Assembly: GCF_003149745.1 (NCBI RefSeq)
Contig: NZ_QGEG01000001.1
Span: 248,001 to 312,000 of the forward strand
Length of the DNA stretch: 64,000 nt
Reading direction: 5' to 3'
Source of the DNA: Flagellimonas aquimarina
GTDB taxonomy: Bacteria; Bacteroidota; Bacteroidia; Flavobacteriales; Flavobacteriaceae
A model generated the notes under the pieces. It was not told the DNA's origin. It worked only from the letters and a program-made list of their open reading frames with translations, and ran no database searches. The first letter of the stretch is position 1. Every line of letters starts with the position of its first letter. The position numbers and the translations under genes were made by a program. Below are positions 1-64,000 of the stretch, piece by piece.

Positions 1-555
1 GGGATTGTTAAGCCCTACAGAGATGCCTTGATTCGCATGAGAAACGCCGTAAATAACCAAACCGACAATGACCAAACCAGAGTAGAATTGGAAGCATCGT
101 TAAGGAAATTGGCAAGTTTGGACCGTGTGAACAAAACGGTTACAGCTACCATCACTTGGGGCTTGCCTATTACTGCATGCGCGGTCCCGTTTACCAGCAA
201 CCGCAATGTTACCTTAGATTTTCAGGTATTGACCAATGAACAAGTCAACCAGTTGACCTTGGCTGCCGATAATGTGAAGTTCATTGCGGAGACCAGTGAT
301 ATTATGATCAGTGCCCAGGCTATTTTTGATGCTGTGCCAACTCAAGAAATACTTGATCGTCTTGACAAGTTGAAACAAGACATTGCCAATCAAGTAAAAT
401 CATATTCAGATTTTGCAGGGGTTGGATTCATTAAAAACCATAATAGCAATGAATTTATCTTCTTTATTGAACAAGGTGGGGAACGAACAAATGTGGCAAG
501 TTTTAATCTTTTTGACCCGAAATCCATTGTCAAAATATTGGTTCCAGATTTATAA
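1..555 (+). CDS. Unknown protein, 5' end outside the window
   Basis: The reading frame is open from the first base, so the gene is cut by the window edge; 184 residues of its C-terminal part are visible. A TTG at 28 and an ATG at 37 exist in frame but nothing marks them as real starts. I recognise no family. The visible part is mixed alpha/beta: an N-terminal helical stretch with many N, Q and D residues, a strand-rich middle (near ITWGLPITACAVPF), then a helix that could form a short coiled coil (ILDRLDKLKQDIANQV). There is no lipobox, membrane segment or catalytic signature. It converges with the gene at 851-1546 on a shared hairpin terminator. Codon use looks like that of its neighbours. 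Confidence 0.6.
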   Translation, partial: GIVKPYRDALIRMRNAVNNQTDNDQTRVELEASLRKLASLDRVNKTVTATITWGLPITACAVPFTSNRNVTLDFQVLTNEQVNQLTLAADNVKFIAETSDIMISAQAIFDAVPTQEILDRLDKLKQDIANQVKSYSDFAGVGFIKNHNSNEFIFFIEQGGERTNVASFNLFDPKSIVKILVPDL

Positions 556-740
556 TCTAAAGTTTTAGAATAGGCTGAATCATCCTAAAATAGGTTTATT
601 TTGTAATTGATTACGAACCAAAATCTATCAAATACAATTTTTGAAACGCCAAACTTGGTAAAAAGGAAAGCCTTGCGGTGCACCCAAAAAGCAACCATTT
701 TTAGGCCTTAAAACGCGGGCATTTTGAAGAAAAGTTCGGG

Positions 741-758
741 TTCCTTCCAGACCGCAGA
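741..758 (+). repeat. 18-bp motif, copy 1 (TTCCTTCCAGACCGCAGA)
   Basis: This 18-mer is identical to bases 10361-10378 and in the same orientation. In both copies an intrinsic-type hairpin with a T-run follows within about 15 bases. The flanking sequence differs between the copies. The stretch 556-740 before it contains no convincing gene. It could be the 3' end of a small RNA family, or a boundary repeat of the 9.6-kb block lying between the copies. Confidence 0.55.
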
Positions 759-771
759 AACAGAAAGTTAA

Positions 772-806
772 AACCCCAATAATCATTTGATTCTTGGGGT
801 TTTTTT
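772..806. terminator. Intrinsic terminator shared by convergent genes
   Basis: An 8-bp perfect stem (AACCCCAA at 772-779 with TTGGGGTT at 794-801) is followed by a T-run on the plus strand and by a T-rich run when read on the minus strand. It lies between the plus-strand gene ending at 555 and the minus-strand gene ending at 851, so it can serve both. Confidence 0.75.
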
Positions 807-850
807 ATTAATAGAAACTGAAATCAAAAAACAATTTTACCTGGTTGTCA

Positions 851-1546
851 TCATTCAGTTTTTGTCAAAAACTCAACCCCTTTATTAGCCGAACCAAGCC
901 AATAACCAATCCATTGTTCATTCCAATGAGAAGACATATATCTAGGTTCAATTCTCATGTCATATTTACTTTTGGCATTTAACAAAAGTACTCTTCCGGC
1001 ATAAACGGATTGATATTCCCCCTTTTTTATGAGATTTGTTGCCACGATAACATCTGTTAAAGGGTTATTGGAATTGGAGCTAATGGCTCTTTTCAATTCT
1101 GTTTCAGCTTTTTCGTGAAACTCTTTTTTCAAAACTTCATTGACAGAGGTCCATTCACTGAAATTGTAAATCAGTGACTGCAATGCATGGAAGTCGGATT
1201 TCATTTTCTGGTTCATCTTTTCGATTCTCCCATATGCCTTATCAATATTTTCTTGTGCTTTTTTGAGCAGAAGCTCCTCAGTTACTCCTTCTGGCCGATT
1301 ATCTTTTGGTATATTTCTTACTAATTGTGTATAGAAATAACTAGCCCAATAATTTGGGAGCCATTGGTCTTTGTAGCTCTCACTTACTTTTTCCAAGATT
1401 TCCGCTCCTTTTTTCCAATCCGAAAAAGTTTCTCCATTGGAGTACGTATCAAAGCCAGTCTTCATATCATCAGAAAAGCTCTTGCTTTGTGCCTTGACAA
1501 AAGAAATGCTTAATAAGCATATCACCAATAATTTAGAAGTTTTCAT
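851..1546 (-). CDS. Secreted protein of unknown function, helical repeat type
   Basis: 231 residues. The N-terminus (MKTSKLLVICLLSISFVKA, then QS) is a signal peptide with a likely cut after residue 19, so the mature protein should be periplasmic or outer-membrane associated; there is no lipobox cysteine. The rest is almost wholly helical and charged, with a spacing (WLPNYWASYFYTQLV, then ENIDKAYGRIEKMN) like that of tetratricopeptide-type helical hairpins, but I cannot assign the repeats firmly. I know similar small secreted helical proteins in flavobacteria, none with a known role. It is monocistronic: the upstream gene ends at 1644 and the terminator at 772-806 follows it. Confidence 0.75.
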   Translation of the reverse strand: MKTSKLLVICLLSISFVKAQSKSFSDDMKTGFDTYSNGETFSDWKKGAEILEKVSESYKDQWLPNYWASYFYTQLVRNIPKDNRPEGVTEELLLKKAQENIDKAYGRIEKMNQKMKSDFHALQSLIYNFSEWTSVNEVLKKEFHEKAETELKRAISSNSNNPLTDVIVATNLIKKGEYQSVYAGRVLLLNAKSKYDMRIEPRYMSSHWNEQWIGYWLGSANKGVEFLTKTE

Positions 1547-1643
1547 ATTTGTGAATTAAAATTTTAGATATCGTAAAACAAATCAAAAGTCAAGAACGCA
1601 TTACAATAGTTTTTGCTAAATAGGGTAACATTTTAAAAAAGTG

Positions 1644-2771
1644 TTATTGTAATATTCTGTGTTTGAAACGAAAAGTTTCGGGGGTAATACCCTCAATTCT
1701 CTTAAATGTTCTATGAAAACTGGTTTTATTTGAAAACCCAGAATCAAGTGCGACTGCCAGCATTTTAACATTTGTTTTGGAAAGAAGGCTCTTAGAGTGT
1801 TCAACCCTGTATTCATTTATATAAGTAAAAAACGATTTCTTATGACCTCTATTAATTCTGTATGAAATTACATGGGAAGGTATCTGCAATACAGATGCTA
1901 GATCGTTAATTGTTAAGTTAGGGTTTAGAAAAAGACTATTGGCTAAAACCACCGTATCCATTTCAAATAACTCATCCACTGTCACCTTATTAACTTTGCT
2001 CATTGCATGAAAGGCCCTTTTTGGTCCCATTGCCTCAACTGGAATGATCCTTTTCTGTTTCATAACCGCTATTGATAAAATGACCAGATTTATCATAAGT
2101 ATAAATGACATTATAGAATAAAGCATAGAAGTATCTAGAGCTTCGAACAAGCGAAGTGCAACAGCAAATAAGTATCCAACAAGAACCGCTACACATAAAA
2201 AAGTGAACCTATATAAGGATAAAACCCAAAATTTTTCTTTATTACCATGATGTTCAGCACTTCTTCTGCTATATTTTATAATCGTGATTAAACTAAAAAA
2301 GAGGTAAATAAACATTGAAAAAATAGACACTATCCATAGGAATGATATCAGCTTATCATAATATTGATTTCCGAAAGGAACAAAACTGTCAAGAAGAAAG
2401 CTCTTTGTACTGAGTGGTAAAATAAAAAAAGGAATCAATAACAACAATGAAACAAGTGCAGGGACAAAATGAAGGGTAATAGCCAAATAACCCAATTTTT
2501 TTACCTGGGCAAATCTTAATGTATATATAAGAAAAAGTGGACCAACACATAGTCTGATTGGAAACCGGTATCCAAAAAACCCTACTAGTTTATCGAAACT
2601 GTTGGGTGATCTAAAAATGCTATATTCAATTAAATGTATAGCAAACAAAATAGTTGTCAAACCAAAAATCCGCTTGTAGTTTTCCGTTTTTTCAAATAGT
2701 AAAATTAACCCAACTATTAAACCCTGTCCAGCACCAACAAATAGCAGCGCACTTTTCCAATCAAAAAGCAT
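1644..2771 (-). CDS. Membrane-anchored AraC-family transcriptional regulator
   Basis: 375 residues. About seven hydrophobic segments fill residues 5-230, followed by a cytoplasmic linker and a C-terminal AraC/XylS helix-turn-helix domain (about 270-372). The two-helix pair is visible as LTINDLASVLQIPSHVISY and VKMLAVALDSGFSNKTSFHR, ending in the typical GITPETFR. This architecture is common in Bacteroidetes; the membrane half is presumed to sense a signal and the HTH to bind DNA. The target is unknown. It lies 26 bp downstream of the GNAT gene and probably shares its transcript (DUF1272 - GNAT - AraC). A second protein of the same architecture is at 8971-10080. Confidence 0.88.
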   Translation of the reverse strand: MLFDWKSALLFVGAGQGLIVGLILLFEKTENYKRIFGLTTILFAIHLIEYSIFRSPNSFDKLVGFFGYRFPIRLCVGPLFLIYTLRFAQVKKLGYLAITLHFVPALVSLLLLIPFFILPLSTKSFLLDSFVPFGNQYYDKLISFLWIVSIFSMFIYLFFSLITIIKYSRRSAEHHGNKEKFWVLSLYRFTFLCVAVLVGYLFAVALRLFEALDTSMLYSIMSFILMINLVILSIAVMKQKRIIPVEAMGPKRAFHAMSKVNKVTVDELFEMDTVVLANSLFLNPNLTINDLASVLQIPSHVISYRINRGHKKSFFTYINEYRVEHSKSLLSKTNVKMLAVALDSGFSNKTSFHRTFKRIEGITPETFRFKHRILQ

Positions 2772-2797
2772 TTTATAAGGATATTAAGAATGTCATT

Positions 2798-3241
2798 CTA
2801 TCCAGACCAGGCATAAAAGTTATGCTCAATGTCCAATGAAAAGTCAGTTTTTTTATACAGTCGATTGGCAATGACATTATTCCTTTGTGTTTCTAAAGTA
2901 AGCTCACAAGCACCTGTTTCCCTACATAGATCTTTAGCACAATCCAATAATTCTTTTGAAATGCCAAGTCCTCTGAAATTCTCATCAACAAATAAATCAT
3001 TCAACAACCATATTTTCTTTAGCCGTGTGGAAGAAAAAAGAGGATACAATTGGGCAAAACCGATAATTTGATTATCCTTATTTTCACAAATAAACACTAC
3101 TGATTCGCCATTCTTAATGCGATGTTCAATGAAATTGGTAGCAAGTTCCAAGTTGGGTTCTTCTCCATAAAAAACCCTATATTCTTCAAATAGTTTAACT
3201 AGCTTGGGTATATCCCCAAATATGGCTTTTCTGAACTTCAT
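2798..3241 (-). CDS. GNAT-family N-acetyltransferase
   Basis: 147 residues, the normal length of a single GNAT domain. The acetyl-CoA pyrophosphate-binding motif A is clear (LFVDENFRGLGISKELLDCA, with R-G-L-G), preceded by the beta4 strand and followed by a C-terminal strand with TLETQRNNVIANRLYKK, the usual position of the asparagine and tyrosine of the family. The substrate cannot be read from sequence. Its ATG overlaps the stop of the upstream DUF1272 gene in an ATGA arrangement, so the two are translationally coupled, and the AraC regulator follows after 26 bp. Confidence 0.88.
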   Translation of the reverse strand: MKFRKAIFGDIPKLVKLFEEYRVFYGEEPNLELATNFIEHRIKNGESVVFICENKDNQIIGFAQLYPLFSSTRLKKIWLLNDLFVDENFRGLGISKELLDCAKDLCRETGACELTLETQRNNVIANRLYKKTDFSLDIEHNFYAWSG

Positions 3242-3411
3242 TGCACTTTTCTTTTAGGACGAATAACCAATTCTCCATTACAATTAATACAATTGTAATT
3301 CATACCTGTAGAACAAGTGCTACAAAATGTAAATTCATAACTACATATATACGCATCAGACTCATGATTTAATATAATATCACACTTTTCACATTTATTC
3401 CGCATTTCCAT
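3238..3411 (-). CDS. Small DUF1272-type zinc-binding protein
   Basis: A 57-residue frame starting MEMRNKCEKCDII. It carries four CxxC-type cysteine pairs or singles (KCEKC, YICSYEFTFCSTC, NCINCNGEL), which matches DUF1272: in that family E-M-R-x-x-C-E-x-C opens the protein, the sequence I-C-S-x-E-x-T-F-C follows, and C-x-x-C-x-G-E-L closes it. It should be a cytoplasmic zinc ribbon; its function is unknown in the family. The stop overlaps the start of the GNAT gene (ATGA, bases 3238-3241), strong support that it is translated. It is shorter than usual gene-finder cut-offs and easy to miss. A weak AGGA lies upstream of the ATG. Confidence 0.85.
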   Translation of the reverse strand: MEMRNKCEKCDIILNHESDAYICSYEFTFCSTCSTGMNYNCINCNGELVIRPKRKVQ

Positions 3412-3443
3412 AGCTATAGTCCTAATAAAACTTTTCGCAAAGC

Positions 3444-4031
3444 TTATACTTTCATTCGCCTTGCACTTATTTTGCTAATTGGTTCCCACTTTCCATTGTC
3501 TGAAAGAATTTCATATTTCCATTGAAAAGAATTTTCTTCTATATCATAAAAAGTGACTAACCATTTCCCTGTTCCATCATGCATTTGAATTTTTCCATCT
3601 CTATATTCAGCCTCAAACTTTGGCGAGATTTTATGGGGTCTTGAATTCATAACAACAGCTTCCCACTTTGCAGTCTTTGGATTAAAAATAAATATGCCAG
3701 TGGCAAAATACTCTTTACTAATTGGGTTTGGAGAAGTATCCTCTTGCCACCATTGATTAAGTACTGCATGACCTCCAAGCACATATTCCCATTTCCAAGT
3801 AGCTTTGTTGGAATACCACTTAGCTTCCGTTTTGTTTCTTGTATCCAAGTCTATTGAAATGCAGTCCCATTCTCCAGCTAATTGACCCCATTGCTCTGTT
3901 TCTTTTGGGGCACTCGGGTTTATTTTACCATAGTTCCCCAAATTTGTTGTTAGCTTAATTTTGCCATCGTCAAGTTGATTGCATCCCATCCAAGCAATTA
4001 GAATACAAATTAAAACAAACGCCTTCCTCAT
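3444..4031 (-). CDS. Lipoprotein, DUF1579-like
   Basis: 195 residues from the ATG at 4031; a TTG seven codons upstream is open but less likely, because the chosen start begins directly with a lipoprotein signal (MRKAFVLICILIAWMGC, lipobox cysteine about residue 17). The body has the layout of DUF1579 and related calycin-like proteins: AGEWDC near the start of the mature protein, WKWEYVLGGHAVLNQWW in the middle and a C-terminal strand set with several tryptophans. Function unknown. It ends 32 bp before the DUF1272 gene and may be read with it; upstream there is a 189-bp gap. Confidence 0.75.
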   Translation of the reverse strand: MRKAFVLICILIAWMGCNQLDDGKIKLTTNLGNYGKINPSAPKETEQWGQLAGEWDCISIDLDTRNKTEAKWYSNKATWKWEYVLGGHAVLNQWWQEDTSPNPISKEYFATGIFIFNPKTAKWEAVVMNSRPHKISPKFEAEYRDGKIQMHDGTGKWLVTFYDIEENSFQWKYEILSDNGKWEPISKISARRMKV

Positions 4032-4220
4032 ATCGTTATTTACTTTTCTCAATCATTGTTACATAATTATGCTATTGACTCCCTTTTTTTTCAATGATCA
4101 ACTATTATGAAAGTCATTTACTATTTAGAAAAAGGAGGGTATTTTAAAGAAAAAAGATTTATAAACGATTATAGACCTTGCATACTCATTAACTTTGAAC
4201 CCAATAACCTCCCTTTCCAT

Positions 4221-4997
4221 TCAAGATTCATTTAGCTTCCATTGAAACCAAACCCCCTTGTTTTCCATCTTTATCATAGCTTTTTTTTCGGTATCAATCC
4301 AAAATGTTTTTTCCCGGCTGCCCCTGGACAAAACCTTCCATGTTTCATACTTTTTTCCTTTAATACGGACGTTCTCCTTTCCAAGGACTTCAACATTTGC
4401 CCAAATTATTGAAGATCCATTATTTAAATCCAACATGGGCAACGATACTTTGTATCCCTTTTTTAAAGGAAGGACTCCCAATAAATAATTTAACATGGCT
4501 GGCTCAAACACTTCATGTGGAAATACTCTATCGTATAACAAAGGAGTTTTTAATTGAGAATCCTCTGTATATGGAGCTAGCTTTCCTATAAGTTTATTGT
4601 TCTCAAACTTTAAGTTCCCAGTATATTCAGAAAAGGCATTTTTAAAGGATTTTTTATAAAATGCCAAGGTTTTAGCATCAAAATAAACTGTATCTGGTGA
4701 GGCTTTTCCATTAACCATGAAATCAATGTTTAGCTGCCAATACTTATTATTGTCAATAAAAATTTCTTCTAAGCCATAAACCATTGTTCCCCAGGGTTTG
4801 GAATATTTATTAGAGTGCAAATCCTTCTTGACAATTTCCAGTTCTTTACTTCCTGGCAAAATCTTCTGGTATAAAGGAATGTTTTCACTCTGTTCATTCT
4901 TGGAACATGAATACAAAACAGCGAGCACTAGTAACCAAACCCAGCTGCGATTGACTTCCTTATGAAAAAACCCCTTTAAGACCAAAAACATATACAA
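4221..4997 (-). CDS. Lipoprotein, DUF3108-like
   Basis: 258 residues. After a basic N-terminus a hydrophobic segment ends in the lipobox VLAVLYSC (cysteine about residue 31), so the product should be anchored in a membrane on the periplasmic or outer side. The C-terminal third (KGYKVSLPMLDL..., KYETWKVLS, FWIDTEKKAMIKME) resembles the DUF3108 beta-rich fold, where a tandem of strands ends in a D-x-x-x-x-x-x-I-K-M motif; this assignment is moderate. It starts 3 bp after the stop of the DinB-like gene, so the pair is one transcript. The shorter start at 4991 (second ATG) cannot be excluded. Confidence 0.72.
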   Translation of the reverse strand: MYMFLVLKGFFHKEVNRSWVWLLVLAVLYSCSKNEQSENIPLYQKILPGSKELEIVKKDLHSNKYSKPWGTMVYGLEEIFIDNNKYWQLNIDFMVNGKASPDTVYFDAKTLAFYKKSFKNAFSEYTGNLKFENNKLIGKLAPYTEDSQLKTPLLYDRVFPHEVFEPAMLNYLLGVLPLKKGYKVSLPMLDLNNGSSIIWANVEVLGKENVRIKGKKYETWKVLSRGSREKTFWIDTEKKAMIKMENKGVWFQWKLNES

Positions 4998-5000
4998 AAT

Positions 5001-5540
5001 TTAGAAACTCCATCCAGAAGATGGTGCCGGTTCTATATTATTTAGTCTAGCATATATTGTTATTTTACCATATTCAAGCTGAAAGTGACTATAGATCATT
5101 AAAAGCCCTTGATGTTTAGTGATTTTTCTTCCACTCCCAGGTCTTCCCCATTCGATTATATCGCCAAGTGCGCTATCATTTAAGGACAGTAAGTTTTGCT
5201 TGAAATAGTCAGATGATTTTCTAAAAAGGTCGATTATTCCATTTTTATCATTTGGAGGGTTCTTTTTGTCAAAAGAAAACTCAGGTCTTTTTCCAAAGAC
5301 CATCATTCCCAATCCAATATTAGACCTTGTCAAATGATTGATTTGTTCGCCAAAACTTCTGATTTTTTCATTTGGCTTTTGATCATATAAAGATTCGGGT
5401 ATTCTCTCAGCCGTATCTATTAGCATTTTAGACATATTATCCCATGCCTTTTCATAATCGCCCACCGTCATTTTCTGACCGGTCATCCATTGTGAGGCTA
5501 AAAAAACAAATACGTACGCTATTCTTTTGACATTTTTCAT
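5001..5540 (-). CDS. Exported DinB-superfamily protein
   Basis: 179 residues from the ATG at 5540; another in-frame ATG at 5567 would add nine residues. The chosen start puts a signal peptide (MKNVKRIAYVFVFLASQWMTG) at the N-terminus. DinB four-helix features are present: a first metal histidine in SFGEQINHLTRSN and a C-terminal YSHFQLEYGKITIYARLNN followed by PAPS, the family's usual ending. DinB-like proteins bind a divalent metal and some are thiol transferases; exported members are common in Bacteroidetes but uncharacterised. It is cotranscribed with the lipoprotein gene at 4221-4997 and divergent from the LytS-like kinase. Confidence 0.82.
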   Translation of the reverse strand: MKNVKRIAYVFVFLASQWMTGQKMTVGDYEKAWDNMSKMLIDTAERIPESLYDQKPNEKIRSFGEQINHLTRSNIGLGMMVFGKRPEFSFDKKNPPNDKNGIIDLFRKSSDYFKQNLLSLNDSALGDIIEWGRPGSGRKITKHQGLLMIYSHFQLEYGKITIYARLNNIEPAPSSGWSF

Positions 5541-5666
5541 TTTATAAAAACTTAAGTCATCCTTCATTCTAAATATTTAAATGAATGTATTATTGAAGTT
5601 TTCCGTCTGCAACTTATTGTTATTAATTAATTGATAACAGGTATAGATCACTAAAATCTGATGACA

Positions 5667-5719
5667 TAAAAGCTTATTGCATTTTTTGAGCTTTTATAAC
5701 ACGATACAGTACGTTCGTA
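5667..5719. promoter_or_regulatory. Hairpin and palindrome in divergent promoter region
   Basis: Between the DinB-like gene and the kinase gene there is an 8-bp inverted repeat (TAAAAGCT at 5667-5674, AGCTTTTA at 5689-5696) and a 10-bp palindrome TACGTTCGTA at 5710-5719, about 45 bp before the kinase ATG. The latter resembles a LytTR half-site only partly. These are candidate operator elements; nothing shows which protein binds. Confidence 0.3.
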
Positions 5720-5763
5720 ACAACTAGCTTAAACCTAGTGCCAATTTTAACTATATTACATCA

Positions 5764-6828
5764 ATGCAAAGATTATTGGTCAAAAGAGCAATTCACGTAC
5801 TTGTTCATATAATTGTATGGATTTTTGCCACCTATTTTATTGCTCGCACATTTAGCTTAGAAACTGATAGCATTGTTGAATACCGAGGAGGAATTCAATC
5901 CATAACCAAGGTCTATAATTATAAGTTGCAATATGGATTACTGGCAACTATAGTTTTTAAAGTAGTTTTCTTCTACCTAATTTCTTTCTTTTTCTCAAGA
6001 CTGATTTTTGAAAAAAAATATTTTAAATTCTTTGGACTTACACTATTCTTAATAGTGTTCTTTCTGTTATTGGAGAAATTGACATTATTAATCTTCTGTG
6101 ATAAATTGTGCTTTTCAAGATATTTAAGAATTGGGATTGGTCTTTATTTATTCTTTGCAGCTGCATCAATCATATATAGTTTTTTGGCCCAATGGAAAAA
6201 GGACCAAAACATCAAAATAGATTTGTTAGAACAAAAAAGAACAGCGGAGCTCAACCTATTGCGCTCTCAAATAAATCCCCATTTCCTTTTCAATTCTTTA
6301 AATAATCTTCTTTCTATAGCCGAGAGAGAAAACCAAAAAGATGTTTCAAACGGGATATCTCAGTTATCGGAGTTATTAAGATTTATGCTATACGATAGCA
6401 GTTCAGAAACTATTTCAGTTACTAAGGAAATTGAGTTCATTGATAATTACATAAGTTTGAACAAACTTAGATTTGACCACACTGATTCAATTGAAATAAG
6501 GTTTGAAGTAAAGGGTGATCTTGAAAATATCAAAATTTACCCTGCTCTGCTAATTCCCTTTGTTGAAAATGCATTTAAGCATGGTATCAATATTTACGAA
6601 AAATCATATGTCAAAATCAAGCTTGAAATTGAAAACAAAACACTCTATTTCCTGGTTGAAAATTCTTTACATGTAAATGATCCCTTGAATGAATTTGAAA
6701 ATAACAGTTCTGGAATTGGGTTAACAAATGTTCGTAGGAGGCTGGAAATACTCTATCCAAAAATGCACATCTTAAAAATATATGAACCAAAAGAAATGTT
6801 TAAAATAAATCTTGAGATTGTTTTATAG
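5764..6828 (+). CDS. LytS-type sensor histidine kinase
   Basis: 354 residues. Four hydrophobic segments lie within residues 1-145, then a short coiled coil, then the His_kinase domain (PF06580): phosphoacceptor His173 in RSQINPHFLFNSLNNL, N-box around Asn269 in LLIPFVENAFKHGI, and a G-box SSGIGLTNVRRRLE near residue 320. This is the usual Bacteroidetes four-helix membrane kinase without an extracellular sensor domain. Its partner is the LytTR regulator starting 2 bp after its stop codon. The signal and targets are unknown. A second pair of the same type lies at 22106-23934. Confidence 0.92.
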   Translation: MQRLLVKRAIHVLVHIIVWIFATYFIARTFSLETDSIVEYRGGIQSITKVYNYKLQYGLLATIVFKVVFFYLISFFFSRLIFEKKYFKFFGLTLFLIVFFLLLEKLTLLIFCDKLCFSRYLRIGIGLYLFFAAASIIYSFLAQWKKDQNIKIDLLEQKRTAELNLLRSQINPHFLFNSLNNLLSIAERENQKDVSNGISQLSELLRFMLYDSSSETISVTKEIEFIDNYISLNKLRFDHTDSIEIRFEVKGDLENIKIYPALLIPFVENAFKHGINIYEKSYVKIKLEIENKTLYFLVENSLHVNDPLNEFENNSSGIGLTNVRRRLEILYPKMHILKIYEPKEMFKINLEIVL

Positions 6829-6830
6829 TT

Positions 6831-7520
6831 ATGTTACAAGTTGTTATCATTGACGATGAGCCTAAGGCGATTGAATTATTAAAAAATTATATTGAAAGAC
6901 TGCCTTTTCTCAACTGCCTTGAATCATTCAGAAACCCACTTGACGGATTAGGTTTTATACAATACAACCAAGTAGATCTTTTATTATTGGATATAAACAT
7001 GCCTAAATTATCGGGTATATCTTTAGCCAAGACAATAAAGCCAAGCACTAAAATCATATTCACCACTGCCTATTCGGAGTATGCAGTAGAAAGTTATGAG
7101 TTAAATGCTATAGATTATTTACTTAAGCCGATATCTTTTGAAAGATTCTTAAAGGCCATCGTAAAAATAAAAAATGTCGAAAACAAAGAACCTTTATCAA
7201 GTGTCGAAAACAAAAGCATAAGTCTTAAGAGCGGACATATACTGCACAGGGTTAATCCTAGAAACATTTTATATCTAGAAAAACAGGGCAACTACATGTT
7301 TTACAACCTGAACGAAGGAAAAAGAATCATGGTAAGGGAAAGTATCTCTGATGCCCTTACCAAACTTCCTAACTACTTTATCCAAATACACAGGTCTTTT
7401 ATCATTTCACTAAATAGCATAGAATCAATAGAGTCAAATCATCTCCTTATAAAGGGAGAAAAATTACCTATTGGGAAAAAATATAAAGAAAAATTGATTT
7501 CTTTTTTAAATATAAAATGA
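6831..7520 (+). CDS. LytTR-family response regulator
   Basis: 229 residues. The receiver domain (1-120) has the acidic pocket Asp8/Asp9, the phosphoacceptor Asp54 in LLLLDINMPKLSG, the conserved threonine region IIFTTAYSEYAVESYE and the lysine in DYLLKPI. The LytTR DNA-binding domain (about 130-229) shows the typical ILYLEKQGNYMFY and HRSFIISLNSIESI segments. It is phosphorylated, presumably, by the kinase encoded immediately upstream and converges tail to tail with the serine hydrolase gene, leaving only 3 bp between the stop codons. Confidence 0.92.
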   Translation: MLQVVIIDDEPKAIELLKNYIERLPFLNCLESFRNPLDGLGFIQYNQVDLLLLDINMPKLSGISLAKTIKPSTKIIFTTAYSEYAVESYELNAIDYLLKPISFERFLKAIVKIKNVENKEPLSSVENKSISLKSGHILHRVNPRNILYLEKQGNYMFYNLNEGKRIMVRESISDALTKLPNYFIQIHRSFIISLNSIESIESNHLLIKGEKLPIGKKYKEKLISFLNIK

Positions 7521-7523
7521 TTT

Positions 7524-8717
7524 CTATTCATTATGAAAAAGCTTCGCAATATTAAACACCTCGATCAACCCATAATCATTTGGGTTCAATAAACCAGTAT
7601 CACTATTTGCGCAAATTGCCACAACAATATTATCCTCAAGTACCTTTAGCACAAAAGAGCGCCCTCCTACTGAACTTCCTCCATGATGTATTACTGTTTT
7701 TTTTGATTTGGTGAAGTACGTTTTTCTAAAGCCCAACCCATAACCTGTGTTTTCCCCATTCCTTAATCTTTGAGATTCAAAGATTTTGTTTTGAGACTCT
7801 TCTGTCAACAGAGCGTCCAATTTCGTAAACATCAAAGCTAAATCTTTAGGAGTGGACAGAAAGCCGCCACCTGCCCATTTGTTGCTTAAATCAACTTCAA
7901 GAGTTTTCCTTATTTCGTCTTTTTTAATTGAAGAGCTATAACCTATATAATTCATTCGCTTATCATCCGGTATGGTATGGATCATCCCTAAGGGTTCGAA
8001 AATCTTCTGGTCCATGAAGCGCAAATACAGATCACCAGTTATTTCTTCTATCACCCCACTAAGAATAGAATAATTATAGGAACTGTATTCATAATTGGTT
8101 CCCGGTTCAAAAAGCAAGTCGTCATCTTTGAATATGTTCATAGCTTCATGTACACTTTTGTAAGACTTGTTAGACAACATCTCCAAACCTTTATATCCTC
8201 GAACACCACTTTGGTGACATGCTAAATCCTTAATTCTTATTTCATACTTTTTCTTTGGAAAAGAAGCTAAAACATTACCTATAGCTTCATTTAGGTCCAG
8301 CTTTTGATCATCCAATAATTTCCCCAACGCAATTCCCGTCATACTTTTAGATATGCTTCCTATCCTGAACAAGGAGGAATTAGTAATAGGGTGGTTAAAT
8401 TCAATATTTTCACATCCAAATCCCTCATTCCAAATAATTTCATCATTGATAGCTACACATATTGCCAATCCGGGAATTCTATATTTTCTTTTTAAAATTT
8501 TCAAACTGTCTCTAGCAGCTGAAATTGAGTTGAAATAAGACCCATTCGCAATAGCCCAATTATCTTGTACACTACAATTTGAGGCTTGGGCATAAGTATA
8601 GTTGGGACCTCTTTCCAATAACCTTTTGAAGAGATCATATTGATATATTAAAAGCGTAGCCAAAATAATGGTGATTATCAAAATAGTGACACCTCCAATT
8701 TTTTTCAGTTTTTTCAT
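7524..8717 (-). CDS. Beta-lactamase-family serine hydrolase (class C/PBP4-like)
   Basis: 397 residues from the ATG at 8717; an in-frame ATG at 8783 would add 22 basic residues before it. The chosen start gives a short basic N-terminus and a hydrophobic segment (about residues 8-26), probably a membrane anchor. The Beta-lactamase domain (PF00144) has the active-site S-x-x-K in RIGSISKSMTG (Ser121, Lys124 from this start), a Y-S-S in place of the usual Y-S-N in EYSSYNYSIL, and the third motif as HHGGSSVGG. Such proteins are D-peptide or ester hydrolases more often than true antibiotic resistance enzymes; the substrate is unknown. Confidence 0.87.
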   Translation of the reverse strand: MKKLKKIGGVTILIITIILATLLIYQYDLFKRLLERGPNYTYAQASNCSVQDNWAIANGSYFNSISAARDSLKILKRKYRIPGLAICVAINDEIIWNEGFGCENIEFNHPITNSSLFRIGSISKSMTGIALGKLLDDQKLDLNEAIGNVLASFPKKKYEIRIKDLACHQSGVRGYKGLEMLSNKSYKSVHEAMNIFKDDDLLFEPGTNYEYSSYNYSILSGVIEEITGDLYLRFMDQKIFEPLGMIHTIPDDKRMNYIGYSSSIKKDEIRKTLEVDLSNKWAGGGFLSTPKDLALMFTKLDALLTEESQNKIFESQRLRNGENTGYGLGFRKTYFTKSKKTVIHHGGSSVGGRSFVLKVLEDNIVVAICANSDTGLLNPNDYGLIEVFNIAKLFHNE

Positions 8718-8970
8718 TTTAAATTTCTTTAGCGATTTCTTAATAGTTTCCGTTATCACTTTGATTAAACCCCTACTCCCCATAATCTAATTACCAAATA
8801 TTTCTACTATCAATCTATTTCAGGTTTATCCTTTTTGTTAGAAAATGTTTAGAGAATATAAAAGAGTACTATGGGCATTATGTCTTGTAAATGGTCCAAT
8901 GTAATAAAGATCAACAGCAAAGAAGTCTCAGAAAACTTATTGAGACTTAATCTTGAAGCGATACGGAATT

Positions 8971-10080
8971 TTAAAAGCTGTTTCGAAAGGCTCTGGGAGA
9001 TTGGTTTGTAAATTTCTTGAAAATCCTATTAAAAGTCGCCTTAGAATTAAATCCGCAATCATAGGCTATGCTCATGATTTTAAGATTCTCATACTTAGAA
9101 TCTCCAAGACGTTTTTTTACCTCATCTACCCTATATTCATTTACAAAGTAATAAAAGTTCTTTTTCAACTTTCTATTTAAGGCAAGTGATATGTCTTTTT
9201 CGGTAAATCCAGATTGGGAACTTAACATTGTCAGGTTTAATTCAGGGTTCAAAAAAAGTTTTTCGTTTTTCATTATACTTTTCAAAACCGCTATAGGTTT
9301 AGAATAGTCTTTATCATCAACAATAAAATCAGCTTTAATGGGTGGATTATAAATTTGAGCTTGACCAAAACCCCTTATACTTAACCAATAGATTGTAATT
9401 ATCAAAATGAGCTGAGTAACCCAGCGATAGGAAAATAAAAGTCCTTGATTGTATTCCACAGTAAAATCTATGAGTACTTCATAGTCCACCAACTGAAATA
9501 GTACTATCGCCAAAAAAGAAAATGACAAAACTCCAATGAGCTGTTTTATCCAGTTAAGAGTTACATTATCTATAGTGGATACATGATTCAGCAGGGATGA
9601 GTTGTAATTTCCAAGATTCTTATACGCCATAGCTAGATAAATAAAAATCAACGGTATCGCGTAAAACCCTATTGATTCTGTAAAGTTGTGTAGTTTTTGA
9701 CTGTAATCCTCATTTTCGATTAAAATGTGATAAAATCCATGCAAATAATTTAGGACAAGTGGTGCAAAATGCCATAGATGTTTGGGAAGAAATCTTGAGT
9801 CTGGTTGAATAAGACATCTAATGTAAAAATAAAAAGCAGGGCCTAGCCAATACGTCATTGTAAAAGGCAGGTAGTAGAGCCATTCATTGGTTCCATAAAG
9901 CTTAAACTCCAAAAATAGGCTGGTCAGCAATGTACTGCTCAAAGAAATAAGGAGCACCAAAAGAAATTTGTTTGCTGTTCGATTATCTTTCTTTACCAAT
10001 AACAAAAAGGAAAAAATCAAGCCAGTGATTATCGCCGTAAAACTAAGAAGCTGAACAATGTTTACATGGAATTTGATCAT
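8971..10080 (-). CDS. Membrane-anchored AraC-family transcriptional regulator
   Basis: 369 residues. Seven hydrophobic segments (residues about 8-245) precede a C-terminal AraC helix-turn-helix domain (about 265-369), recognised by LNLTMLSSQSGFTEKDISLALN and IMSIAYDCGFNSKATFNRIFKKF followed by QSPRAFR. Same architecture as the gene at 1644-2771 but not a recent duplicate by eye. It stands alone: the neighbour downstream is the serine hydrolase 250 bp away, and upstream is a 364-bp intergenic region. Target unknown. Confidence 0.88.
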   Translation of the reverse strand: MIKFHVNIVQLLSFTAIITGLIFSFLLLVKKDNRTANKFLLVLLISLSSTLLTSLFLEFKLYGTNEWLYYLPFTMTYWLGPAFYFYIRCLIQPDSRFLPKHLWHFAPLVLNYLHGFYHILIENEDYSQKLHNFTESIGFYAIPLIFIYLAMAYKNLGNYNSSLLNHVSTIDNVTLNWIKQLIGVLSFSFLAIVLFQLVDYEVLIDFTVEYNQGLLFSYRWVTQLILIITIYWLSIRGFGQAQIYNPPIKADFIVDDKDYSKPIAVLKSIMKNEKLFLNPELNLTMLSSQSGFTEKDISLALNRKLKKNFYYFVNEYRVDEVKKRLGDSKYENLKIMSIAYDCGFNSKATFNRIFKKFTNQSPRAFRNSF

Positions 10081-10360
10081 TTAGCCATTTCTTAATATTT
10101 TCAGGTCTAAGCTATCCATATTTGCTTTCTTTAATCAAAAATGATGTTTAAAATAACAGAAAACCTAAAGCATGGCAAAATGAATAGTTGTTTTCCTATG
10201 TATCCATTAAACCAGTTCGAATTTCTTGAGGTTGTATTATGCATAGAATTCATTACAATATCTGCTAATGTTTTCAAGAACTTAGAATCAATGCTTAGCA
10301 GGAATTACTTTAACCTATTTGAGTTCAGATATCAGCAGATGTTTAACCATCAATCAATAC

Positions 10361-10378
10361 TTCCTTCCAGACCGCAGA
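10361..10378 (+). repeat. 18-bp motif, copy 2 (TTCCTTCCAGACCGCAGA)
   Basis: Identical to 741-758 in the same orientation and also followed at once by an intrinsic-type terminator. A chance 18-bp match in 64 kb is very unlikely, so the motif is probably conserved for a reason (small RNA 3' part or mobile boundary). Confidence 0.55.
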
Positions 10379-10381
10379 GTT

Positions 10382-10420
10382 AAATTCCAATTCATTGTTT
10401 TTCAATGTTTTGGGATTTTT
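10382..10420 (+). terminator. Double-hairpin intrinsic terminator
   Basis: The outer stem AAATTCCAA (10382-10390) pairs with TTGGGATTT (10410-10418) with one G-T wobble, the inner stem CATTG (10393-10397) pairs with CAATG (10403-10407), and five T follow at 10416-10420 on the plus strand. No plus-strand gene precedes it, which suggests an unannotated transcript. Confidence 0.55.
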
Positions 10421-10444
10421 GCTTTTCTGCTTTCTTGTGATAGA

Positions 10445-11509
10445 TCAATTCCAAGTTCTTTCAAGGAATTTAATGAAATTGAGGTGCATTATATTTTCTA
10501 CATCACCATCTGAATAACCTCTTTTAGATAGTAAGACAGGAATTTTCTGCAAATCAGCTATAGTATTGAGATCCTCCGGGGATTGTTCCTTTCCAAAAGC
10601 CCCGTCAAGATCTGTTCCAATGCCCACATGTAAGGAATTGCCAGCCAGTTGGCAAATGTGATCAATATTATCCACCACTTTGTTTAAGGTAACCCCCATT
10701 TCTTTTGGAGTGGATTTTCCCCTTATCCAATTAGGGACCATCATCCATGCATCAAGAGCAATTCCTACGACCGCTTTTCTACTAATAAGTTCATTGATTT
10801 GCTCATCCGAAAACTGTCTATTATGATTTACAAATTTCCTGCAGTTGTTATGGCTTGCCCAAACCGGTCCATTGTATATTTTCATGGTTTCCCAAAAACT
10901 CATATCACAGAGGTGGGTGGCATCCAAAATAAGGTTGAGTTCTTCTATTTTTTTTAGAAGTTCTTTTCCTTTATAGCCAATTCCCCCAATGGAGTCAGTG
11001 CCGTGTGCATATGTCCCTGGCCCATAATGCGCAGGACCAATGGCCCTTAACCCCATTTTATGAGATTTTTCTAGATGCTCTATAGTAACAATCGAATCTG
11101 CACCTTCTAAGCTAAGTATGTATCCAATTGGCTTTTTGGAACCATCTTTTTTCCAAAGTGCAATATGTGCTTTTAACTCTTTTATATTGGTAATTTGCAC
11201 CATCTCACCAATTTCTTCCATAGCCTTGTACCAGGCAAATTGACCCTGGGTTTGCGCCCAAGCCTGGTGCTGTGAGTTCCAACCTGGTAATGGACTTCCT
11301 CTTTTTACGTAACGAGCAATTTGTGTTGCTACGCAGAGGCCAACATTACCTTTTCGCATTGCCTGTAACGAAACCGTGTTTTTGCCCCGATCCGGTTTAT
11401 CGGTCATCCCCATTTCACTCTTTCTAATTTCCTCAACAGTCCAGGTCAAATCCCTGTTCCATTCCAAAGCGTTCATGGCCAAATCCAAATGTGCATCGAA
11501 TACGAACAT
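10445..11509 (-). CDS. Peptidase M19 (membrane/renal dipeptidase family)
   Basis: 354 residues, cytoplasmic (no signal peptide), normal length for the family. Metal ligands of the M19 binuclear zinc site can be seen: His7-x-Asp9 in FDAHLDLAMNA, the glutamate in SLEGADSI, the histidine in ILDATHLCDMSFW and the one in WASHNNCR. GLRAIGPAHYGPGTYAHGTD is the typical substrate-side segment, although the family often has LTH here. It would split dipeptides, often with a D-residue at the C-terminus. It is the last gene of a minus-strand operon: GntP permease - RidA - dipeptidase, 48 bp after RidA. The set points to uptake and breakdown of D-amino acid or hydroxy-acid compounds. Confidence 0.88.
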   Translation of the reverse strand: MFVFDAHLDLAMNALEWNRDLTWTVEEIRKSEMGMTDKPDRGKNTVSLQAMRKGNVGLCVATQIARYVKRGSPLPGWNSQHQAWAQTQGQFAWYKAMEEIGEMVQITNIKELKAHIALWKKDGSKKPIGYILSLEGADSIVTIEHLEKSHKMGLRAIGPAHYGPGTYAHGTDSIGGIGYKGKELLKKIEELNLILDATHLCDMSFWETMKIYNGPVWASHNNCRKFVNHNRQFSDEQINELISRKAVVGIALDAWMMVPNWIRGKSTPKEMGVTLNKVVDNIDHICQLAGNSLHVGIGTDLDGAFGKEQSPEDLNTIADLQKIPVLLSKRGYSDGDVENIMHLNFIKFLERTWN

Positions 11510-11557
11510 AGTTAGGTGTTATAATATATAAATAATACACAGGCAATTTTTGTTGCT

Positions 11558-12022
11558 TTAATGCAACTGGAACATTGCCTCTACTTCAACGGGAATATTG
11601 TCTGGTAACATCATGCCAACTGCACTTCTAACTCCAATGCCGTTTTCTTTTCCAAACACATCAGCCATAAGTTCACTGAACCCATTTACAACATAGGGTT
11701 GTCTTCCAAAATCAGGAGTAGAATTCACCATTCCTAAAACTTTGACCACTCTTTTTATTTTATCCAAACTGCCAAAATGTGTTTGAATGGTAGATAACAT
11801 GGTTAGTCCAACTTGGCGAGCTGCCAATTTAGCTTCATCTTCGTTTAGGTCATCTCCAGCTCTACCTATCATCAAAGTTCCATCCAAATTAATAGGTCCC
11901 TGTCCAGAAATGTACAGAAAATTATCCACCACCAATAGTGGCTTGTATACTCCAAGTGGTTTAGGGGCAGGAGGAAATTGAAGCCCCAACTGTTTTATTC
12001 TTTCTGAAGGTAAATTATCCAT
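11558..12022 (-). CDS. RidA/YjgF-family enamine-imine deaminase
   Basis: 154 residues from the ATG at 12022; the frame is open 84 bp further upstream but that part overlaps the permease gene and has no family match. Features of the family: VDNFLYISGQGP near the start, the substrate arginine in GVRSAVGMMLP, and a C-terminal VEVEAMFQL. It is somewhat longer than canonical 125-130-residue RidA, as in the YjgF subfamily with an N-terminal helical extension. RidA hydrolyses reactive 2-aminoacrylate-type enamines made by PLP enzymes; here it sits between a permease and a dipeptidase, suggesting amino-acid catabolism although no PLP enzyme lies in the operon. Confidence 0.88.
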   Translation of the reverse strand: MDNLPSERIKQLGLQFPPAPKPLGVYKPLLVVDNFLYISGQGPINLDGTLMIGRAGDDLNEDEAKLAARQVGLTMLSTIQTHFGSLDKIKRVVKVLGMVNSTPDFGRQPYVVNGFSELMADVFGKENGIGVRSAVGMMLPDNIPVEVEAMFQLH

Positions 12023-12033
12023 AATTATAAAAA

Positions 12034-13347
12034 TTAAATAAACATATTCAACGTTAATACTCCCAAAAGTCCAATTATTCCAACCAAGGTTTCCATAACC
12101 GTCCATGTGGACAAAGTTTCTTTGACCGTAAGGTTGAAATATTCTTTGAACATCCAGAAACCAGTATCGTTTACATGAGATAACATTAGACTTCCGGAGC
12201 CAATGGCCAACACCATGAGTTCTGTATTAACACCTGTTCCTGATGCCAGTGGAAGAACAATGCCCGCCGCTGTCAACCCAGCTACAGTTGCAGAACCAAC
12301 ACAAACACGTATTGCTGTTGCTATCAACCAAGCCAAAACCAAAGGAGATACACTAGAGCCTTTTAATGAATCTGCAATATAATTGCTTATGCCACTGTCC
12401 ACCAGTACTTCTTTAAGAGCACCTGCTCCAGCAATAATAAGAAGAATCATAGTGATACTGGATACAGAACTGGACAGAGAGTCCATAACCGCAATCATTT
12501 TTTTACCTCTTGCCAATCCCAACGTATAAATCGCCACCAATACCGAGATTAACATAGCAATAACTGGATTTCCCAAGAACACAAGAATGGTTTTAACACT
12601 ACTGTCTTGCATAAATTGATCTGCAGCAATGGAAAGACCTATTAACAATATGGGCAGCAAAGCGGTAATAACACTTACCATAACACTAGGCAAATACTCA
12701 TCCTTTATAACAACCGGATTGTAAAATTCCTTCAAAGGCTTGGCCTCTATTTTTTTTATTGTTCGTGCAAAAAGAGGACCAGCGATAACAATTGCAGGAA
12801 TTGCTATGACAATACCATAGATCATGGTTTTTCCGATATTGGCATTAAACATCGCTGCTATAGCTGTTGGAGCAGGATGTGGTGGAAGGTATCCATGGGT
12901 TACGGATAAGGATGTGAGCATGGGCAACCCAACATATAGCAATGGAAGACCGGTTGAAATAGCAATGGTAAATACTAAAGGGATCAATATTACAAACCCA
13001 ACGGAATAAAACATGGGAATACCCACAATAAATCCAGTTAAAACCACTGCCCATTGCACATATTTGACCCCAAAAGCTCCTACCAATTTTGTAGTAATCT
13101 GTTGCGCCGCACCGCTATCGGCAACCAGTTTCCCCAACATTGCACCTAGACCCAAAATCAGGACCAAAAAACCAAGTGTATTCCCAATGCCCGTTTGGAT
13201 GGATTTTACAAGACCCTCTAAATCCATGCTTTGGGATATTCCAACAAATAAGGAAACAATTATAAATGAAAGAAAAGCGTTGAGTTTAAATTTTGCGATG
13301 AGGAGAAATAACAGGAATATTCCTATTACTACAAAAACAATGGGCAT
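12034..13347 (-). CDS. GntP-family permease (gluconate/organic acid:H+ symporter type)
   Basis: 437 residues with about twelve hydrophobic segments. GntP-family features: the N-terminal LILGLGAMLGKLVADSGAA, the HGYLPPHPAPTAIA segment that is almost invariant in the family, and the C-terminal SHVNDTGFWMFKEYF. Members carry gluconate, idonate, D-serine or other hydroxy acids with protons. Because it leads an operon with RidA and an M19 dipeptidase, a D-amino acid or related substrate is a better guess than gluconate; that is inference. Its ATG is 12 bp upstream of the RidA start region stop-to-start interval, so the two are coupled. Dyads at 13406-13466 may be its operators. Confidence 0.92.
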   Translation of the reverse strand: MPIVFVVIGIFLLFLLIAKFKLNAFLSFIIVSLFVGISQSMDLEGLVKSIQTGIGNTLGFLVLILGLGAMLGKLVADSGAAQQITTKLVGAFGVKYVQWAVVLTGFIVGIPMFYSVGFVILIPLVFTIAISTGLPLLYVGLPMLTSLSVTHGYLPPHPAPTAIAAMFNANIGKTMIYGIVIAIPAIVIAGPLFARTIKKIEAKPLKEFYNPVVIKDEYLPSVMVSVITALLPILLIGLSIAADQFMQDSSVKTILVFLGNPVIAMLISVLVAIYTLGLARGKKMIAVMDSLSSSVSSITMILLIIAGAGALKEVLVDSGISNYIADSLKGSSVSPLVLAWLIATAIRVCVGSATVAGLTAAGIVLPLASGTGVNTELMVLAIGSGSLMLSHVNDTGFWMFKEYFNLTVKETLSTWTVMETLVGIIGLLGVLTLNMFI

Positions 13348-13405
13348 AAATTTTGGTTATTGATCGTATATAAATGTAAGAATTCAGAAGTAAAAACCGC
13401 CAACA

Positions 13406-13466
13406 ATCCATCATGGATTACCATCAAAAAAGACAAATATTGTGATGGTTAATACAGAATAACCAT
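13406..13466 (-). promoter_or_regulatory. Array of CCAT/ATGG dyads upstream of the permease operon
   Basis: Three overlapping inverted repeats lie 59-119 bp before the permease ATG: ATCCAT-c-ATGGAT (13406-13418), ACCATCA (13420-13426) with TGATGGT (13443-13449), and ATGGTTA (13445-13451) with TAACCAT (13460-13466). The shared core suggests binding of one dimeric regulator at several places, or alternative RNA folds in the leader. No regulator gene for it is evident nearby. Confidence 0.4.
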
Positions 13467-13486
13467 TTTAAACCATTCCGTCTTTT

Positions 13487-13523
13487 AAAATTGATGCAAT
13501 ACCCTGGCCTTGCCATCAATTTT
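13487..13523. promoter_or_regulatory. 10-bp-stem hairpin in divergent intergenic region
   Basis: AAAATTGATG (13487-13496) pairs perfectly with CATCAATTTT (13514-13523) around a 17-base loop, followed on the plus strand by a T-rich run. It lies between two divergent genes, so it is either part of an unannotated small transcript or a leader structure of the permease message. Confidence 0.4.
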
Positions 13524-13576
13524 TATTGTTTTACAGACACATTTAAAATACTGGAACATCATTTCTAAAGGACCTC

Positions 13577-13608
13577 AAAAGCTTTCAGCTAAAGTTGAAG
13601 GCTTTTTT
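13577..13608 (+). terminator. Orphan intrinsic terminator between divergent genes
   Basis: AAAAGCTTTCA (13577-13587) pairs with TTGAAGGCTTTT (13595-13606) with one wobble; six T follow the GC. It points to the plus strand, yet the gene before it (GntP permease) is on the minus strand and the YegP-like gene starts after it. It therefore suggests a short plus-strand transcript that starts somewhere in 13380-13540. Confidence 0.6.
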
Positions 13609-13697
13609 ATTTTAAGCCGTTTATTATTATTTACTATGCATGATTAGCATATTTTTAATAAAAAACTTAGTTTTAAAGCAATTAAAAACATAATCCC

Positions 13698-14027
13698 ATG
13701 GGTAAATTTGAAATAAAGAAAGACAAATCTGGACAATTCAGATTTAATTTAAAGGCCAACAACGGCCAAGTTATTCTAAGTAGTGAGGCATATACTACAA
13801 AGCCTGCTTGCGAAAACGGTATCGCATCCGTGCGAACAAACTCTCAAGATGACAATAGGTTTGACAGAAAAACTGCTAAGGACGGCAGCCCTTATTTTAA
13901 TTTGAAAGCTTCTAACGGACAAGTTATTGGGGCAAGTGAAATGTACTCAAGTGCATCCGCCATGGAGAACGGTGTCGCTTCTGTAAAAAGCAATGCGCCA
14001 GATGCTTCTGTCGAAGATAATTCATAG
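13698..14027 (+). CDS. YegP-like protein with two DUF1508 repeats
   Basis: 109 residues made of two copies of the DUF1508 module: GKFEIKKDKSGQFRFNLKA with NGQVILSSEAYTTKPACENGI, then SPYFNLKASNGQVIGASEMY with SAMENGVASV. Two modules in tandem is the usual YegP form; the fold is a compact alpha/beta domain and its biochemical role is not established. A short acidic tail follows. It stands alone, with a strong hairpin terminator after it and an AT-rich promoter region (13609-13697) before it. Confidence 0.93.
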   Translation: MGKFEIKKDKSGQFRFNLKANNGQVILSSEAYTTKPACENGIASVRTNSQDDNRFDRKTAKDGSPYFNLKASNGQVIGASEMYSSASAMENGVASVKSNAPDASVEDNS

Positions 14028-14078
14028 CTTTTTCCAAAATATCTCTTTTATATCATGTTAGTGTTGATATAAAACTTA

Positions 14079-14100
14079 AGACGGCCCAATTGGGCCGTCT
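14079..14100. terminator. Palindromic terminator
   Basis: A 22-base perfect palindrome (AGACGGCCCA at 14079-14088 and TGGGCCGTCT at 14091-14100) followed by a CT-rich run with four T. It lies between the convergent YegP-like gene and the cytochrome gene ending at 14134, and can terminate both. Confidence 0.75.
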
Positions 14101-14133
14101 CTCTTTTCTCCTTGACCATAAATCGGCTACAGA

Positions 14134-16179
14134 TTAATTAAAAACCAGTTCATCCAAGAAAATAAAACTATTACCTCCTGGAGCAATATGCCAATCTGGA
14201 TTTTTTAGTGGGCTTTCAACAAAAAGTTTTACTTTTTTTAATGAAATAGGATCAAAACTAATGTTGTAAGCCATCCGCTCAATATCAATTGAAGGTGTTG
14301 GTTTTGGTAATTTTATAGTCTTTATTTTTTTGAAACTATTCCCATCGGCTGAACCCCAAACGGTATAACCTACGGGAAAGAAAATCCAACTAGTGGGTAT
14401 GGAAAGGCTCCCGACCGAGATGTTGGATATTGTGGTCTGTTCTTTAAATTCAACTGTTGCCGTCATATGTTGACTTTCATAGCCCACCCAATTTCCATCA
14501 ACAAAGTTAGTTGTCCCCCGTTTAAGGTCCATAAGGGTTTCCCCCCCTTTAGCCGTGTATTTTGGATGAGGTGATTGAGCCAAAGTGATATTGTTGATCT
14601 CCACTTGGTTTTTTAGAAAATGTGCAGTACTTGTTAAACTAGGTTCCCAATTGTCCAATGTGGAATATGTCTTTAGGGTAGAGGTTTCTTTAAGATAAAA
14701 TGGCTCGGTATATTCTTTGGCTATAGTATCATTTTTTGAATTTTCAGTGATATAAAACACCTTGGCACCTTCAAAATATTGTTCTATAGATATTTTTACA
14801 GAATCCTTAAAAATTTCTTGGTCTGCAATAATGGTTGGTGGAGATAAGGTGCTAGACGCAAAAACACTATCCGCGACTCGACTTTGCACCATAATTGTTT
14901 CATTCTCTTTTTGAAATTCAGAAAGCCCATCTTTGGTCATTTTGGTTTGCCACACGTACAGATTTTTTAAATTAGGTAGCGTTGCTAAAGAGTTAAGGGC
15001 AGAATCGTCCAACTCAGAACCATAAAGGTTTAACGATTCTAAAAATTCTAAGTTGCTGATTATCTGAACAGTAGCATTGGTTATCCCTGTATTCTGCAAC
15101 TGGAGCTTTGTAAGATGTTTAAACTGTTTTAGCCGTTTTGCCAATTCATCGGTTAAATTGGTATATCCTAAGTTTATTTCGACAATATTGTCTTTATAAG
15201 GCTTAAGCAAATCAAAGTCCTCATCGCTAAGGTTCTTTCGTTTCAAAAAATTAACGAACAATAACGGCATCTCTTCTGAAGCTAACTGGGCAGAAATATT
15301 ACTTTGTGACAAACCTGCAATGAACTCTAAAGGCACATCATCCACTTTTTCCGCAATTAGTGCTTTGAGAGAGTTGTCTTTTTCCAATGAAGCCAAAATT
15401 GCATCCAACTTTTCATCTGTAGGCAGATTCTTTACCACACAATCAAAACAATTCTCATTTTTCATCCACCAATTCATTAAAAGTACTTCTTCAGAGGTAA
15501 GCTGCACTTTTCCCTTTGGTGGCATATGTTCTTTATCTGCCATAGGAAGATAAAGACGATGCATAAGCAACGAAGTCTTCTCCTTCTCCAGTGAATCTAG
15601 AAGTGAGCCTGAATCTCCACCAGCCAATAACTCTTTTTGTGATGTAAGCAATAACCCGCCTTTGGCCTTCCCACTATTGTGGCAACTAACACATTTTTGC
15701 TGAAGAATAGGTTGAATGACATCTGAGAATACCACTGCTTGTGCTATATCCTCAATTACAGGTTCTTCGTAAGCTTCTTTGAACAAAAAATCTTCGCCAT
15801 GAGTAAGACTTCCTCCGAAATGGCCTGTTAAGGTCAACAAAATCAACACCAACACAAATACTGGGAAGTACGTTTTTTGAGCCAACCCATTGGCTGATTT
15901 CTTTAAGAAAAATAATATCAAAGCTCCCACAGAAAAAGCTACAGCAATCCACCTGTGCCTAAAAAGCAGCTCTTCATCATACCCTCCATTTTCTCCTAAA
16001 AACCAACCAGATGCAACTGAAAAGATAGCACTAAAAGCACCTATTGCCAGAGCAAAAAGGATAGTTCCGTTATCTTTTGGGGCCGGTTTTTTATAATAAT
16101 AGAGCTCCATTAAAAATGCTAAAACCAAAATCCCTATGGGCAAATGGACAAATAAAGGATGTAAATTTCCTAACTGCAT
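14134..16179 (-). CDS. DUF2231 membrane cytochrome c with leucine-rich repeats and chitobiase-type C-terminal module
   Basis: 681 residues, a mosaic. Residues 1-130 hold four membrane helices of the DUF2231 type (LHPLFVHLPIGIL near the N-terminus). A periplasmic PSCyt1-like cytochrome follows: heme motif Cys163-x-x-Cys166-His167 in QKCVSCHNSG and a candidate distal Met219 in HMPPKG. Leucine-rich repeats fill about 330-420 (ELAKRLKQFKHLTKLQLQNT), then a chitobiase/beta-hexosaminidase C-terminal type domain (about 440-525) and a discoidin-like domain (about 535-681). The last two are shared with the next gene upstream. It is the last gene of a minus-strand cassette, 13 bp after that gene. Likely a membrane electron-transfer subunit with glycan-binding modules; the reaction is unknown. 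Confidence 0.85.
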   Translation of the reverse strand: MQLGNLHPLFVHLPIGILVLAFLMELYYYKKPAPKDNGTILFALAIGAFSAIFSVASGWFLGENGGYDEELLFRHRWIAVAFSVGALILFFLKKSANGLAQKTYFPVFVLVLILLTLTGHFGGSLTHGEDFLFKEAYEEPVIEDIAQAVVFSDVIQPILQQKCVSCHNSGKAKGGLLLTSQKELLAGGDSGSLLDSLEKEKTSLLMHRLYLPMADKEHMPPKGKVQLTSEEVLLMNWWMKNENCFDCVVKNLPTDEKLDAILASLEKDNSLKALIAEKVDDVPLEFIAGLSQSNISAQLASEEMPLLFVNFLKRKNLSDEDFDLLKPYKDNIVEINLGYTNLTDELAKRLKQFKHLTKLQLQNTGITNATVQIISNLEFLESLNLYGSELDDSALNSLATLPNLKNLYVWQTKMTKDGLSEFQKENETIMVQSRVADSVFASSTLSPPTIIADQEIFKDSVKISIEQYFEGAKVFYITENSKNDTIAKEYTEPFYLKETSTLKTYSTLDNWEPSLTSTAHFLKNQVEINNITLAQSPHPKYTAKGGETLMDLKRGTTNFVDGNWVGYESQHMTATVEFKEQTTISNISVGSLSIPTSWIFFPVGYTVWGSADGNSFKKIKTIKLPKPTPSIDIERMAYNISFDPISLKKVKLFVESPLKNPDWHIAPGGNSFIFLDELVFN

Positions 16180-16192
16180 TATTAACTTTTAT

Positions 16193-17047
16193 TTATTCAA
16201 CAATAATTTCATCTACAAAAACCCAAGGCAATGTTCCTTTACCTGGATGCCAACCAGGGATTTCTTTTAAAGAAGAAATGGTTATGGTCAATTCGCTATA
16301 TTTTTCTTTTTGAACTGGAACCTCAATAAAATCCATTGTCTTGCTTTTTGCTTCATCACCACTGTTCAATTCTATAGCCCCTATATTCCCCTTTTTAGAT
16401 TTTACACTTATTGAAGCAGGTAAAAAAATCCATGACCCTTGATCTTGTAAAACACTCATGATTAACTTTTCCACCAAAATAGGTTCAGAAAATTTAAGGT
16501 CAACAACAATTTCGTTTTCTTGAAAACCCAACCATTTTGCACCATTTCTAAAGTTAACGGTTCCCTTAAGGCCATCTATCAAGGTGTTTTCTCCACTTCC
16601 TTTATAATTTTCATTGGGTCCTGGGTTAATATTTATTGCAGCGTTGGAAATATCCTTGCTCATTTTACGTATAACCATCGCTAGCTCTTCGCTAGGCTTA
16701 AAATCCTTGTGAAAAGCCCTTACTTTTAAGTGAGTCGTAGTTGTAATTTTTAAAGGTGCCCCATAACTACTGGCATTTTCTGTAACATTGCTTCCGTCCG
16801 TTGTATATCGGAGAATTGCATTATCATAAGCCAAATCTACCTTTACCAATGCCGAATTTCTAAAAAGTGATGAATCTATGTGAACTATGGGAAGTGACAA
16901 TTGAATGGCTGATTCATTTAAAAAAATAGGTTTCTTTGATTGGCACGAAAGAGTGGTTAAACTGAAAAAGAAAATCAAAGCCGTTCCTTTCGCAATCTTG
17001 CCAAAAGTGCCAATTGCTGTATTTAACTTAAGACCTAAAACCGTCAT
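16193..17047 (-). CDS. Lipoprotein with chitobiase-type and discoidin-like domains
   Basis: 284 residues from the ATG at 17047, which overlaps the upstream stop codon (ATGA); an in-frame start at 17089 would lie inside the upstream gene. The hydrophobic N-terminal segment ends in the lipobox SLTTLSC. Residues about 50-130 form a chitobiase C-terminal-type domain (ILRYTTDGSNVTENASSYGA, LKVRAFHKDFKPSEE), and 150-284 a galactose-binding-like domain (NTLIDGLKGTVNFRNGAKWL, VFVDEIIVE at the end). Both domains are homologous to the tail of the cytochrome gene at 14134-16179. In other Bacteroidetes this pair trails GH20 hexosaminidases; here no catalytic domain is present, so a glycan-binding or scaffold role is likely. 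Confidence 0.82.
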   Translation of the reverse strand: MTVLGLKLNTAIGTFGKIAKGTALIFFFSLTTLSCQSKKPIFLNESAIQLSLPIVHIDSSLFRNSALVKVDLAYDNAILRYTTDGSNVTENASSYGAPLKITTTTHLKVRAFHKDFKPSEELAMVIRKMSKDISNAAININPGPNENYKGSGENTLIDGLKGTVNFRNGAKWLGFQENEIVVDLKFSEPILVEKLIMSVLQDQGSWIFLPASISVKSKKGNIGAIELNSGDEAKSKTMDFIEVPVQKEKYSELTITISSLKEIPGWHPGKGTLPWVFVDEIIVE

Positions 17048-18081
17048 ACCCGATATAATTTTATGGGATATGTGGCCGAAGAATTCCACTGGGCAACATA
17101 AATATTCTCATCTTCATCTATACACACATCATGAGGGTGCGTAAAAATCTTTAAAGTTTGATGCATCGGATTCAGATTGTCATTTTCATATTCTGGAATA
17201 CTTCCACCCGGAGCAGAAATCAATTTGTTGTTTTCATCTAATATTGAAATAAAACCTGTGCCCTCAGACCCATCTCCAGACCATATAGTAGCCAAGTAAA
17301 TGTGATTGTTATGTATCACCGGCCTGCATATGTATGCTCCTGGCAAATCAATGGAGTTAAGATAGGTTCCATCCAACGAAAAACGTTTTAGCCTATTTTG
17401 TTGGCGAGCGGTTATCAACAAAGTTGGATTCTTTGGGTCACGATCATCAATACAAATACCATGAGCATTATTGAATAGGTGATCTTCATCACCTCTACCC
17501 CCAAATATGTTTTTTATGTTTCCTTTGGAATCGTAGTGCGTTATAAATTGAGAACCATACCCGTCTGCAACATAGATATCCCCATTTTCTGCAATAGCGG
17601 TTTCTGTGGGTATGTACTCCTCTTTGTTTTGATATTTCCCACTTTCTTTTGGAAATGGAAGAACTTGAATCACTTTTCCATCCAAAGTCGTTTTAATCAC
17701 CTCGTGCCTATCATTATCAGAGATGTACAAAAATTCGGTTCCATTTTCATCATGTATGGTTAACCCATGTGCACCAGGATATTCTTTTCCCCAAGTATCT
17801 AACAATTTTCCAGACTTATCATAGATAAGAACATTGTTTTTGGTGTGATTGGTCAACAGGATAATTCTTCCTTTAGCATCTTGCACCATTTCATGACAGT
17901 CCTTCACTGGAAAGTTCTTGCTATTAAGTTTTCCCCAGTTTAAGTCTATCTTATACTGATGACTTCCATGACCGATAACAACGTCTTTTTGCATACGCTC
18001 AGAAAATGATAAACTACCTATGGATGCCAAGCTCAAAGAGGCCAACCCTCCTTTTTCGATGAACCGTCTCCTATTCATCAT
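17044..18081 (-). CDS. Tat-exported NHL/six-bladed beta-propeller protein
   Basis: 345 residues. A twin-arginine signal opens the protein (MMNRRRFIEKGGLASLSLAS). The remainder is an NHL-type propeller with repeats such as VKDCHEMVQDAKGRIILLTN, GAHGLTIHDENGTEFLYISD, NGDIYVADGYGSQF and HPHDVCIDEDENIYVAQW. The closest known architecture is the peptidyl-glycine alpha-amidating lyase/NHL group, but lyase activity cannot be claimed. Start and stop overlap both neighbours by 4 bp (ATGA), so the three genes are translationally coupled with the DUF1501 gene upstream and the lipoprotein downstream. Tat export implies it folds, perhaps with a cofactor or metal, before crossing the membrane. Confidence 0.86.
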   Translation of the reverse strand: MMNRRRFIEKGGLASLSLASIGSLSFSERMQKDVVIGHGSHQYKIDLNWGKLNSKNFPVKDCHEMVQDAKGRIILLTNHTKNNVLIYDKSGKLLDTWGKEYPGAHGLTIHDENGTEFLYISDNDRHEVIKTTLDGKVIQVLPFPKESGKYQNKEEYIPTETAIAENGDIYVADGYGSQFITHYDSKGNIKNIFGGRGDEDHLFNNAHGICIDDRDPKNPTLLITARQQNRLKRFSLDGTYLNSIDLPGAYICRPVIHNNHIYLATIWSGDGSEGTGFISILDENNKLISAPGGSIPEYENDNLNPMHQTLKIFTHPHDVCIDEDENIYVAQWNSSATYPIKLYRV

Positions 18082-19568
18082 GCCAATATATCTTTTACCA
18101 AATGTCCTTCTACATCTGTAAGCCTAAATCTTCTGCCCTGATATTTATAAGTGAGTCTTTCATGATCAATACCCAATAAATGAAGCAGTGTTGCCTGAAA
18201 ATCATGAACATGCACAGGATTGTCAACTATGTTATAACCAAACTCATCTGTTTCACCATAAACAAAACCTGGCTTAATACCTCCTCCAGCCATCCACATA
18301 GTAAAACACCTTGGGTGATGGTCTCTTCCATAGTTAGTATCGGTCAATAAACCTTGAGAGTAATTAGTTCTACCAAATTCACCTCCCCATACAACCAATG
18401 TATCTTCTAACATCCCTCTTTGCTTAAGGTCAGCAACTAGAGCAGCCGAAGCTTGATCTACGTCCTTTGCCTGTTTTTCAATTGCGGAAGGCAAATTATC
18501 ATGCTGATCCCAGCCCATATGGTACAATTGGATAAAACGAACATCTTGCTCCGCCAACCTTCTAGCCAGCAAACAATTAGCAGCATAAGTGCCCGGTATT
18601 TTAGCATCAGCCCCATACATTTTATAAATGTAATCCGGTTCGTTCTCTGTGTTCATTACCTCCGGAACAGAAGTTTGCATTCTATAGGCCATTTCATATT
18701 GGGCTATTCTGCTTTGAATCTCCTCGTCGCCAAATTCCTTATACTGTTTTTCATTAAGTACGGCTAGATTATCGAGTATGGAACGCTTGGTTTCTTTAGA
18801 TATACCTTTAGGGTCATTTAAATAAAGAACAGGGTCCTTTGCTGCCCTAAATTGTACCCCTTGATGCAATGAATGAAGAAAACCATTGCCCCATAATCTA
18901 GTGTACAAAGGTTGACCGTTTGGTCTTCCTGTTCCCCGCGACAATAACACTGTAAAAGAAGGTAAGTTTTCATTTTCGCTTCCCAGTCCATAACTTAACC
19001 AAGAGCCAATACTAGGCCTGCCTGGTTGCTGTGATCCTGTTTGAAAAAAAGTGACAGCTGGATCATGGTTTATTGCTTCGGTATACATTGATTTTACAAT
19101 ACATAGCTCATCTACCATTTTAGCCGTATAGGGCAGTAGGTCACTGATCCATGTTCCGTTTTTACCATGTTGTTGAAAACCAAAATTTGAACCTACCAAA
19201 GGAAACTTGTCCTGTCCTGAGGTCATGCCAGTCAAACGTTGTCCGTTACGAATAGATTCTGGCAAATCCTCGCCCCTCCTCTGGTTAAGCAACGGTTTAT
19301 AATCAAAAAGTTCTAATTGTGAAGGACCTCCACTTTGAAATAGATAAATGACGCGTTTTATTTTTGCGGGATGATGAGGGGAGTTAAGAATACCTTTTAT
19401 CCCCATTGGATTATCCGCTTTAGTAATTAAACTGCCTTCTTTTTGATAAAAATTACAGCCAAGAAGAGAACCCAATGCCATTCCACCAACTCCCAACGCA
19501 GACTTTCCTAAGAAAGACCTCCTGTTCATATTGATTGCGTTGTCCGCTATTATTTTCTTTTCACTCAT
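18078..19568 (-). CDS. Tat-exported DUF1501 protein
   Basis: 496 residues. The N-terminus has a twin-arginine signal (MNRRSFLGKSALGVGGMALG) ending in a cysteine (SLLGC), so it may be a Tat lipoprotein. The body is DUF1501, of the alkaline-phosphatase/sulfatase superfamily: KRVIYLFQSGGPSQLELFDY, IGSWLSYGLGSEN, MGWDQHDN, VVWGGEFGRTNYSQG and RDHHPRCFTMWMAGGG are the conserved blocks that carry the superfamily's likely metal ligands (D, H, E, H). The typical sulfatase C-x-P-S-R is absent. DUF1501 genes normally accompany DUF1549/DUF1553 cytochromes, as here (1 bp from that gene). The reaction is unknown. Confidence 0.9.
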   Translation of the reverse strand: MSEKKIIADNAINMNRRSFLGKSALGVGGMALGSLLGCNFYQKEGSLITKADNPMGIKGILNSPHHPAKIKRVIYLFQSGGPSQLELFDYKPLLNQRRGEDLPESIRNGQRLTGMTSGQDKFPLVGSNFGFQQHGKNGTWISDLLPYTAKMVDELCIVKSMYTEAINHDPAVTFFQTGSQQPGRPSIGSWLSYGLGSENENLPSFTVLLSRGTGRPNGQPLYTRLWGNGFLHSLHQGVQFRAAKDPVLYLNDPKGISKETKRSILDNLAVLNEKQYKEFGDEEIQSRIAQYEMAYRMQTSVPEVMNTENEPDYIYKMYGADAKIPGTYAANCLLARRLAEQDVRFIQLYHMGWDQHDNLPSAIEKQAKDVDQASAALVADLKQRGMLEDTLVVWGGEFGRTNYSQGLLTDTNYGRDHHPRCFTMWMAGGGIKPGFVYGETDEFGYNIVDNPVHVHDFQATLLHLLGIDHERLTYKYQGRRFRLTDVEGHLVKDILA

Positions 19569-19569
19569 A

Positions 19570-21927
19570 TTACCCTCTTGAAATGGTTTCGTCTAAGTTT
19601 AGTATTGTATGTGCCGTTAAGGCCAATGCCGTTAAATGGTCTGAAGAAACTTCCATATCTGTAGAAAACTCCCCAATTGACAGATATTCGTCAGTAACCA
19701 CTTCCCCTGCCTTTATCTTTTCAAACGTATCTAAATAAAGGTTATGTAAGATTTTCAATTCTTCCTCATTTGGTTTTCTAGAAGTAGCATTTTGAAAAAC
19801 ATAGCCTATTTGGTTCAATGGTTCTTTACCGCTTGCATCTATGGCTTTGTATGCCAAGGCCCTTGCCGCTTCTATTAACTGTGGGTCATTTAAAAGCACA
19901 AGTGCCTGCAATGGCGTGTTAGTCTCTTGGCGCTTTACGGTACAAAGATCTCTTGAGGAAGCATCAAAAGTCATCATAGTCGGCGGCGGTACCGTTCTCT
20001 TCCAAAAGGTGTATAAACTTTTTCTGTACAGATCTTCACCTTCACTTTGAACGTAAGTTGAGGTACTTCCACCTCCCCCACCTGTAGTTTCTTCCCATAT
20101 ACCTTCTGGCTGGTACGGTTTTACACTTGGACCACCAACCTCCTCATTCAATAATCCACTTATTTTCAAGGCTTGATCCCTAATCATTTCCGCACTCAAC
20201 CTTAACCTGGAAGCTCTTGCCAAATAGGTGTTTTCTGGGTCTAATTCTTGCATTTCTTCTGTTATATGACTACTCTGTTGATAGGTGGAAGAGAGCACCA
20301 TATATTTCATGATTTGCTTAACATCCCATCCTTCTTTCATAAACTTGACCGCCAGGAAATCAAGCAATTCTGGATGCGAAGGCAATGCTCCCTGGTTTCC
20401 AAAATCATAAGAGCTTTCCACCAAACCTTTTCCAAACATTCTCTGCCAGATTCGGTTGACCGCAACACGCGCAGTCAATGGGTTTTTTTCATGAAACAAC
20501 CATTTGGATAAGCCCAATCTGTTTTTTGGAAAGTTATCTGGGAATGGTAAAATAGCCTCAGGCGTTGCAGGAAAGACTTGTTCTGAAGGTTGGTCATAAA
20601 CCCCCCTATTCAAAACAAATGTTTCTCTCTGTACCGGCATATCCCTCATAACCATTACCTCTACCTTTTGCTCAGGGTTTTTGGTCATGTTCACAAAGTT
20701 CAACACCCCTTCTTTATCTTCTTTTGAAACTATTATATATGGTTTCGGTATTTCTTGGGCATTTGCCATAAGCCCTTTCTCATCTATATTATTGAAAAAA
20801 CCGAAAAGCTGGAAATGTTCCTTTTGGCTTAAAGGGTCATATTTATGGTCATGACAGCGGGCGCATTCCATGGTCATTCCTAAAAAAGCAGTACTAAATG
20901 TATTTGTCCTATCCTCTACGTATTCTATGCGGTATTCCTCAGGAATCACCCCTCCTTCTGCAGTTATCTTGTGGTTTCTGTTAAATCCTGTGGCCAAAAT
21001 GGATTCTTTGGTTGCATTGGAAAGCATGTCTCCCGCCAATTGGTAGGTGACAAATTCATTATAAGGCATATTTTTTTCAAAGGCATGAATGACCCAATCC
21101 CGCCAAGGCCACATGGTGCGCTCAAAATCATCTTGATAGCCATGTGTGTCCGCATATCTTGCAACGTCCATCCAGTCTGCAGCCATGTACTCGGCATAAG
21201 CCGTGGTATTGAGCAAAGAATCAACAATTTTTTCGTAAGCATTTTTAGAGGTGTCTTTTATGAAGGCGTTGACTTGATCCACACTTGGAGGCAGTCCTGC
21301 GATACTAAAAAATGCGCGACGGACAAGTTGTTCTTTAGCAGCTTTTTTTGAAGGCGAAAACCCTTGGAGGTTTAATTTTTCTTGAATAAACTTATCTATC
21401 TCGTTTTGGCTCCATTCATCATTTTCAATTATCGGCACTGCTGGGCTAACTGGCGGTACAAATGCCCAATGCTTCTTGTACACAGCGCCTTGCTCCACCC
21501 ATTTTTTAAGCAGTTCCTTTTCATAATCGGACAATATGAGGTTGGATTCCGGTGGGGGCATTTTAAGCGTAGGGTCATCTTCAAAAATTCGTTTTATCAA
21601 CTCACTTTTTTCCAAATCACCGGGGATAATTGCATATCTATCTTTGTTCTCACCAATTGCGGCATATGCATCTTCAGGTTTGTTCAAAGAAAGTCCACCT
21701 TCAACTGCATTTTTATCTGGTCCATGACAGACGAAACACCTATCAGAAAGAATTGGTTTTATATGAAATGAGAAGTCAATACTATCTGGGATTTGACTTA
21801 TGGACTGTTCTAGAGATATAATTGCATACTCTCCTTTTTTACTCTGACAGCTTATCACTAAAAAAGACAGAATAACAAAATGTACCGGTAGAAACCTCTT
21901 CTTTATCAACGTCCTGATGACAGGCAT
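19570..21927 (-). CDS. Planctomycete-type cytochrome: PSCyt1 + DUF1549 (PSCyt2) + DUF1553 (PSD1)
   Basis: 785 residues. A lipobox (LVISCQSK, Cys27) anchors it. PSCyt1 carries the heme motif Cys64-x-x-Cys67-His68 in DRCFVCHGPD with a candidate methionine ligand in LKMPPP. DUF1549 follows (about 165-370) and holds a second C-x-x-C-H in MECARCHDHKYDPL, a conserved feature of this family. DUF1553 occupies the C-terminal part (about 475-745: NPLTARVAVNRIWQRMFG, LRLSAEMIRDQALKISG, ALVLLNDPQLIEAARALA). It leads the cassette, one base before the DUF1501 gene. The combination is abundant in Planctomycetes and Verrucomicrobia, and some marine Bacteroidetes have it; the enzyme function remains unestablished. 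Confidence 0.93.
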   Translation of the reverse strand: MPVIRTLIKKRFLPVHFVILSFLVISCQSKKGEYAIISLEQSISQIPDSIDFSFHIKPILSDRCFVCHGPDKNAVEGGLSLNKPEDAYAAIGENKDRYAIIPGDLEKSELIKRIFEDDPTLKMPPPESNLILSDYEKELLKKWVEQGAVYKKHWAFVPPVSPAVPIIENDEWSQNEIDKFIQEKLNLQGFSPSKKAAKEQLVRRAFFSIAGLPPSVDQVNAFIKDTSKNAYEKIVDSLLNTTAYAEYMAADWMDVARYADTHGYQDDFERTMWPWRDWVIHAFEKNMPYNEFVTYQLAGDMLSNATKESILATGFNRNHKITAEGGVIPEEYRIEYVEDRTNTFSTAFLGMTMECARCHDHKYDPLSQKEHFQLFGFFNNIDEKGLMANAQEIPKPYIIVSKEDKEGVLNFVNMTKNPEQKVEVMVMRDMPVQRETFVLNRGVYDQPSEQVFPATPEAILPFPDNFPKNRLGLSKWLFHEKNPLTARVAVNRIWQRMFGKGLVESSYDFGNQGALPSHPELLDFLAVKFMKEGWDVKQIMKYMVLSSTYQQSSHITEEMQELDPENTYLARASRLRLSAEMIRDQALKISGLLNEEVGGPSVKPYQPEGIWEETTGGGGGSTSTYVQSEGEDLYRKSLYTFWKRTVPPPTMMTFDASSRDLCTVKRQETNTPLQALVLLNDPQLIEAARALAYKAIDASGKEPLNQIGYVFQNATSRKPNEEELKILHNLYLDTFEKIKAGEVVTDEYLSIGEFSTDMEVSSDHLTALALTAHTILNLDETISRG

Positions 21928-22105
21928 ACAATTGGATTTTTGATTGTTGCTTTGAAGCTAATTAGATAACTGGAATTGCACTCAAAAATTTCGACCAATG
22001 GCAGACCAGAAAAGACTAATGAATTTGTTTATGCAAATTCAACTAGAGTTGACAGTACAATTGAGAAACGAGTCTGTTTGAATACAGTAAAAGGGGGAAT
22101 CTCCA

Positions 22106-22846
22106 TTACTCTGGCGAATTCCTACCCCATGTTATTGAATCGTTTAAAATTCGGCCTTTAGCATCATTTAGGTAGCTCCTGCCTATGGTATACCTAATTC
22201 CGTCAACTTCTAAACTATTGCCCTCTATTGCCTCAACCTTATCTATAGCAATAGTGTAGGATCTGTGAATCCGCAGAAATTTATCGGAGGGCAATTCATC
22301 CGTAAAACTGCCCAGGGTTTTGTGAATTATATACTTTGCTGAGGTAGTTTTGATTCGAATGTAATCCTTCAGGCTTTCAACTACTACAATTTCATCCAGA
22401 AAAATTTTTTGTAGTTTTTTTTTGTCCACTTTGACAAAAATACTTGGCTTTTCGTGCGCTGAATGGGTCCCGCTATTGGATGCTCCTTGTTTTAAGCTTA
22501 TAATTCGATTTACTGTTTTTAGAAATCTTGGAAAAGGAATAGGTTTTACGAGATAATCAATAACTTCAAGTTCAAAACTCTTTAATGCATATTCTTCATG
22601 CGCAGTAGTGATCACTATCATTGGAGAAACATGCAGCGATTCTAAAAAATTGAGCCCGTCCAAAATGGGCATATTGATATCCAGAAAAATGATATCAACT
22701 TCATTTTCCTGAAGAAATGATGTGGCGTCGATAGCATTTGAAAAAGTACGGACAAGATTTAATTGTTTTATCTGTTCGGCATAGTTCTTCAATACATTTA
22801 TGGCCAATGGCTCATCATCAATAATAATAACTCGTAAAGCTGTCAT
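22106..22846 (-). CDS. LytTR-family response regulator
   Basis: 246 residues. Receiver domain with Asp10/Asp11 and phosphoacceptor Asp56 (VDIIFLDINMPILDG), DYLVKPIPFPRFLK at its end, then a linker and a LytTR DNA-binding domain (about 140-240; LRIHRSYTIAIDKVEAIEGN, IGRSYLNDAKG). Its ATG overlaps the stop of the kinase gene (ATGA), so the two form one unit. It lies 178 bp upstream of the cytochrome cassette on the same strand and is divergent from the GH92/symporter operon. It is the only local DNA-binding regulator for either, since the glycan locus has no HTCS, SARP or anti-sigma gene of its own in the window. Confidence 0.92.
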   Translation of the reverse strand: MTALRVIIIDDEPLAINVLKNYAEQIKQLNLVRTFSNAIDATSFLQENEVDIIFLDINMPILDGLNFLESLHVSPMIVITTAHEEYALKSFELEVIDYLVKPIPFPRFLKTVNRIISLKQGASNSGTHSAHEKPSIFVKVDKKKLQKIFLDEIVVVESLKDYIRIKTTSAKYIIHKTLGSFTDELPSDKFLRIHRSYTIAIDKVEAIEGNSLEVDGIRYTIGRSYLNDAKGRILNDSITWGRNSPE

Positions 22847-23934
22847 ACTTTTAGTTTTAAATCTACATGAAACATATTTTCTTTCTCAAAAATATCAAGG
22901 TCATAATCTTTTGAATCATACCCCAGTTCCAAACGTTTTTTTACATTGGAAAGTCCTATGCCGCCACTTCTGGTCGCCACTTTGCTTTCTCTGTCACTAA
23001 CAGGAATGGTGTTGGACACATTAAAATACAAAAAATCGTCGGCAACACTTATATCTATCGTAATATGCATATCGCCAATGTTTTTGCTCGCTCCATGTTT
23101 AAAGCAGTTTTCAATTAATGGAACAAGCAACATTGGAGCTATCATCTTATTCTCTAAATCACCTGAAATCCCAATATCTATTTGTAATGAATCATTAAAT
23201 CGTATTCGCTCTAAATCTATATAGTTTTGAATACAATCTATCTCGCTTTTAAGGTCTTGCTTTCTTTTTCTTGTGGCATATAGTAAGTATCGCATTAGTC
23301 CAGATAGCTTTAGAATTACCTCGGGCGCCTTATCAGATTTTTCAAGAGTGAGTGAATAAATATTGTTTAATGTATTAAAGAAAAAGTGTGGAGAAACTTG
23401 CGACCTTAAAAACTTGAGTTCTGTTGTCAATTGTCTTTTTTCAAGGTCATGAAGCTTACTGTTTTCCCGCAACCAATCTACGGTTATCTTAATAGCAGTG
23501 GCAAAAGACACCACATAGAGTTCTCCCAACATTGTTTGTATTGCATAGTTTAGGGTCAGCCCTTCTCCTGCCAGTTCGGCTGGTCCCTCTGGCCATACAT
23601 TAGTACTCACTAAATAGTAGGTAAGGTTATATTTTACCAACAACATAACAAACAATGAAAGCAACACAATTGTGGTATATGTGATGTATTTTCTTTTATA
23701 AACATATTTGGGCATCAAAAAATAAATATTGAAGTAAGAAAGGGCAATATGAATTGGAAAACCTATCAAGTTGGTTTTGATGGAGTATTCAAAATCGTCA
23801 TGCATGCTACCCCAACGCAATGTATTCAGTGCAAAATAAATTGCCCAAAAAATAATATGGTGCATATAGGTAATGCGATACTGTTGCGAAGATTCAGCTT
23901 TTAAAAGCTCATCCAATTTATCATTTATGTACAT
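22843..23934 (-). CDS. LytS-type sensor histidine kinase
   Basis: 363 residues. Four hydrophobic segments in residues 25-155, then a coiled coil and the His_kinase domain: His183 in RSQVSPHFFFNTLNNIYSL, N-box in MLLVPLIENCFKHGAS, G-box in GGIGLSNVKKRLEL. The fold matches the other kinase at 5764-6828. No periplasmic sensor domain is visible, so a signal may be sensed in the membrane, as in other kinases of this group. It is translationally coupled to the LytTR regulator and starts at a promoter region shared with the first GH92 gene. Confidence 0.92.
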   Translation of the reverse strand: MYINDKLDELLKAESSQQYRITYMHHIIFWAIYFALNTLRWGSMHDDFEYSIKTNLIGFPIHIALSYFNIYFLMPKYVYKRKYITYTTIVLLSLFVMLLVKYNLTYYLVSTNVWPEGPAELAGEGLTLNYAIQTMLGELYVVSFATAIKITVDWLRENSKLHDLEKRQLTTELKFLRSQVSPHFFFNTLNNIYSLTLEKSDKAPEVILKLSGLMRYLLYATRKRKQDLKSEIDCIQNYIDLERIRFNDSLQIDIGISGDLENKMIAPMLLVPLIENCFKHGASKNIGDMHITIDISVADDFLYFNVSNTIPVSDRESKVATRSGGIGLSNVKKRLELGYDSKDYDLDIFEKENMFHVDLKLKV

Positions 23935-24012
23935 GGATTTCGATGCATTTTATTTGTACGGCTTTTCTGCTGTTTAGCTTTTGGGGCAGGTTGTTGGTCT
24001 AATTTTATTCCT

Positions 24013-24125
24013 CCTCAAAATAAAATTATAAATATTTAGGAATACAATTGCACAACCAATCACAACCATTGAATTTATCTACGCTACCGCCTAATCACCA
24101 TAAGAAAATCAAATATATTTTGAGG
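24013..24125. promoter_or_regulatory. Divergent promoter region with 10-bp inverted repeat
   Basis: CCTCAAAATA (24013-24022) and TATTTTGAGG (24116-24125) are exact reverse complements 93 bp apart. Read outward, each arm lies before one of the divergent genes: 79 bp before the kinase ATG (23934) and 39 bp before the GH92 ATG (24164). TATTTTG is close to the Bacteroidetes -7 element TAnnTTTG with one base missing. The arms may be two mirror-image promoters or paired operator sites. Confidence 0.45.
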
Positions 24126-24163
24126 AAAAGTATAAAAAATATCAATATTAATATAATTAGCAG

Positions 24164-26407
24164 ATGAGCAAATCTTCTTTTCTTTTCTTTTTGATAGTGT
24201 TCTTCATTGGCTCATCTTGTAAAGAAAAAAAACTAAATAGCACTTCTGATCATTTTACCGGGTATGTAGATCCTTTTATTGGCACAGGTGGTCACGGACA
24301 CACTTTTCCTGGCGCAACTGCTCCTTTTGGAATGGTGCAGCCAAGTCCGGATAATGGCACCACAGGCTGGGATTGGTGCTCTGGTTACCATATAACAGAT
24401 TCCATTATTTCTGGCTTTGGACAATTGCATCTTAGCGGCACTGGAATAGGGGATTTGGCCGATCTATTGTTAATGCCAACAAACAAAACGACCAATGTAT
24501 CTATGTTTGGCATTGCAAGGGATAGTTTGCCCTATACTGCCCGTTTTTCCCATTCTAGCGAAACTGCTTCCCCTGGTTATTACAAAGTTGACCTGGAAAA
24601 TGATATACGAGTTGAACTTACCGCCAACGAATATGTGTCTTTACATAAGTATACGTATCAAAAAAGTGATGTGCCTTCTTTTATTATTGACTTAGGCTAT
24701 GCGGTAAATTGGGATGCGCCTACCGAAAGCTACATTGCATTGGAAAGTGAAACCCAGATTGCGGGATACAGACACAGCGCGGGTTGGGCAAAAAACCAAA
24801 AAGTATTCTTTGTATTGGAAACCTCAGAACCAATCATAAACGCTCATTTTATGTCCAATGGTGAAACTTTGGGCAGCAGGAAAAAAGCAAAAGGAACAAA
24901 AACGGGAGCACAACTCTTTTTTAACAAAGATTCAACCTCAACGGTCGAAATCAAAGTGGCGGTATCTTCCGTAAGCATTGCAAACGCCAAAGAAAATCTT
25001 AGAAATTATGGTACTTCCGTTTCGTTTGACGAAGTAAAAAGCCAAACAAACAAAAAATGGGAAGAGCTATTGTCCAAAATTAAGATAGAGACACCTCAAG
25101 ATTCTCTAAAGACCATTTTTTATACTGCATTATATCATACGCAGGTAGCTCCGGTGCTCTTCAGTGATATTAATGGCGAGTTCCGATTGCAAAACGACAG
25201 TATCAGTACTGCCCAAGATTGGAATGCATATTCAACCCTCTCTCTGTGGGACACCTTTAGGGCCGAAAATCCTTTATTAAATATTTTACAGCCTGAAAAA
25301 GCAAACGATATTGTGCGGTCTATGCTTGCCTATTATGATGAACAAGGTAGATTGCCCGTATGGACCTTATATGGCAACGAAACCAATACCATGACCGGAA
25401 ACCATGGGGTATCAGTTGTTGTGGATACCTATTTAAAAGGAATTCGAGATTATGATGTTGATAAAGCATACGAGGCTGTTCGCAATACCATGATGGGAGA
25501 TATTAGAGGACTGGCACCCTATAAAGAATACGGATATATTCCTTATACAGAATTGGATGAGTCAGTTACGATAAGCCTTGAATTTGCCTATAATGATTGG
25601 TGTGTTGCACAAATGGCCAAGGATTTAGGCAAAGAGGAGGATTATCAATATTTCAGCAATCGTTCTAAGGCATTTAGACATCTTTTTGATACCGAAACTG
25701 GATTTATGAGAGGTAAGTCCGTAGATGGAAAAAGTTGGAACGAGCCATTTGACCCCAAGTTTTCAAGTCATAGGGAGCATACTGATTATACAGAGGGCAA
25801 TGCTTGGCAACACAGTTGGTTTGTTTTGCATGATGTTCCAAGTTTTATAGAGTTGCATGGAGGAAACAAGGCTTTTACAAAAAAGTTGGAACAACTTTTC
25901 ACTGAAAGTTCAGAGATTTCTGGAGAAAACGTTTCTGCAGATATTTCGGGTCTAATTGGGCAGTATGCACATGGTAACGAACCAAGCCATCATATTGCCT
26001 ACATGTTCAATAGTGCAAAAGAACCATGGAAGACTCAATACTGGGTAAGACAAATATTAGATACCCAATACACTACGCAGCCTGAAGGCTTGAGTGGAAA
26101 CGAAGATTGTGGGCAAATGTCTGCGTGGTATGTTTTTAGTTCATTGGGCCTCTACCCTATGAACCCGGCATCAGGTCAATATGAACTTGGAAGCCCCCTT
26201 TTTAAGAAAGCGACCATAACAATATCAGAAACAAAGGATTTTATCATTTCAGCTGAGAGTACCTCATCAGTCAATAAGTACATTCAAGCAGTTAAACTAA
26301 ATGGAGAATCATTGCAACGCACCTACATAACACACACGGAATTAATGGCAGGTGGCACATTAGAATTTGAAATGGGTCCTGATCCCAATAAAAATTGGGG
26401 TATTTAA
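24164..26407 (+). CDS. GH92 alpha-mannosidase, lipoprotein (paralogue 1)
   Basis: 747 residues. Lipoprotein signal with lipobox FFIGSSC (Cys19). The GH92 N-terminal beta-sandwich starts at YVDPFIGTGGHGHTFPGAT; the catalytic (alpha/alpha)6 domain contains SLWDTFRAENPL, EGNAWQHSWFVLHD, AHGNEPSHHIAYMFN and, near residue 645, GNEDCGQMSAWYVF. All the motifs normally seen in calcium-dependent exo-alpha-mannosidases of GH92 are present. It should remove terminal mannose from oligosaccharides at the membrane surface or in the periplasm. It opens the operon and its 3' end lies 19 bp before the symporter gene. The HGNEPSHH loop is the same as in paralogue 2 but different from 3 and 4. Confidence 0.93.
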   Translation: MSKSSFLFFLIVFFIGSSCKEKKLNSTSDHFTGYVDPFIGTGGHGHTFPGATAPFGMVQPSPDNGTTGWDWCSGYHITDSIISGFGQLHLSGTGIGDLADLLLMPTNKTTNVSMFGIARDSLPYTARFSHSSETASPGYYKVDLENDIRVELTANEYVSLHKYTYQKSDVPSFIIDLGYAVNWDAPTESYIALESETQIAGYRHSAGWAKNQKVFFVLETSEPIINAHFMSNGETLGSRKKAKGTKTGAQLFFNKDSTSTVEIKVAVSSVSIANAKENLRNYGTSVSFDEVKSQTNKKWEELLSKIKIETPQDSLKTIFYTALYHTQVAPVLFSDINGEFRLQNDSISTAQDWNAYSTLSLWDTFRAENPLLNILQPEKANDIVRSMLAYYDEQGRLPVWTLYGNETNTMTGNHGVSVVVDTYLKGIRDYDVDKAYEAVRNTMMGDIRGLAPYKEYGYIPYTELDESVTISLEFAYNDWCVAQMAKDLGKEEDYQYFSNRSKAFRHLFDTETGFMRGKSVDGKSWNEPFDPKFSSHREHTDYTEGNAWQHSWFVLHDVPSFIELHGGNKAFTKKLEQLFTESSEISGENVSADISGLIGQYAHGNEPSHHIAYMFNSAKEPWKTQYWVRQILDTQYTTQPEGLSGNEDCGQMSAWYVFSSLGLYPMNPASGQYELGSPLFKKATITISETKDFIISAESTSSVNKYIQAVKLNGESLQRTYITHTELMAGGTLEFEMGPDPNKNWGI

Positions 26408-26426
26408 ATATGACCAGTACAATTAT

Positions 26427-28304
26427 ATGGATGTAATAGACATTTCGATCATAGTAGTCTATGTGTTACTGACGCTCTTTATTGGAATATGGGTTTCCAA
26501 AAAAGCTTCCAATGGGTTAGAATCCTATTTTCTAGGAGGAAATAATATTAAATGGTACTATTTAGGCCTAAGCAACGGATCCGGCATGTTCGATGTATCT
26601 GGAACCGCATGGATGGTTGGTATATTATTTCTATATGGCGCCAAAAGCTTTATGTTTATGTGGCTTTGGCCCGTTTGGAATCAGGTCTTTCTTATGATGT
26701 TTTTGGCCGTTTGGATAAGGCGTTCCAACATCATGACCGGTTCTGAGTGGATTTTAACACGATTTGGAGATGGTAGATCGGGAAGGGCATCGCACAGTAT
26801 TGTGGCCATATTTGCTGTTGTTTCTGCCGTAGGATTCATAGCATACTTCTTTGAAGGTACAGGTAAGTTTTTGACCATTATCTTACCTTGGGACATTCCT
26901 TTGGAAATAGGAAATGTTCTTTTATTGACCTCAGAACAGTCCTATGCACTTATAATTATTTTCCTAACTACTATCTATACTGTTAAAGGAGGCATGTTCT
27001 CTGTTGTAGCTACTGAAGTTTTACAATATATCATCATGGTTATAGCCGGCATACTGGTAGCAGGCTATACTTTTTTTGCCATTAGCGATGTAGAAATTAA
27101 CATGGTAATCTCTGATGAATGGCGAACTATTTTCTTTGGCGGTGAGCTGGAAACACATTGGAATACCAAATTTCAGGCTTTTAACGATTTAATAGATACG
27201 GAAGGATATAAAATGTTTGGGGCATTTATTGGAATGTCGCTTTTCAAAGGTTTCTTTGCAAGTATTGCAGGGCCTGTACCCAGTTATGATTTTCAGCGCA
27301 TTCTATCTACAAGAACGGTTAAAGAAGCTGCTTATATGAGTGGTTTTACCAATCTGGTTTTATATATACCCAGATACTTATTGGTTACCGGAATCGTAGT
27401 CATTGCCTTAGTAGTTTTGGCTCCAGAAATGAGCACCAATCCTGGATTGGTTGGGGGCGATTTGGAGGTTATCCTGCCAAAAGTCATCAACCACCATATT
27501 CCAGTTGGGGTTAAAGGGTTGTTATTGGCAGGCCTTTTAGCCGCTTTTATGTCTACGTTTTCAGCTTTTGTAAATTCGAGTCCAGCTTATATAGTTAACG
27601 ATATCTATAAAAAATACTTTAAGCCAAAAGCGTCCAATAAGCATTACATAAAGGCCAGTCATATTGCTTCATTTTTTGTAGTTGGGTTGGGCGTATGTAT
27701 GGGCTTTTTTGCAGATTCCATCAACTCACTTACGTTATGGATAAGCAGTGCCTTATATGGCGGATATGTAGCATCCAACTTTTTAAAATGGGTGTGGTGG
27801 CGCTTTAACGGCTGGGGATACTTTTGGGGAATGGTTGCAGGGTTGCTAATAGCAAGTCTTCAGTTCATTTTAGATCAGAATAAGGCCAATTTTTTAGAAG
27901 GCACTTTTTTGTATGACCTATCGCACATTCATGCCATCTATCTTTTCCCATTGATTTTTGGATTTTCATTGTTAGGGTCCTTTTTAGGAACTTACCTGTC
28001 AAAACCTACAGCTGCAGAAGTCCTAAAATCTTTTTACAAAGATGTAAAACCTTGGGGTTGGTGGAAACCCATTCAAATGCAGCTAAAAAATGAAGACCCT
28101 TCTTTTGAGAAGAACAATGATTTTTGGTTAGACATGACGAATTGTGCCATTGGCATTGTTTGGCAATCCAGCATGATCTTACTGCCCATATATTTTATAA
28201 TTAGAGACTATCCAAAAGCCATTTTAACACTAGTGGTGTTTTTAACAACTTCTTTAATTTTAAAATACACTTGGCTGGATAAGTTGAAAAAAATACCTAA
28301 CTAA
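26427..28304 (+). CDS. Sodium:solute symporter family transporter
   Basis: 625 residues from the ATG at 26427 (MDVIDISIIVVYVLLTLFIG); an open extension upstream overlaps GH92 and codes nothing family-like. About 13-15 hydrophobic segments. Family features include SNGSGMFDVSGTAWMVGILF near TM2 and FKGFFASIAGPVPSYDFQRI in the middle. It is longer than classical SGLT-type symporters, with a C-terminal extension of two or three helices. Position between a GH92 and a GH130 gene suggests it brings a trimmed manno-oligosaccharide, or mannosyl-GlcNAc, into the cytoplasm together with sodium. The substrate is inferred from context only. Confidence 0.9.
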   Translation: MDVIDISIIVVYVLLTLFIGIWVSKKASNGLESYFLGGNNIKWYYLGLSNGSGMFDVSGTAWMVGILFLYGAKSFMFMWLWPVWNQVFLMMFLAVWIRRSNIMTGSEWILTRFGDGRSGRASHSIVAIFAVVSAVGFIAYFFEGTGKFLTIILPWDIPLEIGNVLLLTSEQSYALIIIFLTTIYTVKGGMFSVVATEVLQYIIMVIAGILVAGYTFFAISDVEINMVISDEWRTIFFGGELETHWNTKFQAFNDLIDTEGYKMFGAFIGMSLFKGFFASIAGPVPSYDFQRILSTRTVKEAAYMSGFTNLVLYIPRYLLVTGIVVIALVVLAPEMSTNPGLVGGDLEVILPKVINHHIPVGVKGLLLAGLLAAFMSTFSAFVNSSPAYIVNDIYKKYFKPKASNKHYIKASHIASFFVVGLGVCMGFFADSINSLTLWISSALYGGYVASNFLKWVWWRFNGWGYFWGMVAGLLIASLQFILDQNKANFLEGTFLYDLSHIHAIYLFPLIFGFSLLGSFLGTYLSKPTAAEVLKSFYKDVKPWGWWKPIQMQLKNEDPSFEKNNDFWLDMTNCAIGIVWQSSMILLPIYFIIRDYPKAILTLVVFLTTSLILKYTWLDKLKKIPN

Positions 28305-28344
28305 GCTTAGTTTTTAAACTAATTAAAATCAGATTATAAAGAAA

Positions 28345-29310
28345 ATGAACGCGATTCCGTGGCAAGAAAGACCGGCAGACAATACTGATATAATTTGGAG
28401 ATACGACCAAAATCCGATTATAAAAAGAGATGCCATACCATCATCCAACAGTATTTTCAATAGCGCTGTTGTTCCTTTTGAAGACGGCTTTGCCGGAGTA
28501 TTTAGATGTGATAACAAAGCGGTGCAAATGAATATTTTTGCTGGTTTTAGCAAAGATGGCATCAACTGGGACATTGATCATGAGCCCATAGCATTTGAAG
28601 CAGGGAACACACAGATGATTGCATCAGATTATAAATACGACCCCCGTGTTACATTTATAGAGGACCGATACTGGATTACCTGGTGCAACGGCTACCATGG
28701 TCCAACAATCGGCATTGGTTATACTTTTGATTTCAAAGAATTTTTTCAATGTGAAAATGCATTCTTGCCATTCAATAGAAATGGTGTGCTCTTTCCAGAA
28801 AAGATAGATGGCAAATATGCCATGCTCAGTAGACCGAGTGATAACGGACATACCCCTTTTGGAGATATTTATCTTAGCTACAGCCCTGATATGAAATATT
28901 GGGGAGAACACAGATGTGTCATGAAAGCTGCCCCATTTACAGATAGCGCATGGCAATGCACAAAAATTGGGGCAGGTTCGGTTCCAATTTTGGTAGATGA
29001 AGGTTGGTTAATGTTCTACCACGGTGTCATAAACACCTGCAATGGCTTTAGATACTCCATGGGCTCAGTTATTTTAGATCAACACGACCCTAGCAAAGTA
29101 AAACACAGGACGCAACCTTATTTACTCTCACCACAAACCCCATATGAATGTATGGGCGATGTACCAAACGTAGTGTTCCCTTGCGCAACATTACATTCTA
29201 TTGCAGAAGATAAGGTTACAATTTATTATGGTGCAGCAGATACAGTTACCGCAATGGCCTTTGGACACATATCCGAAGTCATACAATTCACAATAAAGAA
29301 CAGTTTATGA
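28345..29310 (+). CDS. GH130 glycoside phosphorylase, likely beta-1,4-mannosyl-GlcNAc type
   Basis: 321 residues, no signal peptide, so cytoplasmic. GH130 five-bladed propeller motifs are clear: [20 protein letters not shown] with [18 protein letters not shown] (Asp99 fits the family's catalytic aspartate), [18 protein letters not shown], and [19 protein letters not shown]. The N-terminus [20 protein letters not shown] matches my memory of the GH130 subgroup that includes the Bacteroides N-glycan enzyme acting on Man-beta-1,4-GlcNAc. Expected reaction: phosphorolysis to alpha-mannose 1-phosphate plus GlcNAc. It sits 40 bp after the symporter gene and 1 bp before the CBM9-like gene. Confidence 0.9.
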
Positions 29311-29311
29311 A

Positions 29312-30403
29312 ATGGAACAAGGCGTAGGAAAACATAAAAAACTAGTGAGTTTAATCCTTTTCTTTTTGTACATAGGGTGCATATTCTTATGCTCGCAAGA
29401 GGAACCAAGGACCTACGTGGCTTATCAAACGTTAGATTCGATTACAATCGATGGAAAGGCAAATGAGTCTTCTTGGGAAAAGGCAGTTTGGTCAGATTTG
29501 TTCATAGACATAGAGGGCGTAAAAAGGCCAACTTATGATACAAGAATGAAAATACTGTGGGATGAAACCAACATCTATTTCTTTGCCGAGCTAGAAGAAC
29601 CTCACGTTTGGGCAAACCTAAAAGAACGTGATACGATCATATTTTATAATAACGATTTTGAAATCTTTATTGACCCAGATGGGGACACTCATAATTATTA
29701 TGAGTATGAAATGAATGCTTTAAACACAATTTGGGATTTATTTCTCTCCAAGCCCTATCGTAATGGTGGAAAAGTATTGGGCGGATGGGATTTTAAAGAG
29801 CTTCAATCTGCAGTTTCTATTCAAGGTACATTGAACGATGCTTCGGATATTGATGAAGGATGGACCATAGAGATTGCCATTCCATGGTCTTTTTATACTG
29901 ATCCAGGCGGACAGACCATTCTTCCAAAAAATGAACATTGGAGAATCAGTTTCTCAAGGGTAAATTGGAATTTTGATTTGTCCAATGGAAAGTACTCCAG
30001 AAAAAAAGATAAAAAAACCGGCAAATTCATGCATGAATACAATTGGGTCTGGTCCCCTCAACAAGTAATCAACATGCACGAACCCGAAAAATGGGGGTAT
30101 GTATTTTTTTCAGACGGTAAAGTTGGAAACACCACCGTCAATTTTGAAATACCAAAAGACGACCATATCAAATGGTATCTGTACAAGTTGTACAGAGGCC
30201 TTATCAATGAAAAAAACAAGGATACTTACTGGAAAACAACAAATGAACAAACCTTTAGTGTTCCCAAAAAGATATTTGGGCAATCCGTGACCCCGGTTTT
30301 GGAAAAGTATACCAATGGTTTCACCATTTGGGCCAAAAGTCCATTCAGTAAAAATATATTATGTATTGCCAAAGACGGAAAGTTTGAGGCTTACCGCAAG
30401 TAA
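29312..30403 (+). CDS. CBM9-like carbohydrate-binding protein
   Basis: 363 residues. An N-terminal hydrophobic segment (about 10-29) with two cysteines (YIGCIFLC) acts as a secretion signal; whether it is a lipoprotein is unclear. Residues about 38-260 form a carbohydrate-binding family 9-like domain: DSITIDGKANESSWEKAVW, MKILWDETNIYFFAELEEP, YNNDFEIFIDPDGDTHNYYE and EGWTIEIAIPWSF. The DPDGDTHNYYEYEMNALNT block is characteristic of the Bacteroidetes group. Such proteins are thought to present glycans near outer-membrane enzymes. It is part of the GH92 - SSS - GH130 operon and lies 15 bp before the second GH92 gene. Confidence 0.88.
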   Translation: MEQGVGKHKKLVSLILFFLYIGCIFLCSQEEPRTYVAYQTLDSITIDGKANESSWEKAVWSDLFIDIEGVKRPTYDTRMKILWDETNIYFFAELEEPHVWANLKERDTIIFYNNDFEIFIDPDGDTHNYYEYEMNALNTIWDLFLSKPYRNGGKVLGGWDFKELQSAVSIQGTLNDASDIDEGWTIEIAIPWSFYTDPGGQTILPKNEHWRISFSRVNWNFDLSNGKYSRKKDKKTGKFMHEYNWVWSPQQVINMHEPEKWGYVFFSDGKVGNTTVNFEIPKDDHIKWYLYKLYRGLINEKNKDTYWKTTNEQTFSVPKKIFGQSVTPVLEKYTNGFTIWAKSPFSKNILCIAKDGKFEAYRK

Positions 30404-30418
30404 GAAATGTGAGAGCAA

Positions 30419-32671
30419 ATGAGGTTGAGTTACGTTTATATAGCAATTTTAGTTTTATCAATAGGCTGTTCCCAAAATCCAAAGAAAGAAACCGCTGATG
30501 AAAAACTAATCACCTATGTGAACCCATTTATAGGAACAGATGGACCTGGAAACACATACCCTGGCGCTACTACTCCCTTTGGCATGGTGCAACTAAGTCC
30601 GGATATTGGAATTCCCGGATGGGATAGGATTGCTGGATATTATTACCAAGATTCCATCATTTCGGGATTCTCGCACACACATCTTACGGGAACAGGTGCA
30701 GGCGATTTGTATGATATTTTAGTGATGCCAACCAACAGCAGGTTTTCAGATAGGATTGAACAGAACAATTACAAACCTTTTTCTCATTTTAATCATAATC
30801 ATGAAGGTGCATCTCCCGGATATTACTGGGTAAACTTGTTGGATTATGGGATCAAGGCAGAAATGACCGCGACCAGTAGAGTTGGAGTGCACAGATATAC
30901 ATTCCCTAAAGATGAGAGTAGTCAAATTCATGTGGACCTCGGATATACCTTAAATTGGGACAAGCCCACAGGTACTTTTATAAAAGTTGTCAATGACTCA
31001 ATTTTACAAGGTCATAGAATGTCTACTGGCTGGGCCAGAAACCAAAAAGTGTTTTTTGAAATGCACTTTTCAAAACCTTTTACTTCTTATAAAATTGATG
31101 ACAACGGCAAGGAAAACAATTCAAAAATAGTTTTGAACTATACTACAGATGAAGGAGAACAAATTATAGTAAAGACGGGATTATCCTCCGTAAGTTATGA
31201 AACTGCCGGGAAAGCAATTAAGCAAGAAGCGAACACAGGTTTTAACCAAATCAAAAGAAATGCAGAAGCCATCTGGGAAAAAGAGCTTCAAAAAATAAAA
31301 ATAGTATCGAACGATGTTGACAAGAAAAACATTTTCTACACTATGCTGTATCAATCCATGCTGGCTCCAACATTATATAGCGATAGCAATGGTGAGTACA
31401 AAGCCGCAAATGATACTGAAGGAAAATACAAAATAGGAAAGGACTCTGTAGCAAAGGCATTAGGTTATAACCGATACGATACTTTTTCATTATGGGACAC
31501 TTTTAGGGCAGCACACCCATTGTATACCATAATTCAACCTGATAAAGTACCCGATATGGTAAAGTCTTTATTGGCACATTACAAAGAAACAGATGTTCTT
31601 CCTGTTTGGTCTATGCAAGGCAGTGAAACCAACATGATGATTGGGTACCATGCGGTGCCAGTGATTGTGGATGCTTATTTTAAAGGGTTTCAGTTTGATT
31701 TTGATTTGGCTTACAAAGCCTGCAAAGAAAGTGCAATGGTGAATGAGCGTCAGATTGATGTATACAAAGAAAGAGGATTTATTCCTGTGGATGAGCATCA
31801 TGAAAATTGGTCCGTTTCCAAAACCATGGAATATGCATATGATGACTGGTGCGTTGCCATGTTTGCAAAAGACCTGGGTAAGCAAGAGGATTATGAATAC
31901 TTTTTGAAGCGTTCAGAAAATTGGAAAAACCTGTATAATTCTAAAAGATCATGGTTGCAACCCAAAGATATGGATGGAAAATTCATAGAACCTTTTTTAC
32001 CAAAAGAATACTCTCCCTATTTCTGTGAAAGCAATGCCTGGCATTATTACTGGTATGTTCCGCAGGACATAACTGGACTTATTGAAAAAACAGGTGGAGA
32101 AGAACGTTTTGAACAGAAACTGGATTCCATGTTCAGCTATGCACCAAGTCCGGAAGACAAATTGCCTGTATTTAGTACAGGAATGATCGGTCAATATGCA
32201 CACGGCAATGAACCTAGTCATCACGTTGCATACCTATACAATTATTTAAACCAACCTTCAAAAGCACAAAAATTGGTTCGGGAGATTTTAGAAAATCAAT
32301 ATAAAAATGAGCCCAATGGGCATTGTGGCAATGAAGACTGTGGACAAATGTCTTCTTGGTATATTCTTAGTTCGTTGGGATTCTATCCTGTAAATCCTGC
32401 ACAAGGAGTATATGATTTAGGAATACCTCTTTTTAAGGAAGCGAGCGTACAAGTGGCGAATGGCAAAACCTTCACAGTTAGCGCTGATGGTCTAGAAGAA
32501 AATCAATTTGTGCAACGTGTATCCCTAAATGGTAATGAATTAAAAAGAAGTTACATCACACACCAAGAAATTATGAATGGTGGTACATTGGTATTTACCA
32601 TGACCAATGATTCAAAATTGGCCGATAAGAATCAACTGAAGACACCAGAAGTCAACAAAATATACAACTAG
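30419..32671 (+). CDS. GH92 alpha-mannosidase, lipoprotein (paralogue 2)
   Basis: 750 residues. Lipobox ILVLSIGC (Cys17). GH92 features: YVNPFIGTDGPGNTYPGATT at the start, SLWDTFRAAHPLYTI, ESNAWHYYWYVPQD, AHGNEPSHHVAYLYN and GNEDCGQMSSWYILSS near residue 640. The canonical exo-mannosidase set is complete, and it is the closest of the four to paralogue 1. A short charged tail follows the final strand. Expected at the membrane surface, acting on terminal alpha-mannose. Its stop is one base before the start of paralogue 3, so the GH92 genes are tightly packed. Confidence 0.93.
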   Translation: MRLSYVYIAILVLSIGCSQNPKKETADEKLITYVNPFIGTDGPGNTYPGATTPFGMVQLSPDIGIPGWDRIAGYYYQDSIISGFSHTHLTGTGAGDLYDILVMPTNSRFSDRIEQNNYKPFSHFNHNHEGASPGYYWVNLLDYGIKAEMTATSRVGVHRYTFPKDESSQIHVDLGYTLNWDKPTGTFIKVVNDSILQGHRMSTGWARNQKVFFEMHFSKPFTSYKIDDNGKENNSKIVLNYTTDEGEQIIVKTGLSSVSYETAGKAIKQEANTGFNQIKRNAEAIWEKELQKIKIVSNDVDKKNIFYTMLYQSMLAPTLYSDSNGEYKAANDTEGKYKIGKDSVAKALGYNRYDTFSLWDTFRAAHPLYTIIQPDKVPDMVKSLLAHYKETDVLPVWSMQGSETNMMIGYHAVPVIVDAYFKGFQFDFDLAYKACKESAMVNERQIDVYKERGFIPVDEHHENWSVSKTMEYAYDDWCVAMFAKDLGKQEDYEYFLKRSENWKNLYNSKRSWLQPKDMDGKFIEPFLPKEYSPYFCESNAWHYYWYVPQDITGLIEKTGGEERFEQKLDSMFSYAPSPEDKLPVFSTGMIGQYAHGNEPSHHVAYLYNYLNQPSKAQKLVREILENQYKNEPNGHCGNEDCGQMSSWYILSSLGFYPVNPAQGVYDLGIPLFKEASVQVANGKTFTVSADGLEENQFVQRVSLNGNELKRSYITHQEIMNGGTLVFTMTNDSKLADKNQLKTPEVNKIYN

Positions 32672-32672
32672 T

Positions 32673-35018
32673 ATGAGATTGAGAATGATTTACCAAATCA
32701 AGAAAACGATTTTCATTTTTGCCCTAGCCTTGGTAGTTGGCTCTTGTGCACAGAACACAAATAATGAGTCAGCTCAAAACCAGTCCAAGGGTAAAAAAGA
32801 ATATTTGCAATATGTGAATCCGTTAATGGGAACTGATTCAGATTTCAGTCTGTCAAATGGAAATACCTACCCTGCAATTGCAACACCTTGGGGAATGAAT
32901 TTTTGGACTCCCATGACCTCAAAAATGGGAGATGGTTGGACCTATAAATATGACGAAAAAACAATTCGGGGCATTAAACAAACCCACCAACCCAGCCCTT
33001 GGATCAATGATTATGCAGCATTCTCTTTAATGGCGGTTACCGGAGATCTAAAATACAAGGAAGATGAGCGAGCTTCGCATTTTTCGCATAAGGCCGAAAC
33101 CGTAAAACCAGATTATTATAGCGTTTATTTGGCCGATTATGATGTGGTCGCCGAAGTGACACCTACAGAACGTGCCGCACATTTTAGATTTACCTTCCCA
33201 GAAACGGATGAAGCCTATATCATGCTTGATGGTTTTTTTAAAGGTTCCATGGTGAAAATTTTGCCCGAGCAACGGAAAATTATTGGCTATTGCCGAAACA
33301 ATAGTGGAGGTGTTCCAGAAAACTTCCATAACTATTTTGTAGCAGAGTTTGATAAAGATTTTGAACTCACCCATACTTGGGGCGATGATTGGAAATTAGA
33401 AGAAAACACAACGGAAAACAGAGGGGATCATGTAGGGGCCATCATAGGTTTTAAAACAAAAAGAGGTGAAGCAGTACACGTAAAGGTGGCTTCATCCTTT
33501 ATAAGTCCAGAACAAGCACAATTGAACTTGGACAGAGAAATTGGCTCTAAAGATTTTAAAGAAACCAGAAGTGAAGCTACAGAAGCTTGGGAAAAAGAAT
33601 TGGGCAGGATTGAAGTGAGCACTCAAAATATAGATCATCTGCGCACTTTTTACTCCTGCTTGTATCGTGTATTGTTGTTTCCACGAAAGTTTTACGAGTT
33701 TGATGCCAATAACCAAGTGGCGCACTATAGTCCATATAATGGCCAGGTGTTGCCGGGCTATATGTTTACAGACAATGGTTTTTGGGATACCTTCCGTGCT
33801 GTGTTTCCATTTTTTAATATGATGTATCCAGAATTGAACAGCAATATCATGGAAGGATTGGCAAACACCTACAAAGAATCTGGATGGCTCCCAGAATGGG
33901 CAAGCCCAGGTCATCGAGATTGCATGATCGGTTCCAATTCAGCCCCAATTATTGCCGATGCACATTTGACAGGGGTTACTGGTTTTGATAAAGATTTGCT
34001 TTTAGAAGCCGTAATTAAAAATGCAACCACGTCCGAAGGAAGACCCGTAAACAGTGTTGGGAGAGCCGGTGTTGATTACTACAATGAATTGGGCTATGTA
34101 CCCTATGATGTGGGCATTAATGAAAATGCCGCCAGAACTTTAGAATACGCCTACGCGGATTTTACAATAGCCCAAATGGCTAAATCTTTGGGTAAAAGCG
34201 AACTGGCAGACACCTACTACAAAAAATCCCTTAATTACAAGAAATTGTTTGACCCTTCTTCAAAATTGATGAGAGGAAAGAACAAGGACGGGCAATTTCA
34301 AACTCCTTTTAATCCATTAAAGTGGGGAGACGCTTTTACAGAAGGAAACAGCCTGCACTATACTTGGAGTGTTTTTCATGATGTACAGGGGCTTATGGAC
34401 TTAATGGGTGGTGACAAAGAATTTGTGGGGATGCTTGATGGCGTTTTTAATATGCCTCCTGAATATGACGATTCCTATTATGGATTTACCATTCACGAAA
34501 TACGAGAAATGCAGATTATGAATATGGGGAACTACGCCCATGGCAACCAGCCTATCCAACACATGATCTATCTGTATAATTATGCCAAGCAACCTTGGAA
34601 AACCCAGAGCAAAGTGCGCAAAGTATTGACCAAACTCTACACCCCTGCCCCAGATGGCTATTGTGGTGATGAGGATAATGGACAAACATCCGCTTGGTAC
34701 GTGTTCAGCGCTCTGGGTTTTTATCCTGTTGCCCCGGCCACCAATCAGTATGTCATTGGCAGTCCCCTTTTTGATGAAGCAATATTGCATCTTCAAAATG
34801 GGAATACCTTTAAAATTACTGCAAAAGGTAATGGAAAAGACCATCCATTTATCCAAAGTGCACGTTTAAACAACAAAGACTATGACAATACTTGGATTGC
34901 TACGGAAACTATTCAAAAAGGAGGTGAATTACATTTTGAAATGGCCACTGAACCAAATAAAAAGTGGGGAGTTTCTATAGAGTCCATACCCTATTCCCTG
35001 TCCAATTCTGAAAAGTGA
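32673..35018 (+). CDS. GH92 alpha-mannosidase, lipoprotein (paralogue 3)
   Basis: 781 residues, with a second possible ATG four codons in. Lipobox LALVVGSC. GH92 domain from YVNPLMGTDSDFSLSNGNTY onward, FWDTFRAVFPFFNMM, EGNSLHYTWSVFHD and GDEDNGQTSAWYVFSALG. The loop that is HGNEPSHH in paralogues 1 and 2 is HGNQPIQHMIYLYN here, replacing the acidic residue and one histidine. This loop contributes to the sugar-binding region in the family, so a different linkage preference is plausible. The rest of the active-site segments are intact. Its TGA overlaps the start of paralogue 4. Confidence 0.92.
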   Translation: MRLRMIYQIKKTIFIFALALVVGSCAQNTNNESAQNQSKGKKEYLQYVNPLMGTDSDFSLSNGNTYPAIATPWGMNFWTPMTSKMGDGWTYKYDEKTIRGIKQTHQPSPWINDYAAFSLMAVTGDLKYKEDERASHFSHKAETVKPDYYSVYLADYDVVAEVTPTERAAHFRFTFPETDEAYIMLDGFFKGSMVKILPEQRKIIGYCRNNSGGVPENFHNYFVAEFDKDFELTHTWGDDWKLEENTTENRGDHVGAIIGFKTKRGEAVHVKVASSFISPEQAQLNLDREIGSKDFKETRSEATEAWEKELGRIEVSTQNIDHLRTFYSCLYRVLLFPRKFYEFDANNQVAHYSPYNGQVLPGYMFTDNGFWDTFRAVFPFFNMMYPELNSNIMEGLANTYKESGWLPEWASPGHRDCMIGSNSAPIIADAHLTGVTGFDKDLLLEAVIKNATTSEGRPVNSVGRAGVDYYNELGYVPYDVGINENAARTLEYAYADFTIAQMAKSLGKSELADTYYKKSLNYKKLFDPSSKLMRGKNKDGQFQTPFNPLKWGDAFTEGNSLHYTWSVFHDVQGLMDLMGGDKEFVGMLDGVFNMPPEYDDSYYGFTIHEIREMQIMNMGNYAHGNQPIQHMIYLYNYAKQPWKTQSKVRKVLTKLYTPAPDGYCGDEDNGQTSAWYVFSALGFYPVAPATNQYVIGSPLFDEAILHLQNGNTFKITAKGNGKDHPFIQSARLNNKDYDNTWIATETIQKGGELHFEMATEPNKKWGVSIESIPYSLSNSEK

Positions 35019-37252
35019 TGAAAAGAATATTCATTAGCATCACATTGTTATTTCTTTATTCAACCTGTTTTGGACAAAAAACCCCAGTGGAATACGTAAA
35101 TCCCTTTATAGGCACTTCCAATTTTGGAACTACCAATCCTGGACCAATTGCTGTTAGAGGAATGGCCAACGTATCTCCTTTTAATGTTGCAGGCCCTCAA
35201 AACCTTCCCTTGGAAAAGGACAGTCGTTGGTTATCCACTCCATACGTACATGAAAATACTTTTTTAACGGGTTTCAGTCATGTAAATTTGAGTGGTGTTG
35301 GTTGCCCAGAACTAGGGGTCATTCTTGCTATGCCAACCACTGGAACCATTAAAACCAACCATTTAGAATACGGGACCACCTACTCCAATGAAATTTCCAA
35401 GGTTGGCTATTATTCGAACATTTTGGATAAGTATAACATTAAAGTTGAAGCAACCGCTACAACCCGCACAGGAATAAGCAAATATTCCTTTCCCGCTGGC
35501 AAATCAAACATATTGTTGAATCTAGGATTAGGGCTTACCAACGAGCAAGGGGCCCAAGTAAATGTCGTTTCGCCAACCGAAATTGAGGGAATCCGTTCCG
35601 TGGGATCCTTCTGCTATTACAAGCCTGAAGAAGCCTATCCCATATATTTTGTGGCAAAGTTTTCAAAACCTGCTAAAGAATTTGGGGTTTGGAAAAAACC
35701 CACTACATATAAAGGAGCGGAAGCTGGGTGGATGGGCTACAATGGAATATCCAGACTGATGAAAGGCTACACCAAAGAAGTTGTGGGGGATAGCATTGGT
35801 GCCTATATGCACTATGATTTTGCAGTACCGACTCAGGTTGAAATGAAAATCGGAGTCTCATACGTGAGCATTGAAAATGCCCGTGAAAATTTAGAAAAAG
35901 AAACAGAAGGAAAGACATTTGACCAACTATTGACTTCTACAAAAAAGGAATGGAACCAATATCTATCAAAAATAGAAGTCGAAGGTGGCTCAGAGAACGA
36001 AAAAACCATTTTTTACACTGCCCTATACCATACATTGATACACCCAAGTACACTAAACGATTTTAATGGGGAATACCCCAAAATGAAAACACGTGAAACT
36101 TTAAAAACAAAAGGTACACGTTACACCACATTTTCACTTTGGGACACTTACAGAAACCTGCATCAATTGATGAGTTTGGTATACCCAAAACAACAATCCA
36201 ATATGGTTAAAAGTATGTTGCAGATTTATGATGAATCTGGGTGGTTACCCAAATGGGAACTAAATGCAACAGAAACCACTACAATGGTGGGTGACCCTGC
36301 AGGTATTGTAATAGCTGATTCTTATTTACGTGGAATAAGGGATTTTGATATTGAAAAGGCTTATGGGGCAATGCTTAAAAGTGCAGACCAGCTAGAAGCA
36401 AATCCACTTAGGCCTGGTATACAGGATTATATTGAAAAAGGTTACCTAACCACAAAAACGACCAATAGTGGTTCTGTTTCAACAACTCAGGAATATAATA
36501 TTACAGACTTTGCCATTTCTCAACTGGCAAAAGAGCTGGGCAAAAAAGAAGATTACAAACGTTTTGCAAAACGTTCCACATCCTATCGCAAACTATTCGA
36601 TTCGGAATTCAATTTGTTACGACCTAAAAACCATGATGGTAGTTGGCTGTCACCGTACAATCCAGAAACAGGTGCCAATTTTGAAAAGAATGTGGGCTTC
36701 ATAGAGGGAAATGCTTGGCAGTATACATTTATGGTACCCCATGATGTAAAAGGCCTCATGAAATTAATGGGAGGCACCAAGCCTTTTACAAATCGTTTAC
36801 AGGATGTATTTGACAAGAATCAGTTTGATATGGCCAATGAACCTGACATTGCTTACCCCTATTTGTTCAATTACTCCAAAGGACAAGAGTGGCGCACACA
36901 AAAAAAAGTATCGGAATTGTTGAAAACCTATTTTAAAAATACTGCTGATGGTCTTCCAGGAAATGATGACACAGGAACAATGAGCGCTTGGGCAGTGTTT
37001 TCGATGATGGGAATATATCCGGTGACTCCAGCAGATCCCATATATGCTCTCACCACTCCAACATTTGATAAAATTACAATTCATCTGGATACCGATTATT
37101 ATTCAAAGGATGTATTGACCATTATTTCCAAGCCTTCAGATAAAAAAGAAATAATCAACTCCATATTAATTGACGGGAAAAAACATAAAGACTATTTTAT
37201 TTCACACCAAAACTTTACAAAAGCTCGTCAGATTGAATTTTTTTTCGACTAA
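35018..37252 (+). CDS. GH92-family protein, secreted, divergent (paralogue 4)
   Basis: 744 residues from the ATG at 35018 (a GTG one codon earlier is possible). A signal peptide without a lipobox (MKRIFISITLLFLYSTCFG) suggests a soluble periplasmic or secreted protein. GH92 layout is kept: YVNPFIGTSNFGTTNPGPIA, SLWDTYRNLHQLMSL, EGNAWQYTFMVPHD, GNDDTGTMSAWAVFSMMG. It departs from its siblings in two places: the HGNEPSHH loop is MANEPDIAYPYLFN, and the usual AWY-V-x-S-x-L-G is AWAVFSMMG. Different specificity, such as another linkage, is likely; loss of activity is not indicated because the acidic residues in the last motif remain. Confidence 0.88.
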   Translation: MKRIFISITLLFLYSTCFGQKTPVEYVNPFIGTSNFGTTNPGPIAVRGMANVSPFNVAGPQNLPLEKDSRWLSTPYVHENTFLTGFSHVNLSGVGCPELGVILAMPTTGTIKTNHLEYGTTYSNEISKVGYYSNILDKYNIKVEATATTRTGISKYSFPAGKSNILLNLGLGLTNEQGAQVNVVSPTEIEGIRSVGSFCYYKPEEAYPIYFVAKFSKPAKEFGVWKKPTTYKGAEAGWMGYNGISRLMKGYTKEVVGDSIGAYMHYDFAVPTQVEMKIGVSYVSIENARENLEKETEGKTFDQLLTSTKKEWNQYLSKIEVEGGSENEKTIFYTALYHTLIHPSTLNDFNGEYPKMKTRETLKTKGTRYTTFSLWDTYRNLHQLMSLVYPKQQSNMVKSMLQIYDESGWLPKWELNATETTTMVGDPAGIVIADSYLRGIRDFDIEKAYGAMLKSADQLEANPLRPGIQDYIEKGYLTTKTTNSGSVSTTQEYNITDFAISQLAKELGKKEDYKRFAKRSTSYRKLFDSEFNLLRPKNHDGSWLSPYNPETGANFEKNVGFIEGNAWQYTFMVPHDVKGLMKLMGGTKPFTNRLQDVFDKNQFDMANEPDIAYPYLFNYSKGQEWRTQKKVSELLKTYFKNTADGLPGNDDTGTMSAWAVFSMMGIYPVTPADPIYALTTPTFDKITIHLDTDYYSKDVLTIISKPSDKKEIINSILIDGKKHKDYFISHQNFTKARQIEFFFD

Positions 37253-37548
37253 AATAATGTCGTTCAGCTCTTTTTAAAGACAAACACAGTTGGTTTTGTA
37301 AGAAAAATCTAGGTCTTTGTAAAAAATCATTTTACTGGAAAAGACCATTTTTAAAGGTCTAACGAGTTGAAAAGCATACGTTTTATATAAATTGCCCACC
37401 TCAATCGTTTTCGCTTCCATGTTCTTTAGCTTTTCAGGTTTGTTATTAGTCGAATTTTTTTTCTATATAAATAAGGAATTTGAACATTTATAAAGTGAAC
37501 ATTAAGCTTATGTTAAGCTTTAGAAACTAATAACCAAACTCAAACAGT
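37253..37548 (+). promoter_or_regulatory. Leader/promoter region before SusC with direct and inverted repeats
   Basis: A 296-bp gap with no gene. Close to SusC, TTAAGCTT occurs twice with an 11-bp period (37502-37509, 37513-37520), also readable as the inverted repeat AAGCTTA-tgt-TAAGCTT (37504-37520). Farther upstream GGTCTTT pairs with AAAGACC before ATTTTT (around 37310-37352), a possible weak terminator for the GH92 operon, and AGACC (37342-37346) can pair with GGTCT (37356-37360) instead. It therefore looks like both an operon boundary and the SusC promoter. Confidence 0.4.
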
Positions 37549-40500
37549 ATGAACAAAAAAATTCATTACTTCTTAATGCTTTTGTCACTTCTATGTATTC
37601 AAGGGATAATGGCACAAGGACAAACAGTTACCGGAACGGTCTCAGATGCAGATACTGGAGGTCCGTTACCAGGTATTAATGTTGTAGAAAAAGGTACTAG
37701 AAATGGTACTTCTACAGATTTCGATGGCAATTATTCAATTTCAGTTTCTGGTAGTTCCGCCATTTTGGTATTTTCCGCTATTGGCTATACCGAAAAAGAA
37801 GTGTCCGTAGGTGGACAATCCTCAATTAATGTCACCTTGGCAGAAAACGTGGAATTGTTAGGAGAGGTTGTTGTAACGGCCTTAGGTATTAAAAAAGAAA
37901 CGAAAGCACTTGGGTATTCGGTCACACAGGTTGGAAGCGAAGAAATTGCAACCATAAAGACACCCAACGCAATAAATTCCTTGCAAGGTAAGATTGCCGG
38001 TGTAAACATTACCCAAAACTCCACTGGTGCTGCCGGTTCCAGTAGGGTTATTATCAGGGGTAACAATTCATTAACAGGAGGAAACCAACCTTTATATGTT
38101 GTGGATGGTATTCCAATAGGAAACGAAAACAATGGAGCTGCAAGTTTGTGGGGCGGTAATGATGGTGGTGATGGTATTTCCAGCCTTAATGCTGATGAAA
38201 TAGAATCTATTTCAGTTCTTAAAGGTGGTTCCGCAGCCGCATTATATGGTTCTAGAGGTGGTAATGGTGTTATTCTTATTACAACAAAGAGCGGTAGCAA
38301 GCAAGAAGGTTTTGGAATTGAATTTACAAGTACAGCAAATTTTGATGTAGTTGATACTTCAATACAAGACTTTCAAACAACCTATGGTCAAGGTCAATTA
38401 GCAGTAGCGCCAGCCACTCAAGAAGATGCTTTAGAAGCTGGCCTTAGTTCATGGGGTTCTAGATTAGATGGCTCCCAAGTGGTACAATGGGATGGTGTTC
38501 AAAGACCCTATTCCTATGTAGGCAGTAATTTAAAGCATTTTTACAATACAGGCACCACGTTCATAAACACCGTGGCGATGTCCAGTGGGACTGAAACTAC
38601 CAATATTAGGTTTTCAGTTACAGACTTTACCAACGATGATATTACACCAAATTCAGGATTGAATCGGAAGATTTTTGCTTTGAATGCTGGGGCTGTACTG
38701 GCAGAAAAGTTAACTGCACAGGTTAGCGCCAAATATAGTATAGAAGATGTACAAAACAGACCCAGACTTTCAGATGCGCCCGGTAATGCTAATTTTACTG
38801 TTGGTTTGTTATCCCCCAATGTGGATGTCAGGTTTATGAATCCAGGAGCAGATGAATTTGGCAATGAAATACAGTATTCTAACAATATTTTTTCGCAAAA
38901 CCCTTATTTTGCCGCCTTTAACTTTAGAAACGAAGACACAAGAAATAGGCTCATTGCCTCTGCTACGCTTCGGTATGATATTTTGGACTGGCTATATGTA
39001 ACAGCCAGGGCAGGTATTGACCATTACACCTTACGTAGAACAAATGTAACACCCTTTGGCACTGCGTTTCAACCATTAGGTTCCATCGTGGAAGACGAAT
39101 ATAGATATAGCCAAGTAGATTCCGATATTATTCTAGGTGTTGAGAAGGACATAACAGAGAAATTCGCGGTGAATGCATTTGTTGGAGCAAACAAAAACAG
39201 TATTGACCATGAAGTTTTAAGACAGCGAGGAGATGATTTTATTGTACCTGGTTTAGAAGATGTGGGGAACACCGCACGCCAATCCAGGGATAGAAATTTT
39301 GATCCAGATCTTAACAATTTCGGAGAACGAAAAATAGGATCCGTTTACGGTTCTTTAGAACTCTCCTATAATAGATTTGCATATTTAACTTTTACCGGAA
39401 GAAATGACTGGTTCTCTACCCTCTCTTTTCCTGGTAAGGAAACCTCTAATAATGATTTTTATCCTTCAGTTAGTGGTAGTTTAATCCTATCGGATATGTT
39501 TGAGATGCCCACATTCGTTAATTTCTTAAAACTACGTAGTGGATTTTCCCAAACTGCAGGAGGTGCCGATCAAGCATATCAACTAGCATTGACCTATGAG
39601 ATTTTTGATCAAGGACATTTAGGGCAACCATTAGGAAGGATAACAGGTGGTACGGTTCCAAATGCAAGTCTTGTTCCATGGAACAAGGATGAATTTGAAA
39701 TTGGTTTTGATGCAAGATTTTTGAACAATAGATTATCATTAGATTTTGCATACTATACCAATCAAATAACCAGTGATATTGTAAAGGTAACTACCTCTGT
39801 AGGGTCAGGATTCAATAATGCAATATTTAATATTGGTGAAATTGAAAACAAGGGTGTTGAACTATTGATTACAGGTACACCCATCCGTAATGAAAATTTT
39901 GAATGGACAACTTCCGTTAACGCTTCATTTAATGAAGGGGTGGTTGTGAGTACAAACGACGTTGGAGACCCTATTTTCCTTGATGAGCCTCGTACAAGAA
40001 ATGTTAGAATAGCACATGTTGTAGGAGAACGGTATGGTACTATATTTGGCACCTCTTATGTACGTGACAATAACGGAAACATTGTATACGACATTGATGG
40101 TGATGGCGTACCGATAGCACGCCAAGGAGAGCGCAAAATCTTAGGGGATGGTGTTCCACCATGGACCATTGGTTTCTCAAATTCCATTCGCTATAAAAAC
40201 TTCAACCTTAATTTCTTGATTGACGGAAAATTTGGAGGACAATTATTTTCAGGAACAAATACAACCGCCATAGGGACAGGGTTGCATAAAAGAACCTTGG
40301 AAGGTAGAGAAAATGGCTTAGCTGTTTCAGGAATTGACGGCGCAACCTTTGACGCCGACGCCGGAACTGGTGCAGCATTTAACACAACAGTAGCACCTGA
40401 AAATTTATCAAACTATTGGGGAAGAGTTAATGACATTGCAGAAGAGTTTGTCGAAGATTCGGACTATATCAGGTTTAGACAATTAAGCTTGGGGTATACT

Positions 40501-40701
40501 TTTCCAACTGAAATCTTGGGAAAGACATTTATTAAAAGTGCCACAATAAACTTATTAGCGCAAAATTTATTCTACATTAAAAGAAGTATTGATAATGTAG
40601 ATCCTGAAAGTGCATATAATGTGAGTAACTCTCAAGGATTGGAATATTTTGGAGTTCCTACCACAAGAGGTTATGGTGTAAGTCTTAACGTTAAGTTTTA
40701 A
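37549..40701 (+). CDS. SusC/RagA-type TonB-dependent outer-membrane transporter
   Basis: 1050 residues, normal for SusC. Signal peptide MNKKIHYFLMLLSLLCIQGIMAQ, then a carboxypeptidase-regulatory-like beta-sandwich (VTGTVSDADTGGPLPGINVV...), a TonB-box-like stretch (GEVVVTALGIKKE), the plug domain (SLQGKIAGVNI, VIIRGNNSLTGGNQPLYVVD) and the 22-strand barrel ending in an aromatic residue (GVSLNVKF). No N-terminal DUF4880/secretin-type signalling extension, so it does not itself talk to an anti-sigma factor. With the SusD gene 11 bp downstream it forms the glycan uptake complex. Cargo is presumably a mannose-rich oligosaccharide released at the surface. Confidence 0.96.
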   Translation: MNKKIHYFLMLLSLLCIQGIMAQGQTVTGTVSDADTGGPLPGINVVEKGTRNGTSTDFDGNYSISVSGSSAILVFSAIGYTEKEVSVGGQSSINVTLAENVELLGEVVVTALGIKKETKALGYSVTQVGSEEIATIKTPNAINSLQGKIAGVNITQNSTGAAGSSRVIIRGNNSLTGGNQPLYVVDGIPIGNENNGAASLWGGNDGGDGISSLNADEIESISVLKGGSAAALYGSRGGNGVILITTKSGSKQEGFGIEFTSTANFDVVDTSIQDFQTTYGQGQLAVAPATQEDALEAGLSSWGSRLDGSQVVQWDGVQRPYSYVGSNLKHFYNTGTTFINTVAMSSGTETTNIRFSVTDFTNDDITPNSGLNRKIFALNAGAVLAEKLTAQVSAKYSIEDVQNRPRLSDAPGNANFTVGLLSPNVDVRFMNPGADEFGNEIQYSNNIFSQNPYFAAFNFRNEDTRNRLIASATLRYDILDWLYVTARAGIDHYTLRRTNVTPFGTAFQPLGSIVEDEYRYSQVDSDIILGVEKDITEKFAVNAFVGANKNSIDHEVLRQRGDDFIVPGLEDVGNTARQSRDRNFDPDLNNFGERKIGSVYGSLELSYNRFAYLTFTGRNDWFSTLSFPGKETSNNDFYPSVSGSLILSDMFEMPTFVNFLKLRSGFSQTAGGADQAYQLALTYEIFDQGHLGQPLGRITGGTVPNASLVPWNKDEFEIGFDARFLNNRLSLDFAYYTNQITSDIVKVTTSVGSGFNNAIFNIGEIENKGVELLITGTPIRNENFEWTTSVNASFNEGVVVSTNDVGDPIFLDEPRTRNVRIAHVVGERYGTIFGTSYVRDNNGNIVYDIDGDGVPIARQGERKILGDGVPPWTIGFSNSIRYKNFNLNFLIDGKFGGQLFSGTNTTAIGTGLHKRTLEGRENGLAVSGIDGATFDADAGTGAAFNTTVAPENLSNYWGRVNDIAEEFVEDSDYIRFRQLSLGYTFPTEILGKTFIKSATINLLAQNLFYIKRSIDNVDPESAYNVSNSQGLEYFGVPTTRGYGVSLNVKF

Positions 40702-40712
40702 AAAAAATAATT

Positions 40713-42203
40713 ATGAAAAAAGCTATTTATATTTTATTGTTTGCGTTAGTACTTGGCGCATGCGATGAGGGTTTTGAAGATTTGAACGTTAATCCTTTAA
40801 AACCAGTTCAAGTAAATGCTGCAAACAAATTAACTGCAGCGCAACTGTTTGCTTCTAGTGAACGTTATGATAATTGGCGTGCAGGTTTGATCTATCAATC
40901 TACCATGATGCAGCATATAGCAACTACAGCTGGTTATTGGGATGGAGACAAGTATACTTGGAACAGAGGCTATGCTTCATCCTTAATGGATAGATATTAT
41001 GGTAACGCGGTTAAAACGTTACAAGATCTATTGTTTCAATTGGATACGGAAGAAGCTCCAGATGAAATGAAAGCAATTGCCAGAATAATGCGTGTTTTCG
41101 TGTTTTCAAGATTGACGGATTTATATGGCGATGTTCCTTACAGTGAAGCTGGATTAGCAGTTTTGGAAGGTATTACCAAGCCCAGATATGATCCGCAAAG
41201 TGAAATCTATGCAGACATGCTTAATGAGTTACAGGAATCTGCTGCGTTGTTGGGTTCAGGTACTTCAGCCTTTGGAGATGCAGACATCATTTATAACGGT
41301 GATCAAGCCAAATGGAAAAGACTGGCACATTCGCTAATGCTTCGTTTAGGATTAAGATTAATAAAAGTTGATCCCGCAGGTGCCCAGTCCTGGGCCACTA
41401 CAGCAATAGCTGGAGGCGTAATGGAATCCAATGCGGACATTTTCTTTGTACCTCATACTCCTGGACCAGCAGGTGTTAACCAAAATGGAAATGGTGAGGT
41501 TTTTCTAGCAGATGGTAACCCCAGACTTAGTAAAACCTTTGTTGACTTTATGCAAGCTGGAAATGATCCTAGACTGCCTATTTTAGGAGCAAGAAGAAGT
41601 GATGGAGATACTGATCCTGCAAATTTAATTGGTTTTCCAAACGGTCTTGATGGACCAGGGCTTCTAGCTTTAACCGGTGAAGAGAATATGGATAATTATG
41701 CAGAACCCAATAGAAGTATAATTACTGGGGTAGATGCACCTATGATCTTCCAAACCTATGCAGAAGTTCAGTTTATGCTAGCAGAAGCCAATGTGCGTTG
41801 GGGTCTTGCAGGTGATGCTGAAACGCATTATAACAATGGAGTAAGAGCCGCTATGGAAATGTTATCTCTTTATGGAGACGCCGGTGTAATTGATTCAGCT
41901 GATATTGACACCTATCTAACAAACAATCCATATGATGCTGGTAACGCTTTAGAGCAGATAAACACGCAATATTGGGCAGCAACCTTTCTAAATGAGTATG
42001 AGACTTTCTCAAACTGGAGAAGAACCGGTTTCCCTGTATTGGTGCCCGTTAATTTTCCTGGTAACGTAACCAACGGGACCATTCCAAGAAGGTTATCCTA
42101 TTCAGAAAGTGAACAAACCAACAATCCAGAAAACTATGCTGAGGCTATTGCAAGACAAGGCCCAGATGAACTAACCACACGTGTTTGGTGGGACGTTCAA
42201 TAA
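40713..42203 (+). CDS. SusD/RagB-family nutrient-binding lipoprotein
   Basis: 496 residues. Lipobox VLGACDEGFEDLNVNPLKP (Cys17) places it on the cell surface as the lid of the SusC transporter. It belongs to the SusD-like group that opens with F-x-D-L-N-x-N-P and has the block MRVFVFSRLTDLYGDVPYSEA, then YIYQT-like helices (FQTYAEVQFMLAEANVRWG) and a C-terminal FSNWRRTGFP. Spacing to SusC is 11 bp and the strong terminator at 42282 follows, so the SusCD pair has its own transcript end. Confidence 0.95.
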   Translation: MKKAIYILLFALVLGACDEGFEDLNVNPLKPVQVNAANKLTAAQLFASSERYDNWRAGLIYQSTMMQHIATTAGYWDGDKYTWNRGYASSLMDRYYGNAVKTLQDLLFQLDTEEAPDEMKAIARIMRVFVFSRLTDLYGDVPYSEAGLAVLEGITKPRYDPQSEIYADMLNELQESAALLGSGTSAFGDADIIYNGDQAKWKRLAHSLMLRLGLRLIKVDPAGAQSWATTAIAGGVMESNADIFFVPHTPGPAGVNQNGNGEVFLADGNPRLSKTFVDFMQAGNDPRLPILGARRSDGDTDPANLIGFPNGLDGPGLLALTGEENMDNYAEPNRSIITGVDAPMIFQTYAEVQFMLAEANVRWGLAGDAETHYNNGVRAAMEMLSLYGDAGVIDSADIDTYLTNNPYDAGNALEQINTQYWAATFLNEYETFSNWRRTGFPVLVPVNFPGNVTNGTIPRRLSYSESEQTNNPENYAEAIARQGPDELTTRVWWDVQ

Positions 42204-42281
42204 CATAATAATCTTTTTATCATTAGTTAATTTTAATTCAGTAAGTTTTTTAATTTAATTTTAAGTAGAGTTAGTAGTTTG

Positions 42282-42312
42282 AATAAAGGAGAGGCAACTC
42301 TCCTTTATTTTT
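42282..42312 (+). terminator. Strong intrinsic terminator after SusD
   Basis: A perfect 12-bp stem, AATAAAGGAGAG (42282-42293) with CTCTCCTTTATT (42298-42309), capped by a GCAA tetraloop and followed by TTT-G-TTT. It separates SusCD from the next gene and would reduce read-through into it. Confidence 0.85.
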
Positions 42313-42344
42313 GTTTCAGTATTTTGTAAAGTAATTGCATTGAA

Positions 42345-45300
42345 ATGATGATAAAACGAACCGTTACAAAGCTTTTTTCTTTTTTACTTGTCGCGACTCC
42401 AATATGGATTGCTTGCTCTCAAGAGGTTAATGATGTTTTACGTTTTACATTAATGGAATCTCAGTATACCGGCATATTATTTTCAAATGATGTGCAAGAT
42501 GAAAAGGAACATAACATTTTAAGGTATGCCAATTTTTATGGTGGTGCAGGAGTGGGAGTTGGCGACTTCAATAATGATGGACTTCAAGATTTATTTTTTG
42601 CCGGGAACCAAGTCTCGGACAAACTCTATTTTAATAAAGGCAATTTAAAATTCGATGATGTCACAGAGCAATCAGGAATACTAAATGATGGGGGATGGTC
42701 TACGGGAGTAACAGTAGCAGACATTAACAATGATGGCTATTTAGATATTTATGTAAGCAGAGAGTTGTATGATGACAACCCTAAATGGCGAACCAATCTT
42801 TTATATCTTAACAATGGTGATGGTTCTTTTACCGAGTCTGCTAAAAAATATGGAATAGCAAATAACCAACGTACTCGTCACGCTACATTTTTAGATTATG
42901 ATAAAGATGGTTTTTTAGACCTTTTTTTACTTACACAGCCACCCAATCCAGGTAGTTTATCCCCATTTAAGGGAACAGAATTGCTAAAACCTGAGTACAG
43001 CCTTAAGCTTTATAAAAACCTTGACGGAAATTTTGAGGATGTCACAAAAGCGTCAGGCCTTGATCTTGTCGGTTTTCCAAATGGGGTTTCGGCAAGTGAT
43101 ATTAATAATGATGGATGGACCGACCTATACGTGTCCAACGATTTCTATGCCCCGGATTTTCTTTTGATAAACAACCAGAATGGCACTTTCACCAATACGG
43201 TAGATAGCGCTTTCAATCACATTTCTTACTTCAGCATGGGAGTAGATGTTGCTGATATCAACAACGATGCTCTTTTAGACATCTTTGTTCTGGATATGGT
43301 TCCTGAGGATAATTTTCGTTTAAAATCCAATATGAGCGGAATGGACCGCAGTTCGTTTTGGAAAGTATACAATGATGGCGGGCACTATCAATACATGTAC
43401 AATACGCTTCAATTAAATAATGGCAACGAAACCTTTAGTGATGTGGCACAGCTTACAGGAATGGCGGCCACAGATTGGAGCTGGTCCAATTTAGTGGCAG
43501 ATTTTGATAACGATGGTTTAAAGGATGTATACGTTACCAATGGGTTGTTAAGAGACATCAGAAATACAGATGCAGATAGTAAAGTGGCAGAGTATATCAA
43601 CAAAACCCGATTGGATTGGATACAAAAACACCCAGATGGAGGAAACTTAAAATCTGTTTTTGACATCATTGACTTGGAAGATGCCCTGTCCCCTATTCCA
43701 TCACAACCTCTGAAAAATTACACTTTTAAAAACAAGGGCAACCTAGAGTTTGAAAAGGTGATTGAAGAATGGGGGTTGAATGAAGAGTCTTTTTCCAACG
43801 GTGCCGCGTACGCAGATTTAGATAATGATGGCGACCTGGACATTGTGGTCAATAACATTAATGAAACCGCGTTCGTTTACCGCAACAACTCAGAAAAAAC
43901 TTCCAACGCCAATTACATTAGAGCACAATTGATGGATAAAGACAATAAACCCGTCTTTGGAGCAAGGGTCACTTTGTCTGTTGGTAATCAAATTCAAGTA
44001 ATAGAAACCACTAATGTTAGAGGTATTTATTCTACAAGTGAACCTTATGTCCATTTTGGATTGGGAGCACATAAAATAGTAGATAGCATTGAAATAATAT
44101 GGCCCAACAATACCAAGAGTGTAAAAAAGAACATAAAGGCCAATAAAACCATACAATTTCAGATGGGTCAAGGTGTTTCATACAAAAAACTGCAACATCA
44201 AAAGGCAAAGAACTTTCAAGAAACTACATCTAGTCTTCCAATAAACCATGCACATGTTGAAAATGAGTTTGACGATTATGAACAGCAGGTGCTGTTGCCC
44301 CATAAATTATCACAATTTGGGCCAGCTCTTGCCGTAGCGGATGTAAATAATGATGGACTTGATGATATTTACGTTGGTGGTGCCACTGGAAAGAGTGGGG
44401 TTCTTTATCTACAAACTCAAGGTGGAGAATTTAAATCATCAAACCAGGAGTTTTGGAAAAAAGAAGCACCTTATGAAGACGTTGATGCTTTGTTCGTAGA
44501 CATAAACCAAGACGGACATAAAGATTTATTTGTGGTTAGCGGTGGTAATGAATACCCAGCAAACGACCTACATTATGCTGACAGATTATACATAAATGAT
44601 GGTAATGGAGCCTTTACTAAAGGAGCCATTATCAATGCATTCAGCACAAGTGGCTCAAAAGTAGTAGCTGAAGATTATGACAATGATGGCGATTACGATC
44701 TTTTTGTTGGGGGCAGGCATTTGCCCCACCAATACCCAAAGCCCACTGCAAGCAGCATACTTCAAAACGATAATGGTCAATTAATCAATGTCACCAGTGA
44801 GGTGGCCCCGGAACTTCTGGACATTGGAATGGTTACAGATGCCTTGTGGTCAGATTATGATAAGGATGGTGATAAAGATTTGGTTCTTTCAGGAGAATGG
44901 ATGCCAATTACCATACTCAATAATCAAGACGGGAGATTCACAAAAGAGACTATAGTGGACTTGGAAAGCACTACAGGATGGTGGTTCAGTATTTCCAAAG
45001 GAGATTTTGACAATGATGGTGATGAGGATTTTATTGCAGGAAATCTTGGTCTAAATTACAAGTACAAGACCTCTCCAGAAAATCCTTTTGATATATATTA
45101 TAATGATTTTGATGGTAACGGCTCCTCAGACATTGTATTAGGATATTACAATGATGAAAAGCATTTTCCCTTAAGAGGTTTTTCTTGCTCATCTGAGCAA
45201 GTTCCTGCCCTAAAAAAGAAAATTCAAAAGTATGACCTCTTCGCATCATTAGAATTGGAGTCTGTTTATGGTGCTAAAAAATTAGAAAACTCCCTTCACT

Positions 45301-45692
45301 ATAAGGCCAATACCTTTGCCTCATCTTATATAGAAAACTTAGGAGATGGGCGTTTTAAAATATCTCCTCTGCCCAGGGCGGCGCAACACTCAAATATTAA
45401 TGACATGCTTATTGACGACTTTAACCAAGATGGACATAAAGATGTGTTGATGGTAGGTAATTTGTTTGTTTCAGAAATAGAAACTCCAAGAAATGATGCC
45501 GGTACAGGGCTCTTGCTTTTGGGTGACGGCCAAGGCTCGTTTAAAGCCAAAACCAATATGGAAAGTGGATTCTTTGCAAAAGGCGATGCCAAGAAAATAG
45601 GAGTCATAAGACATATGAATCAACCAAAAATATTAGTAGCAAACAATAATGATATCCTACAATCCTTTTCAATCCTGAAAAAGACCGACTAA
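42345..45692 (+). CDS. Double VCBS/FG-GAP propeller with ASPIC/UnbV domain, lipoprotein
   Basis: 1115 residues with a signal ending in WIACSQEVND (Cys24 as lipobox). I count seven calcium-type repeats before and seven after a central ASPIC/UnbV domain. First set: DFNNDGLQDLF, DINNDGYLDIY, DYDKDGFLDLF, DINNDGWTDLY, DINNDALLDIF, DFDNDGLKDVY, DLDNDGDLDIV. Second set: DVNNDGLDDIY, DINQDGHKDLF, DYDNDGDYDLF, DYDKDGDKDLV, DFDNDGDEDFI, DFDGNGSSDIV, DFNQDGHKDVL. The layout implies two seven-bladed propellers around the ASPIC domain (about 530-605; GARVTLSV, YVHFGLGAH, IEIIWPNN). No catalytic residue set is known. Between SusD and a sugar porter, a surface glycan-binding role is plausible. Confidence 0.88.
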   Translation: MMIKRTVTKLFSFLLVATPIWIACSQEVNDVLRFTLMESQYTGILFSNDVQDEKEHNILRYANFYGGAGVGVGDFNNDGLQDLFFAGNQVSDKLYFNKGNLKFDDVTEQSGILNDGGWSTGVTVADINNDGYLDIYVSRELYDDNPKWRTNLLYLNNGDGSFTESAKKYGIANNQRTRHATFLDYDKDGFLDLFLLTQPPNPGSLSPFKGTELLKPEYSLKLYKNLDGNFEDVTKASGLDLVGFPNGVSASDINNDGWTDLYVSNDFYAPDFLLINNQNGTFTNTVDSAFNHISYFSMGVDVADINNDALLDIFVLDMVPEDNFRLKSNMSGMDRSSFWKVYNDGGHYQYMYNTLQLNNGNETFSDVAQLTGMAATDWSWSNLVADFDNDGLKDVYVTNGLLRDIRNTDADSKVAEYINKTRLDWIQKHPDGGNLKSVFDIIDLEDALSPIPSQPLKNYTFKNKGNLEFEKVIEEWGLNEESFSNGAAYADLDNDGDLDIVVNNINETAFVYRNNSEKTSNANYIRAQLMDKDNKPVFGARVTLSVGNQIQVIETTNVRGIYSTSEPYVHFGLGAHKIVDSIEIIWPNNTKSVKKNIKANKTIQFQMGQGVSYKKLQHQKAKNFQETTSSLPINHAHVENEFDDYEQQVLLPHKLSQFGPALAVADVNNDGLDDIYVGGATGKSGVLYLQTQGGEFKSSNQEFWKKEAPYEDVDALFVDINQDGHKDLFVVSGGNEYPANDLHYADRLYINDGNGAFTKGAIINAFSTSGSKVVAEDYDNDGDYDLFVGGRHLPHQYPKPTASSILQNDNGQLINVTSEVAPELLDIGMVTDALWSDYDKDGDKDLVLSGEWMPITILNNQDGRFTKETIVDLESTTGWWFSISKGDFDNDGDEDFIAGNLGLNYKYKTSPENPFDIYYNDFDGNGSSDIVLGYYNDEKHFPLRGFSCSSEQVPALKKKIQKYDLFASLELESVYGAKKLENSLHYKANTFASSYIENLGDGRFKISPLPRAAQHSNINDMLIDDFNQDGHKDVLMVGNLFVSEIETPRNDAGTGLLLLGDGQGSFKAKTNMESGFFAKGDAKKIGVIRHMNQPKILVANNNDILQSFSILKKTD

Positions 45693-45704
45693 ACCAACCC
45701 ATTT

Positions 45705-47147
45705 ATGGCAATTATACCCAATAGCAACAGCATAGCGGAATCCAACGAATCTACTAATTACAGAAAACCATTTCTCACAATCACTTTCTTATTTTTTATG
45801 TGGGGGTTCATAACGGTTATGAACGATGTTTTGATTCCTCATTTAAAAGAAGTTTTTGAACTTAGTTATTTTCAGGCTGCTCTTATACAATTTGCGTTTT
45901 TTGGTGCGTTTTTTATCATTTCACTGGTCTATTTCATTGTTTCCGTAAGCAAGGGAGATCCCATCTCGAGAATTGGATATAAAAATGGAATCATTATAGG
46001 TTTGGTGCTATGTGGTGTAGGCTGTTGTCTATTTTACCCAGCGGCAATCTTTCAGCGCTACGGTATATTTCTAAGTGCATTGTTTGTATTGGCCTCAGGA
46101 GTAACAATTTTGCAAATAGCAGCCAATCCATATGCAGCAATTTTGGGAAAACCTGAAACAGCTTCCAGTAGATTAAATCTTGCCCAGGGCTTTAATTCTT
46201 TTGGAGCCACACTGGCTCCTTTGATAGGTGCTCTTTTATTGTACAAAGTCTTTTCTAACGGAGAGATAACGGTTGATTCCCTAAAAATACCCTACTTAAT
46301 TTACGGGGGATTATTTTTCCTTTTGGCTTTGATTATTAAATTCATAAAACTCCCTTCCTTTAAGAATACCGAAACACTAGAGAAAGGGCTTCATGTATTA
46401 AAATTTAGACATGTGGTCCTAGGAATGATAGCCATTTTTGTTTATGTGGGCGGTGAGGTAACCATAGGGAGCTTCCTGATCAATTTTTTTAAGTTGGACA
46501 GTATTGCCGGAATGGACGAAGCACAAGGAGGTGTTTTCTTATCCTATTATTGGGGAGGTGCAATGATCGGTAGGTTCTTAGGGTCCATCGCTATGGGAAG
46601 CATGACGGATAAATTGAAAAAGTACCTACTTATGGCGTGTCTTTCCATACTTTCATTTATGGTGATTTACCTTATTACAGGAGTACAAAATAATGACGGT
46701 GTCTTTTCTTTGGAACTTATTCCATTTGCCCAAATACAATTCTTCATATTCTTTTTGATTATCAATTACATCGCTTTTCTAATAGGCGGTTCTAAACCAT
46801 CAAGGGTGCTCACTTTATTTGCTACCGTGGTTATCATATTATTGGCTATAATGATTCTAGCAGATGGGACCTTAGCATTTTGGAGTGCTATAGCTATTGG
46901 CGCATTCAATTCAATTTTATGGTCCAATATATTTACATTGGCCATTAAAGATTTAGGGAAGTACACTAGCCAAGCATCTTCATTATTGGTAATGATGATT
47001 GTGGGAGGGGCCATTGTTCCCATAATACAGGGAGCGGTCGCTGATCAAATAGGCATTCAACTCTCTTTTATTATTCCAATATTCTGTTATGCCTATCTAA
47101 TCTTTTATGGATTAAAAGGTTATCAAGTAAAACCTTTAACTACTTAG
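45705..47147 (+). CDS. MFS sugar porter of the FucP/GluP type
   Basis: 480 residues with about twelve hydrophobic segments. Group features: FFMWGFITVMNDVLIPHLKE near the N-terminus (a hallmark of FucP/GluP/NagP porters), QIAANPYAAILGKPETASSRLNLAQGFNSFG in TM4-5 (given here as two overlapping pieces: QIAANPYAAILGKP and SSRLNLAQGFNSFG), and GGAMIGRFLGSIAMG in the second half. It should import a hexose or GlcNAc with protons. Located 12 bp after the propeller gene and 2 bp before the ROK gene: porter and kinase likely form an uptake-and-phosphorylate pair for the monosaccharide released by the mannosidases. Confidence 0.92.
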   Translation: MAIIPNSNSIAESNESTNYRKPFLTITFLFFMWGFITVMNDVLIPHLKEVFELSYFQAALIQFAFFGAFFIISLVYFIVSVSKGDPISRIGYKNGIIIGLVLCGVGCCLFYPAAIFQRYGIFLSALFVLASGVTILQIAANPYAAILGKPETASSRLNLAQGFNSFGATLAPLIGALLLYKVFSNGEITVDSLKIPYLIYGGLFFLLALIIKFIKLPSFKNTETLEKGLHVLKFRHVVLGMIAIFVYVGGEVTIGSFLINFFKLDSIAGMDEAQGGVFLSYYWGGAMIGRFLGSIAMGSMTDKLKKYLLMACLSILSFMVIYLITGVQNNDGVFSLELIPFAQIQFFIFFLIINYIAFLIGGSKPSRVLTLFATVVIILLAIMILADGTLAFWSAIAIGAFNSILWSNIFTLAIKDLGKYTSQASSLLVMMIVGGAIVPIIQGAVADQIGIQLSFIIPIFCYAYLIFYGLKGYQVKPLTT

Positions 47148-47149
47148 GC

Positions 47150-48091
47150 ATGACCCGGGAAGATATATATGTAATAGGAGTGGATATTGGAGGAACACAC
47201 ATATCCTCAGCGGTTGTGGATGTTCGAGAAAAAAGAATAATTGATGATACATACACCACAAGTCATGTAGCCAATTTAGAATCTTTGGAAGCGATTATGG
47301 AGACTTGGGCCAGTACTCTGAACAAAACCATACACGCAGCAGCAGAAATTCCTTTACTGGGTATTGCTTTTGCCATTCCAGGGCCCTTTGATTATAAAGA
47401 AGGTATTGCAAAATATCCCGAAGGATTTAAATATGGAGCGCTTTACCAAGCCAAAATCGAAGAAAACCTTAACCCCTTGCTCTCGCACAGTAGCCATTTG
47501 CCCATGCGTTTTTTAAACGATGCTACATCTTTTGCAGTAGGCGAAGCATGGTTATCTCATGCTGACGGAAACAGGAAACAATTGTGCATTACCCTTGGAA
47601 CTGGTTTAGGGGCAGGGTTTATTGAAAATGGAGTTCCAATAGTAACCGGAAACACAGTGCCTCCCAATGGATGTTTATGGAACATCCTGCATGAAGATGG
47701 AATGGCGGACGATTATTTCTCAACTCGTGGGTTTATTAAAGCCTACCACCAAGCCACAGGTAAAAATATAGTTGGAGTAAAAGAACTTGTGGACAATTTT
47801 GATGCTGATGCAAAAATCAAAGAAGTCTTCCATGATTTTGGAAACAATTTAGGGGGCTTTCTCACTCCTTGGTTAAAAAAGTTTCAAGCTGATGTGCTAG
47901 TACTCGGAGGAAACATCTCTAAAGCCTACTCCTGTTTTGGTGTAGCTTTGGAGCAATGTCTTGATCAAAACGACCTCATTATTCCCATAAGGATTTCCCA
48001 TCATATGGAAAAAGGAGCAATTATTGGTTGTACACGCATGTTTGATCCAAATTTCTGGGAGCACATTAAAAATAAACTTCCAAAAATTTAA
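47150..48091 (+). CDS. ROK-family sugar kinase-like protein
   Basis: 313 residues. Phosphate-binding loop 1 GVDIGGTHISSAVVD, substrate-side FLNDATSFAVGEAWL with the catalytic aspartate in N-D-A, and phosphate 2 CITLGTGLGAGFIENG are normal. The ROK zinc signature (H-x-x-x...C-x-C-G-x-x-G-C) is not there; the equivalent stretch reads GCLWNILHEDGMADDYFS. This zinc-less variant is common next to glycan loci in Bacteroidetes, in my recollection. There is no N-terminal HTH, so it is a kinase rather than a repressor. Mannose, GlcNAc or glucose are possible substrates. Ends the plus-strand operon, 2 bp after the MFS gene. Confidence 0.87.
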   Translation: MTREDIYVIGVDIGGTHISSAVVDVREKRIIDDTYTTSHVANLESLEAIMETWASTLNKTIHAAAEIPLLGIAFAIPGPFDYKEGIAKYPEGFKYGALYQAKIEENLNPLLSHSSHLPMRFLNDATSFAVGEAWLSHADGNRKQLCITLGTGLGAGFIENGVPIVTGNTVPPNGCLWNILHEDGMADDYFSTRGFIKAYHQATGKNIVGVKELVDNFDADAKIKEVFHDFGNNLGGFLTPWLKKFQADVLVLGGNISKAYSCFGVALEQCLDQNDLIIPIRISHHMEKGAIIGCTRMFDPNFWEHIKNKLPKI

Positions 48092-48468
48092 CCCTTGTTC
48101 TACAAAAATACTGGCCATCTTAAATCATTCTTATTGAAATTGCCTCTGTTCATTTTTCACCAGACTTCCAATTTATAACCTTATTAAACCAAGCTGAAAC
48201 TGTTAAAAAAATAGTTGAAACGAGGATATTCCAATTTGGATTTTAACGAATTGCTAGACCAAACCACCCATTTGTTAAATGAAATGGGCCATCCATAAGC
48301 TCACTAGCTTCCCAACCATAATTGTAGAGTATGTTTGTCATGTAAATAATAGTTGAAACAGAAAGGTTTGGATAAATGCTTGTTCGTTTTCACATTATTT
48401 TAAACAGTAACACACTTTTGAACTGTTTGGTCATAAAGGTGTTTAGTTTAGTTGAGGTTTCTATTACG

Positions 48469-48496
48469 CCAAGGAATTCTTGGAATAATTCCTTGG
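48469..48496 (+). promoter_or_regulatory. Perfect 10-bp hairpin
   Basis: CCAAGGAATT (48469-48478) pairs with AATTCCTTGG (48487-48496) around an eight-base loop. Unlike a terminator it lacks a T-run. It lies 59 bases before the terminator hairpin, consistent with a structured non-coding RNA or processed 3' end. Confidence 0.5.
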
Positions 48497-48554
48497 TTGT
48501 AATGGATTTAAATCTAATTTAAAACATCCCATTTATTTAACCTATATACTTCTT

Positions 48555-48584
48555 AAAAGAGTCACTCCCCGTGACTCTTTTTTT
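48555..48584 (+). terminator. Strong intrinsic terminator
   Basis: An 11-bp perfect stem, AAAAGAGTCAC (48555-48565) with GTGACTCTTTT (48571-48581), a TCCCC loop and a run of eight T overlapping the stem end. It probably ends transcription of the glycan locus (last gene stops at 48091) or of a small RNA encoded in the gap. Confidence 0.85.
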
Positions 48585-48754
48585 AATTAAAGTCAAAATC
48601 ATTTGTTTGACTCAAACTTTTGAGGTCTTAAAAAATTGATTTTCAGACACCTAACCAATAGATTGCTTGAAAAAAGGTCATATGTCCAGTGATTAATCCA
48701 ACTTCTTCATTTATCAATTGAAAAAGCGTGTTCGTTCATTAGCATGATTCTTAA

Positions 48755-49039
48755 ACACAAATTTATCATCTCTTTGTTCCCGTTTGTAAACTGGCCAAGC
48801 ACCAGTATTCACAAAAAAATAAAAGTTCCCTATTGGTAAGCAAACATCTAAAGGAATATGAAAACCTATTGGCAGAACAACAATTTATGAGGGTACATAA
48901 CAGTTACCTTATTAACTTAAAAGAGGTGAAAAAATACATTAAATCTGATGGTGGTTATATTATTATGAGCAATGATATGCATGTTAGTATTTCTCCTAGA
49001 AAGAAAGAAGAACTTCTTTGTGTAATGAAAAAGTTATGA
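48755..49039 (+). pseudogene. C-terminal remnant of a LytTR-domain regulator
   Basis: The frame ends with about 65 residues that are clearly the second half of a LytTR DNA-binding domain: VSKHLKEYENLLAEQQFMRV, HNSYLINLKEVKKYIKSDGG and ISPRKKEELL. The first half of the domain and any receiver domain are missing; upstream the same frame is open only to 48755 with no family resemblance, and only short remnants (HKKIKV in another frame) hint at the lost part. There is no plausible start other than a TTG at 48833. A decayed or frameshifted gene is the best reading; a short active DNA-binding peptide is less likely. Confidence 0.65.
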
Positions 49040-49068
49040 GAATCTATTGATTAGTCCAGATAAAAGAG

Positions 49069-49437
49069 TCACCCTAAATTCTTAGGATTTGGGTAATTAT
49101 CTGACTGGTCTTCAATGGTCTCATCCAAGCAAATAAAATCCTTTTCCAAAAGCAGATGAAGCTTTTTTCCACTTTTTAAAGTCATCTGATTTTCGTAACC
49201 CACTCGGGTTTCGTACATCCATTTTTCAGCTTCCTCCTTAGACAAAAACAACGTTATGGTGTTATTTTGGAACTCGGCTTCCAGACTATCTATACCTTCC
49301 TTAGTTTCAATTACATAGTTGAAAATGGCAGAATCAAAATTCGTTTGCTCACTATAACGACCCTCTTTACAAAATGTCTCCACTTCTGTTTTTGTTAGTC
49401 TAAACCGAACGGAATCTCCTTTTATCCTTATTTTCAT
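49069..49437 (-). CDS. Conserved hypothetical protein
   Basis: 122 residues, cytoplasmic. It begins MKIRIKGDSVRFRLTKTEVE, an N-terminus I associate with small Bacteroidetes proteins of the DUF7009 type (moderate recall, not certain). Strand-rich first half, then a helix with KEEAEKWMY and an acidic tail (CLDETIEDQSDNYPNP). No catalytic motif. The ATG and the TAA of the upstream siroheme gene share one base (position 49437), so both are made from the same message. The link may be real, as it is often found near siroheme synthesis genes, but its role is unknown. Confidence 0.72.
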   Translation of the reverse strand: MKIRIKGDSVRFRLTKTEVETFCKEGRYSEQTNFDSAIFNYVIETKEGIDSLEAEFQNNTITLFLSKEEAEKWMYETRVGYENQMTLKSGKKLHLLLEKDFICLDETIEDQSDNYPNPKNLG

Positions 49438-50021
49438 TATTTACTCTTTTTGTTTACCAAGCTTTTGGTAAACTCATTTAAAGCTTCTACTTTTTCTTCA
49501 AAATCGCCTTTTATGGTTTTACGGTACTCATTTAAGTTCTTTACCAAATCATCAACGTTTTCTGGAAGCACATCCTCAAAAAATTGACGTAATCTTTTAG
49601 CCGCTGTTGGAGATTTTCCATTGGTGGAAATAGCTACCTTCACATTGCCCTTTGTCACAATACCGCCCATATAAAAATCACAAAAAGGAGGGTTATCCGC
49701 AACGTTTACCAAAATACTGCGTTCCCTGCAGTCATGATAAACTTCTTCATTCACTTCAACCCTATCTGTGCAAGCTACCACTATATGCTTTCCTTCTAAA
49801 AACCGTTTGTTATATACATCCTTAGTAATTTGGACATCATGGTTTTTTGCTAAATTCAAGGTCTCATTTAAAAATTGGGGAGCTATCATTTGCACCTTTG
49901 CGTTGGGGCTGGACTTTAGCAAAAAAGTCAGTTTTTCCAATCCAACATTACCTCCACCAACAATAAGTATGTTCAGGTTAGCTGCTTTTAAAAAGATAGG
50001 GTATAATTCATTTCTCTCCAT
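49437..50021 (-). CDS. Precorrin-2 dehydrogenase/sirohydrochlorin ferrochelatase (Met8p/CysG-N type)
   Basis: 194 residues from the ATG at 50021 (another ATG lies four codons upstream, overlapping the preceding gene further). The NAD-binding Rossmann motif is near the start (NILIVGGGNVGLEKLTFLL). CTDRVEVNEEVYHDCRE, NVADNPPFCDFYMGGIVTKG and ISTNGKSPTAAKRLRQFFED are classic blocks of the siroheme-synthase N-terminal domain, including the aspartate of NPPFCDF that acts in both reactions of Met8p. It oxidises precorrin-2 and, probably, inserts iron to make siroheme for sulphite or nitrite reductase. The methyltransferase half (CobA) is not fused and not in the window. Confidence 0.92.
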   Translation of the reverse strand: MERNELYPIFLKAANLNILIVGGGNVGLEKLTFLLKSSPNAKVQMIAPQFLNETLNLAKNHDVQITKDVYNKRFLEGKHIVVACTDRVEVNEEVYHDCRERSILVNVADNPPFCDFYMGGIVTKGNVKVAISTNGKSPTAAKRLRQFFEDVLPENVDDLVKNLNEYRKTIKGDFEEKVEALNEFTKSLVNKKSK

Positions 50022-50607
50022 TTGCGATTGCATTTGTTATTAGGTTTTTTGCATTTTCAGAAAATGCCAACTCCAAAGCTGACTTTTGGCCTTCTGGAGA
50101 CATTTTTCGCCAGGTCTTTTGAACAATATCCACAACTTTGTCATTTGGATGTTTTTGCATAAACGGCTCAAAATAGTAATTTAGAAACACCAGACAAATA
50201 ATGTCTTCCAAGGTTTGGGTTTCCTTACTTTTTTTAAGTTGCTTTTTTAATAAAAGGAATGTTACCTGGTCAATTGTATCTTGTGCATAACCAACTTGTT
50301 TTAGAATTTCGGAAGCCTTTTGCACATGGAATTTCTTAAGATCTTGCCGCCACTTTAAATACCCTGCACGACCCATTTCATATTTATTCCTAGGAATTTC
50401 CCATCTACAAATATGTTGGCTGCGAGCTGCAAGTTTTAATGCCTCTGAAGCGTTTGGAGCAAACAAGTCCAACATATCTGTCATACGCATAGCATACAAC
50501 AATTCTTTTGGGTATGTTTTCCCGTTAAATACTTCTATATTGGGATCTTTGGTATTTGCCTCATCAAAAAGATGAAAGGCTTCCAAAAGCTTTTCAGATG
50601 CGGCCAT
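50008..50607 (-). CDS. DUF4202 protein
   Basis: 199 residues. The opening EKLLEAFHLFDEANTKDPN, the AARSQHICRWEIPRNKYEMG block and the YLKWRQDLKKFHVQKA segment define DUF4202. Conserved histidines and arginines suggest a binding or catalytic site, but no function is known. The family occurs with sulphate-assimilation and siroheme genes, which fits this place: its 3' end overlaps the siroheme-synthesis oxidase by at least 14 bp, so they are translated together. No signal peptide. Confidence 0.88.
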   Translation of the reverse strand: MAASEKLLEAFHLFDEANTKDPNIEVFNGKTYPKELLYAMRMTDMLDLFAPNASEALKLAARSQHICRWEIPRNKYEMGRAGYLKWRQDLKKFHVQKASEILKQVGYAQDTIDQVTFLLLKKQLKKSKETQTLEDIICLVFLNYYFEPFMQKHPNDKVVDIVQKTWRKMSPEGQKSALELAFSENAKNLITNAIANGEK

Positions 50608-50680
50608 AGTCGATTTTTTCTAAAAATATTCAGAAAAGAGATACGCTCAAAGCCATTAGCGTTTTTTAACCTGAAACTAT

Positions 50681-50971
50681 CTAATTGGTTTTCATGCGAA
50701 GTTGATGAGGACTTGTTTTAGGAATACGTTCAATAATCCCTCTTGCTTCCAAATCCAATTTCACGCTAACAATATACCATAGCACTTTACCATCAAAAAT
50801 GCCGGTTAATTCTTCTACCGCCCTGTCACCTAAACTTTCAAAAGTGATCACCTTCTTTTCGGCAATGGTATTCACAATAAAATCTTTAATCAAATCATAA
50901 CGTCTTTTAAGAATATTGACCCCTGCTTTACCTTGCGGGTGCATTGTCATTATTTGCTCTTCTTTAGACAT
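50681..50971 (-). CDS. Small winged-helix-like protein, DUF6958-like
   Basis: 96 residues. The sequence (KAGVNILKRRYDLIKDFIVN, then TFESLGDRAVEELTG and KVLWYIVSVKLDLEARGIIE) fits the DUF6958 pattern, in which a helix-helix-helix-wing order ends in V-K-L-D-L-E-A-R-G. A winged-helix-like fold is suspected but DNA binding is not shown. It lies 73 bp upstream of the DUF4202 gene on the same strand, so may belong to that transcript. Confidence 0.75.
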   Translation of the reverse strand: MSKEEQIMTMHPQGKAGVNILKRRYDLIKDFIVNTIAEKKVITFESLGDRAVEELTGIFDGKVLWYIVSVKLDLEARGIIERIPKTSPHQLRMKTN

Positions 50972-51013
50972 TTCTTCAATATTATTCTACCATACAATAT
51001 ATAAAAGATCGAG

Positions 51014-51847
51014 CTATTTTTTGATGACCTTTCCATCGCTTGACAATATTTGTCTCACTATTTCTGCATCTCCTTTATAAAACAGTCTACTATCAGAATT
51101 GGCCGTAACATCTATTGTATTGGAAACAGACAAATAAGAATCACTATCTGATGATAATGAGATTTTTAAATCTTTCACTTGCAAACCGTAGTCTTTCAGG
51201 TCACTATCAGAAGACAGTGTTGCTTCTAAGTTCCCAATGGCACCTATTAAGTCCACTACTGCATCCGATGATAATTTAATGATAGCCTTTTCCACATCTG
51301 ATTCGCCATCCAGATCCGCGCCAGAAGAAAGGTTCATATATGCATCTGTAGCCTTTAAATAGACCATCGCTTTGCTATCTGAAGAGGCTCTTAGCTCAAA
51401 ATCATTTGCGGTAATGTCCCCTTCAAAATACGCATCTGAACTTAGATTTATGGCAACATTTTTGGCATTTAATGGGGTATTTAAAAAAATGGCTGCATCT
51501 GAAGATGCTTTGTAATCCCTAATTTCTGGCATGGTAACAAACAGTTCTAAGGTTTCCTTTCCCTTTATGCTGACATTGTTCTTTAGTTTAACAGTAAGTC
51601 TTTCACCCTCTTGATAAACCCTCATTTTTTCAAAAAGATTGGTATTGGCCTTAATCCGCACGCTTTCTTCGGTATCAGAAAAAGTGACATATGCTTTAAA
51701 ATCTGTTGCCACGGTAAGAGCGGTAACATTTTGATAGTCATAGTCTATGATAGAAACCTCATCAGAAACCCTAATGGTTTCGTGTGTGCATGAACTTGTT
51801 AATAGGGCCATACTTATGGCCAATAAACTGTTTTTGATTGTTATCAT
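51014..51847 (-). CDS. Head-GIN domain (DUF2807) lipoprotein
   Basis: 277 residues. Signal ending in LLTSSCTHET, so the cysteine about residue 20 is likely lipidated. The remainder is a DUF2807 right-handed beta-helix-like autotransporter-type adhesin domain with many repeated S-S-D motifs: SSDAYFEGD, RASSDSKAMVYL, LSSDAVVDLIG, LSSDSDLKDYG, SLSSDSDSYLS. GIN proteins are thought to be cell-surface adhesin-like. It is the last gene of the sigma-factor operon (16 bp after the TonB receptor). Confidence 0.85.
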   Translation of the reverse strand: MITIKNSLLAISMALLTSSCTHETIRVSDEVSIIDYDYQNVTALTVATDFKAYVTFSDTEESVRIKANTNLFEKMRVYQEGERLTVKLKNNVSIKGKETLELFVTMPEIRDYKASSDAAIFLNTPLNAKNVAINLSSDAYFEGDITANDFELRASSDSKAMVYLKATDAYMNLSSGADLDGESDVEKAIIKLSSDAVVDLIGAIGNLEATLSSDSDLKDYGLQVKDLKISLSSDSDSYLSVSNTIDVTANSDSRLFYKGDAEIVRQILSSDGKVIKK

Positions 51848-51863
51848 GATGTTCGTTTTTTGA

Positions 51864-54209
51864 TTAAAATTCTATTCTATAATTGAGCAATGGTAAAAGT
51901 TCCAGTTGATATTCTGTCTCGATCATTCTGGTTTGGGTATTAAAAAATTCTTCATCCACGTTGAGCCTATTTGTAATGTTTTGAATATCAAGTGAGATGA
52001 TATGGGCTACTTTGGGCCTGTTGATCCTATATGAAAAACTGGCATCTATTCTCCAGTAATCATCAAATTGCAGGGTGTTCCTTTGGTTTTGAATCAGCCG
52101 TACATTCCCCGTTTGGTCAAAGAAATCCAAGTCTATTGGCGTTCCTCTTTTACCACCGTTCCACAATACTTTGGCATTGACCCCAAAAATGTTGTTGTCA
52201 TTTTTTCCAACTTTAAATTCTTTGCCACCAACTATGTTAAAAGTGTAATTAGCGTTGTATCTGCTATCATACCAATTGCCATCTGCAGCACGATATTGCG
52301 AATCGAAAAGCGAACTGGTCACCAAAAAATAATATTGGTTTGAAAAGAATTTTTCCAGGGTAAACTCCAATCCATAATTTCTGGCCTTACCGGAATCCGT
52401 AAGTTCTCCACTAATGAAGACCCCGTTTAAAAAAGAGTCGGTAAAATTAGGGCTATTTGCTACTGCCACTTTGTTCAAATCTTGGTAGTACGCTTCAATT
52501 TTTAAGTGACCGTTTTTGATAATCCGCCAATCATAACCTAGCACATAATGTGTGGCTCTCATCAAATCCAGTTGGGTGTTGGGCGTTCTTATATTTCCAT
52601 TGCCATCTGGAATTTCAATAAAATATTGATTTAAGGGCATTCTTCTAGAATGCAGCCCAATACCGGCACTTAGGACATGTTTTGGAGAAATTTTATATTC
52701 AAATCCGCCTCTGGGTTCTATTACAAAATCATCGTTAACCGAAAACGAAGAGGCATGTAGCCCAAATGTAGTTGAGAACTTCTCATTGAATCTATATTTA
52801 GCTTGAGAAAAAAACTGAAGAAATGTACCATTTCCCTCAGCATCCACTAAAGTGGCGGTATTGGTATTTTGGGTTTCATCAGTTAAAACATCATAAGACA
52901 ATCTGCTATAGATGAACCCGGTTTTAAGAGTTGTCTTAGCATTGAACTTTTGATTGAGATTAGCACTTAATCTAAAAGCATTGTTTCTAAGAACATCTCT
53001 TTCCTGAAAGAAATCGTCGTTGGTTGTATTATCTAGAGAAAAAACATAGTCACTTCTGTTACCCGATAAGGACAGGGCTCCATCTATGGATGTATTGGTA
53101 TTAAAAAAGTGCTTGATATTGAGCCCACCCATGTAGGTTTTTGAATCAAACTGTTCATCCTCCGCAATAATTGGGTTTACTTGATCGGCATTATCCTGGT
53201 TATCTTCACTAATTCCGCCAATTCCCCATAGAGATAGATTTGTTTTTTCTCCAATTGGTAAATTCAGCTTAAATGCAATGTCCTGAAACGTGGGCACCGA
53301 TCCTTCAGAAACTTCAATGATTTCATTCAAAACAGTTAGGGTAGAATAGCGATAATTGACCAAATAAGAACCTTTGTAATTTTTGGACAATGGCCCTTCA
53401 ATGGCCAAATCGGTACCCAATACTCCAAACTGAAAGGCATACTCCGTATTTTCCGCATTTCCGTTTCTCAATTTAATATCAAAAACCCCAGAAGTGGCAT
53501 TTCCATATTCTGCTGGAAAAGCTCCTGTGAAAAAATCAGAATTGCCCAACATATTGGTACTTAATAAGCTCACTGCTCCTGGTGAATATCCTTCTTCGGA
53601 AAAATGATTGGGTTCTGGCACCTCAACCCCTTCAATTTTCCATAATAGCTGGTTTGGCGCATTGCCTCTAATTACTATCTCATTGGTAGTATCATCCGTA
53701 TTGGTTACACCCGCAAAAGAAAGTGCCATCCTACCGGGGTCGCTAATACTTGCCGGAAAGCGTTTGGCCTCTTCAACCCCAAATGACCTTGCGCTTACCG
53801 TTGCCAATTTATTGTTGGGTCTGATCTGATCTTTACGAGCTTGGACCACTACTTCTCCTAACCGATTCAAGGATTCCGTTAACCTAATGGTCAGGTTGAT
53901 TTCCTTTGCAGATCCAATTAAAACTTCAGAAGCCAGAGCATCTTCATAACCCAAATAACTACAACTAAAAGATTGTCTTCCAACAGGTACATTCTCCATA
54001 ATAAAAAATCCTTGCGTATCTGTAATTACCCCAAGTGGTGGTTCAGAATTAATAAGGACGATTGTTGCCCCCATCAATGGGCTTCCCGTGACTATATCGG
54101 TAACTTTTCCCTTTACCGTTTGTATTAAATTTTGACCATGCCCCAGAAATATAGATGTAAGAAACAGGCCCAAGAATAAAGGGCTATTGATTTTTGATTT
54201 TTTCATCAT
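51864..54209 (-). CDS. TonB-dependent receptor with carboxypeptidase-regulatory N-terminal domain
   Basis: 781 residues. A signal peptide (about 1-25, ending GHGQ) precedes the carboxypeptidase-regulatory-like domain (TVKGKVTDIVTGSPLMGATI). The plug domain follows (LGEVVVQARKDQIRPNNKLA; VIRGNAPNQLLWKIEGVEVP with NPNHFSEEG-type context) and then a beta-barrel ending in LLPLLNYRIEF with a terminal aromatic. It is not SusC-like: no SusD neighbour and shorter. It resembles TonB receptors whose cargo is an unknown small molecule or peptide. It is read with the outer-membrane protein gene upstream and the GIN lipoprotein downstream. Confidence 0.92.
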   Translation of the reverse strand: MMKKSKINSPLFLGLFLTSIFLGHGQNLIQTVKGKVTDIVTGSPLMGATIVLINSEPPLGVITDTQGFFIMENVPVGRQSFSCSYLGYEDALASEVLIGSAKEINLTIRLTESLNRLGEVVVQARKDQIRPNNKLATVSARSFGVEEAKRFPASISDPGRMALSFAGVTNTDDTTNEIVIRGNAPNQLLWKIEGVEVPEPNHFSEEGYSPGAVSLLSTNMLGNSDFFTGAFPAEYGNATSGVFDIKLRNGNAENTEYAFQFGVLGTDLAIEGPLSKNYKGSYLVNYRYSTLTVLNEIIEVSEGSVPTFQDIAFKLNLPIGEKTNLSLWGIGGISEDNQDNADQVNPIIAEDEQFDSKTYMGGLNIKHFFNTNTSIDGALSLSGNRSDYVFSLDNTTNDDFFQERDVLRNNAFRLSANLNQKFNAKTTLKTGFIYSRLSYDVLTDETQNTNTATLVDAEGNGTFLQFFSQAKYRFNEKFSTTFGLHASSFSVNDDFVIEPRGGFEYKISPKHVLSAGIGLHSRRMPLNQYFIEIPDGNGNIRTPNTQLDLMRATHYVLGYDWRIIKNGHLKIEAYYQDLNKVAVANSPNFTDSFLNGVFISGELTDSGKARNYGLEFTLEKFFSNQYYFLVTSSLFDSQYRAADGNWYDSRYNANYTFNIVGGKEFKVGKNDNNIFGVNAKVLWNGGKRGTPIDLDFFDQTGNVRLIQNQRNTLQFDDYWRIDASFSYRINRPKVAHIISLDIQNITNRLNVDEEFFNTQTRMIETEYQLELLPLLNYRIEF

Positions 54210-54223
54210 CTAATCTAAGGTGG

Positions 54224-54400
54224 TTAACGGAGCTCTTTTTCCAGTTTTAATACCGGAATCCAAAAGAAATTTATGACCGACCATTCATCCATTTCCAAAT
54301 TTTGAGAGCTTCTTACAAAAACGGTCCCATTTTCTGAGAATACATGCCTCGATGACAGGCCTTTTATTGATTGTTCGTTGTTTTTTGATTTGTTATTCAT
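54224..54400 (-). CDS. Possible 58-residue ORF coupled to the outer-membrane protein gene
   Basis: The frame starts ATGAATAA, overlapping the TAA of the gene at 54393-55064 by eight bases, and ends 14 bp before the TonB receptor start. The product (MNNKSKNNEQSIKGLSSRHV...) contains SSQNLEMDEWSVINFFWIPV and no known domain. The overlap is favourable for translational coupling, but length and lack of family support make it uncertain. It could also be the untranslated spacer of the operon. Confidence 0.35.
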   Translation of the reverse strand: MNNKSKNNEQSIKGLSSRHVFSENGTVFVRSSQNLEMDEWSVINFFWIPVLKLEKELR

Positions 54401-55064
54401 TCCCTAAATGTTTTTTGTACCTATTTCTTCCCATATTGAAGATGCCCACTTTTATGCCAAAACCAGCAGAAAATCCATTTATGTTCTTGATTCTGTCCGG
54501 ACTCAGGTCCACTTTACTGGAAAACCTATATCTCATGCCAACTTCCAGTTGCACATATCTTGAAAGGTTATAAAGAAAATTTACTCCAGGTTCAACAACA
54601 AAAACCTCATCCCATTCATCTCTATCTAAATCAATATCAATTTCTCTATTATTGTCCTCTACGTAAACCACGGCGCCGGCACCTACCAACAATGGAAATG
54701 AAAGGTTAACCTTGGAGCGACCAAATAGAATGGGCTCTATATGAAGACCTGCATAACCTCCTGCAAAGTCCAAGGTCTCAAAAGCGTCTATTCTTAAATC
54801 TTGTTGGGAATAAAACCCCACAGCCGCAAAACCTACTTCAAATTGTTTATTTGCCACATAGGCAACTTTGAATACGCCGTGATACGTGTTTTCGCCATCA
54901 ATCTCTCCAAAATAAGCTCCTACGCCTAGGTAAACTCCATGTACTACGTTGCTACGATCATTAAATTCTATATACCCACTATCTTCTTGTTCTTGATCTT
55001 GGTCCTGGCCCCAGGAAATACAGTAGAATAATAGTACGGGTAAGATTAGTAGATGCTGTTTCAT
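54393..55064 (-). CDS. Outer-membrane beta-barrel protein of unknown function
   Basis: 223 residues. Signal peptide MKQHLLILPVLLFYCISWG; a short acidic QDQDQEQEDSGYIEFNDRS region follows. The mature protein shows alternating hydrophobic strands (YLGVGAYFGEIDG, FKVAYVANKQFEVGFAAVGF, YAGLHIEPILFGRSKVNLSF, LLVGAGAVVYVEDN, LEVGMRYRFSSKVDL) and ends GFGIKVGIFNMG, consistent with an eight-strand barrel. No TonB plug. It is in the ECF-sigma operon, between the DUF4097-like gene and the TonB receptor. Confidence 0.8.
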   Translation of the reverse strand: MKQHLLILPVLLFYCISWGQDQDQEQEDSGYIEFNDRSNVVHGVYLGVGAYFGEIDGENTYHGVFKVAYVANKQFEVGFAAVGFYSQQDLRIDAFETLDFAGGYAGLHIEPILFGRSKVNLSFPLLVGAGAVVYVEDNNREIDIDLDRDEWDEVFVVEPGVNFLYNLSRYVQLEVGMRYRFSSKVDLSPDRIKNINGFSAGFGIKVGIFNMGRNRYKKHLGNE

Positions 55065-55168
55065 TGTTTTTGTTTAGGTTATCGCATTAAAGACAATCAT
55101 AATTCCAAAAGGTTGCACACCTATCATTTTTTTTTCAAATTATTTTTAGCGCAATCAACATTAGACTT

Positions 55169-56257
55169 TTAATCTGTGAGCACAATTACCCCTTTAATTC
55201 CATTTATAGAGAAATCTCCTCTAGTCCCAGAGCCATAAGTGGCTGTAATATCCCTAATCTTTTTCCCAGCATTGGTCACATTGGTTTTAATCCCTGTAAA
55301 AGTTTTTGGGACTCTTAAAAGCCCTTGTTCCAACGTTGCTCTAAAATCAAATGCAAGACCTGAAATATTCATGTTTATATCTGAGGATTCTTGAACAATA
55401 TTTATATCCGGACTGGGTTCAAGAAAATGGTGAATCTCAACTTCGGCTATCCTCAGGGTTAAAAATACTTCATCACCAATGTTTTTGATGTCCACATTAG
55501 AAAATTTAAAATCTCCACGAAGGCTTTCAATTTTAAACAGATTCACCTCATCTTTACTGGAATACAGCTCTAAGTTAGATACTTCATCCAAATTTATATC
55601 ACTACCACTACTGATAATTTTCAACTTCTGCGCATTCTCAACATCAATGCCTCCATTGCTCATTTTAATGTTTCCGTAGCCGATTTTTCCACAATTTAAT
55701 TTTCCAAAGCGCATATCAATTTTCATAGTAGATATATCTTCATTGATCCACATATCCCCATGCTGTATATTGGCCTCTAAATCTCCATTCCAATTTCCTA
55801 TAATTACATCACCAAACTTGTTCGTAATATTAAGCTCTGTATTTACCGGCAGGTATACCTCATAATCTATTTGGATATTGGATTTATCAAAATCAAAGGG
55901 ATTGGCCTTATTAAAATATCTGGAAAACACACTGGAACTGCGATCCGCAATCTCGGAAGTTACCCTAATAAAGTCTTCTGTCGTAATGACTTCTGGACGA
56001 ATCCTATCTAGTAATTTCTTGGCATTTTCGTCCTTTCTATGGGTTACTTTCATGGATATGGACACCTTTACCTGATCTTTGTTCCAACCGTTGACGATTA
56101 CATCCCCGTATTTATTCTCTATTTGCACTGTTCCTGAAGTTGGAAGGTCATAACTTTTTTCCCACTTCTTAGAACGCTCGCTCTGTGCTGCAGCAAAACT
56201 GACAAAGCAAAACAGCACTGCTGAGAGGATTGTGTTTTTATAAAATATACCCTTCAT
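55169..56257 (-). CDS. DUF4097-like secreted adhesin-type protein
   Basis: 362 residues from the ATG at 56257 (earlier in-frame starts at 56269 and 56305 would extend further into the upstream gene). Signal peptide MKGIFYKNTILSAVLFCFVSFAAAQ. The mature protein is a beta-helix-type repeat: GTVQIENKYGDVIVNGWNKD, TELNITNKFGDVIIGNWNGD and later strands with SGSDINLDE. This GD-V-I-V pattern is typical of DUF4097 proteins, relatives of the GIN domain. It overlaps the putative anti-sigma gene by 20 bp and probably is translated by coupling. The role may be sensing or anchoring on the cell surface; it is not established. Confidence 0.84.
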   Translation of the reverse strand: MKGIFYKNTILSAVLFCFVSFAAAQSERSKKWEKSYDLPTSGTVQIENKYGDVIVNGWNKDQVKVSISMKVTHRKDENAKKLLDRIRPEVITTEDFIRVTSEIADRSSSVFSRYFNKANPFDFDKSNIQIDYEVYLPVNTELNITNKFGDVIIGNWNGDLEANIQHGDMWINEDISTMKIDMRFGKLNCGKIGYGNIKMSNGGIDVENAQKLKIISSGSDINLDEVSNLELYSSKDEVNLFKIESLRGDFKFSNVDIKNIGDEVFLTLRIAEVEIHHFLEPSPDINIVQESSDINMNISGLAFDFRATLEQGLLRVPKTFTGIKTNVTNAGKKIRDITATYGSGTRGDFSINGIKGVIVLTD

Positions 56258-56783
56258 AATCCGTTTCATTTTTAGAAGCATTGATCTGTTTAAGTAAATT
56301 CTCAATCAGTTCAATACGTTTTTTATAATTGTTCACAATGGCTTCCAATACCAGCTCATTGTCCAAATTGTTCTGCATTTCTAGTCTTAATTGTTCGTAT
56401 TCATAATCCAATTCATCCATAAAGGACAAGAATTCTTCTTTATCTTCAGCAGCAAGCGTAGGATGGTTTTTGACCAATTGTACTTGTTGATAAACCAAGT
56501 TTTTGTAATACATATCTATATCCAACAACTCCTCACTTGCATAGCCTTCACCTACTTGAGAAACCGGATTGCTTACCATTAGAAAAGTTGTCAATGATAG
56601 TCCCAATAGCAAGATTATCGAAGCCGCCACTCTAAGTTTACGGGATTTCCATAAGGGAATAACCTTAACCTGGTCATCCTCTTCCAATTGAGATGTAATC
56701 CCTTGCCAAAGCTTATCCTTATCCACTTTATGGATATTAAAAGCTTCTTTGTTTTCCTTTATGTATTTTTCAAAATTGTCCAT
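56238..56783 (-). CDS. Single-pass membrane protein, putative anti-sigma factor
   Basis: 181 residues. A charged N-terminal part of about 48 residues (MDNFEKYIKENKEAFNIHKV), one membrane helix near 50-70 (VAASIILLLGLSLTTFLMV) and a C-terminal extracytoplasmic helical domain of about 110 residues. Immediately after a sigma factor gene (they share one base at 56783), so an anti-sigma role is likely. It lacks the zinc HxxxCxxC motif and FecR domain, which makes it unlike the commonest Bacteroidetes anti-sigma proteins. The extracytoplasmic coiled helices (DELDYEYEQLRLEMQNNLD) could bind a partner. Confidence 0.75.
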   Translation of the reverse strand: MDNFEKYIKENKEAFNIHKVDKDKLWQGITSQLEEDDQVKVIPLWKSRKLRVAASIILLLGLSLTTFLMVSNPVSQVGEGYASEELLDIDMYYKNLVYQQVQLVKNHPTLAAEDKEEFLSFMDELDYEYEQLRLEMQNNLDNELVLEAIVNNYKKRIELIENLLKQINASKNETDYEGYIL

Positions 56784-57343
56784 TACAATTCATTTACAAT
56801 TTGAACTAGTTTCTTTTTTGCTCTATGGTATTGCGACTTGGAGGTTGATGTTGATATTCCCAATATTTGTCCAATTTCCACATGATCATATCCTTCTATT
56901 AAATACAGTGTTATTATCTGTTTATATCCTTCTGGTAATTGCCCCAAGCCCATTTTTATTTTTTCTATTTCAAAATCTGGAACGAGCTCTGTTTCCTCTT
57001 CCTCTGCGGGTTCGCCTTCATTCTCTAATGATGACAACAGCAAACGCTTTGCTTTTAAATGATTGATGCTTCTATTGATTACAATTCTCTTTAACCAGGC
57101 CCCAAAAGTGCTTTCAAACCGAAAAGTATCCAACTTCTTAAATGCCTCCACAAAACTTTCTTGCAACACATCTTCTGCATCTTCCCTTATGGTCAATAAC
57201 CGCATAGCCACATTGAACATGGCATCCACATACAGCCCGTACAATTGGTACTGGGCATTCTGGTTACCTGCTTTGCTTTGTTCTACCAAAGCTTGGTGCG
57301 TAAAACGTACGTTTGCTTCCAAAAATTCTGGACGGTTATTCAA
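56783..57343 (-). CDS. ECF-type RNA polymerase sigma factor
   Basis: 186 residues. Region 2 is visible in YQLYGLYVDAMFNVAMRLLT and DAEDVLQESFVEAFKKLDTF, with FGAWLKRIVINRSINHLK at its end; region 4 is LPEGYKQIITLYLIEGYDHV then IGQILGISTSTSKSQYHRAK. A charged linker (EPAEEEETELVPDFE) separates them. It should direct RNA polymerase to its own operon (51014-57343) and perhaps others. The gene leads the operon and overlaps the anti-sigma gene by one base. Start at 57343 is the first ATG after the terminator region. Confidence 0.93.
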   Translation of the reverse strand: MNNRPEFLEANVRFTHQALVEQSKAGNQNAQYQLYGLYVDAMFNVAMRLLTIREDAEDVLQESFVEAFKKLDTFRFESTFGAWLKRIVINRSINHLKAKRLLLSSLENEGEPAEEEETELVPDFEIEKIKMGLGQLPEGYKQIITLYLIEGYDHVEIGQILGISTSTSKSQYHRAKKKLVQIVNEL

Positions 57344-57427
57344 TGACTGCTAAAAATAATCCTATTTCATCTATTCCAAAGACAATTCGGAAATCTAAGG
57401 GTTGCATTAAACCTTATTTTAAATAAA

Positions 57428-57453
57428 AAAACCTCCAACGAAAGTTGAAGGTT
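57428..57453 (-). terminator. Intrinsic terminator downstream of the OmpA gene
   Basis: AAACCTCCAAC pairs with GTTGAAGGTTT (one mismatch) around GAAA. T-runs exist on both sides, so it can work in both directions. On the minus strand it follows the OmpA-family gene (stop at 57483) and lies before the sigma gene. Confidence 0.7.
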
Positions 57454-57482
57454 TTTATGATGTTCTTATTTGCAATGCCTGT

Positions 57483-59432
57483 CTATTCCAATCTTACAAT
57501 AATAAATTCAGATCTTCTGTTTACATCGTGCTCCTCATTAGTGCACCTAACTCCATTGCTACATTGGTTCAATAGCACCTTTTCTCCATAACCTATTGCA
57601 CTTTCTATTCTATTGGTTTCTATCCCTTGAGAAATAATATAACTTCCTGTAGCCTTTGCCCTTTTATCGGATAAGGTTTCATTGTAGCGGTCGCTTCCTC
57701 TAGAATCTGTATGTGCTTCAACCTTAATAACCATTTTAGGATATTCCTTCATCACCTCTACAATCTTATTTAGTTCTTGAGCTGCGTCTGGACGAATGTC
57801 CGCCTTGTTCAAATCAAAATAAATGTTATCAATTTTAATTTTGAGCACTCCGTTTTCACGTACAATCAATTTGTTAAGCTCCTTGGTAATTTCCATAGGA
57901 ACAGTGTTCATATAATCCTTCTCATTACTTGTTGTAAATGCTTTTTCATTGGCAATAAAGCCTTGTTTGCCTATTTTGATGTTGTACTCAGCCTCACAAT
58001 CCAAAACAATGTCAAAATTAAATGCCCCATACGGGTCAGTAATCGTTTTGCCAATGGAAGTCCCATCTGCCAAAAGAAGCTCAACATTTACATTTACTAT
58101 GGGCTGTGCATTGGCTTTTCTAATAACACTTCCTTTTACCGTCTGCTCGCAAGCTTCTTCTAAGCGTTGAAAAGAGTATATGTCATCGTCTCCCTTACCT
58201 CCTTCTCTATTTGAGGAAAAGTAACCTCTATCCGAAGACTCATTAACTATATATGCAAAGTCATCTCTATTGCTGTTTAAGGGCCTACCCAAATTATTGG
58301 GTGCTCCAAAACCATCTCGTCCTATTTCACTTTCAAAAATATCAAGTCCTCCCAGACCTAAATGTCCATCAGAAGCAAAATAGAGTTTTTCTTCAGTAAT
58401 GTAAGGGAACATTTCCCTACCGCTGGTATTTATTGTGGGGCCCAAATTTCTTGGCTGTGAAAAACTGCCATCTTTATTGATTTCAACAACAAAAATGTCG
58501 GTGCCTCCAATACTGCCGGGCATGTCTGAAACAAAGAAAAGAAATCGCCCATCCGGACTTAATGCCGGTTGTCCTACGGAGTACTCCTCACTATTGAATG
58601 AAACCTCGGTTGCAGCTGTCCATTCTCCTCCTTGAAGCTGGGAAGTATACATTTTTAAATGGTTGGTACCTTCTCCGTCTCTCCCCAAGGTTTGGTTTGA
58701 GTAATTGTTTCTTGTAAAATACATTACATTACCTTCCGGAATAAAGGTTGCTACCGCTTCATGATATCTGGTATTCAGTATTTCTGAAAATTGAACCACC
58801 TCTGCCAAATCAGACCCAAGGTTATTGGTGTCCGCCATAAAGAAATCCAAATAAGGTTGTTTGTTCCATTCATATACCCTTGTCTCAAATCTTAGTGAAT
58901 CCCTACTTGAGGAGAACACAATTTTGTCCTTATAATAGGTAGTTCCAAAATCAGCAACAGGGGTGTTAATGGCGAGATTTGAAATATAGAATTGAGGCTG
59001 TCTGTTCAACAATTCGTCCAAAGCTTCATCATTGTTCTTTAATTGGTCTACTTCAAAATCCGATGCATCCAATTTTTTGGTATAAATCTTCATAATGGCC
59101 TTGGCCAATTTATAATTACCTATTCCCTTTAGTGCATGAACATACCTAAAGACATGCTCTGGCTTAAGTACATTCTCATATTTAGAAAACAAAACACCAT
59201 ACCATTTAGCCGCATTTTCCATATCTGTATTGAAAAAATAGGCATCTCCCAAACGCTGTAAAACATGTTGGGAATCGTCTCCTTTTTGGACAATACTTTC
59301 ATATTGATTTGCTGCCCTTACATACAGTAAATTATCAAAATTTGCATCGGCGTCATTGTACTTTAACTGGGCTTGCACAATGCACCCCATAAGTGAAAAA
59401 AGTATGACTATGTTGGTTTTTATAGTTTTCAT
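57483..59432 (-). CDS. OmpA-family protein, PorE/type IX secretion-associated type
   Basis: 649 residues from the ATG at 59432, one base after the PorP/SprF stop; the frame extends further upstream inside that gene without a signal peptide. Signal MKTIKTNIVILFSLMGCIVQAQ. Order of domains: tetratricopeptide-like helices (about 25-150), a PD40/TolB-like propeller (about 160-430; SPDGRFLFFVSDMPGSIGGT), a carboxypeptidase-regulatory-like domain (about 440-520), and OmpA C-terminal peptidoglycan-binding domain (about 540-649; IYFDLNKADIRPDAAQ, EAHTDSRGSDRYN). Same architecture as PorE and its paralogues, which anchor type IX machinery to peptidoglycan. Confidence 0.92.
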   Translation of the reverse strand: MKTIKTNIVILFSLMGCIVQAQLKYNDADANFDNLLYVRAANQYESIVQKGDDSQHVLQRLGDAYFFNTDMENAAKWYGVLFSKYENVLKPEHVFRYVHALKGIGNYKLAKAIMKIYTKKLDASDFEVDQLKNNDEALDELLNRQPQFYISNLAINTPVADFGTTYYKDKIVFSSSRDSLRFETRVYEWNKQPYLDFFMADTNNLGSDLAEVVQFSEILNTRYHEAVATFIPEGNVMYFTRNNYSNQTLGRDGEGTNHLKMYTSQLQGGEWTAATEVSFNSEEYSVGQPALSPDGRFLFFVSDMPGSIGGTDIFVVEINKDGSFSQPRNLGPTINTSGREMFPYITEEKLYFASDGHLGLGGLDIFESEIGRDGFGAPNNLGRPLNSNRDDFAYIVNESSDRGYFSSNREGGKGDDDIYSFQRLEEACEQTVKGSVIRKANAQPIVNVNVELLLADGTSIGKTITDPYGAFNFDIVLDCEAEYNIKIGKQGFIANEKAFTTSNEKDYMNTVPMEITKELNKLIVRENGVLKIKIDNIYFDLNKADIRPDAAQELNKIVEVMKEYPKMVIKVEAHTDSRGSDRYNETLSDKRAKATGSYIISQGIETNRIESAIGYGEKVLLNQCSNGVRCTNEEHDVNRRSEFIIVRLE

Positions 59433-59433
59433 C

Positions 59434-60354
59434 TTAGTAAAATCTTGGGGATTTAAGTCTTTTTTCCACGGTTTTAAACTCGTATCGTAAGAATATTTCA
59501 TGTGTTCCACTGGTATAACTTCTCAAATCCGATGTAGTTAAATCGTAAGCATACCCCACACTTAAATCAGGTGATATTTGAAGTCCCAAAAGAGTGGAAA
59601 AGGAATCGTCCCAACGGTAAGCCAGACCTGCGGTAAAAGTTTCCATGAGCATAACGTTCGCAGAAATATCTGCAATAACCGGTGCCCCGGGAACCCATTT
59701 TACAAAAAAGGCGGGTTTAAATTTAATATCTGGGGTTAAATCAATAATCTTTCCCCCAATTAAAAAATAATGCAGCCTTTCTGCAGCAATTTCCTGTTCT
59801 TGCCCATCATAATGATCCTCTGAGAAAAAATTGGGCACCGCAAGTCCTAGATAACTTTTTGCTGTATGGTAATAAATACCTGCACCAATGGTTGGAAAAA
59901 ATTTATTTTCAATATTATTCTGAAAGGCTACATCTGGGTTTTCTACCAACCCTTTGGAAAAATCGACATTAAATAGTCTCCCTCCTCCTTTAAGACCAAA
60001 TGACAGTTTCTTATCCGAGTCATCCAGTTGTACGGTATAGGAAAAATTGGCATCCACAAAAGCCTCAGAAGAAGGCCCCAATGCATCATGGGAGAGTACC
60101 AATCCTAATCCTACATTATTCCCCATTGGACCATCAACAGCCAAAACCTGGGTTGTAGGTGCTCCATTGACCCCCACCCATTGCGAGCGATGCATCAACA
60201 GTGCTGTAAGATGTCCACGAGAACCTGCATAAGCCGGGTTTACACTTAAAGTATTGTACATATACTGTGTAAACTGTGGGTCTTGCTGCGCTGAAGCCAT
60301 AAAGGTTCCCAACAGCAAGGTAATTAAACAGGCATATCGTAATTGCTTCTTCAT
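59434..60354 (-). CDS. PorP/SprF-family type IX secretion membrane protein
   Basis: 306 residues from the ATG at 60354 (an in-frame extension to 60387 is possible but lacks a signal peptide). Signal MKKQLRYACLITLLLGTFMASAQ, then DPQFTQYMYNTLSVNPAYAG, the hallmark opening of PorP/SprF outer-membrane barrels. Strands follow through to a C-terminal TSGTHEIFLRYEF. In Flavobacterium SprF-type proteins are needed for secretion of a partner adhesin carrying a type B (CHU_C) signal; here the DUF11 adhesin directly upstream is the evident client. OmpA-type gene follows at a 1-base gap. Confidence 0.94.
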   Translation of the reverse strand: MKKQLRYACLITLLLGTFMASAQQDPQFTQYMYNTLSVNPAYAGSRGHLTALLMHRSQWVGVNGAPTTQVLAVDGPMGNNVGLGLVLSHDALGPSSEAFVDANFSYTVQLDDSDKKLSFGLKGGGRLFNVDFSKGLVENPDVAFQNNIENKFFPTIGAGIYYHTAKSYLGLAVPNFFSEDHYDGQEQEIAAERLHYFLIGGKIIDLTPDIKFKPAFFVKWVPGAPVIADISANVMLMETFTAGLAYRWDDSFSTLLGLQISPDLSVGYAYDLTTSDLRSYTSGTHEIFLRYEFKTVEKRLKSPRFY

Positions 60355-60391
60355 TTGTTGTATTTTTTTGACTTTTCTAATACCCATTTTA

Positions 60392-63300
60392 CTATCGATT
60401 TATGTATAACCAATCCGTTCTTGGCTCTGAGCCATCTCCAAGATCCAATACGTAGTAATATGTACCTACTGGCAATAAATCTCCTTTCTGCACTGTTGCG
60501 CGACCAGTAGAGGTCCCGTCCCAATCATTATTGTAGGAGCGCTGCTCATATACAATGTTTCCCCATCGGTTGTACACCTGTAGCACATTGTTTGGGTATC
60601 TAGAAATACAGTCAATTTTAAAGAACTCATTGACACCATCTCCATTTGGTGAAAACTCGTTATAAATAGTTAAACAGGAAGGCTCAACAGATGCTTGGTC
60701 AGAATCATTAGCAGTATTTACATCCAGTTGATCAACAAAGGCCAAGCTCGCCGTGTTTACATAATCATTGATATCCAAAACTTCGACCGTAAGTTGCAGA
60801 CTGGACGTTCCCAGAATATCTAAATTCTCTATTTCCCAAAAACCTGAAATTTCATCATAAGCACCTACTGAGGCTTGAGTAGTAATCAATCTGAAACCAG
60901 AAGGCAATTGCTCTTCAATACCAATATTGGTTGCAGCAACACTGCCTTGATTGGTCACTGTGATAGTGAACACAACCTGATCTCCAATATTAGGGGAATT
61001 ATTGTCTACCGTTTTTGTAACAGCAATATCCGTAGTTTGCGGAGTTACAAATGCAATGGCTTCATCATCATCATCCAGGCCATCTGAAAGGTCATCCACA
61101 TCAATCCCTTGATTTGGGTTACTATCTGGATCTGATAAATCACTTGCGGATATTATTGCAACATTCAAATACTCATCAATAGTTCCTGATGGCGTATTTA
61201 CCGTGGCCAACACCACCAATGTTTCTGTACTTTGATTTAGGATTGTACCGTTGATATTCCATATTCCTGCATTGAAATCATAGATTCCCGCAGTGGTTAT
61301 GTGAGATTGATACGTATAACCAGATGGCAGTAAATCAGTAATCACTACTCCTGTTGCATCACTTGACCCATTGTTATTAACGTTTAGGGTGAACTCAACC
61401 ACATCACCAACATTTGGTGTTCCATTGTTCACAGTTTTGGTCAATGATAAATCTGCTAGTCCATCTGGAACTGGAACAACAGTATCTTGATCGTCTTCTG
61501 AATTTAATTTGTTATCAGGAGTTGAATCAGGATCAAAAGTGTCCAAAGCAATAAGCTCCGCCGTGTTTCTATAATCTCCGCTTGACAAAACCAAAGCGGT
61601 GATCTGCAAGGTTTCTGAAGCTCCGTTGGCAATGGTCGCCAATGCCCATCCCCCAGTTATTCCATCATAGATACCAGAAGATGTAGTTGCGGACACAAAA
61701 CTATAACCAGATGCCAAGGCATCTTCAATAACCAATCCTGAAGCATCGTTAGGGCCAGAATTATTCACCGTTACGGTAAAGACTATTTGGTCACCTACCA
61801 AGGGACTAAGGTTATCCGCAGTTTTAGTAACCGATATATCTGTTACTGCTCTTGGCGAAGTAGATTGTTCATCTTGATCATCTTCAATTAGAACATTATT
61901 TCCTGGCGTAGAATCAGGGTCTAATTGTATAGATGTAATAACTTCAGCACTATTCACATAATTTCCTGTAGCATTCACTTGCGCTGTTACGTTTAACACT
62001 GCGCTATTTCCACCTGTTACTGAACCAACATTCCAAAGCCCGCTAGCTGAACTGTATGTCCCCCCCGAATCATCAGAAATATAGGTGTATCCTGATGGCA
62101 AAACGTCAGAAACCACCACACCTGTAGCATCGCTCGGCCCTTCATTGGTTATGGTCACTGAAAAAGTCACGTTTGAACCAACATCAGGAAATTCATTGTC
62201 AACTGTTTTATCCAGTGCTAAATCTGCTGCTGGAATTGGTGTTGTTCCTGCGCTGTCTTGATCGTTCTCAAATATATTGTTGTTATTAGGAATGGAATTA
62301 GGGTCCAAATTACTTGAAGAAAAAACTTCGGTAACGTTGAAATAATCTCCAGTAGGATTTACCGTCGCTACAATATTTAAAGTTTCCGTAGTTCCATTTG
62401 GAATAACACCATTAAGTTCCCAAATACCTGTTGCAGGAATGTAAACTCCTGCGGTTCTATTGTTGGAAACATAGGTATATCCTGATGGTAACAAATCCAG
62501 CACTTCAACCCCCGTAACATCACTAGGTCCATTGTTGGTAATACTAATATTAAAAATCACCTCTTCACCCACTAACGGACTTAGAACATCAACCGATTTA
62601 CGTAAAACTAAATCCGAAACCAATACGGGAATCGGTTCTATTGTCTGTTGATCATCTTCTGTATCATCATTGTTTGCAGGTTCGGAATCGATATCCGTCT
62701 CTGTTAGATCAGTTAGCTCAGCTATATTGGTGTAGTCTCCATTGGGAAGTACATTTGCCGTAATAACTATAGTTTCTGAGGCTCCATTGGCCAAATTGCC
62801 AATTGTCCAAGATCCATTTAGGGGTTCGTAAACTCCATTGGATGGAACAGCACTTACAAACTCATAACCAGATTCCAAGAAATCTGTGACTACAACATTG
62901 GTAGCATCATTTGGGCCATCATTAAGCACAGAAACTGTAAATACTATTTGGTCGCCCACATTTGGAGTAAGGTCATCAGCTGTTTTTGTAACCGAAATAT
63001 CGACCAAAGGTCTAGCATTAACTACAGCATCGTCCTGGTCATCTTCTCCAGCAACTCCATTGTTTGGTGTAGAATCACTGTCTGCTTGGTCATGCGCGGT
63101 TACTTCCGCAACATTGGTATAATTACCGGTAACATTTACAGTTGCCGTAATATTTAATGTTTCTGTAGCTCCGCTTATCAAAGATCCTACATCCCATACA
63201 CCAGTACCACTGGTATAATCTCCACCACCATCATCCAACACATAGGCAAATCCTGATGGAAGCAAGTCTGTTACTTCAACAGATGTAGCATCACTAGGTC

Positions 63301-64000
63301 CCGAGTTGGCAACCGTTAATGTAAATACCACATTGGAATTTACATCTGGATTGGAATTGTCCACATCTTTCGTTAAAGAAAGATCTATTAAAGCTGTTGG
63401 AGTAATCGTTACATCATCTTGATCATCTTCCGCTAAAACTCCATTACTTGGAGTAGAATCAATATCAAAAGCATCCGAAGCTGTTATCTGGGCAGTATTG
63501 GTATAGTTTCCTGAAGCATTTACTAAAACATCAATAATAATAGTTTCCGATGTTCCACCAGCCACTGTTCCTACTTGCCACTCCCCTGTTGTATCATTAT
63601 AAATTCCTGCCGTAGCGCTATATAAAACATAATCAAAACCAGTAGGTAATTGATCTGTTACAACTACATTGGTAGCATCTGCTGGTCCAATGTTTGAAAC
63701 GGTTATCTCAAAACTTATTTCATCGCCCACGTTAGGAGTTAGGTCATTATCTACTACAATTTTGGTTAAGGAAAGGTCTGCCTGCACTGGGGCCGCAGTA
63801 ACCGCATCTTCATCATCTTCGCTCTGACTTCCCGTATCATTATTTGGAGTGCTATCAACATCATATTGATCGCTTGCTGTTACCTCAGCAATATGGGTAA
63901 ATTCCCCTACTGCCCCTGTTGGTGTCAATACAGTAGCATTAAAGGTCAGCACCGTTGTGTTTGTTCCCAAAGGAACGGCAAGACCTGTCCAAGTGATTAT
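60392..64000 (-). CDS. Giant DUF11-repeat adhesin with type IX CHU_C sorting domain (N-terminus outside window)
   Basis: The frame is open to the last base, so the start lies beyond the right edge; 1202 residues are visible. It consists of one partial and eight full DUF11/conserved repeats of about 125 residues, each starting like DLSLTKTVNNGTPNVGD or DISVTKTADDLTPNVGD and containing V-x-V-T-D-x-L-P-S-G-(Y/F), then a stretch ending in DSTPNN...EDDQD. The C-terminus (CLTIYNEFSPNGDGVNEFFK, LQVYNRWGNIVYEQ, GTYYYVLDLGDG) is the gliding-motility-associated CHU_C domain, a type B signal for type IX secretion. Thus a secreted, surface-displayed repeat adhesin. The repeats may recombine. Confidence 0.95.
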   Translation of the reverse strand: MITWTGLAVPLGTNTTVLTFNATVLTPTGAVGEFTHIAEVTASDQYDVDSTPNNDTGSQSEDDEDAVTAAPVQADLSLTKIVVDNDLTPNVGDEISFEITVSNIGPADATNVVVTDQLPTGFDYVLYSATAGIYNDTTGEWQVGTVAGGTSETIIIDVLVNASGNYTNTAQITASDAFDIDSTPSNGVLAEDDQDDVTITPTALIDLSLTKDVDNSNPDVNSNVVFTLTVANSGPSDATSVEVTDLLPSGFAYVLDDGGGDYTSGTGVWDVGSLISGATETLNITATVNVTGNYTNVAEVTAHDQADSDSTPNNGVAGEDDQDDAVVNARPLVDISVTKTADDLTPNVGDQIVFTVSVLNDGPNDATNVVVTDFLESGYEFVSAVPSNGVYEPLNGSWTIGNLANGASETIVITANVLPNGDYTNIAELTDLTETDIDSEPANNDDTEDDQQTIEPIPVLVSDLVLRKSVDVLSPLVGEEVIFNISITNNGPSDVTGVEVLDLLPSGYTYVSNNRTAGVYIPATGIWELNGVIPNGTTETLNIVATVNPTGDYFNVTEVFSSSNLDPNSIPNNNNIFENDQDSAGTTPIPAADLALDKTVDNEFPDVGSNVTFSVTITNEGPSDATGVVVSDVLPSGYTYISDDSGGTYSSASGLWNVGSVTGGNSAVLNVTAQVNATGNYVNSAEVITSIQLDPDSTPGNNVLIEDDQDEQSTSPRAVTDISVTKTADNLSPLVGDQIVFTVTVNNSGPNDASGLVIEDALASGYSFVSATTSSGIYDGITGGWALATIANGASETLQITALVLSSGDYRNTAELIALDTFDPDSTPDNKLNSEDDQDTVVPVPDGLADLSLTKTVNNGTPNVGDVVEFTLNVNNNGSSDATGVVITDLLPSGYTYQSHITTAGIYDFNAGIWNINGTILNQSTETLVVLATVNTPSGTIDEYLNVAIISASDLSDPDSNPNQGIDVDDLSDGLDDDDEAIAFVTPQTTDIAVTKTVDNNSPNIGDQVVFTITVTNQGSVAATNIGIEEQLPSGFRLITTQASVGAYDEISGFWEIENLDILGTSSLQLTVEVLDINDYVNTASLAFVDQLDVNTANDSDQASVEPSCLTIYNEFSPNGDGVNEFFKIDCISRYPNNVLQVYNRWGNIVYEQRSYNNDWDGTSTGRATVQKGDLLPVGTYYYVLDLGDGSEPRTDWLYINR

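Follow-up and report, generated by a model that had tools for sequence, protein, structure and literature searches.

An exported cytochrome cassette with a PAL-like propeller beside an N-glycan-type utilisation locus in Flagellimonas aquimarina

The 64,000-nucleotide stretch of Flagellimonas aquimarina DNA analysed here (hereafter, the window) contains a set of five closely spaced genes for exported proteins, the existence of which is confirmed in the sequence. The main new point is that one of these proteins, previously described simply as an NHL propeller, is, judging from its sequence, related to PAL, the zinc-dependent peptide-amidating lyase responsible for the last step in making animal peptide hormones. 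We estimate at about one half the probability that the cassette serves glycan catabolism as an exported redox module, the tailed form of which (that is, the form whose membrane cytochrome ends in a GH20-type tail) functions here within a locus for the high-mannose N-glycans of glycoproteins; its contribution to the breakdown of glycoprotein sugars is probably an uncharacterised oxidative step. The interpretation offered in a preliminary description of this DNA is partly supported. The genes in question are as follows:

21927-19570, minus strand: PSD1 (PSCyt1, DUF1549, DUF1553), transcribed first
19568-18078, minus strand: DUF1501, after a 1-bp gap from PSD1
18081-17044, minus strand: NHL / PAL-like propeller gene, overlapping DUF1501 by 4 bp
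17047-16193, minus strand: lipoprotein, likely ATG start at 17047, with a possible alternative start further upstream (GTG, 17089)
16179-14134, minus strand: DUF2231-PSCyt1-LRR-tail cytochrome, after a 13-bp gap from the lipoprotein gene
22106..22846, minus strand: LytTR response regulator (Pfam)
22843..23934, minus strand: LytS-type histidine kinase (Pfam PF06580)
24164..48091, plus strand, divergent from the cassette: N-glycan-type utilisation locus (Pfam)

The positions, strand, overlaps and gaps of the five genes, as previously claimed, agree with the open reading frame coordinates and Pfam matches; the interval originally assigned to them (14134..23934) also spans the LytTR and histidine kinase genes, which were not counted in its text. 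The overlap between the propeller and lipoprotein genes is 4 bp with the ATG start and 46 bp with the GTG. The LytTR gene precedes PSD1 by 178 bp in the window, a spacing that ranges over 129-241 bp in the 6 relatives for which it was determined, and a histidine kinase gene is present somewhere in 18 of the 64 named tailed loci. The divergent locus includes, by Pfam, GH92 genes at 24164, 30419, 32673 and 35015, along with an SSF transporter, GH130, a CBM9 protein, SusC/SusD, FG-GAP/UnbV, MFS and ROK kinase genes.

The label "NHL propeller" fits the third gene but undersells it, because the catalytic residues of PAL are kept. The propeller profile matches the structure 3fvz (E 1.1e-8) and aligns with PAL in hhalign (probability 95.4, E 1.8e-8). 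In phmmer searches with propeller fragments, PAL was weak (E 0.00097) in one case and absent in another; hence the residues were compared directly with PAL. In all 37 aligned sequences, H105, H207, H317, Y175, R226 and D318 of the propeller correspond to H585, H690, H786, Y654, R706 and D787 of PAL, and the zinc histidines together with the Tyr/Arg dyad are kept in 78 of 78 propeller relatives. This dyad is Tyr651/Arg703 in human PAL (according to a portion of PMC10303134); the rat numbering, 654/706, was obtained by offset. PAL Arg533 falls in a gap in 37/37 propeller sequences, and one Catenovulum copy has no residue at D318. We propose, on the strength of these alignments, that the propeller is a candidate zinc lyase.

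PSD1 is a predicted exported lipoprotein (lipobox ..FLVISC), the only PSD1 gene found in the flagellimonad genome, with matches to PF07635, PF07583 and PF07587 (59, 276 and 346 bits, all above the curated cut-offs). Its two CxxCH heme motifs (residues 64-68 and 355-359) and M123 are invariant in all 48 aligned relatives. The cassette had been credited with two exported C-x-x-C-H cytochromes; the proteins are indeed two, but the motifs number three because PSD1 holds two of them. Comparison of its AlphaFold model (pLDDT 82) with PDB structures returned noise (best E 1.6), so that Foldseek, at its sensitivity, revealed no solved relative. PSD1 is proposed as a candidate oxidoreductase. The last gene of the cassette encodes, by Pfam, a DUF2231 domain followed by PSCyt1, LRR and a GH20-type tail. 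Its c-heme motif (C163-C166-H167, with M219) as well as H7, H12, H75 and H120 are invariant in 22/22 sequences, and the hydrophobic windows within residues 3-126 merge into four segments; this protein is proposed as the electron exit to the membrane. The leucine-rich repeats attributed to it stand for the family, the profile of which matches solved LRR proteins well, but not at the Pfam threshold for the window protein itself (22 bits; curated cut-off, 27). The claim of shared, sugar-binding-like, GH20-type tails held up well: the last 215 positions of the cytochrome family profile match residues 561-774 of the GH20 structure 6q63 (E 3.3e-40), which is B. thetaiotaomicron BT0459 (as identified in part of PMC7426924), and the lipoprotein (lipobox ..LTTLSC), with Pfam matches to CHB_HEX_C_1 (CHB_HEX_C) and Fn3_assoc, matches the cytochrome tail at E ~1e-17. 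In our own reading, the lipoprotein tail is also discoidin-like.

Is the cassette an inherited unit? A total of 120 loci were collected, of which 17 with less than 8.5 kb upstream were dropped, leaving 103 (88 tailed and 15 untailed); the named loci are the best 80 of 565 relatives, picked by similarity to the tailed form, and cytochrome fragments in L092 and L150 were left out of the counts. Neither locus nor genome counts are independent, as some organisms are represented among both the named and the unnamed loci and the genomes are related. The tailed loci span Bacteroidota, with one locus in Calditrichota. The five-gene order, searched for elsewhere in Bacteroidetes, emerges as a tight and widely kept set: it is complete in 52/88 tailed loci, and PSD1 and DUF1501 occur in the upstream run, alone or with the NHL or lipoprotein gene between them, in 79/88. 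The lipoprotein is found in 55/88 tailed loci as against 0/15 fetched untailed ones. The five genes are thus conserved as a set, but the lipoprotein and PAL-like genes are both missing locally in Arenibacter and Dyadobacter, so that the core consists of PSD1, DUF1501 and the DUF2231 cytochrome. No description of the five-gene set was found in the literature searched, in line with the earlier impression that it is not a described one.

Among 249 genomes of the family, the PAL-like propeller is present in 60 and PSD1 in 67, with all 60 contained within the 67 (p 3e-50); three genomes (G044, G045, G070) give a weak PSD1 match (E ~1e-27). DUF1501 at E <= 1e-70 occurs in the same 67 genomes, a threshold chosen with the list already known; a cut-off of E <= 0.001 gives DUF1501 in 156/249. 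At the class level (149 genomes), the PAL-like gene and PSD1 are each present in 7 genomes and both in 6 (p 3.5e-9); in G249, G342 and G374 they are located on separate contigs, and in G357 a PAL-like copy with an in-frame stop occurs without PSD1. PAL-like relatives (46% and 40% identity) are also found on Moraxella and Persicobacter plasmids. Their neighbour there is a glycyl-radical enzyme, and the plasmid stretches viewed carry no PSD1 annotation. The notion that the PAL-like gene always needs PSD1, although exceptionless in the 249 family genomes, did not hold for these plasmids and G357.

The window itself places the cassette beside four GH92 genes, GH130 and SusC/D, as in an N-glycan utilisation locus, and the loci of some relatives add GH20, GH29, GH18 and Asparaginase_2; the Asparaginase_2 protein of one locus (L041) is a glycosylasparaginase (E ~3e-125, as compared to 7e-37 for isoaspartyl peptidases). 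In 26 genomes, 35 of 89 GH92 genes lie within 25 kb of a tailed cytochrome (1.2 expected), and such proximity is seen in 10 of the 19 genomes with GH92; without the window's own genome, the figures are 31/85 genes and 9/25 genomes. Three fragments of split GH92 genes were dropped from this test, and G001, G002, G129, G213 and G236 (forms of ~700 aa) were left out. GH92 is present in 30/88 tailed loci and in 0/15 fetched untailed ones (p 0.005), but this clean split shrank to 10/26 tailed versus 2/21 untailed cytochromes with GH92 within 25 kb (p 0.04; 26 genomes, among the matches listed) when all listed untailed cytochromes were included, one of them (G162) having GH92 at ~3 kb. The linkage to GH92, GH130 or Asparaginase_2 requires at least nine changes on the cytochrome tree, and that to GH92 is found in three families. 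At the level of whole genomes, an association with GH92 is absent for both PSD1 (p 0.16) and the PAL-like gene (p 0.3), so the association holds for the gene neighbourhood alone. The previously suggested link to glycans is supported, with N-glycan enzymes beside many tailed forms, but 48/88 tailed loci contain none of the markers GH92, GH130, GH20, GH123 and Asparaginase_2, and untailed family members occur in other settings, with Catenovulum cassettes adjoining GH115/GH98 or fucP. Therefore the N-glycan is the setting of a subgroup rather than the general function.

The working of such a module can be envisaged as follows. SusC/D would import glycan or glycopeptide pieces, GH92 enzymes would remove mannose and GH130 would break the Man-GlcNAc link. 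PSD1, if loaded with heme as a diheme periplasmic lipoprotein, would take electrons from, or hydroxylate, a carbon bearing an O- or N-substituent, and the PAL-like zinc propeller would eliminate the substituent from the resulting carbinol; this "oxidise, then eliminate" logic would be that of PAM and, in outline, that of LPMOs. DUF1501, the constant partner of PSD1, would perhaps deal with a sulfate, phosphate or ester side. Electrons might leave a low-spin PSD1 heme (His68/Met123) for the c-heme of the DUF2231 cytochrome and reach the respiratory chain through the histidine-rich membrane part of this cytochrome, with its four helices, while the lipoprotein and the cytochrome, through their hexosaminidase-type tails, would keep the module near the glycan or GH20 enzymes. 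Given the local absence of the PAL-like gene in the Arenibacter and Dyadobacter loci, its elimination step cannot be obligatory; in PAM, elimination also proceeds spontaneously above neutral pH (reported in part of PMC6529398). Amide-specific chemistry, directed at the N-acetyl group of GlcNAc, cannot be general either, because the Catenovulum sister cassettes are found beside GH115/GH98 or fucP. Taken further, PSD1, the PAL-like propeller, DUF1501 and the membrane cytochrome would constitute an oxidative glycan-processing machine of a new class, comparable to PAM and LPMO but based on heme, in which a diheme cytochrome activates a C-H bond adjacent to a substituent (ether, glycosidic or amide) and a PAL-type zinc lyase expels this substituent; we advance this reading tentatively and regard it as rather doubtful.

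Other explanations have to be considered. The module could be an energy-conserving sugar dehydrogenase, with PSD1 oxidising released mannose or GlcNAc to periplasmic lactones, the propeller serving as an SMP-30-type lactonase, and electrons flowing to the cytochrome. The cytochrome and membrane layout fit, and the propeller has a weak SGL/SMP-30 match below the Pfam cut-off (19.2 versus 26.3 bits); still, this appears unlikely in view of the PAL zinc and dyad residues present throughout the propeller relatives and the absence of any known dehydrogenase domain (PQQ, FAD, NAD) from the Pfam results for the cassette genes. We consider quite unlikely a 3-keto-glycoside route, in which PSD1 would be a C3 dehydrogenase and lyases or hydratases encoded elsewhere would complete the pathway. 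In its favour, a Tat-signal protein replaces the propeller in 4/15 untailed loci, and the one representative scanned has a sub-threshold match (22.1 bits, against a cut-off of 31.1) to the xylose-isomerase-like TIM barrel; the genome also has 5 PF06439 matches. The four of these with listed places, however, all fall beyond the window, at ~237 kb or more from the cassette, and a Pfam scan of 30 window frames gave none. With the PF06439 hydrolase not beside the oxidoreductase, this route was rejected as the main explanation.

The possibility that the set removes sulfate or ester groups, DUF1501 being a divergent sulfatase and the cytochromes accessory, draws on the apparent fold of this protein (Pfam match of 530 bits; Tat-type signal NRRSFLGK..LLGC, with a TAT_signal model match): Foldseek groups it with sulfatases (E 1.4e-5, prob 1.00), albeit with a TM of ~0.3 and a low-confidence model (pLDDT 65). 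Sulfatase genes are also present in 15/103 loci (two tblastn queries) and, according to part of PMC5615132, near PSCyt genes in Verrucomicrobia. Against it, the formylglycine signature C-x-P/A-x-R is missing in 48/48 DUF1501 relatives (the S form occurs anywhere in the protein in 3/48), the metal-binding Asp-Asn pair aligns with E397-F398, and the three heme motifs and the PAL-like gene would be left unexplained. DUF1501 thus seems to have the fold of the alkaline phosphatase/sulfatase superfamily but not the active site of a sulfatase, and a sulfatase role was rejected as very unlikely. Two hemes, one of them His/Met-ligated, are the plan of MauG/CcP-type enzymes, which PSD1 would fit, and a peroxidase or stress device merely travelling with PULs is conceivable, the R. 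baltica PSD1 gene RB10051 being discussed under the common stress response (in part of PMC2754498). However, PSD1 shows neither a CCP_MauG Pfam match nor a fold match to a solved protein, and the tails and lipoprotein have hexosaminidase counterparts; this identity was rejected, and the explanation is the least likely of all.

If the redox-module reading is true, bacteria would break down glycoprotein sugars in part by oxidation, a route missing from hydrolase-only schemes. PSD1 proteins are abundant yet unexplained in Planctomycetes: in R. baltica, the PSD1 and PSC2 domains occur 41 times each (as given in part of PMC2754498). The Bacteroidota cassette, with its one PSD1 copy in the flagellimonad genome, offers a tractable genetic system, a testable substrate class (high-mannose glycoprotein) and, via the PAL-like partner, a chemical hypothesis; should the new-class reading apply, the largest family of such machines would be formed by the many PSD1/DUF1501 pairs that occur as orphans in Planctomycetes.

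The PSD1-PSCyt genes of Planctomycetes and Verrucomicrobia encode the same PSCyt1-DUF1549-DUF1553 protein type (from portions of PMC5615132 and PMC2754498). A Singulisphaera plasmid has PSD1 beside DUF1501 twice; the Verrucomicrobia genes near sulfatases also come with carbohydrate-binding modules, their function being stated as unknown in the 2017 paper (PMC5615132, in part), the main text of which does not name DUF1501. As compared to those sets, the cassette adds the PAL-like propeller, the tailed lipoprotein and the DUF2231 membrane cytochrome, and it is in many cases linked to an N-glycan locus. With the N-glycan loci of Bacteroides (PMC9522356 and PMC10154615, in part) it shares GH92, GH130, GH20, GH29, GH3 and SusC/D, and a GH20 tail as in BT0459; unlike them, it has a built-in exported redox module, the word cytochrome being absent from the main texts of both papers. 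The likeness to PAM (PHM and PAL, in animals) lies in the zinc histidines and Tyr/Arg dyad of the propeller and in an oxidising partner co-inherited in the family sampled, but Pfam shows no copper PHM monooxygenase domain in any of the five genes, oxidation would fall to a diheme cytochrome, and the substrate is probably a glycan, not peptidyl-glycine. LPMOs perform C-H oxidation followed by substituent elimination at one copper site. The cassette resembles them in outline, with no sequence relation seen, and would divide the same task between heme and a separate zinc lyase.

The cassette is one tight run of five genes in a host genome of 3.6 Mb, where the window is C1:248001-312000. It is set out here with other features of the window:

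21927 to 14134, minus strand: genes for the PSCyt1-DUF1549-DUF1553 protein (PSD1), DUF1501, the NHL propeller, the lipoprotein and the DUF2231-PSCyt1-LRR-tail cytochrome
13698-14027, plus strand (opposite to the cassette): small DUF1508 (YegP-like) protein, between the cassette and GntP
10445-13347: tight run of M19 dipeptidase-like, RidA-like and GntP permease genes, downstream of the cassette
42345-45692, plus strand: 1115-aa FG-GAP/UnbV_ASPIC protein adjoining SusC/D
57483-63970, minus strand: PorP/SprF gene, DUF11-repeat protein of 1192 aa bearing a type IX secretion signal, and OmpA/PD40 protein

The spacings within the cassette, gaps and overlaps taken in order, are 1 bp, 4 bp, 4 bp and 13 bp, the second 4 bp figure presupposing that the lipoprotein starts from the ATG at 17047. 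Just upstream of PSD1, the same strand encodes a LytTR regulator and a histidine kinase, and beside the cassette runs a divergent plus-strand locus that encodes a GH92, a sodium symporter, a GH130, a CBM9 protein and three further GH92, and continues with SusC/SusD, an FG-GAP/UnbV protein, an MFS transporter and a ROK kinase. Relatives of the FG-GAP/UnbV_ASPIC protein are found again beside SusD in three fetched loci (L032, L052, L054). Among the annotated loci, GntP and M19 genes recur near the cassette only in L074, and hence were counted outside the set. One copy of PSD1 was found in this genome, and none in the single same-genus genome sampled; in the cytochrome tree, the closest named relatives of the window cytochrome, among the best 80 of 565 listed, belong to Allomuricauda and Flagellimonas.

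Is this gene order kept elsewhere? DUF2231-type cytochromes or their tail are present in at least 107 of the 249 Flavobacteriaceae-level genomes searched. Loci were taken from these family genomes and from a scan of named genomes (best 80 of 565 relatives, of which 78 are from Bacteroidota, one is from Calditrichota and one is unassigned), annotated by tblastn with the window and neighbour proteins, and counted for order where at least 8.5 kb upstream was available; the two series share some organisms and, accordingly, are not independent. The preliminary description had taken the five genes for a coupled set, and the order is, indeed, kept in other Bacteroidetes: where the cytochrome bears a C-terminal GH20-type tail ("tailed"), it is complete in 18 of 24 family-genome loci and in 34 of 64 loci from the best 80 of 565 in the scan. 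PSD1-DUF1501-cytochrome alone occurs in 24 of the 88 tailed loci, the propeller with the lipoprotein missing in three, and other arrangements in nine. In the 15 untailed loci, the lipoprotein is absent throughout and the propeller is found in five; in four of the 15 (L062, L063, L065, L066), a protein of about 300 aa occupies the propeller's place, and the one member scanned (L066) combines a Tat signal with a match, below threshold, to a xylose-isomerase-like TIM barrel. On a Haliscomenobacter plasmid, the cytochrome, DUF1501 and PSD1 lie near SusC/D with no annotated propeller. Locus L061 contains a second DUF1501-cytochrome-propeller set, in which the place of PSD1 is taken by an open frame of 1122 aa that the PSD1 query did not match. 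In L052 (7113-11587) and L054 (4543-9005), a tailed DUF2231 cytochrome and SusC/D have genes for a sulfatase and an Asparaginase_2 immediately upstream, PSD1 being located on another contig of these genomes; in this arrangement, the cytochrome can work with a different pair of enzymes.

The propeller deserves particular attention. The profile of 37 cassette propellers matches structure 3fvz of peptide-amidating lyase (PAL, the zinc half of PAM) with E 1.1e-8, generic NHL proteins scoring better, and hhalign of this profile with PAL gives a probability of 95.4 (E 1.8e-8). Specifically, H585, H690 and H786 of PAL align to H105, H207 and H317 of the propeller, and Y654, R706 and D787 to Y175, R226 and D318 (37/37 in each case), with PAL Arg533 opposite a gap; the catalytic dyad of PAL is given as Tyr651 and Arg703 in human numbering (PMC10303134). 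The complete six-residue set is found in 78 of 78 propeller frames at least 300 aa long (the window's and 77 in loci, eight being from untailed loci). One copy on a Catenovulum plasmid has Ala in place of D318. Distant rhizobial relatives carry the annotation "PAL family protein" in public records, and one of these, on a Mesorhizobium plasmid (L158, 3980-4900), adjoins ectoine uptake and utilisation genes, which hints at a possible role on small amides or amidines.

Propeller and PSD1 are inherited together. Among the 249 family genomes, the propeller (E <= 1e-40) is present in 60 and PSD1 in 67, with all 60 within the 67 (Fisher p 3e-50, genomes being treated as independent despite kinship); three propeller genomes (G044, G045, G070) have a weak PSD1 match (E about 1e-27). 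When DUF1501 is counted at E <= 1e-70, a cut-off chosen after inspection of the list, it marks exactly the 67 PSD1 genomes, and at the looser E <= 0.001 it is found in 156 of 249. GH92, the wide-occurrence control (130 of the 249 genomes), shows no genome-level tie with either the propeller (p 0.3) or PSD1 (p 0.16). At the class level (149 genomes), the propeller and PSD1 are found in seven genomes each and together in six. The two genes lie on different contigs in G249, G342 and G374, so that in these three genomes the pairing stands for co-presence rather than adjacency.

The other cassette proteins were characterised by motif and predicted structure. PSD1 carries a lipobox together with two CxxCH motifs. 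These two motifs are invariant in 48/48 aligned relatives, and so is M123, which would suit the role of axial Met ligand to the first heme. The AlphaFold model of PSD1 is of good quality (pLDDT 82), and Foldseek found no solved structural relative (best E 1.6). DUF1501, Tat-exported by its predicted signal, has the alkaline phosphatase/sulfatase fold (E 1.4e-5, with TM only about 0.3 and a weaker model, pLDDT 65); the sulfatase cysteine signature is absent in 48/48, and Glu-Phe is aligned to the Asp-Asn of the sulfatases compared. The hydrophobic stretches of the DUF2231 protein merge into four segments, and H7, H12, H75 and H120 are invariant (22/22), along with C163, C166, H167 and M219 of its PSCyt1 domain (22/22); a simple topology would place the c-heme domain and the four histidines in the periplasm. 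Over its last 215 positions, the cytochrome family profile aligns with the C-terminal end of 6q63 (E 3.3e-40), a GH20 from B. thetaiotaomicron, which is BT0459 (PMC7426924), and the lipoprotein has a tail of the same kind. By title or abstract start, no description of the five-gene set was found in the open-licence literature on these domains, the 3-keto/DUF1080 route, marine N-glycan loci and amidating lyase. In Verrucomicrobia, the PSCyt genes have no known function according to PMC5615132, which also notes sulfatases and carbohydrate-binding modules nearby.

Co-occurrence with GH92, which the preliminary description proposed to check, thus does not stand at the genome level but does in the neighbourhood: in the 26 tailed-cytochrome genomes, 35 of 89 GH92 genes have a tailed cytochrome within 25 kb, as compared to 1.2 expected, in 10 of 19 GH92-bearing genomes (31/85 genes and 9 of 25 genomes with the window's own genome removed). 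The difference between tailed (10/26) and untailed cytochromes (2/21 among the matches listed, same genomes; p 0.04) is modest, since the two untailed ones also have GH92 near, one of them (G162:C34:196266-201610) about 3 kb off and so an exception to the tail/N-glycan pattern. Of the fetched loci, 22/64 scan tailed, 8/24 family-genome tailed and 0/15 untailed contain GH92, the GH92-linked scan loci being 17/30 in Flavobacteriaceae, 3/7 in Spirosomataceae and 2/4 in Haliscomenobacteraceae. At least one marker (GH92, GH130, GH20, GH123 or Asparaginase_2) is found in 31/64 scan and 9/24 family-genome tailed loci, and 48 of the 88 have none; on the cytochrome tree, a minimum of 9 changes is required to account for linkage to GH92, GH130 or Asparaginase_2. 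Among the neighbours in the N-glycan-type loci are a GH20 whose tail is of the cassette's kind, GH29, GH123, GH3 and Asparaginase_2, as well as, in L145, a GH18 by tblastn. The one Asparaginase_2 tested (L041) is a glycosylasparaginase by a wide margin. This enzyme cuts the GlcNAc-Asn bond that remains at the end of N-glycan breakdown. Plant N-glycan loci of Bacteroides are reported to combine GH29, GH3, GH130 and GH92 with SusC/D (PMC9522356). Untailed cassettes keep other company, one copy on Catenovulum plasmids adjoining GH115 and GH98 and another a fucose permease; the module therefore seems to belong to glycan catabolism in general, many of its tailed members being located in N-glycan loci.

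Taken together, the data show that PSD1, DUF1501 and the PAL-like propeller are inherited together, and they reveal heme motifs, a membrane cytochrome and an N-glycan neighbourhood. It can be envisaged that PSD1 would oxidise an O- or N-substituted carbon, that the PAL-like lyase would then expel the substituent from the carbinol, that the DUF2231 cytochrome would relay the electrons to the respiratory chain, and that the tails would keep the module at the glycan. Candidate target bonds are an O-methyl or other ether on mannose, a glycosidic bond, or the HexNAc acetamido group, the last being ruled out as the general chemistry because sister cassettes sit with GH115 and GH98. In Arenibacter and Dyadobacter loci the propeller is missing, so that elimination there would be dispensable, spontaneous or supplied elsewhere.

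In PAL itself, a zinc-dependent enzyme, the C-alpha to N bond of hydroxylated glycine is cleaved, a step that can also be spontaneous above neutral pH (PMC6529398). The tie between propeller and PSD1 is not universal, because relatives of the propeller that keep all six residues are found on Moraxella and Persicobacter plasmids, with no PSD1 annotated nearby in the stretches viewed. These relatives lie beside glycyl-radical enzymes, annotated as pyruvate formate lyase family, and their activases (Moraxella osloensis, L152, 5405-9963; Persicobacter, L155, 3549-10948, the latter propeller without an evident signal peptide). The glycyl-radical enzyme would thus represent a second kind of C-H-activating partner for the PAL-like type of lyase.
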